35,168 bases of DNA, from the IMG/VR virus record IMGVR_UViG_3300046012_000900, positions 1 through 35,168 of that record. One strand, 5' to 3'. The position numbers were made by a program, and so were the translations under genes. Below the pieces are notes generated by a model. It was not told the DNA's origin and did not search any database. It was given only the letters and a program-made list of their open reading frames with translations. The stretch is from a virus. Position 1 is the first letter of the stretch; each line of letters begins with the position of its first letter. Of the stretch, positions 1 through 35,168 are shown piece by piece.

Positions 1-530
1 GTGACGAACTTGATATAGATTGCGTCCCTTTAATGTTTCATGGGAAATTTGATTTAAGCAAGGTTGATGAATTATTAAAAACAAAGTCTTACCTTGGTGA
101 AGCCGATATTGAAGGATTTGTAGTAAAAAATTACCACAGACCATTTTTATTGGGAGGCCAACCCATCTCATTAATGGCTGGTAAATATGTTTCTGAGGGA
201 TTCAAAGAAAAGCATAAAGCTGATTGGGGAAAAGAACATTCCACAAAAGGAAAATGGGAAGTATTCAAGGATAGTTATAGAACTGAGGCCAGATGGCATA
301 AAGCCATACAACATTTAAAGGAAAGGGGGTTGCTAGAGTTCGCGCCAAGGGATATAGGAGCCCTTATAAAGGAGATTCAAAATGATATTGCCGAAGAAGA
401 AAAAGAAGACATCAAGGAATTTCTTTGGAAGGAATTTGGTCAAGAGGTGATTAGAGTCTCTGCTGCTGGCTTCCCTGAGTTTTATAAAAGATATTTATTG
501 AATTTGTCGAGCATGGGTGCAATATCATGA
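1..530 (+). CDS. RNA ligase, C-terminal part (5' end outside window)
   Basis: The frame is open from base 3 with no start, so only about 175 C-terminal residues are visible. They carry EGFVVKN near visible residues 37-43 and KYVSEGFKEKHK near 61-72. These fit nucleotidyltransferase motifs IV and V of Rnl2-type RNA ligases, where the motif V lysine contacts the nucleotide phosphate. The adenylated lysine of motif I and motif III would lie left of the edge. Family knowledge: phage RNA ligases reseal nicked RNA, often tRNAs cut by host anticodon nucleases. The tail (ending SMGAIS) has a helical region rich in Glu and Lys. The next gene starts inside the stop codon, so the two are probably translated together. 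A DNA ligase or mRNA-capping relative is less likely, given the motif spacing. Confidence 0.72.
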   Translation, partial: DELDIDCVPLMFHGKFDLSKVDELLKTKSYLGEADIEGFVVKNYHRPFLLGGQPISLMAGKYVSEGFKEKHKADWGKEHSTKGKWEVFKDSYRTEARWHKAIQHLKERGLLEFAPRDIGALIKEIQNDIAEEEKEDIKEFLWKEFGQEVIRVSAAGFPEFYKRYLLNLSSMGAIS

Positions 531-832
531 AACACGAAGAAATGGAAGAGCTTTTAAAGAAAATACAGGGAGATGTCAAACTGATGTCTAATGAGGAAAT
601 AGAGAAAAAATATTCTGAATTTTGCAAGATAAATTATGAGGCTTTTTTATGTCAAACAAAGAAATTTTGTCATGAAAATAGTCTTGATTTTGAAAAATAC
701 ATATTACAACATAATTGTTCTGTGAGAAACATCATGAGAACATTGGAGGATACCTATTTTCCGCCGAAAAGTCACCCGACAGGTTTGAGAAAGAAACAAA
801 CGTCGGATGAGTCGATTTATAATGACCGATAA
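527..832 (+). CDS. Small hypothetical protein, coupled to RNA ligase
   Basis: This 101-residue protein is not recognised. Its ATG overlaps the ligase stop as ATGA, a usual sign of translational coupling. The first half is acidic and Lys/Glu-rich helix (MEELLKKIQG, NEEIEKKYSEF). Cysteines at about residues 33, 42, 48 and 64 are not arranged in CxxC pairs. The tail is polar and basic (PPKSHPTGLRKK). No signal peptide or membrane segment is seen. Being co-translated with an RNA ligase it could act in the same RNA-repair step, but only position suggests this. It ends 28 bases from the end of a facing leftward gene, with no clear terminator between. Confidence 0.6.
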   Translation: MKHEEMEELLKKIQGDVKLMSNEEIEKKYSEFCKINYEAFLCQTKKFCHENSLDFEKYILQHNCSVRNIMRTLEDTYFPPKSHPTGLRKKQTSDESIYNDR

Positions 833-859
833 AGCCTATTGGATTTGTTATCCATCTAA

Positions 860-1072
860 TTATTTATTTTCAACCTTTCTTTCTTTGTTCTCAACCCAAT
901 AAATACCAAGCAAATGCTTCATGAAAAACTTAACAACAATATTAGGCTTGCAAAAGCTAGTAAGGATGATATCGAAGCGATCGCCATTCTTTCCTATTTT
1001 ATAAAAGCCTATGGGTTCTGGCGGGTTTAAAATTACGTATTGGAGGTTCTCGTCATCCTTCACTTCAGTCAT
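860..1072 (-). CDS. Small hypothetical protein, end of leftward cluster
   Basis: This 70-residue protein is not recognised. The ATG at 1072 overlaps the stop of the preceding gene (ATGA), with AAGG about 10 bases upstream. The N-terminal half (ILNPPEPIGFYKIGKNGDRF) looks like a small beta-strand domain, followed by a hydrophobic stretch (PNIVVKFFMKHLLGIYWV) too mixed to call a membrane helix. The last residues, KVENK, are also the last residues of the preceding gene and are encoded by an identical 16-base stretch. It is the last gene of the leftward set and faces the rightward gene ending at 832. Confidence 0.55.
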   Translation of the reverse strand: MTEVKDDENLQYVILNPPEPIGFYKIGKNGDRFDIILTSFCKPNIVVKFFMKHLLGIYWVENKERKVENK

Positions 1073-1320
1073 TTATTTTCAACCTTCCTTTTTTCATCCT
1101 CTTCCAGCAACTCATCCAAATGTAGATGTTTCGCCTCATCATGCCTATCTTGAAAATTAGTAAGCTCAATTGCTTCTTTATTCTCTGGGAATATCTTTGA
1201 ATGAACAAAAGCAACAGCCTCTGTAGCTGCTGTGACCAATGGGTCAATATAGTTAACTCGAAGCTCAGATAGAGCATCAATTGCTTGTTCTAGTGTTTTT
1301 TTAATGTCTTCAGCTTTCAT
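1069..1320 (-). CDS. Small hypothetical helical protein (83 aa)
   Basis: I chose the ATG at 1320 because AAGGA lies 8 bases upstream on the minus strand; an in-frame TTG at 1326 would add two residues but lacks a good site. The protein is mainly helical and acidic (KAEDIKKTLEQAIDALSELR, HLDELLEEDEKRK), with no cysteines, signal or membrane segment. It overlaps the preceding gene by 11 bases and the next by 4. It is not recognised as a family member. Overlaps on both sides show it belongs to the leftward small-gene cluster. Confidence 0.6.
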   Translation of the reverse strand: MKAEDIKKTLEQAIDALSELRVNYIDPLVTAATEAVAFVHSKIFPENKEAIELTNFQDRHDEAKHLHLDELLEEDEKRKVENK

Positions 1321-1573
1321 TTGCAAATTCCTTGATTTTTTTATTAACTACATATTCTATTTTTTTCTTTCTATATTCATCATCAATTTTACGAAGGCAA
1401 GAAATGCAAACTTCTTTGCCATATTTTTTTATTAATTCATAGAATTTATCTCTATCCAACTCATAGTAAATCTTTCCGTTAGGAAACATAAAATGAACAA
1501 ACATAGCCTCTATGGTTTTCGCATGATTTGACGTTTCATCACAAATTTTGCATTTGAATTCTTCAGATTTCAT
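1310..1573 (-). CDS. Small CxxC protein, possible zinc ribbon (87 aa)
   Basis: Start ATG at 1573 has AAGGA 8 bases upstream; earlier in-frame starts at 1582 and 1600 (GTG) have no spaced site. The protein has two pairs, CKIC near residue 7 and CISC near residue 57, that could together bind one zinc ion, so a zinc-ribbon-like fold is likely. Between them is FVHFMFPNGKIYYELDRDKF. The tail is very basic and helical (RKKKIEYVVNKKIKEF), which could bind nucleic acid. The start overlaps the previous 40-residue gene by 11 bases. Function unknown; small zinc proteins of this size are common among phage host-takeover genes. Confidence 0.62.
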   Translation of the reverse strand: MKSEEFKCKICDETSNHAKTIEAMFVHFMFPNGKIYYELDRDKFYELIKKYGKEVCISCLRKIDDEYRKKKIEYVVNKKIKEFANES

Positions 1574-1685
1574 TCTCTGCATCCTTAATGGTGGACCCAC
1601 AGCTCTCGCACCACTTCATATCGTCTCTGCTGCTGTAAAGTGTTTCTTGAGTATATTTTGGGTAAACCTTAGAATCTAATTTCAT
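1563..1685 (-). CDS. 40-residue CxxC microprotein
   Basis: A very short gene supported by its ribosome binding site: GGAGG five bases before the ATG at 1685 on the minus strand, one of the best in the window. It encodes 40 residues with a C-terminal half zinc knuckle (WCESCGS) after a polar N-terminus (MKLDSKVYPKYTQETLYSSR). It ends 11 bases inside the next gene, itself a CxxC protein, so the two may be translated in a fixed ratio. One CxxC pair alone cannot make a full tetrahedral site, so binding as a dimer or with the neighbour is possible. No family recognised. Confidence 0.55.
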   Translation of the reverse strand: MKLDSKVYPKYTQETLYSSRDDMKWCESCGSTIKDAENEI

Positions 1686-1712
1686 TTTGACCTCCAATTT
1701 AAATAAAGCATA

Positions 1713-1937
1713 TCACCATGGAAGAAGGGTGTATTCAATTTCTTCATCTAAAGCAGCAACATCCTCATCAATCGTTTTCTCTGAAAAACTTTCGATGGAA
1801 AGCTTGTCTTTAGCATAAGGATGGTTTAATCCTATTTTACACTCAATCGTCGGATCGATTGGTTTTCCGAAATTTTTCATGAAGACTGCTGGAACTCCCA
1901 ATTTGTCTCCCCAATCTTTATCGATCTCACCAACCAT
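1713..1937 (-). CDS. Small hypothetical protein (74 aa)
   Basis: The ATG at 1937 has AGGGG about 7 bases upstream and overlaps the end of the barrel gene by 11 bases, so the pair is likely coupled. The protein is acidic at its C-terminus (DEDVAALDEEIEYTLLPW) with a Gly/Pro-containing N-terminal half (DKLGVPAVFMKNFGKPIDPT). No signal peptide, so it is probably cytoplasmic although its upstream neighbour is secreted. Not recognised. Confidence 0.55.
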   Translation of the reverse strand: MVGEIDKDWGDKLGVPAVFMKNFGKPIDPTIECKIGLNHPYAKDKLSIESFSEKTIDEDVAALDEEIEYTLLPW

Positions 1938-2622
1938 AACTAGCCCCTATACAAACTGCAATACTATCTTTGTATCTCAACTCGCTTTGCCCATGCGGGA
2001 ACTGCATCGACTTGACATTAAACAATCCAAGCCTTTTCCAATCGCAATATAGCCTAATAGATGCATTATCGTCAATTTTATGAATGAGACCCACCTTGAT
2101 AAACGGAGAGAACCCCTCTTTACTGTAATCCCTACAATTGGCAAACAATGTTGTAGCATCAGGAGATTCAGTTAGATCGCTTCCCATAAAATAAAGAGAG
2201 GCCCTTACCTTAGTATGCGATACCCCAATAACCGAGAACGCAAACAAATCCTCATAGAACATTGGAATCGTGCTAATGACTCCAATGTTTGCGCTATCGA
2301 CATATTGATAGGCATCATAAGTTTCGTATTGACCGGCCCCCAATGGATTTAATGCCCCGGGGAAATAATCTCCTTGACCTATGGTCTTGTGATTTGAAGA
2401 ATAGATGGTGAAATCGTAACCAAGTTCGACACCTACGATCTCATTGAAGAAATACCCCCCGTATAAGCCAACCTGAGGGATATGGCCTTTAAAAAAGGAG
2501 CTTCCGAACCTTGAGTCAAGATTAACGCTTCTAACGTGACCATGGGCTCCTACGTAAGGATTAGCAAGGGATGGGCATGAGAATAAAGATAAAACTATAA
2601 GTACCACACCTAAAATGTACAT
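1927..2622 (-). CDS. Secreted outer-membrane beta-barrel-like protein (231 aa)
   Basis: The N-terminus is a classic signal peptide: a hydrophobic core (ILGVVLIVLSLFS) ending SLA before NPYVGAHG, giving a cut near residue 20. The mature part alternates polar and aromatic/hydrophobic residues in strand-like runs (VGLYGGYFFNEIVGVELGYDF, IKVGLIHKIDDNASIRLYCDW) and ends in an aromatic residue (GASYGW), as outer-membrane barrels do. The length suits an 8-stranded barrel of the OmpA/OMP_b-brl type. Four cysteines are unusual for such a barrel. GAGGA lies 8 bases before the ATG, and an extended -10 is about 40 bases upstream. Cargo of this kind can alter the host surface or block superinfection; that role is inferred. 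Confidence 0.7.
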   Translation of the reverse strand: MYILGVVLIVLSLFSCPSLANPYVGAHGHVRSVNLDSRFGSSFFKGHIPQVGLYGGYFFNEIVGVELGYDFTIYSSNHKTIGQGDYFPGALNPLGAGQYETYDAYQYVDSANIGVISTIPMFYEDLFAFSVIGVSHTKVRASLYFMGSDLTESPDATTLFANCRDYSKEGFSPFIKVGLIHKIDDNASIRLYCDWKRLGLFNVKSMQFPHGQSELRYKDSIAVCIGASYGW

Positions 2623-2658
2623 TTCAATTTTCCTCGTCGTTTATTTATTGGTAGGTCA

Positions 2659-2667
2659 ATTGTAGCA
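2659..2667 (-). promoter_or_regulatory. Extended -10 promoter element for the barrel gene
   Basis: On the minus strand this reads TGC followed by TACAAT, an extended -10 motif (TGnTAnnnT type). It sits about 37 bases before the start of the secreted barrel gene. No good -35 hexamer is seen at 16-18 bases, which extended -10 promoters tolerate. It would let the barrel gene be expressed apart from the upstream leftward cluster. Confidence 0.4.
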
Positions 2668-2712
2668 TGATACTTTTTGTTTTGATAGAATACTAAGTCA
2701 TATGGATAGCCG

Positions 2713-2761
2713 GTCATCTGTGTGTGAGAATGGAATAGCTCTTATTGCAAAGCCAGATGAC
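2713..2761. other. 8-bp perfect inverted repeat after the 91-aa CxxC gene
   Basis: GTCATCTG at 2713-2720 is matched by CAGATGAC at 2754-2761, ending just at the stop codon of the leftward CxxC gene. The 33-base interval contains a smaller inverted repeat (AATA and TATT around GCTCT). No run of T follows in either direction, so it is not a standard intrinsic terminator. It may be an RNA stem at the end of that gene's message, or chance. Confidence 0.25.
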
Positions 2762-3037
2762 TTATGCCGAAGCTGGCGATGGATCGTCAACAATAATGAG
2801 CTCATCTGGCATTGTACCAACGCGCACAACTTCTCCATCTTTCATTGGGAAACCTCCCGTATAGCCATCTTCCCTTGCACAATTAATGCACAGAACGGTT
2901 TCCATTACTTTAGTTTTCCACCATAGAACGGCACCATCTTGACCATGGCAAGGGTTCATTGCGGCAACAGTACAAAAGATTGGATGAAGTGGGATGGTGC
3001 CACAAGAGTTACAGGGGGAAATTTTTATTTCATTCAT
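2762..3037 (-). CDS. Small Cys-rich, probably zinc-binding protein (91 aa)
   Basis: The ATG overlaps the preceding stop (ATGA). Cysteines at about residues 9, 12, 22, 30, 50 and 53 include two pairs (CNSC and CINC) and a CH motif, so one zinc-ribbon site from the outer pairs is likely. A Trp-rich middle (VLWWKTKVMETVLCINC) recalls small phage zinc proteins such as Lar-type restriction alleviation factors, but the order of motifs does not match well enough to name it. It is the fifth gene of the leftward run that begins at 4979. Confidence 0.6.
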   Translation of the reverse strand: MNEIKISPCNSCGTIPLHPIFCTVAAMNPCHGQDGAVLWWKTKVMETVLCINCAREDGYTGGFPMKDGEVVRVGTMPDELIIVDDPSPASA

Positions 3038-3594
3038 AATTCACCCATGTTCTTAAGAATTCTACAGGCCGCCAATCTATTGTTTTCAGCTTGCTGAGCC
3101 TGCTCTGTCATTTGCGAGACCATTGCCAGAATTTTCTCTTTAACTTCTTCATATTTTGACCTGTAATTATTTATAAGCGCCTCATAATCATTAAGTTTTT
3201 TATCAAAATCGACACTTAATACTGATGCGTCATGGGCTAAGTTTTGTTCATCATCACGATAAAAAGATTCAATTCTGCTTTTGTCTGCATAAATAGGAAC
3301 AAGCTTCGAGTCCACGCCATCGTCTAATTCTGATAGAGCCTCCTTCTTCGAGGGAGGCTTAATAGATTCAGGTTTCGCAGTAGCCAACCGGGCAACCAAT
3401 CTGTCTGTAGCATTTTCGACGGCTTCAGGCCAACTTGAACCGAAGGCCAAAAGTTCAGGAAAGTCAGGAAATACAACCTCAATATCTGCAATGAAGAGTC
3501 TTCGTGTGAACCCCCTTTTAAATAATGCATAATAACATGGCCCCAGAACCTCCTCCGCCCAGGTGCTCGCTGATTTTTTATCGTCTTCGCTCAT
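3034..3594 (-). CDS. HicB-like domain fused to a coiled coil (186 aa)
   Basis: The ATG at 3594 is preferred over a TTG at 3621, with GGAGA about 9 bases upstream. Residues 33-100 follow the HicB antitoxin pattern: FIADIEVVFPDFPELLAFG, then SSWPEAVENATDRLVARLA, then a Pro/Ser turn and KLVPIYAD, matching the partial RNase-H-like fold with its FPD motif and helix. Residues 128-175 are a Lys/Glu-rich coiled coil. HicB normally neutralises the small mRNA-cleaving toxin HicA from a neighbouring gene; no HicA is visible here, so this is an orphan HicB-like protein or a domain reused for something else. It overlaps both neighbours. Confidence 0.6.
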   Translation of the reverse strand: MSEDDKKSASTWAEEVLGPCYYALFKRGFTRRLFIADIEVVFPDFPELLAFGSSWPEAVENATDRLVARLATAKPESIKPPSKKEALSELDDGVDSKLVPIYADKSRIESFYRDDEQNLAHDASVLSVDFDKKLNDYEALINNYRSKYEEVKEKILAMVSQMTEQAQQAENNRLAACRILKNMGEL

Positions 3595-4147
3595 CAAACT
3601 TAATCTCCGCCGACCAGCCAACGTCAGTAACTTTACTTACATCCTCTGGCCTAGGTGAAACAGTAAATCTCAATGCCCAACGACCTGTATTGGCCGTATA
3701 GTCTCCTTTATCGTCAAGAACAACTACAACATGCTGCCCTTCAAAAAAATCATAAGATAATATTGGAAAATAGTCTTGAGGGAGCGTATAAGTTTCTTTC
3801 GAAAACAATCCGTCGCCTCCACTTCTTTTTACTTCCTTTACATTCACAAGGCTGAGGTAAACAAATTTATTGTCACCAACATCTATACCAATGTAAAGAT
3901 GTTTTTTATATGTTTCGATATCTTCATCTACAAGTTCAATACCTTTGCTTTTTAGAATTTCCACTCTGGTTCCATATTGAAATTCCATTAACTTCTTGTG
4001 GTTTCCAACATAATTATGCTTCCCAAATTGATGTACAATTCCATTTCGGGGCGACGCAAACTCCCTTTCTAAAAGTTCTTTGTGGTCGTTACGTTCTTTA
4101 AGTTCAAGCTCTTGCGTAGACATATCAGATTCAACCTCTTCACTCAT
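3578..4147 (-). CDS. Hypothetical protein (189 aa)
   Basis: Not recognised. The start overlaps the upstream stop (ATGA) and the end overlaps the HicB-like gene by 17 bases. The N-terminal 30 residues are charged helix (TQELELKERNDHKELLEREF). The rest looks like a compact alpha/beta or all-beta domain (KKHLYIGIDVGDNKFVYLSL, YDFFEGQHVVVVLDDKGDYT, RWALRFTVS). IGIDVGDNKFVYL looks superficially like the phosphate-1 motif of actin/RNase-H folds (DxGxxxxxxL), but no other motif of that fold is seen. No signal or membrane segment. Confidence 0.6.
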   Translation of the reverse strand: MSEEVESDMSTQELELKERNDHKELLEREFASPRNGIVHQFGKHNYVGNHKKLMEFQYGTRVEILKSKGIELVDEDIETYKKHLYIGIDVGDNKFVYLSLVNVKEVKRSGGDGLFSKETYTLPQDYFPILSYDFFEGQHVVVVLDDKGDYTANTGRWALRFTVSPRPEDVSKVTDVGWSAEIKFDERRR

Positions 4148-4521
4148 TCAGCTATCTCCATCGCCCCGACGATTTTATCTGTATCATATTTATTAACAGC
4201 AACGGCCGGTTCCTCCTTATTTTCCACTGGGCCGATCATTCTAATCTCACAATCAACCTCCCAATAAGAGCGGCCATTCTCATAATAATTATCCAAATAT
4301 CCCTTGTATTTTTCAACTCTATTTTCCAGTCGGGTAACCAATTCTTTTAAATTATCGCATTCCTTTATCCATTTTTCTAAAAAGTCCCTAGGCTCGCAAG
4401 AAAAGAACTCAAGAGCCATTTCAGTATCATGCAATTCTTTCTTAAGTTTTGCCTCAAACTCTTTATCCTCTTTAACGTGGATTTCTTTAAATTCACCAGC
4501 TTCTTGTTTCTCTTCATTCAT
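4144..4521 (-). CDS. Hypothetical coiled-coil protein (125 aa)
   Basis: Not recognised. A long charged coiled coil covers about residues 15-80 (KEDKEFEAKLKKELHDTEMA, LKELVTRLENRVEKYKGYL), then a short strand-like part (YWEVDCEIRMIGPVENKEEP). Both ends overlap neighbours by four bases (ATGA), so it lies in the middle of a coupled set of five genes. No signal peptide, so cytoplasmic. The coil suggests oligomers or partner binding, possibly with the coiled coil of the HicB-like protein two genes on; this is inference. Confidence 0.6.
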   Translation of the reverse strand: MNEEKQEAGEFKEIHVKEDKEFEAKLKKELHDTEMALEFFSCEPRDFLEKWIKECDNLKELVTRLENRVEKYKGYLDNYYENGRSYWEVDCEIRMIGPVENKEEPAVAVNKYDTDKIVGAMEIAE

Positions 4522-4979
4522 TCGCTTATCTCCCCATCAATTGCATTTGCGCCCATATTATCAGACAGTATCTTATCGAGTCTACCGTCCCGCTTCATTT
4601 CAAGGATTGCCTCTACATGTTTACCTTCTGCGAACTTTCTCAATTGGTCATTGGTCATCATAGCAGGAGAGCTTGATTTATCTGTTTCCTCTTTAATGAT
4701 AATAGCCTGATGAGGCAAGCCCAATCCTCTTTCTAATATTATCTCAGAGGCTTTTATTCTGTATTTAAGGTCTTCTGATTCATCTTTCATTAGGGCATAT
4801 AAGAAGTCTATTGCATCAAGACTCGCTTCAGAAGACCGTCTACGAGCTTCATAAGCGATGGCATTGAATCTTTCTTGGCCTTTTAGCTTTCCGATCTCAC
4901 GAACAGTCAACTTTAACCCCTTCTCTATAGGAGGTTCCATCAACAATCTACTGGTAGGGGATATGTATTCGCTCATCAT
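4518..4979 (-). CDS. Hypothetical helical protein, first gene of leftward cluster (153 aa)
   Basis: Two adjacent ATGs (4979, 4976) are possible starts; neither has a strong ribosome site. Residues 55-95 (ASLDAIDFLYALMKDESEDL, then RIKASEIILERGLGLPHQA) resemble the HEAT-like helical pair common in phage terminase small subunits and other small DNA-packaging or DNA-binding proteins. The virion genes lie far away, so a terminase role is weakly supported. The N-terminus is basic and the C-terminus acidic. It begins the run that continues with four overlapping genes, and faces a strong rightward promoter across a 199-base intergenic region. Confidence 0.55.
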   Translation of the reverse strand: MMSEYISPTSRLLMEPPIEKGLKLTVREIGKLKGQERFNAIAYEARRRSSEASLDAIDFLYALMKDESEDLKYRIKASEIILERGLGLPHQAIIIKEETDKSSSPAMMTNDQLRKFAEGKHVEAILEMKRDGRLDKILSDNMGANAIDGEISE

Positions 4980-5121
4980 AATGCTTTTGAACTATAACAT
5001 AACAGTAAATTAATTTATATCGTACTAAGCTGATCAAATGAATAATGAATAAAAGCTAAATAACTTACTAAATACCTAATACCTCACACCTATTCAAAAG
5101 TAAAAAAACCTGCTATAGCAC

Positions 5122-5149
5122 TTGACACAATAATTTTGTTGTATATAAT
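5122..5149 (+). promoter_or_regulatory. Consensus sigma-70 promoter
   Basis: TTGACA at 5122-5127 and TATAAT at 5144-5149 match the consensus exactly with a 16-bp spacer. It lies 30 bases before the ATG at 5179 and should drive the rightward small-gene chain to 6362. The spacer holds a short inverted repeat (ACAA and TTGT around AATAATTT), which could be an operator half-site pair. The rest of the 199-base region (4980-5178) is A+T-rich with a tandem TAATACC-like repeat; I see no terminator and no convincing leftward promoter. Confidence 0.75.
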
Positions 5150-5178
5150 CACATAATGTAGATTTATAGGATTAACTG

Positions 5179-5487
5179 ATGGCTGGCTCTGTATTAACTA
5201 AAATACCATTTAAAGTAAGAAAACTTACGAACATTGAATATGATTTGCTTGGTGGCGCTTTAGATCCAAGTAACGCGCGCATTGAATATATCTGTTGTGA
5301 TATTACTGCATATTTGCGTGATTGCGTCACCACGTTTGGGTTCATACCTATTATAGTTATTTGGCTTTATAATCCTCTCTTAAAAAAACCTCTGTCCTTC
5401 GATCATCTTCCTGGCAAGATTACCTACATTAAAGGAAGCCCCATGTATAAAAAGCTTATGAGCCTATGGGGTGAGAATGATGAATGA
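5179..5487 (+). CDS. Hypothetical protein, first gene of rightward small-gene chain (102 aa)
   Basis: ATG at 5179 with AGGA 7 bases upstream and a consensus promoter just before it. Not recognised. The middle is hydrophobic (CVTTFGFIPIIVIWLYNPLL) and could touch or cross the membrane, but may be a buried strand/helix. The basic N-terminus (TKIPFKVRKL) and lack of cleavage site argue against secretion. Two adjacent cysteines (YICCD) precede the hydrophobic part. It overlaps the next gene. As the first gene behind a strong promoter it is probably an early, host-directed gene; this is inference. Confidence 0.6.
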   Translation: MAGSVLTKIPFKVRKLTNIEYDLLGGALDPSNARIEYICCDITAYLRDCVTTFGFIPIIVIWLYNPLLKKPLSFDHLPGKITYIKGSPMYKKLMSLWGENDE

Positions 5488-5770
5488 TATTAATAATACT
5501 CCTTTCTGTATGAACAAAAATAATTCAGAAAAAATAATCATCATTGTTCAATATAGTTGGTTTAATGGTAAAGTATTGATTCATTATCATCCCGGCAATG
5601 AGAGGGCAAAGGAGCTCCTGAAAGAGATTTCCTCTAAGTCCAAGCGCGCTTTTGGTAAAAGAAGAAAGTCTTTTTTTAAACATGAAGTAGGCTTACTTAA
5701 AAATAGTTCTTTATGGGATGTTGAGTTGATTGAGGATAAATTTGGAATGAAGAGGATTGCTTATGTTTAA
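5477..5770 (+). CDS. Hypothetical protein (97 aa)
   Basis: Start ATG at 5477 or 5480; both follow GGGG at a usable spacing, while the GTG at 5471 overlaps that site. Not recognised. It has a hydrophobic strand (EKIIIIVQYSWF), then a basic helix (ELLKEISSKSKRAFGKRRKS) that could bind nucleic acid or ribosomes. It overlaps the gene before and the gene after by a few bases, so it belongs to the same transcript. Confidence 0.58.
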   Translation: MMNDINNTPFCMNKNNSEKIIIIVQYSWFNGKVLIHYHPGNERAKELLKEISSKSKRAFGKRRKSFFKHEVGLLKNSSLWDVELIEDKFGMKRIAYV

Positions 5771-6068
5771 GACTAAAGTTGTTAGAAATTATGTTAATCA
5801 TGTTTTGGGTCTTCCACGTATCAACATAGAAGGGGAGCCGGTTCATAAAGAAATGATTTTTACTCCACGAGAGGTTCTGATTAAGATCATTGGTGACCGC
5901 ATGATAACGGAAGGCTACTACAAAGGGTTCTATAATTTTACCTCCCGTAATGAAGTTAGATCACCCAACGTATGGGAAAGGATTAAATCTTTCTTTTCAG
6001 ACAGAGTGCTAACGAAATGGATAGTAGATATTGATGGGATAAGGGAAGGCAAAGAGGAGAACAAATAA
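5763..6068 (+). CDS. Hypothetical protein (101 aa)
   Basis: ATG at 5763 has GAGGA six bases upstream; a TTG at 5757 is in frame but sits in that site. Not recognised. It is basic overall, with VVRNYVNHVLGLPRINIEG, then a helix (TPREVLIKIIGDRMITEGYY), and ends EGKEENK. No cysteines, no signal, no clear membrane segment. The stop TAA overlaps the following mini-ORF's ATG (TAATG). It shares its transcript with the genes from 5179. Confidence 0.58.
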   Translation: MFKTKVVRNYVNHVLGLPRINIEGEPVHKEMIFTPREVLIKIIGDRMITEGYYKGFYNFTSRNEVRSPNVWERIKSFFSDRVLTKWIVDIDGIREGKEENK

Positions 6069-6100
6069 TGGAGTTTAAAAGAAGAGAAAGGAGAATTTAA
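6068..6100 (+). CDS. Possible 10-codon mini-ORF
   Basis: ATG at 6068 overlaps the previous stop (TAATG) and is preceded by GAGGAG at 8 bases. It encodes MEFKRRERRI and its stop again overlaps the next ATG as TAATG. It may be a true minigene, a device that hands ribosomes from one gene to the next, or simply a purine-rich spacer that supplies the next ribosome site (AAAGGAG). The very basic product (5 Lys/Arg of 10) has no known family. Confidence 0.3.
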   Translation: MEFKRRERRI

Positions 6101-6210
6101 TGGTGGAATTGGCAGCTAAATTTTATATTTGGAAGCAAGTGATCGGATTATTTATTGTGTTAGTTGTTTGCCCATTGTTAATCTTATATTTAAAAAGGAA
6201 AAACAAATGA
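6100..6210 (+). CDS. 36-residue single-span membrane protein
   Basis: ATG at 6100 has AAGGAG six bases upstream, an excellent site. The 36 residues are one membrane span (VIGLFIVLVVCPLLILYL) with a short N-terminus and a basic tail KRKNK, so the tail is likely cytoplasmic. The next gene starts within its stop (ATGA). Small phage proteins like this can be holin-type, toxin-like or regulators of a host membrane protein; nothing here decides which, and no endolysin is nearby. Confidence 0.55.
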   Translation: MVELAAKFYIWKQVIGLFIVLVVCPLLILYLKRKNK

Positions 6211-6362
6211 TTCACGGTGACTGTGTCGCAACAATTATTCTTCTAATCATATTAGGTATGATTTCTTCAAGGATTGCCGACATCCGAGATGAAATTGTTT
6301 ATTTTAATAGGGCTTCGAAAGCTCAAATACTAGAAAAATATTCAAAAACACATAAATATTAA
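6207..6362 (+). CDS. 51-residue single-span membrane protein
   Basis: ATG at 6207 overlaps the previous stop (ATGA) with AAGGA seven bases upstream; a longer in-frame version from a TTG at 6129 would run across the coupled 36-residue gene and is less likely. Residues 8-19 (ATIILLIILGMI) span the membrane, followed by SSRIADIRDEI and a basic helix (KAQILEKYSKTHKY). The architecture is like that of the 50-residue protein encoded at 13992-14144. Candidate holin/spanin-like or host-directed membrane protein; function unknown. Confidence 0.55.
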   Translation: MIHGDCVATIILLIILGMISSRIADIRDEIVYFNRASKAQILEKYSKTHKY

Positions 6363-6387
6363 ATAAGCCATCAACCTAAATAAACTC

Positions 6388-6416
6388 TTTACATCCAGTC
6401 TCTTATGTAGTAGATT
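6388..6416 (+). promoter_or_regulatory. Probable promoter for second barrel gene
   Basis: TTTACA at 6388-6393 and TAGATT at 6411-6416 with a 17-bp spacer give a fair sigma-70 promoter, 36 bases before the ATG at 6452. It would allow separate expression of the secreted protein, because the preceding gene ends at 6362 and the gap is 89 bases. Confidence 0.42.
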
Positions 6417-6451
6417 CAAAGTTAGTTAGTTATTTCCCTGGAGGAATTTTT

Positions 6452-6970
6452 ATGTTAAAGAACATTATTTTTTCGTTTCTAGTTCTGTTTTCAAGTTTAA
6501 GCGCTGCTGCCAATTTATCCCTTTTCCCTTATGTGGGTTTTGACATGTCAGTCCGCTCTAGCGATTTTCCACCCCATAGAGGCAAGTCATTATTTAATCG
6601 ACCTAATTTTACGCCTTCTATCGCTGCTGGGGTTAACTTTACCCATTGCTTAGGGTTAGAGGCCAGTTATCACAAAAGCTCTCCCAGCAAAGTAGATCAC
6701 TTTGTGTTCCACGTTCTTGGCTATCTCCCATTATGCGACCTTACAAACAAACTATATGCCGGTATTGGCTTCTCTGTAATCAAACCATATAATAAATGCT
6801 TCAGCGCATCTCCTGTTGCCCCTAGCGTTACTGCTGGCTGGTATCATGGATTCAATGAACAGCTAGGCTTAAGGATTCACGGTGATAGTAAGTTTATAAA
6901 TGCATTACGCAACGACAAACCAATTATTAAATCTATTGGTGTTGGCGCTGGATTAGTGTATAATTTCTAA
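6452..6970 (+). CDS. Secreted outer-membrane beta-barrel-like protein (172 aa)
   Basis: GGAGG lies seven bases before the ATG. The N-terminus is a signal peptide (NIIFSFLVLFSSLSAAA) with likely cleavage before NLSLFPYVGF. The mature part has amphipathic strand-like runs (FTPSIAAGVNFTHCLGLEAS, KLYAGIGFSVI, GWYHGFNEQLGLRIHGDS) and ends GAGLVYNF. A final Phe preceded by alternating hydrophobics is the usual beta-signal for outer-membrane insertion. Size suits an 8-stranded OmpA/OMP_b-brl type barrel. It is alone on its transcript, with a promoter before it and a strong terminator after it, typical of a moron-type cargo gene. Confidence 0.7.
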   Translation: MLKNIIFSFLVLFSSLSAAANLSLFPYVGFDMSVRSSDFPPHRGKSLFNRPNFTPSIAAGVNFTHCLGLEASYHKSSPSKVDHFVFHVLGYLPLCDLTNKLYAGIGFSVIKPYNKCFSASPVAPSVTAGWYHGFNEQLGLRIHGDSKFINALRNDKPIIKSIGVGAGLVYNF

Positions 6971-7012
6971 AGCTAAGTCTCAAACAGTCGGGCTTCCTTG
7001 GTCTTAGCGCGA

Positions 7013-7050
7013 CCCCTCTTCCAGAGATGACTACTGGTAGAGGGGTTTTT
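7013..7050 (+). terminator. Intrinsic terminator after barrel gene
   Basis: CCCCTCTTCCAG (7013-7024) pairs with CTGGTAGAGGGG (7034-7045): 7 plus 4 base pairs with one T/T mismatch and a 9-base loop, followed directly by five T. It lies 43 bases after the stop of the barrel gene and ends rightward transcription there. Confidence 0.88.
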
Positions 7051-7063
7051 ATTTGGAGAAAAT

Positions 7064-7255
7064 ATGAAAAGCCACTACATTATTATTGATGGAAAAATTT
7101 CCGATCTAGATTCCTTTGAAGGCTTGGTAAATGATTGGCTACTCCAAGGATATGAACTTGCAGGCGAGCTTTTAATGCACGAAGGAAAGTTCTATCAATC
7201 CCTGATAAAACCAAAGGGTAGCGACATAAGCATGGAAGATGAAGAAGACGATTGA
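7064..7255 (+). CDS. DUF1737-like small protein (63 aa)
   Basis: ATG at 7064 has GGAG five bases upstream. The pattern (YIIIDGKISDLDSFEGLVND, then LLQGYELAGELLMHEGKFYQ, then SLIKP) fits DUF1737: a strand, a helix, the G(Y/W)EL turn, and a GKFYQ strand. The family is short and of unknown function, and found in bacteria and phages. The acidic tail (MEDEEDD) is extra. The preceding terminator ends at 7050, so it needs readthrough or an unseen promoter. Confidence 0.62.
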   Translation: MKSHYIIIDGKISDLDSFEGLVNDWLLQGYELAGELLMHEGKFYQSLIKPKGSDISMEDEEDD

Positions 7256-7257
7256 TT

Positions 7258-7416
7258 CTATTTTTTTCCCTCTAAGCGCATAAGAGTCTCTAGCATCTTA
7301 GCCAAAGCCCCCATTACCCCACACCTCAGGAAATCTACATCCAAACTTAATTCATTAACCTGTTTTAATACATGCTCTATTTTTTCGCTCATCTTTTGAG
7401 TATCAGAATCTTTCAT
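7258..7416 (-). CDS. 52-residue helical hypothetical protein
   Basis: The frame runs from ATG at 7416 to TAG at 7258, starting 3 bases after the stop of the preceding leftward gene. No good ribosome site, so translation would depend on coupling. The product is almost fully helical with heptad-like spacing (KMSEKIEHVLKQVNELSLDV, then MGALAKMLETLMRLEGKK), a likely coiled-coil or helical hairpin. No family recognised. It ends 3 bases from the end of the facing DUF1737 gene. Confidence 0.48.
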   Translation of the reverse strand: MKDSDTQKMSEKIEHVLKQVNELSLDVDFLRCGVMGALAKMLETLMRLEGKK

Positions 7417-7419
7417 CAA

Positions 7420-7554
7420 TCAAACCAACCATGCAATAGCAAAACAACAAACAACGGTTGCGAAAAATGCAAAAATAACAATCGCAAAAATCTGCTGATA
7501 ATCGCTCACCATTTTCTCCAAAGCGGAGCGACGCATCTGCTGAATATTCAACAT
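7420..7554 (-). CDS. 44-residue single-span membrane protein
   Basis: Runs from ATG at 7554 to TGA at 7420. A charged N-terminal 20 residues (QQMRRSALEKMVSDYQQ) precede one long membrane span (IFAIVIFAFFATVVCCFAIA) and the protein ends WLV. The positive N-terminus predicts N-in orientation. The ribosome site is weak, and the frame lies between two other leftward small genes, which supports it by position. Candidate holin-like or other small membrane effector; unproven. Confidence 0.45.
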   Translation of the reverse strand: MLNIQQMRRSALEKMVSDYQQIFAIVIFAFFATVVCCFAIAWLV

Positions 7555-7575
7555 TGCGAGTATTCAATATTAAAC

Positions 7576-7797
7576 TTAGCTTAAGGCGCCATGCGTCGCA
7601 TGACCTATATCATGCTCTAGTTTCAAATGATTTGCAAGCATTCCCTTCAGCCTCTTTAACGCAGACCTACCACGCTCCCTCTCCAATGGCGCAGTCTCAA
7701 TCACCTTGTCCATCTCAAAGATGTAAGCCTCCGTGATCCGAATCTGATGCTCATAGTAACTCCTACTCTCATCCAACCTGGGTGCACTCGATACCAT
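7576..7797 (-). CDS. Hypothetical helical protein (73 aa)
   Basis: ATG at 7797 has GGAGGG six bases upstream and a good promoter about 45 bases before it. The protein is helical and charged (DESRSYYEHQIRITEAYIFE, PLERERGRSALKRLKGMLAN) with a His-rich end (HLKLEHDIGHATHG). No family recognised. It starts a three-gene leftward set (73, 44 and 52 residues). Confidence 0.6.
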   Translation of the reverse strand: MVSSAPRLDESRSYYEHQIRITEAYIFEMDKVIETAPLERERGRSALKRLKGMLANHLKLEHDIGHATHGALS

Positions 7798-7838
7798 ATG
7801 AAGCCCTCCAATTATTCAAGCCGCCAACTCATATCAGA

Positions 7839-7867
7839 AATATAACATAAGCTTAAATGCGTGTCAA
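7839..7867 (-). promoter_or_regulatory. Sigma-70 promoter for leftward small-gene trio
   Basis: On the minus strand TTGACA (7867-7862) is followed after 17 bp by TATATT (7844-7839): a perfect -35 and a 5/6 -10 with ideal spacing. Transcription would start near 7832, about 35 bases before the ATG at 7797. The rest of the 145-base gap up to 7942 is A+T-rich with nothing else I can identify. Confidence 0.72.
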
Positions 7868-7942
7868 TACTACAATCTAATGTATTTTGAATAACAACTA
7901 AAAACTTAACACAGCGACCGTCATTCCATTTTTTTACAAAAC

Positions 7943-8449
7943 CTATGCTTTGGTGTCAGATGAACCAGAAAACCTCTTGGTGGAGCTCACGTTAAGAAAT
8001 TTACGCATCTGCTGGATGTATTCTTTCGCCCTTTCTGGATCGCAACCAGACCAACTCTCTTCCAACGCCAAAACCGGCTCACCACGAGAAAATAAAAAAG
8101 ATGAGTTAGAAGCTTTCTTGCATACTTCAAGAAACTGAAGCGGACTTCGCGGCGGCCTATCAACATACCCTGAAAGACCTTTTTTAATATAGGCCACGCC
8201 GGTAAATATTTGCTTGATGTTAATATCGCTTAAGACTTGCATGTACCCGGCGTACAGGAACATCCGTTCAGACTCCTCGTGCCAAAGGCATTGATAACCA
8301 CCAAATGAAACCGCTAAGTGCGCAAAAGCCAAGTTCAGGACCAAATTCACTTGTGAATATTCATATTCCCGCAAGGAAGCCCTAACGTGCAACCAATCGT
8401 AGAACGGCTGCTCCGTAAGCTCTGGAATGACTGCAATTAGCTCTTTCAA
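7943..8449 (-). CDS. Lambda-P-like replication protein, probable helicase loader (168 aa)
   Basis: Its ATG overlaps the stop of the replication initiator (ATGA), the usual O-P gene order. The N-terminal part has paired helices (TEQPFYDWLHVRASLREYEY). Residues about 85-112 (IFTGVAYIKKGLSGYVDRPP, then SPLQFLEVCKKA) resemble the lambda P region where a run of residues precedes PSPxxFxxWC. The usual size is 180-240 residues, so it is short. Expected role: bring the host replicative helicase DnaB to the initiator bound at the origin. Identification rests on position and one motif; a generic small phage protein cannot be excluded. Confidence 0.55.
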   Translation of the reverse strand: MKELIAVIPELTEQPFYDWLHVRASLREYEYSQVNLVLNLAFAHLAVSFGGYQCLWHEESERMFLYAGYMQVLSDINIKQIFTGVAYIKKGLSGYVDRPPRSPLQFLEVCKKASNSSFLFSRGEPVLALEESWSGCDPERAKEYIQQMRKFLNVSSTKRFSGSSDTKA

Positions 8450-9501
8450 TGCAAGATCTCTTCTTCCTCTTGACCAGACCTGCCCTCGATGGAAAGCATC
8501 GCCTTAGGCGGACCAAGGTAATTATTCCCAGGGCTTGGGAAAAAAGGATTGCTTGTGCCGTACGTTCGAATCAAATGCGCTTGAGTAACAGCCCTCGCCT
8601 CAGCAGCACGCTCAGACTCAGTGTAAGGCGTCCGCTTCTTCACCCTAGCCACAGGCGGCCTTTCAAACATAGCAATAAACTGCCCCACGTGCTCACTGTC
8701 GCGCAAAATCAAATTGAGACTGTCATAGACCTTCCCACGGTCATTATCGCCCATATGGAACGCAGAGAGCTTACAGCCACGTATCGCATCCTTCAAATCC
8801 TCCACAGAATATAGGATAAGTTGGTTACTTATCAACTTAGACAGCTTTGAATCAAGCTTCGTTCTTCGATGATTCATCTCTTGCTGCCAGAACTCGAAAA
8901 CGGCAATGATATCTTGTTGGTTAACTTTCATTAAATCTCTCCTGGAAATGATTTTGGTATTTTCGCACAAAACAAGCCCAACCTCGTCAGAGGTTGTCGG
9001 TGAGTTGGTTTTGAAATCAAATGCGTTAAAATTTTTTCTTTTCTTTGTTTCATTTCTTTTCTTTTTCTTCTTGAATATATTATTACCATAAGAAGAAGAA
9101 AGAGAAGAAGATATAATGTTATAAGAGTATATTATATGTGGTAAACGACCTATTAGCAAAGGGGGTGGTAAAAATTCATCAAAAAATTGCTCATTGGTCA
9201 TCCTTAAAATGGATTCAATTTTTACTAAATTTGGGGTGTAATTGTTCTTAAGGTTTACAAGACCTACCTTGTTTGATGATATTGATATTAGTTCCATTTT
9301 TTCTAATTTCTTTAGATATTTTATGATTGTTGGCTTGCTTATATTGAGTTCGTTTTTTAATTGATTGAGAGAATAGATTGCATAAATTGGTTTGGCGTTT
9401 TCAATTATACTTAGCAGAATAGCTTTCTCATATTTAGAGAAAAAGCTTGACTTCTCTATTAGGTCGATAGAGAATTGTCTCTTGCTCATGCCTTTAGACA
9501 T
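8446..9501 (-). CDS. Phage replication initiator, O-like winged-helix protein (351 aa)
   Basis: AAGGAG lies eight bases before the ATG. Residues 20-80 form a winged helix with a clear recognition helix (LKNELNISKPTIIKYLKKL). Residues about 195-280 hold the well-known phage initiator C-terminal domain: VFEFWQQEMNHRRTKLDSKL, LYSVEDLKDAIRGCKLSAFH, then MGDNDRGKVYDSLNLILRD. Between them is a Ser- and Lys-rich linker (FKKKKKRNETKKRK) encoded by a purine/pyrimidine tract. The tail is Pro/Gly-rich and ends in an acidic stretch. Role: bind origin repeats, open DNA and recruit the loader and helicase. In lambda the origin sits inside gene O, and the linker region here looks suitable for the same. Confidence 0.82.
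   Translation of the reverse strand: MSKGMSKRQFSIDLIEKSSFFSKYEKAILLSIIENAKPIYAIYSLNQLKNELNISKPTIIKYLKKLEKMELISISSNKVGLVNLKNNYTPNLVKIESILRMTNEQFFDEFLPPPLLIGRLPHIIYSYNIISSSLSSSYGNNIFKKKKKRNETKKRKNFNAFDFKTNSPTTSDEVGLVLCENTKIISRRDLMKVNQQDIIAVFEFWQQEMNHRRTKLDSKLSKLISNQLILYSVEDLKDAIRGCKLSAFHMGDNDRGKVYDSLNLILRDSEHVGQFIAMFERPPVARVKKRTPYTESERAAEARAVTQAHLIRTYGTSNPFFPSPGNNYLGPPKAMLSIEGRSGQEEEEILH
9030..9137. other. Candidate intragenic replication origin tract
   Basis: Within the initiator gene, 9032-9072 is 41 bases almost purely pyrimidine on the plus strand (two exceptions), 9090-9111 is 22 bases purely purine, and 9111-9137 is an A+T-only-like stretch (TATAATGTTATAAGAG and onward) fit for easy melting. 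Lambdoid phages place iterons and an A+T-rich tract inside O. I see no clear repeated iterons here, so the origin call is an inference from position and composition. Confidence 0.35.
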
Positions 9502-9568
9502 GTTTATTTCTCCTTTTAAAAAATCGACGTTTTGAGTGGTGTGAGCTAAAGGGCGTTATCCGTGGGGC

Positions 9569-9592
9569 ATTATAGTGGCTAGAGCCTGTCAA
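9569..9592 (-). promoter_or_regulatory. Promoter-like pair with unusually short spacer
   Basis: On the minus strand TTGACA (9592-9587) and TATAAT (9574-9569) are both perfect hexamers but only 12 bp apart, much below the usual 16-18. A G+C-rich stretch (GCCCC) follows the -10, like a stringent-type discriminator. The element lies about 70 bases upstream of the initiator ATG. Either TATAAT works with a poor -35 or an activator, or the pair is partly accidental. A GGCT-AG-AGCC inverted repeat lies between the hexamers. Confidence 0.35.
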
Positions 9593-9638
9593 GCAGCCGC
9601 TGCTAGTTTCACTCCCTTGTGTTCCACGGAAGCTTTTT

Positions 9639-9824
9639 TTATTTTTTCATAGATTTGCTCCATTCTTGGTTCTTGATGCATTGCCTAATAACCTCAGAAT
9701 TCGATATATCTTTTTGATATGCTCTTTTTTCTATGGATTCATATAGTGCGTCATCACACCACCAGCAACGCCTCTCATATCTTCTTTCTTTTTTCCTTTT
9801 GGGAATTTTTTTTGATTTTTTCAT
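9639..9824 (-). CDS. Ribbon-helix-helix family small protein (61 aa)
   Basis: AGGAG lies eight bases before the ATG. The N-terminus is very basic (MKKSKKIPKRKKERRYERR), then CWWCDDALYESIEKRAYQK followed by DISNSEVIRQCIKNQ, which matches the Arc/CopG ribbon-helix-helix layout (strand, helix, turn with S-x-SEVIR, helix). Such proteins bind operators as dimers. The CWWC pair just before the first helix is unusual. It diverges from the ERF-CsrA operon with overlapping promoters between them, so it is a good candidate to control that operon and itself. About 140 bases of leader separate its end from the initiator ATG. Confidence 0.65.
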   Translation of the reverse strand: MKKSKKIPKRKKERRYERRCWWCDDALYESIEKRAYQKDISNSEVIRQCIKNQEWSKSMKK

Positions 9825-9844
9825 AATTTTTTCTCCTATTGCTA

Positions 9845-9873
9845 TTGACAGATATCTAACCGATGACTATCAT
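9845..9873 (+). promoter_or_regulatory. Promoter of ERF-CsrA operon
   Basis: TTGACA (9845-9850), 17-bp spacer, TATCAT (9868-9873): 6/6 and 5/6 matches. The start would be near 9880, which rules out in-frame starts before that and supports the ATG at 9911 (or 9905) for the ERF gene. It overlaps the oppositely directed promoter at 9869-9897. Confidence 0.65.
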
Positions 9874-9897
9874 CCTGATATTGGTAATTTTTGTCAA
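9869..9897 (-). promoter_or_regulatory. Possible promoter of the ribbon-helix-helix gene
   Basis: On the minus strand TTGACA (9897-9892), 17-bp spacer, GATGAT (9874-9869; 4/6). Its -10 overlaps the -10 of the rightward promoter, so the two could not be occupied at the same time. The -10 is weak, so confidence is moderate. Confidence 0.42.
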
Positions 9898-9910
9898 GAG
9901 GGGAATGGAG

Positions 9911-10585
9911 ATGAATAAGTCTGAAAACATTAATGAGTTGGCAACTGCTTTATCGACCTTGCAAGGTGAGATAGAGGATGTTTACAAGGATAGGAAGGGG
10001 TATGGATATTCTTATGCCGATCTATCGTCTGTATTAAATATAGCAAGGCCTGTTTTAGCCAAGAATGGTTTAGCTGTAAGTCAGTTGTGCGGTCAGGCGA
10101 CTGAGTGTGTGGTTGTTGAGACCATCTTAATGCACAAATCAGGGCAATGGATTAGTTGTGTTACTGAGATGAGGATGATTGTTGGAAAAGACAAGCAAGG
10201 TAAAGATTTAAATGCAGCTCAAGCGGCGGGTGGCATAATCTCTTATGCGCGCCGTTATGCGTTGTCGGCTATTCTTGGTATTACGCAGACTGATAATGAT
10301 GCTGCTGGCGAAGAAGATGTTGTGCCTAAAAACAATAAGCCTAGTCAGCCTCAACCTCAATGGATGTCTACTCATTTTGAGGATTCTCAATTGAGAAACG
10401 AAAAGGTACGTGATATTACCTTTAAAGATTTATCCAGGCTTATTACAATAAAGGGCGTTAAGTCTGATGAAACCGATGGTTGGCTAAAAAAATCAAATGT
10501 GGGTTCATTGAAGGATATAAAAGAGATTACAGCGCAGGCGTTAATTGAAAAGCTTGAGTCGCGTCAGGTAGAAGTTTGTAACTAA
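9911..10585 (+). CDS. erf: ERF-family single-strand annealing protein (224 aa)
   Basis: Start ATG at 9911 ([10 protein letters not shown]) is chosen because the promoter start lies near 9880 and GAGG is about 9 bases upstream; ATG 9905 would add two residues. Hallmarks of the ERF family: [20 protein letters not shown] near residues 35-55, a SGQWI strand, then [19 protein letters not shown] near 112-130 followed by [12 protein letters not shown] proteins form rings on single-stranded DNA and anneal complementary strands, working in phage recombination and genome circularisation, usually with an exonuclease or nuclease; a VRR-NUC nuclease is encoded six genes on. The C-terminal 75 residues after a Pro/Gln linker are more variable. 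Confidence 0.88.
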
Positions 10586-10607
10586 GGTAAAGGAAAAGGA
10601 GAGTGTT

Positions 10608-10823
10608 GTGTTGATATTAGCAAGGCGTATTGGGGAGACTGTAATGATAGGGGAAAACGTTTCCTTTACGATAGTGGGCATTAATGGAAATCAGGTTCGC
10701 GTGGGGATAGATGCGCCAACTGACGTTGAGGTTCACCGTGAAGAGGTTTTCAGGAGGATTCAATCTGAAAAGATCAATGAATTGGTTGGAAGGCTTAATA
10801 GGCAGCTAAAGGAGGATGCATAA
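10608..10823 (+). CDS. csrA: CsrA carbon-storage/global regulator homologue, phage-borne (71 aa)
   Basis: GTG start with AGGAG six bases upstream. The sequence follows CsrA through its whole core: [17 protein letters not shown], then [20 protein letters not shown]. The RNA-contact residues known from E. coli CsrA are kept (L4, R6, R7, V40, V42, H43, R44, E45), so RNA binding is expected. Length is 71 against about 61; the extra is a charged helix ([16 protein letters not shown]). CsrA binds GGA in loops near ribosome sites to block or change translation and, in Legionella-type hosts, keeps cells in the replicative state. In an ERF operon it probably retunes host or phage messages; target unknown. 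Confidence 0.95.
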
Positions 10824-10824
10824 C

Positions 10825-11163
10825 ATGGACAATTATGGACCAATTCTAAAGACTCGTTCTTCGATGATGTGTAGAAGCGTTGAGAGGGATGGTAATTTTT
10901 ATTATGAGATGATTAATAATAAAGACCATTTAAATGATTCTTGGATTAAGGACATATCTGAGAAGGTTGGGATGGATGATTATTCCGCTTTTACTGCTTC
11001 GATGGCTGAAGCCGTTTACACTGCCTGCAAGGACAGAAAGGAGATGGATGGAGAAGAGCTTGCATATTTTCCTTTAAAGGTGTTGAATGGCATTTTTATG
11101 AAAGCCATGTTAAAGGGGTTGAAAAAGTTCAGAGAAGATAAAGACTTGTTAAAGGTTATTTAA
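10825..11163 (+). CDS. Hypothetical protein after CsrA (112 aa)
   Basis: ATG at 10825 is preferred: GGAGG sits nine bases upstream, inside the end of csrA; ATG 10816 has that site directly against it. Not recognised. Largely helical (SWIKDISEKVGMDDYSAFTA, VLNGIFMKAMLKGLKKFRED) with one CR..ER segment near the N-terminus (MMCRSVERDGNFYYEM). No signal or membrane segment. One base separates it from the csrA stop, so the two are co-translated; a link to CsrA function is possible but only by position. Confidence 0.65.
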   Translation: MDNYGPILKTRSSMMCRSVERDGNFYYEMINNKDHLNDSWIKDISEKVGMDDYSAFTASMAEAVYTACKDRKEMDGEELAYFPLKVLNGIFMKAMLKGLKKFREDKDLLKVI

Positions 11164-11173
11164 GGAGATTTTT

Positions 11174-11473
11174 ATGAGTAGTTTTACAATTGGAGATTGT
11201 GTTATCGTTAGATGTCTAGCTGGACATTTTTTCGGATATGTTGATTCGGAATCGGGAGCTGAAATTACATTGGTCAATTCACGAAGGCTATGGTATTGGG
11301 CTGGTGCTGCCACCCTCTGTCAGTTAGCAATGGAAGGAACAAAGAAACCCATGGATTGCAAAGTTTCTATGTTTGTGCCTGAGAAAAGAAAACTTTTCGG
11401 TGTAATAGAAATTTTAAAAACTACTGAAGAGGCTAAAAAATCTATTGAGGAGATCCCTATATGGAAGGCATAA
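11174..11473 (+). CDS. DUF6948-like phage protein (99 aa)
   Basis: AAGGAG precedes the ATG by 7 bases. Its features fit a small phage family I recall as DUF6948: GDCVIVRCLAGHFFGYVDSE, EITLVNSRRLWYWAGAATLC, then a Pro-containing strand and EAKKSIEEIPIWKA. The RRLWYW-AGA-LxQLA motif is the most typical part. The function is unknown; it is usually found in early or recombination regions. Its last 13 bases overlap the Gly-rich gene in another frame, so the two are expected together. Confidence 0.68.
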   Translation: MSSFTIGDCVIVRCLAGHFFGYVDSESGAEITLVNSRRLWYWAGAATLCQLAMEGTKKPMDCKVSMFVPEKRKLFGVIEILKTTEEAKKSIEEIPIWKA

Positions 11474-11775
11474 TAGACGGTTCTGGTTTAGGCGATGATG
11501 AAGGTTACGGTTCTGGCTCTCTCTTAAGTTCTAGCGGCGGTTTTGGCGAAGGTTCCATCTCTGGCTATGGTTCTGGAAGCGAATCCAACCATGGATATGG
11601 CTATGGATACAACTATGGCGGCGGCTATGGTGCTGTCTCTTGCTATGATTCTGACAGCAGTTCTGGAGATGGCTCTGGTTTAGGTGATGACTACGGCTAT
11701 GGTTCTGGCCTCGTCACCTGCGATGGTTACGGCGACGGCTGCAACGGCTATGGCTCTCGCGCGAGGCACTTTTAA
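11461..11775 (+). CDS. Gly/Tyr/Ser-rich low-complexity protein (104 aa)
   Basis: The ATG lies inside the last codons of the DUF6948-like gene. About half the residues are Gly or Ser, in YGSG, GDGSG and GYGYG units, with scattered Asp and Tyr, and the sequence is flexible throughout; there is no signal peptide. The DNA is locally G+C-richer and repetitive (GGTTCTGG, GGCTATGG units). From memory, similar Gly-rich proteins follow DUF6948 genes in other phages, which suggests selection to keep the pair. Such sequences can form condensates or structural films; no role is known. Three cysteines (SCYD, TCDG, GCNG) are present. Confidence 0.72.
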   Translation: MEGIIDGSGLGDDEGYGSGSLLSSSGGFGEGSISGYGSGSESNHGYGYGYNYGGGYGAVSCYDSDSSSGDGSGLGDDYGYGSGLVTCDGYGDGCNGYGSRARHF

Positions 11776-11789
11776 GAGTTATTGTAATG

Positions 11790-11850
11790 AATCGATTGAT
11801 TAATTTTTGTTCTACTAACAGTCCGGGTGGGATATATTAGTCAATCGATT
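11790..11850 (+). other. Long stem-loop between Gly-rich gene and 258-aa gene
   Basis: AATCGATTGATTAAT (11790-11804) pairs with ATTAGTCAATCGATT (11836-11850): 15 base pairs with one G-U, around a 31-base loop, followed by three T. It may be a weak terminator for the upstream genes, a processing site or a leader element. The loop holds CCGGGTGGGATAT, with a GGA triplet of the kind CsrA binds. It ends 32 bases before the next ATG. Confidence 0.5.
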
Positions 11851-11882
11851 TTTGCGTCATTTATTTATGAACAGGAGATTCT

Positions 11883-12659
11883 ATGTTGGTTAATTCTCAA
11901 GATGGTAAAGCTGTGCTTTATGCGAATCTACTTGATGCGGTCAAATCAAACCCTAACTTTGTTAAGCAAACGCTAGAGTCGCTTGTGGAGAGAGGTTTGA
12001 AACATGAGCTTACAGAACAGTCAGGTTTGTTAAATAACGATTTCTTTCGTTGTACATTAACAAGGCAGGCAATGAAAATAAACGATCTAGACCTAGTGGA
12101 TTTTTTGATTAATTTTTATACGAAATATTTCTATTGTGTTGATTTCGAAAAAAATGGGCAAGAGTCTGGTATTATTTCTCGTGTAATAATGGGTTTCTTT
12201 TCAGATCGAGATTTTGATTCTGGTCTTGAATTGTTTAAAAAATATGAATATCTCATTATCAGGAAACACATAGACTTTCGTAGTTCCTTTGTTAATGTAT
12301 TTTCAAGGTGCGACGATATTGAAAAACTAGAAAAGATGGTAAAAGAATTTTATGATTGTATGGCGCATTGGGAATTTCATAGCATAATCTACTATTTTCT
12401 TATGAACGATATGGATAAACATTTTAATGCATTTATGCCTTTTTATATTATCAAAAGTTTGGAATTTGAAGAAAACGTTAAAACTCATAGTCGTGTCGTT
12501 TGCAATGCAATAGAGGAATTTCTAGCTAGATCCAAACCGGGTGGCAAGATTAACAATTCTATGCAAGAAAGAATAAGCGACGATCACCTTTATTCGTATG
12601 CTGAATTTTGTTTGATTGAGGCGAGTAAAGTTGGCGGCGACACTAAGAAATCCAAATAA
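11883..12659 (+). CDS. Unknown alpha-helical protein, possible solenoid (258 aa)
   Basis: AGGAG lies five bases before the ATG. Not recognised. Nearly all helical, with repeated pairs of helices in units of about 35-40 residues (RQAMKINDLDLVDFLINFYT, DFDSGLELFKKYEYLIIR, FSRCDDIEKLEKMVKEFY), which recalls ankyrin, TPR or PPR-type solenoids without a clean consensus. Aromatic-rich and A+T-rich. No signal or membrane segment. The upstream stem-loop partly sets it off from the rest of the operon. A protein-binding role, possibly toward a host or even a eukaryotic-cell target, is conceivable only as inference. Confidence 0.65.
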   Translation: MLVNSQDGKAVLYANLLDAVKSNPNFVKQTLESLVERGLKHELTEQSGLLNNDFFRCTLTRQAMKINDLDLVDFLINFYTKYFYCVDFEKNGQESGIISRVIMGFFSDRDFDSGLELFKKYEYLIIRKHIDFRSSFVNVFSRCDDIEKLEKMVKEFYDCMAHWEFHSIIYYFLMNDMDKHFNAFMPFYIIKSLEFEENVKTHSRVVCNAIEEFLARSKPGGKINNSMQERISDDHLYSYAEFCLIEASKVGGDTKKSK

Positions 12660-13029
12660 CATCAGAATCCCTGAGCGTAGGATCCAATATGATTATTTCA
12701 AATGGCTATTCTACGCTCATCGATCGGCATACGAATTGACATTTCATGTTCCGAGCGGTGGCTCCAGAAAAAGCCTGATAGAGGGCGTCAACCTTAAGCG
12801 CCAGGGCGTTAAGGCGGGTATTCTTGATATATTCATGTTGGTTCGTAAAAAAGACTACAGCGGGCTTATAATGGAGATTAAACGCGATAGAAAATGTAAG
12901 GTTTCAGTAGAGCAACAGAAAATGTTAGGGTTATTTAAAGAGCAGGGGTTCTATACTGGTGTTTGTTATGGTTTTGATGACTTACTTAAAACAACAGATA
13001 TGTACCTGGCTTTACCTGATATCCATTGA
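12631..13029 (+). CDS. VRR-NUC domain nuclease (132 aa)
   Basis: No ATG precedes the domain; TTG at 12631 has GAGG nine bases upstream, and a TTG at 12616 is also in frame. The pattern is that of VRR-NUC: PERRIQYDYFKWL (E15 and Q19), the VPSGGSR turn (40-46), GVKAGILDIFM (D66, where family members usually have PD), MEIKR (E82, K84) and EQQ (95-96), so the PD-(D/E)xK catalytic set is complete. Phage members act as structure-specific or junction nucleases in replication and recombination, matching the ERF gene upstream. It overlaps the 258-residue gene by 29 bases and the facing MarR gene by 18. Confidence 0.82.
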   Translation: MAATLRNPNNIRIPERRIQYDYFKWLFYAHRSAYELTFHVPSGGSRKSLIEGVNLKRQGVKAGILDIFMLVRKKDYSGLIMEIKRDRKCKVSVEQQKMLGLFKEQGFYTGVCYGFDDLLKTTDMYLALPDIH

Positions 13030-13449
13030 TTGTAAGACGGAATGCAGCCCTCCTAGTATTTTATTGTAATCAGCCGCTCCAATTAATGCCGTAACCTCAG
13101 TTTTAGCTGATTCCCAATTATCATGCAAATCGTCAACTTTCTGTCGACCTTGTTTGGTGATTACATAGGCAGCCACCCTTTTATCTTTTAATTTTATGCT
13201 CTCTAAAAATCCTTTCGCAAGTAACGGTTTTACTAGTCTATTGATGGTGGAACGATGGCTTGATATTGCATTGGCAACTTCAGTTGCAGGCTTTGCAGAT
13301 AATGTAAGGAAATCGTATAGGAGGGAATATTGGCAGTATGTCAGGCCTGTATCCGCGAAAAAACTATCATATAATCTTGTGATTGCGCGAGATGTGCGCC
13401 TTAGCTCATAACATAAGCATTCAGAATTCATGTCAATTTTATCTTTCAT
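13012..13449 (-). CDS. MarR-family transcription regulator (145 aa)
   Basis: The ATG overlaps the preceding stop (ATGA), with GAGG nine bases before. The protein has the MarR layout: N-terminal dimer helices (YELRRTSRAITRLYDSFFAD), winged helix with recognition region AISSHRSTINRLVKPLLAKG (residues 61-80), wing KDKRVAAYVITKQG, then long C-terminal helices for dimerisation. Ligand- or redox-sensing MarR proteins release DNA on signal; Cys11, Cys13 and Cys39 lie near the dimer region. Its target is not evident. It is last in a leftward set of four and converges with the VRR-NUC gene. Confidence 0.82.
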   Translation of the reverse strand: MKDKIDMNSECLCYELRRTSRAITRLYDSFFADTGLTYCQYSLLYDFLTLSAKPATEVANAISSHRSTINRLVKPLLAKGFLESIKLKDKRVAAYVITKQGRQKVDDLHDNWESAKTEVTALIGAADYNKILGGLHSVLQSMDIR

Positions 13450-13778
13450 TTAATATCGCCTCTGTTTGACCTGTTATATCCCTCACAAAATAAACTATTG
13501 ATAACCTTATCAAGAGATCTTAAAAAAAACCTTTTAGTCATGTAGTCAACATTATTAAGTACCAAACTGCCTTCAAATATTGCCCTGATTTGTAAAGCAT
13601 TGCTTTGAGTGAGCTCATCTCTGTTGATTGAACTACGAAGATACTGTAGACATTCCGAGGCGTTCTTTTTGTTAGTAAAAGGTTCAATCGTTTTTAGGAA
13701 AAAATCTAATAAGGTTTGCTTTTCAATGAGCACATCCTTTTTGAAGTTTGAAAACTGAGGAAACAATGATGACTTCAT
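13446..13778 (-). CDS. Hypothetical helical protein (110 aa)
   Basis: The start overlaps the preceding stop and the end overlaps the MarR start, both by four bases, so it sits within a coupled set. Not recognised. Helical with mixed charge (SNFKKDVLIEKQTLLDFFLK, ECLQYLRSSINRDELTQSNA, RFFLRSLDKVINSLFCEGYN). No signal or membrane segment. Being coupled to a regulator it could be a partner or ligand sensor, but nothing in the sequence shows this. Confidence 0.6.
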   Translation of the reverse strand: MKSSLFPQFSNFKKDVLIEKQTLLDFFLKTIEPFTNKKNASECLQYLRSSINRDELTQSNALQIRAIFEGSLVLNNVDYMTKRFFLRSLDKVINSLFCEGYNRSNRGDIK

Positions 13779-14041
13779 GGAATACTTAATCTGCCATTAT
13801 CAAAATCGTGCATAATATCATACCTTTCTAAGTCATTGTTTAATGCCTTAGTATCACCATCAAATTCTAAATTAAAGCCCATATTCGATAATAGGGGCAA
13901 ATCAATTGGATCTAATTCAGTTTTACCCGTCTTGCGCAGCAATAATTCAAATAAGGCCCTAGAATAATCACAGTTAGGTGCAAAATATACCTTATTCAAA
14001 TAGCGAGCAACCAAGCGCATCTTCAGCATGTTGTCTGACAT
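13775..14041 (-). CDS. Hypothetical protein (88 aa)
   Basis: ATG at 14041; its ribosome site (GGAGAG, about 13 bases off) is poor, and its first 50 bases overlap the 50-residue membrane ORF in another frame. Not recognised. The first half is basic and helical (MLKMRLVARYLNKVYFAPN, SRALFELLLRKTGKT), the second acidic (GFNLEFDGDTKALNNDLERY). It overlaps the next gene by four bases. Confidence 0.55.
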   Translation of the reverse strand: MSDNMLKMRLVARYLNKVYFAPNCDYSRALFELLLRKTGKTELDPIDLPLLSNMGFNLEFDGDTKALNNDLERYDIMHDFDNGRLSIP

Positions 14042-14144
14042 ATAGTCTTTTTATCTCTCCAACGTCTCTTATCAAAATAAGTGAGCTCAATAGTATACCT
14101 AACAAGCATATCACGATTATTACAAACTTTGCATTACCTTTCAT
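13992..14144 (-). CDS. 50-residue single-span membrane protein
   Basis: ATG at 14144 with AGGGA eight bases upstream. One span near the N-terminus (FVIIVICLLGILLSSLILI) is followed by RDVGEIKRLYVRQHAED and a short tail. Layout and the LG..SS..IRD..EI string recall the 51-residue protein at 6207-6362. It overlaps the next gene by 50 bases, more than usual here, so one of the two starts may be wrong. Function unknown. Confidence 0.42.
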   Translation of the reverse strand: MKGNAKFVIIVICLLGILLSSLILIRDVGEIKRLYVRQHAEDALGCSLFE

Positions 14145-14204
14145 CTTGACATTCCCTAAAATCTATATAGAATATGATAAGTTAATCTCCAAAAAATATT
14201 TTTG

Positions 14205-14233
14205 CCCTAGTTAAATCAACTAGGGTTTTTTTT
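14205..14233 (+). terminator. Strong rightward intrinsic terminator
   Basis: CCCTAGTT (14205-14212), loop AAATC, AACTAGGG (14218-14225), then eight T: a perfect 8-bp stem for the plus strand. No rightward gene ends just before it; the nearest is the VRR-NUC gene ending at 13029. Read leftwards the stem is followed by CAAAAATATT rather than a T run, so it is a poor leftward terminator. It would stop rightward transcripts before they enter the late genes. Confidence 0.85.
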
Positions 14234-14427
14234 GAATAAAACTGACCTATATCTAATCAAATATATGATATTGGATTATATAATAATCTTTTAAAGGTTT
14301 GCAAGTTTTGATATAATGTTGTTTCAGCAATGGGAAAATGTAAATTCGTCCATTGTTGGGCAAAGAACTTGACGGTCGGGCCACCTTTATTGCATTTAGT
14401 TAATCATTGGGTGGCTCGATCTTCATT
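14234..14427. other. Intergenic region between late genes and MarR operon
   Basis: 194 bases, mostly A+T-rich. TATAAT at 14312-14317 on the plus strand lacks a clear -35. CAATGG and CCATTG (around 14329-14357) form an inverted repeat. GCCACC and GGTGGC near 14383-14416 form a 6-bp stem with a loop of about 22 bases just after the tail-fibre stop, without a T run. A 33-codon plus-strand frame (14330-14431) has no ribosome site. No gene is supported; some late-gene end signal probably lies here. Confidence 0.35.
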
Positions 14428-16863
14428 TTAACCGTATGAGCCAACAGCGACATAATGAGCCTGCCCAGCCGTATTGGTTAACGTGAGATTTCCCCCAGAT
14501 GTATTTTGCATTGAAAACCCTGTTGAAGTGAAAGTACTTGCTGCGACGGTTGCAGAATTGGCCCCTAGGCTCGCCCCTCCCGTAAATCCTGTGCTGCCCG
14601 TAGTTGCAACATTCGTAAGGGTGGTGTCGTGAACTGCAAATATTGCAAGAGAGGTTGGAATATTCAATCTGCCTGGAAATTTAATTACATTGTAAATTGC
14701 ATTATTAACTACAGTTGTAGGTGCCGAAAAATAAGTGTCACCTGAACCTACATTGTTTTGACCTATAGTTTGACCATAATCGTAGTCGGTCATCAACAAG
14801 GTCTGACATTTTCTGAACTCATCTTCGAAGCGTGTGGGCTGTCTAATGGTGGCTATAGGGCCGATATTATAAGTTGCGCTATTTACATAAAGCACATCTG
14901 CCGCCGTTGCAGTGGCATCGTCAATCCATATAAATACACCTACCACATTATAGGTGGTCCCCATGCTAATTTTTTCATTATCCAGCGTTACGAGGGATGT
15001 GGATAATGCTGCTGTAGATGGGGGGTCGATAAATGCCCAATTCGCTGCCAGCGTAGGGTTAACACCCGTCGCTCCCCACGCACTCACAATGTTAGTGCTC
15101 GGAACTGAGTTTGGAGTATAACCAACTACCGCCATTTTTACATTTGATATTGTAGATCCAGCTGCTTTAGCAACAAACACTGAAGCAGACGTTATCTGGG
15201 ATTTCAGTTTTTGACTATCATTTAGACTCAGTAATTGCAGAATACCAAATTTTTTATTCGGGGTTACTACAGTTAATGTGAGGGAATTTGCGGCAGACCC
15301 TTCGTTCGTAGTAAACCCTGCTAAAGTGCTCGTCGGCACCACATTGGCATTGACTATATTGTTTCCATCAGACAACAAAATCCATGCATCGGCTATCCAT
15401 GAATTATTTGCATTCGTGAAATATGTTGCACTCGTAACGTTGCCCCTTTGATTGACATCAAAGGCACCGTTGATCAACAGATTATCTTGTATGTTTGTTG
15501 AATAAATAATATTCCCAGCACCATCTGTTGTTAATACGTCCCCATAAAATGAATCCGTATTTGGATATTTAAAAGTTGATATCTCGACGTTGCCCGTTCC
15601 ATTGGGTAATAATTTTATATTTCCGTTGACATTGAGCGCTGCAATAGTATTGCCATCTACGGTGCCTATTCCCATAGATTTCGCCCCCGTGTCTTGAACG
15701 GTAAGTGATAAATTTGTTGCGCCGGTTACCGGCGTTATATTCCCGGAAGTTGAGATTAATATCGTGGAATTCTGAAGGCTTCCTGAGGTGCCATTATATC
15801 TGGCGATTGCAGTATCTGTGCTTGGGCCCCCAAATGTGGTTATCGTTGCCCAACCCAACTGATAAGGACTAGATCCACTTGAATTGATAAGCGCTTGACC
15901 ATTGGTAGGCGCAACCGTAGGTAGCACTAATGTAAAATTAGAAGCAAAAGCGCCGCCCGTTACTGTAATAAAATTAGTGCTAGCTCCTGGATAAGCAGCA
16001 GTATTACCAAAATTTATCCCTGAGCCATTTAATGCAATATTAGTATAGAATTGGCTTAAACCCGCGGATTGCGTTAAAAAGTATAAGCTACCTCCGCCGT
16101 TGCTGGCTGCGATAGTATTTGGAAGGTTCCCGCCTATTCCGCCAATCGTAATATTCGATATTGCCGCAGAAACCAATCCGGTAACGTTTTGAGCCAAAGA
16201 AATAGTGGTGTCTCCAGCAATCCCCTTAGGATTAGTTGTCACTATTTGATTGTTGGTGCCAAGGATTTGCCTTAAGGCCCAGGTATCTGTGGCAGTTCTT
16301 GCCGAATAACCTTGGGCTCCATCAGCAAATGCCGTTAATGCCAAGAGGTCGTTTGCCATCGCAAAAGTAACGGTCCCAACGCTAGTGATGGGGACACCCC
16401 CAATCACAAGGTTATCGTTGCTACTCGTGGCGTTAATGTTGGTGACCCCAATTTGACCGGCCCCTTGCTTCAAGGTCCAGCTTCCAGGTGCGCCGCCTTG
16501 ACCAATTGTATTGTTGTTTAGATAAATCTCAATTGACTGACCTTGAGTAAGCGTGAATAGAAACGTTGAATCGCTTTTGTTTACGGTAAAGGAAAAAGCG
16601 CCACCAGAAACGTTGGCAAAATTTAAAGTGGTACCAGTAGAAACCAAGGTAGCATCAGGAAGCGTAATGGTGTGCCCACCTCCAGCCGTCTGAACATCCA
16701 TCCAAAATGTAGCCGTGTTATAGACGGGATTGGGAGGGGTGATTGTCACAAACTGAGTTGGCCACAATAAAACTATATTTCCAGTAAGAGTAATGGCACT
16801 AAAACTAGTATTATTGCTGGCAACCTGGCCACCGCCATTGATTTGAGTATATTGTACGCTCAT
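14428..16863 (-). CDS. Tail fibre / receptor-binding protein (811 aa)
   Basis: AAGGAG precedes the ATG. The first 450 residues are Gly/Thr/Asn-rich beta sequence typical of fibre shafts (SVGTVTFAMANDLLALTAFA, GGIGGNLPNTIAASNGGGSL, LNVNGNIKLLPNGTGNVEIS). From about residue 459 begins a module seen at the C-termini of many fibres: NLLINGAFDVNQRG, ADAWILL, IRQPTRFEDEFRKCQ, ending in a jelly-roll-like part (SMQNTSGGNLTLTNTAGQAH). It probably recognises the host surface. It is the last late gene, a common place for the host-range fibre, and follows the ejection protein with one shared base. It is much longer than the other fibre genes. Confidence 0.78.
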   Translation of the reverse strand: MSVQYTQINGGGQVASNNTSFSAITLTGNIVLLWPTQFVTITPPNPVYNTATFWMDVQTAGGGHTITLPDATLVSTGTTLNFANVSGGAFSFTVNKSDSTFLFTLTQGQSIEIYLNNNTIGQGGAPGSWTLKQGAGQIGVTNINATSSNDNLVIGGVPITSVGTVTFAMANDLLALTAFADGAQGYSARTATDTWALRQILGTNNQIVTTNPKGIAGDTTISLAQNVTGLVSAAISNITIGGIGGNLPNTIAASNGGGSLYFLTQSAGLSQFYTNIALNGSGINFGNTAAYPGASTNFITVTGGAFASNFTLVLPTVAPTNGQALINSSGSSPYQLGWATITTFGGPSTDTAIARYNGTSGSLQNSTILISTSGNITPVTGATNLSLTVQDTGAKSMGIGTVDGNTIAALNVNGNIKLLPNGTGNVEISTFKYPNTDSFYGDVLTTDGAGNIIYSTNIQDNLLINGAFDVNQRGNVTSATYFTNANNSWIADAWILLSDGNNIVNANVVPTSTLAGFTTNEGSAANSLTLTVVTPNKKFGILQLLSLNDSQKLKSQITSASVFVAKAAGSTISNVKMAVVGYTPNSVPSTNIVSAWGATGVNPTLAANWAFIDPPSTAALSTSLVTLDNEKISMGTTYNVVGVFIWIDDATATAADVLYVNSATYNIGPIATIRQPTRFEDEFRKCQTLLMTDYDYGQTIGQNNVGSGDTYFSAPTTVVNNAIYNVIKFPGRLNIPTSLAIFAVHDTTLTNVATTGSTGFTGGASLGANSATVAASTFTSTGFSMQNTSGGNLTLTNTAGQAHYVAVGSYG

Positions 16864-19256
16864 TACTGCTCCTTTGGTTCGTTGTAATTTAACGTGATAT
16901 TCATTAAATTTTTCTTGTTGGTCCCAACCGCCGCTCTAACGCCAGCTTTAGCCATAACCTTAGATGCGCCCCTTAATCTATCCGCGAACGTTTTGGTTGG
17001 CTTAACATCCTTTAATGGGGTCATTAGAAGATTGAACAAATCTTTATCCGTAAGCGCCTTATCGACTAATTCGTTTATTTTTGCTTTATTAAGAGTTTTA
17101 AATGTCCCGTGCGCCAAGGAACCAAGCTTCGAGCCAACCGCCTTCATAATTAAATCTGGGCTCTTACTGTAAATTGCCTGAAGAATAGTTTGATTGGCGG
17201 CAGTTGGGGACCCGACGGCTTTCCCTACGCTGACCACAGCATGCCTTCCTCTTAAAACGCCCTCTACATCCTTCAGGAATTTAACTTCCTCTGGAGTAAA
17301 TACCTCTTCAATAAACTTTTTGTTTGAACTTAAAAACTTGCTAATTTTGTCATAGGTCACCATATTCTTTTGATTGGCATCCATGGTGCCTTTACCAACA
17401 TAATGGCCCAGTTCATCCGTTAATGCCTTTCTTTGCATGGCATCCAATTTTTCAGGTAGCCCAGGATACAATTTATTAGCAGCCTCGTTGGTCTTTCTCC
17501 AAGAAGCCAATTGATTTAAATTAATTCTTCCTGATTTGGCGTCAATGGTATCCATGAGGTCTCTATTAATATAGCCCCTGATGTCCTTCATGGCTTTTTC
17601 ATTATCACCTACATGCTTGAGGATGGCGTCAGCGTATTCATCAGAAGTCATTGATTTGTTTATCACCTTTTGCGCAACCTCACCTTTGTCCGTCATAAAT
17701 TCTTTATTGAAAATATCCTTTTTGACAGCCTTACCGAGCCGCTTATTTCTATCTAGATTATTAACCTCTTGAGAATATTGAGCATAGATAGCATCAGCAG
17801 CGGCCTGTGGAGTCCCGGTCAAATCATCAACCAATGACTTTTTAATCTGCATAAGGCTTCTGCTTCGTTCTTTTGCGCCAGAACGCTTGGCTTGCTCAGC
17901 CATATCCCCAATGACTTTCATGGACTCTTTTATGCGTCCCGGGGTATCCGCCAACACCTCAGATAAATATTGATTGCGAGCCTCTGGGCTATATTTTTTT
18001 AAGTCAGGCGGAACTTTAAACCCTTTTGGATAAAGCAATTTATTTTGAATGTAATCTAAATTTTGCGCGAAGGGCCCCTTGGCAATACCCCTCATTTCTT
18101 CTATCAAATCCATGGTTTTTTGAGGATATATTTTTTTGTCCATGGCATACAAATCTTCATAGGGGGCTTTAGCGGCTTCTGCCCTAGTTTTCTCTAAAGC
18201 GGTCTTTCTCTGCAATAAAGCATCCCGAACAGATTCCCCAGCCACTTCCGCTTTTGGTTGATATTGAAATTCTTCAAGCGCTTTAGGTTCCGCTCTAACC
18301 TTCTCAATATTCCCCCTTAACGCCTCATTCCCCCTGGCTTCTTGCATAGCTAATTCAGGAAGAGAGCCCATTCTAGAGCGATGAAGCTGACTAAGGCCAA
18401 CAGATTGGGCCATTTCTGCAACGCTTGGTTCGTATCCCGTAATGGGCGGTTTATATTCTTGAACGTTATGAACAGCTTGACCTACATTATCTGGCCCAAT
18501 AGCCTTAGCAAGTTCTTGACCCGCCGCTTTTTGCTGCATCGATTTAATCGTCTTCGCTGGGGAGAAAATCGTCTTCCCTGTCTTCAATAAAGCATTCCCC
18601 GCTAATGGCGAAAGTAATGCTGAGCCAATATCAGCAGCCAATGGGTTGGCGCCCATTTCTTGAGCTACACCGCTAACGGCACCAATCCCCGCTCCAGTTC
18701 CAGTCAGTTTTGCTAATTGAGATGCTTTTCCTAAGCCTGTGTTAGCCGTGGGCGCGCCTAAGAAATTTCCAGCCTTTTTTAACAATGGGAGATTTTTTGC
18801 GGCCCCAATGGCTTTAGCGGCTGCTCCTAGCCCTGCTCCACCCAGCATCCCGCCTCCAAATTCAGCGGCATGCCCAAGTATTCTTTGGTCTGCGGTAGTG
18901 GGGACTTCAGAATCTAGGTTATAACCCAATTTTCCGATCCCGCCTTTAATGGCTTCAGAAGGCAGCCCCAAATTTATATTTCCGAGAGATAGCAGAGAAA
19001 CAATATTGCTAGGAAGGTCTGTGATTGAGATGGTGCCTTTAGCCAATGAATCAGCGATAAATTTTAAATAGCTGAATGATGGCTCTTGTGGTGCGGGTGA
19101 TTGTGGGGTTTGCCCCTGGAATTCAGATCGAAGAAGTGCTCTTCCTTTTTCAATGTTTTCGGGATTAATTTGTTGATTTTTGGATTGTGCCTGTTGTTGA
19201 AAGTTTTCTCTCAATAAGCGCCTTCCAAGTTCAATTTTATTTGGATCTATTGCCAT
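16863..19256 (-). CDS. Probable ejection (DNA-transfer) protein (797 aa)
   Basis: Position between the tail hub and the fibre, and composition (long helical, Ala/Gly/Lys/Gln-rich, with Gly-rich hydrophobic stretches such as FGGGMLGGAGLGAAAKAIGA at 132-151), fit internal virion proteins that enter the cell with DNA, like P22 gp16/gp20. The N-terminus carries a tandem repeat of 27 residues: DPNKIELGRRLLRENFQ (4-20) and NPENIEKGRALLRSEFQ (31-47). The rest is helical with many Lys/Glu (PKALEEFQYQPKAEVAGESV, LDRNKRLGKAVKKDIFNKEF). No enzyme motif seen. The start follows the previous stop directly. Confidence 0.65.
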   Translation of the reverse strand: MAIDPNKIELGRRLLRENFQQQAQSKNQQINPENIEKGRALLRSEFQGQTPQSPAPQEPSFSYLKFIADSLAKGTISITDLPSNIVSLLSLGNINLGLPSEAIKGGIGKLGYNLDSEVPTTADQRILGHAAEFGGGMLGGAGLGAAAKAIGAAKNLPLLKKAGNFLGAPTANTGLGKASQLAKLTGTGAGIGAVSGVAQEMGANPLAADIGSALLSPLAGNALLKTGKTIFSPAKTIKSMQQKAAGQELAKAIGPDNVGQAVHNVQEYKPPITGYEPSVAEMAQSVGLSQLHRSRMGSLPELAMQEARGNEALRGNIEKVRAEPKALEEFQYQPKAEVAGESVRDALLQRKTALEKTRAEAAKAPYEDLYAMDKKIYPQKTMDLIEEMRGIAKGPFAQNLDYIQNKLLYPKGFKVPPDLKKYSPEARNQYLSEVLADTPGRIKESMKVIGDMAEQAKRSGAKERSRSLMQIKKSLVDDLTGTPQAAADAIYAQYSQEVNNLDRNKRLGKAVKKDIFNKEFMTDKGEVAQKVINKSMTSDEYADAILKHVGDNEKAMKDIRGYINRDLMDTIDAKSGRINLNQLASWRKTNEAANKLYPGLPEKLDAMQRKALTDELGHYVGKGTMDANQKNMVTYDKISKFLSSNKKFIEEVFTPEEVKFLKDVEGVLRGRHAVVSVGKAVGSPTAANQTILQAIYSKSPDLIMKAVGSKLGSLAHGTFKTLNKAKINELVDKALTDKDLFNLLMTPLKDVKPTKTFADRLRGASKVMAKAGVRAAVGTNKKNLMNITLNYNEPKEQ

Positions 19257-20405
19257 TTACTGCTTTCCACCCATTTCCTCTTCAAGAAGAACCTTTATCT
19301 CAGAATCATTCAACCCAGCATCTCGTAGCATTTGAACTCGATTAGCCGCAGGATTATCATTTGATTTTTTATCTTCTAGGCCAACATATTCATCAATCTT
19401 CCTGGGAACCATATACCCCTTAACTAGACCTTCTCTTTGTCTTAACCCGTGCTCATAATTAGGCTTATATTCTTTTCTTAGATTCTCATTAACGTAATCT
19501 ATGGATTCCTTGGTTAAACCAAAATGAGGTTTACCTTGAGCAACCAGATTTTTAAATAAGTCAGTGGCAGTTTTACCGCTAGTAGATTTAACCTCACTAA
19601 TGATTAACCTGCTGGTTAGCTTATCCATTTTCTCCAAAGCTGCTCGTTTTTTTGAATCCATTGATTTTATCTTTGCCATCTCATAAACAGAAGGAGCGCC
19701 ACCAATAGATTTAACCTGCAGTATTCTGCTGAAATCTTCTGATAGGTCAGGGAATTGATCTGATATCTTTTGAATCTCATCTATAGTATCTAGTATTTTT
19801 TTGCTTTCATGACCTAGCCTGACATCTTCTCTCTGCTCTTTCGTTACAGCATTTCTTTGATTAGCAGGCATGCCCGCATAGGGGACCGCATCTTCAGGAA
19901 CCATGCCAGAGGCTCTTTTTTGTTCAAACAAAGAACTCTGCATTTCTCCATTTTTTTGATTTAATGCAGCATGTCTATATCGATTAAGCGCATCAAATTC
20001 TTCCCTCTCAAAGGCCTCTTTTCTCTCTTGCTGTTCAATTTTTCTACGTAACTCAGCATCTTCTCTGTTTTGAGATAAAAATTGCTGTTGATGTGATTCA
20101 TAGGATTTCATAGCAGGGTCCATGGACCCCACAGCCGCCTCCAAAGGAGAGGAGTATCCCGGCCGACCCATTCCAGCAAAGAATTGCTGAATAGCTGCAC
20201 CTTGAGCTGCCCTTCTTTGATCGTCCCTCAATGTATTAGAGCTATGAATAGCCTGCTGTGCGTTCATATATCCCGCCTGCAAAGGATTTGGCCTCTGCTC
20301 AGGCGCTTGCTGCTGTTGCTGCTGAGGCGGTGGCTGCATTTGTCCTTGCTGACCCCCCTGCATTGCCATTTGATGCAACATCATTTCTCTTTCCATTGGA
20401 TTCAT
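19257..20405 (-). CDS. Probable ejection/internal virion protein (382 aa)
   Basis: Begins MNPMEREMMLHQMAMQGGQQ, then a Gln/Pro-rich tract (PPPQQQQQQAPEQRP), followed by a charged helical region (RRKIEQQERKEAFEREEFDA) and a C-terminal part with GKTATDLFKNLVAQGKPHFG and LTKESIDYVNENLRKE. This C-terminal pattern is found in several phage internal virion proteins of similar size. It lies in the ejection block between the 797- and 390-residue proteins. No enzymatic motif. Cellular role expected: part of the assembly that lets DNA cross the envelope. Confidence 0.6.
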   Translation of the reverse strand: MNPMEREMMLHQMAMQGGQQGQMQPPPQQQQQQAPEQRPNPLQAGYMNAQQAIHSSNTLRDDQRRAAQGAAIQQFFAGMGRPGYSSPLEAAVGSMDPAMKSYESHQQQFLSQNREDAELRRKIEQQERKEAFEREEFDALNRYRHAALNQKNGEMQSSLFEQKRASGMVPEDAVPYAGMPANQRNAVTKEQREDVRLGHESKKILDTIDEIQKISDQFPDLSEDFSRILQVKSIGGAPSVYEMAKIKSMDSKKRAALEKMDKLTSRLIISEVKSTSGKTATDLFKNLVAQGKPHFGLTKESIDYVNENLRKEYKPNYEHGLRQREGLVKGYMVPRKIDEYVGLEDKKSNDNPAANRVQMLRDAGLNDSEIKVLLEEEMGGKQ

Positions 20406-20414
20406 AGAAGCTCC

Positions 20415-21587
20415 TTAACCAAACATTCCCATTCTGCTTGCCCCATACAATTGACCAGCAAGCGACCCAATTTGACCAGGCATATTAATAGTTGGAGGCG
20501 GAATATACTGCTCTAGGTGCATATTCGTTGGAGGCGGCTTAAATTGATTGAATATTGAAGCTTCTTGACCAATTCTTGTAATAGGATAATTTAGCTGTCT
20601 TAAGAAATCTTGATAAGCCAAATCTTTGCCATGTTGCTCGGTTGCATTGCGAGTTAGACCGGATTGCCTCAAAGACTCAATGTCACCAATCTTCCCAACA
20701 TGATGGGCCGCACCCAGTTGCGTATGGCCCTGCGCTGCCCTCAACATTCTTTCTCTATCAGAACTTGCCATTTCAGCTGCCTTATTAAATTGATTAGATA
20801 ACGCATGCTGCTGTCTGGCCAATATATCTTTCTGGACATCCTCAGCCGCTCTAATCATTTGCTTTTGATGCTGAGAGCTGCCGTGCTGACCAGCCCTGAC
20901 GAAAGTTGCTTCTAAAGAAGGCTTAATGCCCTGCTCAAATGTTTTGAGGCCCTCATCTCTAATCCTGTCTACAACATGATGCATGTAAGGGTTCATGTAG
21001 GGATTATCTCTTTCTTCTTTGGTGAAAATATCAGAGATAGGCTGAGAAGCCCGATTAACTGTAGCAGAAGCAGCTTGGTAATGTGGCTCGTATGCACTAG
21101 AAAGATTTCTAGACAGATTTTCGGCTCTGTCAATATCTGGACCTAATGGCGCAATCCTTTGTCCAGGAAAAACATATGGAGGAGGTGTGTATCTTGGTTG
21201 TTCAGGAAGCTCAGGCGGTAAATCCTCAGGTGTGATATTTTGATTGCCGTGTTGGGCCCTCAGATAGGCAGCCATTTCTCTTTGACGCCTTTCAATTTCT
21301 GATTCTTCTCGACCTTCCTTATCTCTTCGGGGTCTACCATAGGCGTGATTTAAATATTCGACATATTCCCGAAGTCTTTTAGCATCTTCTAACTCAAATA
21401 ATTCAGGTTCTGCTCCGGGTCGAGTAGGGGCGGCTCGTTGGCGAGGCCTTCCTTGTCTGATTTCTCTGGCTTCTGGGGTGTTGCTAATACCTAGCCCCTG
21501 TCTTTCAGCAGACAGGTATTCCATCATATCATTTAAATGTTGCTGATAATTTGGAGGTAATTCTCCTACTTGAATTTGTGCAGACAT
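20415..21587 (-). CDS. Probable ejection/injection protein (390 aa)
   Basis: AGGGGG lies five bases before the ATG, inside the end of the previous gene. The central part matches a virion family of podoviruses: NPYMNPYMHHVVDRIRDEGL, KPSLEATFVRAGQHGSSQHQ, then long helices with a repeated Arg/Gln pattern (DVQKDILARQQHALSNQFNK) and a QDFLRQLNYPITRIGQEASI segment. The N-terminal 150 residues are charged and Pro-rich (PPELPEQPRYTPPPYVFPG). Such proteins are packed in the head and are released into the host. No known catalysis. Fits the run of ejection genes. Confidence 0.65.
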   Translation of the reverse strand: MSAQIQVGELPPNYQQHLNDMMEYLSAERQGLGISNTPEAREIRQGRPRQRAAPTRPGAEPELFELEDAKRLREYVEYLNHAYGRPRRDKEGREESEIERRQREMAAYLRAQHGNQNITPEDLPPELPEQPRYTPPPYVFPGQRIAPLGPDIDRAENLSRNLSSAYEPHYQAASATVNRASQPISDIFTKEERDNPYMNPYMHHVVDRIRDEGLKTFEQGIKPSLEATFVRAGQHGSSQHQKQMIRAAEDVQKDILARQQHALSNQFNKAAEMASSDRERMLRAAQGHTQLGAAHHVGKIGDIESLRQSGLTRNATEQHGKDLAYQDFLRQLNYPITRIGQEASIFNQFKPPPTNMHLEQYIPPPTINMPGQIGSLAGQLYGASRMGMFG

Positions 21588-23348
21588 TTATATCCCCCTA
21601 ATATAGTTTGATAAAGGTTTGGCTTTTGGTGGTAACATTTTCTTTACCCCTTTCTGTTTAATTAAGCTATTAAAGGCATTTTGTAAAATTTTAGCGCCTT
21701 TGGCATTGCTTCCTTTTCCTAGTTTATTAACGGTATTAGGGCTAATTTGATATTCGCCAGATGATAATTTAACGGGCATCATTCTTCCTTGGCCTTTTAT
21801 TTTTCCGCCTGATGCTTTTTTTGCCATCACAGACTTTTCGAATCTATCGAGCTCTTTTGCGCCTGCGGCGGTATTCCCGTCGCCAAGCAGACTGGTGGCT
21901 GTTGAGTTCGCTATAAAACTACCTTCTGGAATTTCCGTAAATACATCATCATCGGCTCCCCCAGAATTTCCATGGACAAATCCGCCTTTAGCGTAATATT
22001 GAATATCTTCTTCAGGGTCGTATGAAAAATAATGATGCTCAGGGTCTATTCCCGGTTTATATTTTTTTGGTGCTGGCCTATGACGAATTGATAATGGTTT
22101 TATAGGTTTTGCTTGAAGATGTTCCGGCCAAGGAATAACCAAATCTTCTTTCTTAAATTTAGGAGGAGCAACCACTTTTCCAGGTACTTCTTTTCTCATT
22201 AAACTTCCCCCAATAGCTGTTGCAAGAAGAGCGGCTTGAAGGGGATCTTTAGTAATAGCATCCATTATTTTGGTGCCAATTCCACCTAATCCAGAACTTA
22301 TTTTAGATAGAAAGCTTGCGGACTCGGGTGCAGACGCAGCCGCTTTAGCGGCCCCAGCAGCGGCACTCAAACCAGCGCCGACCTTAGCTGCTCCTGGCGC
22401 AATCCAACTAGGAGTGGCCTTTACTACCGATGGAAGAGCTTTCCCGCCAACGCTAGAGAGAGACGATGAAGAGCTTGGTGCAGCCCAACTAGGTGTTGCT
22501 TTCACAACTGGAGGTAACCCCTTTGCGCCTACTCCACCCCCACCAAAACCTCCTCCCCTCTGAGTCAAACCAGCAGGAGCAGACGATGAAGATAGCGCAC
22601 CACTTTGAAGCATCGCATTTCCAGTCATATGACCAAGCCCACTCATCCCTGCGCCGACTAATGCGCCTGTGCCAGCACCACTTAATATGTCCGGTAACAA
22701 TTCATTGAATTTCTCTTTCCCTTCAATCCCACCTTTACCTGCGCCGCCTAATCCACCCCCTACGGTGCCCCCAATCGGACCACCGATAAGCGAACCAATT
22801 GCGCCACCAATTACGGGAAGACTTTTATCGATAAATGGAGCTGCATAATCATGAAGCCAATCAACAAAGCCACCGCGCTGCTCAGTCTGCTCTCTAAATT
22901 CTGGGTCGACCATAAATCTGTTGTACATGGCCATATCTTTAGAAATAGATTTTGCAGCAGGCATAATGACGTTTGGATCAGAAGAGTTTTTTAAAACATT
23001 AATCCTCTGTTCCCATTGTTCAGGGGTAATTCCAAGAACTTGTTTTCCATGCGCAGGAAAAGCAGAAAAACGACGTAGCATAGATTCCTTTGCCTGAGAT
23101 GGATCGGCAGGAACATAATTTACATCTTTTTCATATTCGCTCCGCTGTGTGGCAACCATATCAGCTGCTCTTCTATCCATATCCGCTTTTTGAGCGGCCG
23201 GAAGCGCATTAACATGAGCTTGCCACGCGACTGCTTCTGCCGCTTCGCGAGCCCTCTGAGGAGCCATATGTGCTTCATAGTTCCTTCTAGCTTGCGCTTC
23301 ATATTCCGCCTCTCTTTTTTTCTCTCCTTCAGTCATGCCACCAAACAT
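21588..23348 (-). CDS. Large internal virion protein with duplicated C-terminal module (586 aa)
   Basis: An Ala/Arg/Glu-rich helix (residues 8-75) leads to a Gly-rich hydrophobic stretch (GGAIGSLIGGPIGGTVGGGL, 181-200) able to enter a membrane, then low-complexity Ser/Pro segments with VVKATPSW present twice (281-288, 308-315). The C-terminus carries two copies of a module common in virion proteins: GGFVHGNSGG...PEGSFIANS..LLGDGN (455-492) and GGKIKGQG...SSGEYQISPNTVNKLG (514-544). It belongs to the ejection block. Tape-measure proteins carry similar modules, but short tails need no tape, so an ejection role is more likely. Confidence 0.6.
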   Translation of the reverse strand: MFGGMTEGEKKREAEYEAQARRNYEAHMAPQRAREAAEAVAWQAHVNALPAAQKADMDRRAADMVATQRSEYEKDVNYVPADPSQAKESMLRRFSAFPAHGKQVLGITPEQWEQRINVLKNSSDPNVIMPAAKSISKDMAMYNRFMVDPEFREQTEQRGGFVDWLHDYAAPFIDKSLPVIGGAIGSLIGGPIGGTVGGGLGGAGKGGIEGKEKFNELLPDILSGAGTGALVGAGMSGLGHMTGNAMLQSGALSSSSAPAGLTQRGGGFGGGGVGAKGLPPVVKATPSWAAPSSSSSLSSVGGKALPSVVKATPSWIAPGAAKVGAGLSAAAGAAKAAASAPESASFLSKISSGLGGIGTKIMDAITKDPLQAALLATAIGGSLMRKEVPGKVVAPPKFKKEDLVIPWPEHLQAKPIKPLSIRHRPAPKKYKPGIDPEHHYFSYDPEEDIQYYAKGGFVHGNSGGADDDVFTEIPEGSFIANSTATSLLGDGNTAAGAKELDRFEKSVMAKKASGGKIKGQGRMMPVKLSSGEYQISPNTVNKLGKGSNAKGAKILQNAFNSLIKQKGVKKMLPPKAKPLSNYIRGI

Positions 23349-23376
23349 AATGTACTACCCCTTCACCATTTACCTA

Positions 23377-24069
23377 TTAATAAGAGCTTCCGCCTTGTTG
23401 GTAAAACGGCGGCTGATTAGGTTGCGTAAAATATCGAGAATCTGGAATTTGTCCATCCCCCATCACAGGGCCACCCATCGCATAACCCATGGCATGATCC
23501 ATGGCATGCAATCCTATTGGTTCTGGAGGATACATCATATTATCAAAGCCCCTACCAGCACTCTTAGCTTGGTTACCTACCCACTGAGCGCCCTTATTAA
23601 ACATATTAGCTACAGGAGTTGAGGAAATATTCTCAGGAACCCTTGAAGACACATTGTTTTGCAACCAATTTGCCCCCTGGTTACCAGCCCATCTACTAGC
23701 GTCACCACCATATCCACCAGGAATCACTCTATCCAACATGTTTCCAACCTGTTGACCACCATATCGAGCCATCTCGGGAATAGCCCCCCCAATAGTCATG
23801 CCGTTAGAAAACCTACTAGGAATTGCGGCATTAAATCTACTCTGAACTTCCTTCGTTGGACCCCTCACTAAATTGCTAGCCATGTCCCCAAATCCCTTCC
23901 CTAAGGCCATGCCACCTGGGCCCCCAAAATATCCGCCTACAGCAGTTCCCGCCATAGGTAACAAAGAACTCAAAGGCTGTTTAATCGCATCCCATGCACC
24001 ACTTACCCCCTTTTTAGCGGTATCCCATGCACCACCTAACCAATCGCCAATACCAGAGAAAAAAGACAT
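23377..24069 (-). CDS. Gly-rich virion protein (230 aa)
   Basis: AAGGAG lies eight bases before the ATG. The N-terminus MSFFSGIGDWLGGAWDTAKK and GVSGAWDAIKQPLSSLLPM repeats an amphipathic WD-A-K unit, followed by Gly-rich hydrophobic sequence (GTAVGGYFGGPGGMALGKGF) that could insert into membranes. The rest is Asn/Gly/Arg-rich with Trp. The layout resembles the first ejection protein of short-tailed phages, which often starts with an amphipathic helix. The C-terminus is Pro/Gln-rich. No close family named. Confidence 0.58.
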   Translation of the reverse strand: MSFFSGIGDWLGGAWDTAKKGVSGAWDAIKQPLSSLLPMAGTAVGGYFGGPGGMALGKGFGDMASNLVRGPTKEVQSRFNAAIPSRFSNGMTIGGAIPEMARYGGQQVGNMLDRVIPGGYGGDASRWAGNQGANWLQNNVSSRVPENISSTPVANMFNKGAQWVGNQAKSAGRGFDNMMYPPEPIGLHAMDHAMGYAMGGPVMGDGQIPDSRYFTQPNQPPFYQQGGSSY

Positions 24070-24081
24070 TTCGTGTACTCC

Positions 24082-24318
24082 TTAGGCGTAATTCGCCATT
24101 GTCTTAAATAACGCCATAGCCCATTCCCATCTATCAGAAAATAAATCTGAAGTTGGAGCGCCCTGGCTTGAAAAACTGTTCTCTTGAACCAATTGATCTG
24201 CCCAATTCTTCCAACTACCATTATGACTGAAAATAGTAATATTGTCAGTTGGAAAGTCGATAACTAAAGAATTGGCCCAGTAATCAAAATCAACTAAATC
24301 TTCTTTGGGAATTATCAT
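24082..24318 (-). CDS. Small virion-region protein (78 aa)
   Basis: The ATG overlaps the stop of the tail-hub gene (ATGA). It is acidic and Trp-rich (DFDYWANSLVIDFPTDNIT, WKNWADQLVQENSF, DRWEWAMALFKTMANYA). The sequence suggests a small compact protein, maybe a minor tail or chaperone component. Not recognised. Its fixed position between the hub and the ejection block suggests an assembly role. Confidence 0.6.
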   Translation of the reverse strand: MIIPKEDLVDFDYWANSLVIDFPTDNITIFSHNGSWKNWADQLVQENSFSSQGAPTSDLFSDRWEWAMALFKTMANYA

Positions 24319-25835
24319 TGTCTACCATCTCCAAGTCGCATGGCTAACAACATTCTCCCCATTCTGAAATCCCCTCCCAATACATTGCTTGAAAATTGAA
24401 GAGTCATTTCACGAAATTGTGTACGAACGTCTATTCTTGAAGTATTCTCATCGAAATTAAATACAATAGATTGCTCAGCTGCGCGCGGGTATGTTTTTCC
24501 TGCAACTGTTAGCGTCATTGGCCCTGCTTGGTCTGCATCAAGTTCAATTCTTTCCAAATATTCCCATCTATCTATTCCTTGGAATCTACCATCAGCGCCG
24601 ATAGCGCAAGGGGCTATATATGAGCTCTTAACAGAAAATGGGATTGGTAAAGAAGGTGTAATACCACCGAATACTTGATCTAACCCAACCTCATGGATCC
24701 AAACATCATAAGTACCTCCAATATTAGGTACATTTTCACACCAAATTGGTTTCGTGAATGTCTGCTCAAATGAACCACATCCCCTATTAATTGCCGTGTC
24801 ATACCATTTTCTTTCTCTTACATTGTAAACAAGCGCTCTATTACACTCAGTGACATTTCCGTGAGGATAAAACCACCATATCTCCCCATAATGCGTGTAT
24901 TTAGTCGCCCACACCTTTTGCCGTTGACTGTAATTCAAGTTACTAAAAAAATAATTAAGAGACTGGCTGTTAGGTAGCTCAACCACAGTACCGTTATAAG
25001 CTAAGAACCGATCTACACCGGCCCAAAAATAAGTGCCATCGTATTCTATAACTGAGTTAGAAGACAAAATAGATGACTCTGTGGTTACTGTATCAAAATT
25101 AAACAGCGTTAAAGGGTTGCCGGTAAAGGTGCATCTGATAACAGAGTCCAGGCTCCAAAACAGTCCAGCGGGGCTTGAAGTTCCTCCCCGGACCGGTAGA
25201 CCTGCCACTATCTTTTGATCGGTAATTCTAGCGCTGCCGCCCCCTGCAATATCAATTGGATTATTGGCGGAAGACCATTGCACAAACCCATCATTTCCGT
25301 AATAAAACATATAGGGATGAAGAGATACTATGCCGCCAGAAATGGTGACACCAGTCGATACGAGGGGGGCGTTAGCCTCGGCATCCCCGTAATAAACCGG
25401 TGTCTCAACATCGTTATTGATGTCAAATAAATTCCTGCCAGGGAATGCAAAAAATGAACTTTTATTTGAAACATCATCGTACATGACATCAAAATTCCAG
25501 ATATAATCTGGCTGAGCAGGGAATAAAGCAGGCGTCCTATCTGTAGGACCCGCAATAACCTGGAATCCCTGATTTACAATTACAAAACGTAAAGACGATT
25601 GGTCTCCCACATAAACATTAAAATTTGGACTTATCGGCAAAGTATAGGTTCCACGTGGAACATTAGCTAAGCCTGTCAATAGCCGCAAATATCCACCCAT
25701 CTTCCTGGGTTTACCACGATAGAATCTGCACCATTGACCATCTATCCATTCGACGCTATCAAATTCAGTCCCGTCTCTCCTAATTCCAGGCTGGGTCGGA
25801 ATCTCATACATTTGAGTCTGCATTTGAGTACCCAT
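24315..25835 (-). CDS. P22 gp10-like tail hub / packaged-DNA stabilization protein (506 aa)
   Basis: The start overlaps the stop of the upstream adaptor gene (TAATG). The sequence has the tail-hub pattern: IPTQPGIRRDGTEFDSVEWI, DGQWCRFYRGKPRKMGGYL, then many short beta units (FAFPGRNLFDI, WAGVDRFLAYNG, EIWWFYPHGNVTECNRALVY, NVRERKWYDTAINRG) typical of a beta-propeller, and a C-terminal beta part (IELDADQAGPMTLTVAGKTY). Length 506 against 472 for P22 gp10. In P22 this plugs the DNA exit channel and carries the tail needle. The upstream adaptor and the nearby ejection genes agree with this. Confidence 0.8.
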   Translation of the reverse strand: MGTQMQTQMYEIPTQPGIRRDGTEFDSVEWIDGQWCRFYRGKPRKMGGYLRLLTGLANVPRGTYTLPISPNFNVYVGDQSSLRFVIVNQGFQVIAGPTDRTPALFPAQPDYIWNFDVMYDDVSNKSSFFAFPGRNLFDINNDVETPVYYGDAEANAPLVSTGVTISGGIVSLHPYMFYYGNDGFVQWSSANNPIDIAGGGSARITDQKIVAGLPVRGGTSSPAGLFWSLDSVIRCTFTGNPLTLFNFDTVTTESSILSSNSVIEYDGTYFWAGVDRFLAYNGTVVELPNSQSLNYFFSNLNYSQRQKVWATKYTHYGEIWWFYPHGNVTECNRALVYNVRERKWYDTAINRGCGSFEQTFTKPIWCENVPNIGGTYDVWIHEVGLDQVFGGITPSLPIPFSVKSSYIAPCAIGADGRFQGIDRWEYLERIELDADQAGPMTLTVAGKTYPRAAEQSIVFNFDENTSRIDVRTQFREMTLQFSSNVLGGDFRMGRMLLAMRLGDGRQ

Positions 25836-26476
25836 TAGCTGACATTCCTCTTGGACGATCTATCCTGATATCTGGCCTCGTTTTGAGCATTTAAGGCGGC
25901 AGTGCGCGTCTTATATTCACTCGTCCAAACAGGTATTCTTTCGTCTGTCCTTAAGAAGGTTGCTGTTTCAAGCAAGCACGCATACAACAAAATGTCAGGA
26001 ATGTAATCAGTTAGCCAATTGGTTTGAATTAGTAGAGTAATGGGTTCTACAAGCTCGATATATCCCACTCTGAATGGGTAGGCCAAATCTGGGGTTGGGG
26101 CAAGAAACCAATTATAGAACCCCTCATCTGCATAGAATTGAGGCTGAGCTGTCACTGTTGGATCGGGAGAGTACAGCATGCAGTATTCTAGTGGGCGCTC
26201 ATACAATAGTTTTTGATTAAAACTAGGAGGAGCTATTCCAGCCTCTCTAATATCAAAATGTGTCGTATATCTCCATCTGGCGGGTTTTGGGATTATATTA
26301 TTTCCCGCAATCATGGTTGCAACCGAATATTGTTCGAACCCCACTAAAGGGCAGTCCCTGCATATTCTTGCTTGAGCATTAGAAATAAAATTAGGAATTT
26401 GAGCTACAAACGAATCGCTTGTGTTATCAAGCCACGCACTGATTTGCGTTGATAGAGATTGGTATGTCATTCCCAT
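25835..26476 (-). CDS. Phage head-tail adaptor, SU10 type (213 aa)
   Basis: The pattern matches the SU10-like adaptor family: TYQSLSTQISAWLDNTSDSF, VAQIPNFISNAQARICRDCP, NIIPKPARWRYTTHFDIRE, PQFYADEGFYNWFLAPTPD, FRVGYIELVEPITLL, then WLTDYIPDILLYACLLETAT. It joins portal and tail hub in short-tailed or related phages. The gene directly before the gp10-like hub is the expected place. Start ATG at 26476 has GAGGA about 11 bases upstream; a second ATG two codons on is possible. Ends in a polar, basic tail. Confidence 0.75.
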   Translation of the reverse strand: MGMTYQSLSTQISAWLDNTSDSFVAQIPNFISNAQARICRDCPLVGFEQYSVATMIAGNNIIPKPARWRYTTHFDIREAGIAPPSFNQKLLYERPLEYCMLYSPDPTVTAQPQFYADEGFYNWFLAPTPDLAYPFRVGYIELVEPITLLIQTNWLTDYIPDILLYACLLETATFLRTDERIPVWTSEYKTRTAALNAQNEARYQDRSSKRNVS

Positions 26477-26491
26477 TAAATGGTTCTTCCT

Positions 26492-26632
26492 CTATTCCTG
26501 TTTTTCAGCATCATATTTTTTAAGTAAAGACTTGGGTTGCTTATGGGAGATTGCCTCCAGAAAGCTATTGAAAGCATGCTTTACCTTTTCGCAAAACTCG
26601 CACTTTTCTTCATCTTTAGTGTTTTGTGACAT
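26492..26632 (-). CDS. 46-residue CxxC microprotein in late operon
   Basis: AGGAG lies seven bases before the ATG at 26632, an excellent site, and the frame fills the otherwise empty gap between the adaptor and the preceding fibre gene. The product is MSQNTKDEEKCEFCEKVKHA followed by a helix (FNSFLEAISHKQPKSLLKKY). One CEFC pair and a nearby His could form a small metal site or a disulfide. No family recognised. Because all its neighbours are virion genes it may be a minor structural or assembly protein. Confidence 0.55.
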   Translation of the reverse strand: MSQNTKDEEKCEFCEKVKHAFNSFLEAISHKQPKSLLKKYDAEKQE

Positions 26633-26650
26633 ATCAATTCTCCTGATAAA

Positions 26651-27232
26651 TTAACGAACCCTTCTAGCACCTATAAATCCATACGCGCCCATAGTGCTAA
26701 CGGCAAAAGTAATAAATGTGCTCAAATAAATGGTTGTTGTTCCAGACAGGCTAAAACGCCTATTTCCTGTGACAAGCGCTGTTAACTGGCCAGCAGAAGC
26801 GGCGTATCCTGGCATCTGCGAATATGCGCCAGACGCTGGCAATGTAGGAAGCGTTGCACTTGTAGAGCTAATCCACGCGACCATGTTAGTCGTTGTTGTT
26901 CCAGCGGCAGGGGAAGAAATAACGTTTCCGTACACTTCCCAATCCCCAGCCGTCAATGATATTGACGTCACATTGGTTGCATTATTATTAGCCACACCAA
27001 CTTGAGATCCAGCTAAAATCGTACTTGAGATATACTCTCCCACGGTTCCGGCGGCTGCATTATCATTGGTGGTCGTGCCAACAATACCGCCAGTCGTTGG
27101 GCTGAACGTAACGCTGGTGGATGTAGCGGCACCCAGCGTAGGCGTAACAAGCGTTGGCGACGTAGAACCCACAAAGGTTCCAGAACCCGTTGAACCTGAT
27201 AAACCCGTATTTACTGAGTTAATCGTTGTCAT
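26651..27232 (-). CDS. Short tail-fibre-like protein (193 aa)
   Basis: The N-terminus (MTTINSVNTGLSGSTGSGTF, then VGSTSPTLVTPTLGAATST) is a widespread fibre motif built from GxSGSTGxGxFVGSxSPTLxTPxLG. The C-terminal half (SLTAGDWEVYGNVISSPAAG, LTALVTGNRRFSLSGTTTIY, MGAYGFIGARRVR) reads as a compact beta-sandwich, probably a receptor or sugar-binding head similar to C1q/jelly-roll types. It starts right after the previous fibre gene's stop. Role: adhesin or decoration of the tail. Confidence 0.7.
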   Translation of the reverse strand: MTTINSVNTGLSGSTGSGTFVGSTSPTLVTPTLGAATSTSVTFSPTTGGIVGTTTNDNAAAGTVGEYISSTILAGSQVGVANNNATNVTSISLTAGDWEVYGNVISSPAAGTTTTNMVAWISSTSATLPTLPASGAYSQMPGYAASAGQLTALVTGNRRFSLSGTTTIYLSTFITFAVSTMGAYGFIGARRVR

Positions 27233-27907
27233 TTATACATACTCCGTAACAATCACATATCCCGCAGTTCCAGCGCCACCGGCTGCCTGCGTACCATTAG
27301 CTGAAATAGAAGCCCCCGATCCACCGCTTCCAAATCCGGTCCCAGCATTTCCTGCACTATTAAATACTTCTTTAGCTCCTCCACCATATTGACTTGCAGC
27401 GCCTCTACCACTAGTAAGAATACCTGTCGCAAAAAAACCAATCCCTAATCCGCCTATTTGACCTGGTGTTCTTATGCTTCCGCCACTTCCTCCTGTCCCA
27501 CCGCTTGCCCCAAAATTAATTTGAGTTGCTGAAGATGCGCCCCCAGCGCCACCTGTCCCGCCGTTCGCAGAAATTAAAGCACCCACAGAGGTATTTCCGC
27601 CATTACCACCAGCATTATTACCAGCTGAACCCGCTGAACCGGCAGCGCCAATGGTGACCGCTTGAGATGCCCCTACGGTTGCAGCGGTAAACACACCTCT
27701 CGCATATTCACCGCTTCCTCCACCCGCAGCGGCGCTGACAGCAGACGCACCATTTGTTGCAGCACCACCGCCTCCACCGCCTCCGCCAATCGATTCAATG
27801 ACACAATATTTCATGTTGGCTGTTGGTGTATATGTCCCACTTCCCGTAAACACCTGTATTGCTACAACTGATACTGGATTTAAATTAATTGCGTTATTTG
27901 TGGTCAT
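27233..27907 (-). CDS. Glycine-rich tail fibre tip protein (224 aa)
   Basis: ATG at 27907 is chosen because AAGGA lies five bases before it; a longer frame to 27979 lies within the upstream gene and has no site. After MTTNNAINLNPVSVVAIQVF comes the entry GSGTYTPTANMKYCVIESIG, then long Gly runs (GGGGGGGG, AAGGGSGEYARG, GNNAGGNGGNTSVGALISAN), ending GGAGTAGYVIVTEYV. This is the glycine-rich fibre domain, which folds as a lattice of polyglycine II helices in phages such as T4-like ones, and the loops set the host range. Highly biased composition. Confidence 0.75.
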   Translation of the reverse strand: MTTNNAINLNPVSVVAIQVFTGSGTYTPTANMKYCVIESIGGGGGGGGAATNGASAVSAAAGGGSGEYARGVFTAATVGASQAVTIGAAGSAGSAGNNAGGNGGNTSVGALISANGGTGGAGGASSATQINFGASGGTGGSGGSIRTPGQIGGLGIGFFATGILTSGRGAASQYGGGAKEVFNSAGNAGTGFGSGGSGASISANGTQAAGGAGTAGYVIVTEYV

Positions 27908-27915
27908 ATTTTTCC

Positions 27916-30747
27916 TTAAACTACCGTTATATTTCCCTGAATGCCGAAACAAACCCATGTCGTATTTGCCACAACACACCTTATTTGTGCTATCGTGTCT
28001 CCCGCATTCGTAGAAGCCAATGAGCCTCCTGTGCCTGTCGTTGTCACAGCGCTACCGATATGTATTAATTGAGAAGCATTCTGAGCAACTTTCCAACCGC
28101 CCGCGCCCAAGCCGCCCACTTGGATCGTGTCGCCCACCGCAGCCGTTGATGGTAACGTAATCGTGCAAAGCCCAGCGTTATTTGAGATGTAAGCGTTATT
28201 AACAGCAGCAGACTGTGAAGTGCCACTCACCACTGTCATTGGTAAACCTTGCGTTGTTGCAAGAGTTCCTGATGTTGGTAATGTAACGCTCGTGGTTGCA
28301 GTGGCCGTAAGAGTCGTTGTGAATGCGCCAGATAACGTTAAGCTTCCGCCTAATGTGATCGTACTGGAACCATTATTTACCCCAGTTCCACCATAAGATG
28401 CGCCCAATACAGTGCCAAGCACTAAAGTGCCTGTTAAATTAATGGAATTTGAACTCGATGAGCCAATATATATATCAAGTGCTTTGACGTTTCCGATCCG
28501 CATGTTAGATGGATTGAAAGTGTCTAATATGCTGACAGTGGATGGCATATAATATATGTTATACAAAGCGCCTGCACCGATTGTCTGGGATACACTGACC
28601 GTCATGCTGGTGGGGCCGCCAACTGCTGTTATCCTTGCCGGTGTTCCTGTGGCCGGAGCAAACTCACCCCCTATCATGTCTGAACTAAAATTCGTGCCAG
28701 TACCAGTGACTGTTGTTGTTGATTGCGCTATTGTTCCAGCATATTCGCTGGCTGTAATGGCCTTATAAGCTGTGCCAATACTAGGGGACCCAGGTGTTCC
28801 GGTATGACCTATAAAAGAGCCATATGTTGAAATTGAGCTCGTTGCCCCATCAATCATGGCACCATAATAATAAATAACAGATTGTGAGGCGACGGTTTGA
28901 GAAACGCTGGCCGTAAACGTGGTTAACGTTAACCAACCTATAATATAAGCAACAACTCCGTTTGCAAAAACAAACGTCGCTCCAATGGCTAACTCAGGTG
29001 CCAAAGCATCCCCAACAAGTGTGACGGTTGTGCCAGATTGAGACGCGGTTCTTGTTGCTGAAATACTTCTGTAAACCGTTAAATTGCCGCCAAATAAAAA
29101 GTTTTGAGTGTCGCTTGACAGTAATGTGCCGCTGACAGGTACAGTGACGTTTGTGCTACCGGTGGTTGTTAGCGTTAATGAATTTGCACCACTAGTAACT
29201 AAGTCGCCTGCCAGCGTAATGGTATTAGAATTAGCGACCCCAGTTCCACCATAAGATGCGCCCAATACAGTGCCAAGCACTAAAGTGCCTGTTAAATTAA
29301 TGGAATTTGAACTCGATGAGCCAATATATATATCTGATGCATTAATATTACCAATTCTCATTGAGCTTGGTGTAAGGGCGTCTAAAAAGCTATCCGTTGT
29401 ACCGCAGTAATAGACTGCATAGCGTGTGCCTGCACCAATTGTTTGAGAAACAGAAACCGTTAATTGCGTTGCAGAATCTCTGGATATAATACGGCATGGC
29501 GTTCCCGTTGCTGGAGCGAACCATCCACCTGCCAAATGTGAGTTTACAGTGAAAAAAGTGCTGCTACCTGTTACGATTGTACCACTTTGAGAAATCGTCC
29601 CTGCACTTGAAGTGTTAGGAACAACGGCAAAACCATATGAATTTGAGCCGTCGGCAAAGCCTAAACCAATATGGCCCATATACGGACCAAAACTGCTACA
29701 ATACCCTAAGCCAGACGATAAGGCTGGATCTCCCGCCCCAATCATGCAAGAAGATGTGTGCGCGACCGCACCTTGAGAAACAACGGTTGCTGAATTATAT
29801 GTCGTTAAAGTCGTAGCATTAACCCATGCCGTTATGGGTGACTCAACTCCATTGTCAAACTTAAATACGGAACCCACTATTAATGGCGAAACACCTGCTG
29901 AAGGATTTGTTATTGTAATCGTTCTGCCAGATTGAGAACATGCTGCAATTGTAGTACCAACTGACTCAACTCCATCAACAATAATATTAGAAGCTGTTGG
30001 TGATGATATGACGGTTCCTGTGGTTGGAAGAGTTAAGCTTGTGCTTCCAGTGGTTGCAAACGTAACATCGTTTGCACCTGATGTCGTTAAATTACCACCC
30101 AAAGTAATCGTGCTAGAGCCATTGTTGACACCTGTCCCCCCAGAAGAAGGAGCCAATACGGTGGTAAGTGCCAAATTATTAATAGTAATCGTGTGCGCGG
30201 AGGAATTAACACTAAGATAGGTTGTTCCGCCACCACTTATCGTTAATGCATTCGCAAGGCCATCTTGAAGGCTAATCAAGTTATCGCCTGTTACGCCATT
30301 AAAATATAATGAAGAAAAACTCGCGGCAGCATCATTGCCAAGCAACGTACCACCATAATGAATATGATAAGTTGTTGGGGATGAGACAGTTTGAGATACG
30401 CTTAGAGTAAGAGTTGTAGAGTTTGCAACAGAAACAATTCTCCCACTAAAGTTATCGGTATTGGTGCCTGTTGAAAAGACTAATAATCCACCAATCATAG
30501 CAGAAGTGAACCCAGCCCCAGTGACAGTCGTGCCAGATTGAGTGCCTGTTGATGTTGCAACAGAAGGGCAGCTACCGAAAAAACCACCCGTTGCACCAAA
30601 AAAATTAGATACGCTAACATCATTGCTATAGCAACTAATTCTTAATGTTTCATTAAATGCAAAAGGAGTGTCGCTCAATAGCGTATATATTTGCGTTGGA
30701 TTATCACAAAAAACCAATTTACCTGATTGAGTATCTGGACATGCCAT
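27916..30747 (-). CDS. Repeat-built tail fibre (943 aa)
   Basis: The protein is Ser/Thr/Gly-rich beta sequence. Three kinds of repeat are visible. First, five copies of a 60-residue unit QSGT..VTG....IGG.F..ATGT..RI...T.LTVSVSQT..Y.IYY at about 70-132, 272-330, 387-449, 570-629 and 675-734. Second, two IGN..A.DIYIGSSSS blocks at 465-500 and 751-786. Third, three GGTGV..STITLGG...SGA blocks at 203-248, 500-546 and 786-832. The C-terminus (GLGAGGWKVAQNASQLIHIG to GNITVV) is a known fibre end domain. Expected role: long shaft with binding units. The duplicate blocks share 98 identical bases. Confidence 0.78.
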   Translation of the reverse strand: MACPDTQSGKLVFCDNPTQIYTLLSDTPFAFNETLRISCYSNDVSVSNFFGATGGFFGSCPSVATSTGTQSGTTVTGAGFTSAMIGGLLVFSTGTNTDNFSGRIVSVANSTTLTLSVSQTVSSPTTYHIHYGGTLLGNDAAASFSSLYFNGVTGDNLISLQDGLANALTISGGGTTYLSVNSSAHTITINNLALTTVLAPSSGGTGVNNGSSTITLGGNLTTSGANDVTFATTGSTSLTLPTTGTVISSPTASNIIVDGVESVGTTIAACSQSGRTITITNPSAGVSPLIVGSVFKFDNGVESPITAWVNATTLTTYNSATVVSQGAVAHTSSCMIGAGDPALSSGLGYCSSFGPYMGHIGLGFADGSNSYGFAVVPNTSSAGTISQSGTIVTGSSTFFTVNSHLAGGWFAPATGTPCRIISRDSATQLTVSVSQTIGAGTRYAVYYCGTTDSFLDALTPSSMRIGNINASDIYIGSSSSNSINLTGTLVLGTVLGASYGGTGVANSNTITLAGDLVTSGANSLTLTTTGSTNVTVPVSGTLLSSDTQNFLFGGNLTVYRSISATRTASQSGTTVTLVGDALAPELAIGATFVFANGVVAYIIGWLTLTTFTASVSQTVASQSVIYYYGAMIDGATSSISTYGSFIGHTGTPGSPSIGTAYKAITASEYAGTIAQSTTTVTGTGTNFSSDMIGGEFAPATGTPARITAVGGPTSMTVSVSQTIGAGALYNIYYMPSTVSILDTFNPSNMRIGNVKALDIYIGSSSSNSINLTGTLVLGTVLGASYGGTGVNNGSSTITLGGSLTLSGAFTTTLTATATTSVTLPTSGTLATTQGLPMTVVSGTSQSAAVNNAYISNNAGLCTITLPSTAAVGDTIQVGGLGAGGWKVAQNASQLIHIGSAVTTTGTGGSLASTNAGDTIAQIRCVVANTTWVCFGIQGNITVV
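28379..28476. repeat. 98-bp direct repeat, copy 1 (inside 943-aa fibre)
   Basis: 98 bases identical, as far as I can compare by eye, to 29237-29334. The copies are 858 bases apart (286 codons), so both keep the fibre frame. They encode residues about 758-790, from DIYIGSSSSN to YGGTGV. Such exactness suggests recent duplication or gene conversion. Confidence 0.85.
29237..29334. repeat. 98-bp direct repeat, copy 2 (inside 943-aa fibre)
   Basis: The second copy of the identical 98-base block, encoding residues about 472-504 of the fibre. Recombination between the copies would delete or duplicate exactly 286 codons in frame. Confidence 0.85.
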
Positions 30748-30758
30748 TTAAATTCCCC

Positions 30759-31967
30759 TTAATATGAAAAGTATTGAGTTCCATCTGAATAAACCCTAAT
30801 GGAACCATAGGCAGACACAATATCTTGCCCTGTTGGATCCCCATTGACTGGCACACCCCCAGCGCCTACAACCGTAATATTGTTATCACCCGGAAGCGGA
30901 CCACAGAGGCCAGATGCATCTTGAATAATAAAAATTTGACCCTTTGTTGGCACTGAAGGGTCTGGCAAAGTAATCGTTGGATCGGCCGATGTGTCTGTCA
31001 CAGATATTAAGTAATCAAGAACCGAAGCAAGATAATTAGCGTTAACACTAACTACACTCGCAATTTGCCCACCAATTACATGCAATCGCGCCATCGGCGA
31101 AGTCGTACCAATACCCACATTACAATCATCACCTAAGACCACCGCATCATTCACAGCTACCGTTGCATTTGCGCCTATCGCGCAAGCATTTGTAAGACCA
31201 GGAGATAAAGCGTCAGTGTTATACCCTATGAACGTACACCCTGTGTAAGTTAACTGCCCTGTGCCCGCCGCAGAACCAACCGCTGTCGTTTGCAATGCTG
31301 TGGTTGCACTATTAAGAGTATTTGCCCCAATTGCAGTAGCATCATTGGCATTTGCAGAGAGCGCTAGCAAAGTCCCTGCGGTATTTCCGACCAAGGTGCA
31401 GCGATTTGCGGTAGTAAGGCTTGAGCCTGATTGATAACCAATGCTTACTGTATTTGAAGCTGTCGTGATGCCAAATAATGACTGGTATCCAATGCCTACG
31501 TTACTATTGGCTCCCACCGGCGAACCATTCCCTGCTTGTTGCCCAAGAAACACACTATTTGTATTTGTGCCAAGTAAAAGTATTGATGTGTCTCTTAATA
31601 GATTTCCGGCAACGCCATTCCAAGTGGGAACGCCATTATCTAGAGAAGCCCCTGGTCCAGCAACGCCAACGCCTGGCGCAAGAACCGCCCAACCACCGTT
31701 TTCTCTGAATTGGAATGAATTTAAAGTAATGTCATAGAGACCCATGCCGTCGACCACAACCATTGCATTCTTTTGGGCGGTTGTCATTCTTGGAAATAAA
31801 ATGCCCCCAAGAATGGATTTAACCTCAAGTGCCGCAGAAACGGTCTGTTGACCAACCTTTGTGAACCCAGCATATGCATCTGTAGAGCCACCAGGTATAG
31901 GAGTAGATGTATCCGATACTAAGAGGGCCCCTACCTGTTGGCCTGAAAGCGTATTTAAATAAGTCAT
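30759..31967 (-). CDS. Tail fibre with YadA-like head repeats (402 aa)
   Basis: Residues 45-95 hold the fibre motif GGILFPRMTTAQKNAM, GLYDITLNSFQFRENGGW. Residues about 135-290 are trimeric-autotransporter-like head repeats of 14-20 residues (NVGIGYQSLF, VSIGYQSGSS, TLVGNTAGT, TAIGANTL, TFIGYNTDA, CAIGANATV), then GIGTTSPMARLHVIGG. The C-terminal domain (GQIFIIQDASG, NNITVVGAGG, AYGSIRVYSDGTQYFSY) recurs in the 169-residue protein that follows. It should form a trimer with a left-handed beta-roll head. Probably an adhesin on the tail. Confidence 0.75.
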   Translation of the reverse strand: MTYLNTLSGQQVGALLVSDTSTPIPGGSTDAYAGFTKVGQQTVSAALEVKSILGGILFPRMTTAQKNAMVVVDGMGLYDITLNSFQFRENGGWAVLAPGVGVAGPGASLDNGVPTWNGVAGNLLRDTSILLLGTNTNSVFLGQQAGNGSPVGANSNVGIGYQSLFGITTASNTVSIGYQSGSSLTTANRCTLVGNTAGTLLALSANANDATAIGANTLNSATTALQTTAVGSAAGTGQLTYTGCTFIGYNTDALSPGLTNACAIGANATVAVNDAVVLGDDCNVGIGTTSPMARLHVIGGQIASVVSVNANYLASVLDYLISVTDTSADPTITLPDPSVPTKGQIFIIQDASGLCGPLPGDNNITVVGAGGVPVNGDPTGQDIVSAYGSIRVYSDGTQYFSY

Positions 31968-31970
31968 GTT

Positions 31971-32480
31971 CTAAGCACTCCCGAATATAAAATAAGCTGT
32001 CCCAGAACAATAAATCTGAAGAGAGCCATAATCTGTGTTAATTAACGCTGTAGCAGCCCCATTAATGTTTCCCCCAGCAGTGTGTATAGTTATATTGTTA
32101 ATAACTGCATTCCCACTTTCATCCGTTATTACAAAAATCTTTCCACGAAGAGCAACCGCTGCGGCTGGCAAAGTAATAGCAACAGCACCAGCGAAATTAA
32201 CGCCAATAATGCTATCGGATTGCAACGCAACATAAGGGCTGGCAACGACGGCAGTCCTTGGTGAGAATCCAGCTTGAAAAGCAACCCCACCAAGCTGAAA
32301 AGTTCCTGTAATGTTCACCGCTTGCTGAGAAAGCTGCAAAGGAGAACTATTCCCTAATCCATCTTGAACCGGTTGAGGGATCGTTACTGGAAGGCCGTTT
32401 CCCACGGTGGCCCCAGTATTGGCAGTTGTAAGATAATCCCCATAAGCCTGCTGTATTGTGTATTGAGTTAAAACTGTCAT
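31971..32480 (-). CDS. Short tail fibre protein (169 aa)
   Basis: ATG at 32480 overlaps the previous stop (ATGA), with GGGG six bases upstream; a longer TTG start at 32492 is disfavoured. Residues 1-75 are a connector-like beta/helix region (MTVLTQYTIQQAYGDYLTTA). Residues 112-165 (RGKIFVITDESG, NNITIHTAGGNING, DYGSLQIYCSGTAYFIFG) match the C-terminal domain of the 402-residue fibre gene downstream, so the two are domain paralogues that may form mixed or alternative tips. Confidence 0.65.
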   Translation of the reverse strand: MTVLTQYTIQQAYGDYLTTANTGATVGNGLPVTIPQPVQDGLGNSSPLQLSQQAVNITGTFQLGGVAFQAGFSPRTAVVASPYVALQSDSIIGVNFAGAVAITLPAAAVALRGKIFVITDESGNAVINNITIHTAGGNINGAATALINTDYGSLQIYCSGTAYFIFGSA

Positions 32481-32890
32481 TGAGATCCCCAATTGAAATT
32501 CTGAAGAGCCTGTAACGGGCTTATAGAATAGTTATATCCATCATAAACAGACCCCAAAATAGAAGCAGGCTGCTGAATCGCTGAATGTACTGGCAATTGA
32601 TTTTGACCATGCGTTAACGTAGACCCTTGAGGTAACCTAGGCAGAGTCACTGGAATTGGATCGGGAGGCAATATAGGAGCCCTCCCCTGTTCATTTGGCT
32701 TATCTGCAAATGGCTTCCCTACAATCATCCCTGTCCAAACTAAGGAGTTTCCTCGCCATTCCATTTGACGAACCATGTCAACACGGTTAAAAACAAACCC
32801 AGAATAGTCGCAAATTCCAAGAGCTTTAGGGTTCCTATCATTAACTGTGACATATTTGCCCTTTGGTGAATATCTCAAATCTGTGACCAT
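32477..32890 (-). CDS. Small tail protein, degenerate zinc-finger-like (137 aa)
   Basis: Starts 16 bases inside the adaptor gene. It has the outline of a phage structural family that usually reads RCDxCGFxYKxxELxxxWxGLxVC followed by a Pro-rich stretch: here ICDYSGFVFNRVDMVRQMEW, SLVWTGMIVGKPFADKP and APILPPDPIPVTLP. One finger cysteine (ICD) remains; the second of the pair and the distal pair are gone, so zinc is probably not bound. The C-terminal 50 residues contain Gln/Ser-rich linkers ending with QNFNWGSQ. Function: probably a minor tail or adaptor component. Confidence 0.55.
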   Translation of the reverse strand: MVTDLRYSPKGKYVTVNDRNPKALGICDYSGFVFNRVDMVRQMEWRGNSLVWTGMIVGKPFADKPNEQGRAPILPPDPIPVTLPRLPQGSTLTHGQNQLPVHSAIQQPASILGSVYDGYNYSISPLQALQNFNWGSQ

Positions 32891-33981
32891 CCCTGTAAAT
32901 AATCCCCATAAATCCTTAACGGAACATCCCTTTCAATATCCGATGTGGTTGCATTCTTAAACTCAGAGGTAGCAATACTTTTAAGCTCCATTGTTTTGCT
33001 TAAATCAAATGGTGGAACCTGTATTCCGGGACCACTAGGACTGGAAATTAATTGCCCATTCGGTATAGAAAGAGAAAGCTCATAAGAAAGCTCAGACACA
33101 AGCGCCCTGAAAAATCTAGTCGGAATTGCAGCCGTATTAGAAAGCGACCCTATATCTTGAATAAGCGTAGATGCCGTATACTGCATGGCGTTGTATTGAG
33201 TGTTTGGCGTCGGGTAGATCACTACATACGGATTGACATCTCGCTGAACATAATACTGAGAAGGCCTGCTAGTCGTGTTTTTCTGAGAATATGACTCATA
33301 TTCAGACCTGGAAATTGCAGTCATCAATGTGTCATTTGTGTTACTATTAAAATATAATTGCTGAATATCTAATGTTCCACCACCCGTTTCTCTTACCCTA
33401 AAAGATGTGGCCGCAACAGGAACCGCTATCTGAAACCATACATTTTGAGCAACCACAAAGGTTTGCGCTGCCGGGCTGCCTGCATTTACCCAGGTAACGC
33501 CCGCATCATTTGAATACTCAAAGACTAAATCATAAGAAGTTGTGGTATTGGATTGGATCCCAACCATTTGTATAGCATACTGACTTGCCCAGGTGTAACT
33601 GATATACCCATTTGGAGCATTCTGAGTGCAATTACCTGCCCCACCAAAACAGTTTGCCGCTACACCTCCCGCACTTGAAAATGGTGTTCCACCAAGATTT
33701 CTCGTTGAAGTCCTGATGACAGCCTCTAGGATGTCATTGACACCTGCCGGGAGATAATAGGTGTTTTGATTTGGATTTAAATTCTGAATATTATAGGTAA
33801 CAGTCCATAGATTTAGACCCCTATTCGTCCAGGAAGATAAAATGAAATTAATCCATCTTTGGGCAGTATTGATTAAATCTGCAATTTGATAGGGGGCAAG
33901 AATTCCGACTCTTTTATAAGCTTCTTCAATAATGATATTGGATTGTGTTAATCCAAAGTTGTAGGTGCCTGATGTACTCAA
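32875..33981 (-). CDS. gp4-like head-tail adaptor with inserted beta-domain (368 aa)
   Basis: No ATG is available; the TTG at 33981 has a GGGGGG run just upstream and is the first start after an in-frame stop. Residues 1-85 (NIIIEEAYKRVGILAPYQIA, QRWINFILSSWTNRGLNLWT, YYLPAGVNDILEAVIRT) and 215-368 (TLMTAISRSEYESYSQKNT, GRP-like SRPSQYYVQRDVNP, VIYPTPN, IPTRFFRALVSELSYELSLS) are the adaptor core. Residues about 95-212 are extra, a beta-sandwich with FEYSNDAGVTWVNAG and FRVRETGGGTLDIQQLYF, like carbohydrate-binding folds. The core attaches the tail below the portal. Confidence 0.65.
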   Translation of the reverse strand: MSTSGTYNFGLTQSNIIIEEAYKRVGILAPYQIADLINTAQRWINFILSSWTNRGLNLWTVTYNIQNLNPNQNTYYLPAGVNDILEAVIRTSTRNLGGTPFSSAGGVAANCFGGAGNCTQNAPNGYISYTWASQYAIQMVGIQSNTTTSYDLVFEYSNDAGVTWVNAGSPAAQTFVVAQNVWFQIAVPVAATSFRVRETGGGTLDIQQLYFNSNTNDTLMTAISRSEYESYSQKNTTSRPSQYYVQRDVNPYVVIYPTPNTQYNAMQYTASTLIQDIGSLSNTAAIPTRFFRALVSELSYELSLSIPNGQLISSPSGPGIQVPPFDLSKTMELKSIATSEFKNATTSDIERDVPLRIYGDYLQGWSQI

Positions 33982-34006
33982 CTTCCCCCCACATCATTAA
34001 TGCCTA

Positions 34007-34177
34007 TTAATGAAACCTTTTGAGAGTTTCCGCCATATTGGCCCTTTCTCTCATTGGATTACTTTTAGAATGCTCTGCTTTTTTAAGCTTTGATTCTGGA
34101 ATTTTTTCGCCTTTCTTGATGTGCAACGCCTTTCTTAATGCGCCAGGTCGCTTGATTGCACCTTGAATCCAATTCAT
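34007..34177 (-). CDS. Small basic phage protein (56 aa)
   Basis: ATG at 34177 begins MNWIQGAIKRPGALRKALHI, then KKGEKIPESKLKKAEHSKS and an Arg-rich end. This short basic protein with the motif IKxPGALRxxL is common in virion gene clusters of phages; its role is unknown. A GTG at 34192 would add five residues and has AGGGA nine bases upstream, so either start is possible. It lies between the 215-residue virion protein and the adaptor. Confidence 0.65.
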   Translation of the reverse strand: MNWIQGAIKRPGALRKALHIKKGEKIPESKLKKAEHSKSNPMRERANMAETLKRFH

Positions 34178-34192
34178 TTTAGCTCTGCCCAC

Positions 34193-34840
34193 CTATTTTA
34201 TTCCCTGCTGCAAAAAGGTTGCCGTCAGCTTGCCAGTGTCATTAGAGGCGGTTACCTTAATTGTAGAATATCTGACTGGGGCAGAATAAGACGCTAAAAT
34301 TGACGTAGTAGCCGCTGTCAATGTTGCAACAGGTGAAAACGAAACAATATTAGCATATGTGAATTCTTGAATATCATCTAATGTCGTAGAAAAAGAATAT
34401 GTAATATTTGCTGTTGCCTCAACCTGGATAGACATATTGGAAACTTCCTGCTGATAATTAGATAAGTACCAATTTGTTTTTCCGGTAGTGCCGCTGCCAG
34501 CTGAAACTTGCACGGCAGGAGCAACCGTTGCGGTTATAGAATATATGATGCTATAGAAGTTAACGGAATACACAGTGTCAGCATTTGGACCAACAAGGTT
34601 TTCCGTTAGCTCATATCCATCTAAAGCGCCACTTATCACGAAAGTGACTCCAGAGTTATCACCAGCTGACGTAAGAGAAAGTGTTCTTGAGATTCCAGCG
34701 TAGTTTACCTCGGCAACCCCTTGCACAATAGTGGAAAGAGCTCCGTTCAGAACCATATTCGCATTCTGATCGACATCCTGAAGCAGAGCGACACCGTCCT
34801 CATCTGCAATTGGCCATGTAAAAATAGCTGGTATAGTCAT
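34193..34840 (-). CDS. Virion structural protein, beta-rich (215 aa)
   Basis: The sequence is mainly beta with Ig-like spacing (VNYAGISRTLSLTSAGDNSG, VTFVISGALDGYELTENLVG, YSVNFYSIIYSITATVAPAV, KTNWYLSNYQQEVSNMSIQV), resembling minor virion or head-decoration proteins that carry a GxxxTE(N/T)(L/I)xG strand. No catalytic motif. Its position after the putative capsid-side gene at the right edge and before the adaptor suggests a head or head-tail junction role. The start overlaps the preceding stop. Confidence 0.58.
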   Translation of the reverse strand: MTIPAIFTWPIADEDGVALLQDVDQNANMVLNGALSTIVQGVAEVNYAGISRTLSLTSAGDNSGVTFVISGALDGYELTENLVGPNADTVYSVNFYSIIYSITATVAPAVQVSAGSGTTGKTNWYLSNYQQEVSNMSIQVEATANITYSFSTTLDDIQEFTYANIVSFSPVATLTAATTSILASYSAPVRYSTIKVTASNDTGKLTATFLQQGIK

Positions 34841-35061
34841 TACTCTGAAACGCCTTCAATAACATCCATAGTTTCAGGTTTGCAAAACTCAGAATAGCAA
34901 CCCAACCATCCCAGAATGACATTTGCTTGGTCTTCTGAAAGTCTGAATTCGCGCTCCAAGGCAGGAACCTGTTCCTTTATTTCGGCCAATCGTTTCTTGA
35001 TAGAAACCAATTGGTCGTTGTACAACTTAAACTTCTCTTCTTTAGATTTAACTTCAGACAT
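34840..35061 (-). CDS. Small coiled-coil virion-region protein (73 aa)
   Basis: AGGAGG lies four bases before the ATG. Residues 1-45 are a charged coiled coil (KEEKFKLYNDQLVSIKKRLA, EIKEQVPALEREFRLSEDQA), then ILGWLGCYSEFCKPETM with two cysteines and an acidic end. Not recognised. Size and position beside head or junction genes suggest an assembly factor or minor structural protein. Confidence 0.58.
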   Translation of the reverse strand: MSEVKSKEEKFKLYNDQLVSIKKRLAEIKEQVPALEREFRLSEDQANVILGWLGCYSEFCKPETMDVIEGVSE

Positions 35062-35088
35062 GATGCCTCCTGTGTCTTTTGCTAATGT

Positions 35089-35168
35089 TTAACTAACCGG
35101 TATAATGCTATACCAGATGATATAATTTACAGATGTCGTGGCGCTTCCAGTAATGAAAGCGGCAGTCT
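35089..35168 (-). CDS. Virion protein, C-terminus only (5' end outside window)
   Basis: An open minus-strand frame enters from the right edge and ends with TAA at 35089. The last visible residues, TAAFITGSATTSVNYIIWYS followed by IIPVS, are beta-like and Ala/Thr/Ser-rich, as in capsid or head-decoration proteins. A 27-base gap and an excellent ribosome site (AGGAGG) lead to the next leftward gene. The protein cannot be named from so little sequence. Confidence 0.45.
   Translation of the reverse strand, partial: TAAFITGSATTSVNYIIWYSIIPVS

Follow-up and report, generated by a model that had tools for sequence, protein, structure and literature searches.

An exact repeat in a fibre-like gene

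How can two stretches of one phage gene be identical in every base when the modules that carry them have diverged widely? We examined this question in one entire IMG/VR record of 35,168 bp, referred to below as the window. Its sole exact repeat of at least 20 bp was found to be a direct repeat of 98 bp, at 28379-28476 and 29237-29334, with a lag of 858 bp (3 x 286, or 286 codons), and no inverted repeat of at least 20 bp was present in the 35,168 bp. Both copies lie inside one minus-strand open reading frame (ORF) and encode the same 33 residues. The preliminary description of this DNA had reported two identical 98-bp blocks 858 bp apart and in frame, and it was exact in length, position and frame. 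The features of the gene are as follows.

27916-30747, minus strand: fibre-like ORF of 943 aa, with five ~70-aa beta-like repeats, three GGTG linkers and a C-terminal domain; fibre role proposed from position and architecture
29237-29334, minus strand: 98-bp identical block, copy A, residues 472-504, nearer the N-terminus (exact-repeat search)
28379-28476, minus strand: 98-bp identical block, copy B, residues 758-790 (exact-repeat search)
29098-29601, minus strand: diverged module with copy A, residues 383-550 (module alignment)
28240-28743, minus strand: diverged module with copy B, residues 669-836 (module alignment)
30343-30561, minus strand: beta-like repeat a, residues 63-135 (profile built from these five repeats)
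29743-29955, minus strand: beta-like repeat b, residues 265-335 (five-repeat profile)
29395-29604, minus strand: beta-like repeat c, residues 382-451, directly ahead of copy A (five-repeat profile)
28852-29061, minus strand: beta-like repeat d, residues 563-632, between copies A and B (five-repeat profile)
28537-28737, minus strand: beta-like repeat e, residues 671-737, directly ahead of copy B (five-repeat profile)
27919-28200, minus strand: C-terminal domain, residues 850-943, with 41-44% identity to the C-termini of proteins from two related loci (L009 and L010) and from a Microcoleus phage

The repeat profile was derived from the same five repeats and demonstrates their mutual similarity only, and the label 'beta-like' is a guess from their sequence. 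Similarity around the block (repeat D1) reaches 162 nt at 83%. The last 94 residues of the ORF share 44% identity with the Microcoleus phage protein, and the C-terminus shares 41-43% with fibre-cassette proteins of L009 and L010. For the module pair, the predicted structure had a mean pLDDT of only 33.5 and no fold search was based on it; a PDB sequence search returned weak matches only (best E 0.0013, a designed repeat protein), which were given no weight.

The gene lies in a variable fibre cassette

The ORF sits in the structural region, within a fibre cassette bounded by two conserved adaptor genes.

32875-33981, minus strand: first adaptor-like gene (PF24175, E 3.8e-8), a conserved edge of the variable fibre cassette
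25835-26476, minus strand: second adaptor-like gene (SU10 adaptor; PF24175, E 4.1e-19), the other cassette edge

When the 943-aa ORF was compared with curated fibre families, no Pfam and no PHROG match was obtained. The two genes that follow, at 27233-27979 and 26651-27232, have matches among the tail-fibre families of PHROG, and the position and architecture of the ORF suggest that it encodes a fibre protein. By the stabilization protein, the closest relatives listed are 51-53% identical to the window. These relatives share the gene order adaptor, cassette, adaptor, stabilization protein where the locus reaches, and their cassette genes differ. Both cassette edges were present in 25 of 157 sequences, and the cassette spanned 615 to 8,236 bp among the nine sequences (window included) in which the first adaptor was at least 45% identical. 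While the adaptor genes at its edges are conserved, the fibre cassette itself is hypervariable.

Five matches were also found in bacterial genome bins, at 46-54% identity in four and 38% in one; they are betaproteobacterial by title or genus, and are too distant for naming a host. Elsewhere in the window, the ORFs at 1927-2622 (minus strand) and 6452-6970 (plus strand) resemble outer-membrane beta-barrel proteins of PF13505, with E 1.7e-7, which passes the cut-off, and 5.3e-4, which does not, respectively. Such cargo is unusual in a phage record; perhaps it serves to modify the host surface, or is host DNA. A MarR-like helix-turn-helix protein (E 6.2e-5, just under the Pfam cut-off) is encoded at 13012-13449 on the minus strand, adjoining the structural region.

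A patch, not the whole module, appears to have been copied

To separate copying from conservation we compared synonymous positions inside and outside the block. The two modules are genuinely homologous: their alignment shows 65% amino-acid identity. In the gapped module alignment, all 31 full codons of the block were identical, so that 0 of 31 same-residue codons differed synonymously, whereas 56 of 80 flanking ones did (Fisher p about 8e-13). DNA identity in the flanks was 54% across the aligned modules, which bears out the earlier statement that the surrounding repeats are diverged. Because the block was selected for being identical, the p-value is only a guide, and the rank of the window in the survey described below is the fairer measure; that survey is ungapped and gives the window flanks 16 synonymous differences in 31 codons. 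The synonymous contrast excludes both protein-level selection and a recent unit duplication as the cause of the identity. Furthermore, with independent matches simulated over 504 positions, the longest run had a mean of 9.4 when identity was 54% and of 29.7 when it was 85%; a run of at least 98 was never reached in 3,000 simulations at each of four identity levels from 54 to 85%.

An identical tract within repeats that are otherwise synonymously diverged is the mark of gene conversion, and this is the pattern found in the two modules. Since the flanks are only about 54% identical, the 858-bp unit was not recently duplicated and only a patch was copied; judged from the sequence, the copied piece is a patch of about 98 bp and not the whole module. 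We consider it likely that recent intragenic gene conversion (homeologous recombination) exchanged this ~98-bp patch between two old, diverged fibre-like modules.

Identical tracts in related loci

Loci for the survey came from two sets of relatives, the 80 best out of at least 594 in one and the 80 best out of at least 575 in the other, with a few others added; the locus that is the window itself (L001) was excluded from the counts. The loci are partly near-identical (for example, L013 and L014 at 99.97%) and to that extent not independent, and ORFs were counted in overlapping frames, so one repeat may fill several rows (L045, L081). Across the window and the 156 loci listed, we found 835 intragenic repeat pairs in 105 of 1,219 ORFs of at least 200 aa. 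The longest exact run had a median of 11 nt and a 99th percentile of 53. The window ranked fourth of the 835 rows by exact run and third by locus; only L010 and one L045 locus, the latter with two rows, stood higher. Long tracts were rare: the window aside, an exact intragenic repeat of at least 90 bp with a lag of more than 100 bp was found in 1 of the 156 loci listed.

A matching case was seen in L010, among the closest of the matches listed. Diverged modules of a fibre-cassette ORF there carry a 139-bp exact tract (5866-6004 and 6277-6415, lag 411), the longest in the survey among the loci listed, with synonymous differences at 0 of 46 codons in the tract versus 29 of 46 in the flanks, which are 57% identical. 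Tracts of 46 bp were found in L060 and L072, with flanks at about 54-69%. When direct repeats of at least 40 bp with a lag of 60-8000 were collected from 157 sequences (1,995,334 bases), all 17 had lags that were multiples of 3; some of the 17 (L084, L045) differ in nature, being short tandem repeats. Two neighbouring fibre-cassette ORFs of L009 have a 47-bp tract in common (6942-6988 and 7743-7789), flanked by similar but diverged DNA. This tract is an exchange between genes.

We also searched for variation in module number. No close relative or second genome of the same phage was found in IMG/VR and the phage and genome collections searched, leaving the pre-conversion state unseen, and queries with the fibre, the stabilization protein and the modules retrieved no close relative. 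Because no close relative was found, no length variant of the window fibre was seen. Scanning with the L010 fibre matched five further loci at 34-60% identity, the sixth match being L010 itself. In L159, L160 and L162, an ORF of ~200 aa has one module of the L010 type, compared with four in L010. Over 6.4 kb, L159 and L160 agree at 99.7% and so count as one. L161 has four GGTG motifs, but the module pattern did not match it; no ORF of L163 passed the filter in the module scan. By these sequence comparisons, module number varies between related fibre-like proteins over such long distances (34-60% identity). When near-identical contig pairs were compared for indels, most gaps were alignment noise in diverged stretches. 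In one pair, the ORFs at 4319-5590 of L026 and 5833-8526 of L047 are 99% identical; a 31-nt repeat marks the site of an in-frame indel of 54 nt between them. This was the only clear repeat-flanked case, and it lies in the gene after the stabilization protein, outside the fibre cassette.

Alternative explanations for the identity

The alternative that survives best, though we regard it as improbable, is that a constraint on the DNA or RNA, for example a cis element, a gene that overlaps the block or a site of programmed recombination, keeps the block identical. In its favour, both 98-bp copies end at a GGTG junction motif and one edge opens in an alternating AT run. However, we detected no unusual RNA fold on either strand (z -0.98 and -0.56) and no plus-strand ORF of at least 60 aa overlapping either block, and L010 shows the same behaviour with a different 139-bp tract. 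In addition, the third linker of the gene does not share the block DNA, because no other exact repeat of at least 20 bp exists. The preliminary description had allowed that the block was either recently copied or kept identical. The evidence favours recent copying, and upkeep of the identity is disfavoured by the flank synonymous differences, by the RNA scores and by the finding that one 31-mer from the block had no exact match elsewhere in IMG/VR.

An assembly artefact, in which a misjoin or collapsed strain variants met at a shared k-mer, comes next and has little probability in our estimation. The window rests on a single IMG/VR record, and 98 bp is close to 99, an assembler k-mer size. Nevertheless, a misjoin would hardly yield two copies that each have their own pair of flanks, four different ones in all, within a single open frame, and tracts of other lengths (139, 47 and 46 bp) occur in other records, all in frame.

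Lower still in our ranking is a recent duplication of the whole 286-codon unit that then diverged everywhere except in the block. The homology of the modules is compatible with such an event, but divergence that changed 56 of 80 flank codons synonymously would not spare one stretch of 31. Finally, a diversity-generating retroelement with a template and a variable repeat, suggested by near-identical ~100-bp repeats in a fibre-like gene, has next to no chance of being the explanation, since the copies lie in the same gene, are identical and lack adenine-directed differences, and a PF00078 reverse-transcriptase match is absent from the record (the rest of the genome could hold one).

Candidate recombinases and a proposed mechanism

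The earlier claim that an ERF annealing protein is encoded in the same genome held up against both profile databases.

9863-10585, plus strand: Erf single-strand annealing protein, candidate recombinase (phrog_155, E 1.1e-41; PF04404, E 2.7e-24)

No Erf, RecT or Rad52 match was found in the L010 record (40,885 bp, which may be incomplete), and an ERF match was found in 3 of the 16 relatives' records tested, which may likewise be incomplete. As L010 has its tract and no such match, Erf is only a candidate and its link to the tract is weak; other recombinases or host RecA may act instead. In PMC3945230, Rad52-like phage recombinases, including an Erf protein, are reported to act on short and diverged homology, exchange of ~100-bp pieces within genes is said to occur often, and the shortest segments able to pair are put at 31-34 bp for RecA and 23-27 bp for Red-beta. 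High-identity patches flanked by diverged shoulders are described in PMC2327257.

The mechanism we propose starts from two observations: the gene is an array of old repeats, and the patch in it is identical while the flanking homologous DNA is about 46% different. The patch very probably derived from the other copy by recombination, and not from DNA-level selection for identity. The exchange would have been non-reciprocal, either between repeats of one gene or between two genome copies during replication, and we infer that either the RecA pathway of the host or an annealing protein of the phage, Erf being one candidate, carried it out. The 98-bp perfect repeat is predicted now to allow the 286-codon unit to be lost or gained in frame, because 98 bp exceeds the minimal pairing segments of RecA and Red-beta, as far as these are quoted in PMC3945230. 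Such a change would involve a GGTG linker and the two beta-like repeats d and e. Altered fibre length or adsorption from such a change is speculative, and any effect of repeat recombination on host range, as first proposed for this repeat, is speculation as well. Unlikely, in our estimation, is a broader idea, that the linkers are recurrent recombination seeds in this phage group: conversion would repeatedly reset linker DNA to identity, so that two-domain in-frame gain or loss would stay easy on an evolutionary timescale, giving a self-renewing contingency system of fibre length without a dedicated enzyme.

Relation to known systems

Fibre adhesins are also altered in T4, a different phage type with a different protein, and to our knowledge no gene-conversion patch is known in the T4 adhesin. 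The T4 changes are duplications of small domains (Tetart 1996, cited in PMC2248197). The same source describes tail-fibre domain duplication or loss in Xanthomonas phages OP1, Xp10 and Xop411, with nearby direct repeats, and proposes recombination. These phages resemble the window in having repeated fibre domains, theirs with direct repeats in and around them and a copy number that differs between phages. They differ in that whole domains vary in number, tied to host range, whereas in the window a single gene has what is probably a converted patch within its diverged old modules, and no variant was seen. Repeat-linked duplication and deletion in phage fibres are thus already known from these systems.

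The high-identity patch, the diverged shoulders and the intragenic scale of ~100 bp resemble homeologous recombination of the Red or Erf-like type, and the Erf of D3 is active on diverged DNA (PMC2327257 and PMC3945230). Those exchanges, as described there, take place between phages or prophages, whereas the window exchange is between repeats within one gene and has only a candidate recombinase. With a few sets of search terms, we found no description of a converted patch inside fibre repeats in the open-access literature.

The window offers a clean natural example of a phage fibre-like gene in which one old module has probably received, not long ago, a ~98-bp patch from another. L010 provides a matching case, and the window makes a concrete prediction, an 858-bp in-frame junction. 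These data support fibre diversification through intragenic recombination in uncultured phages.
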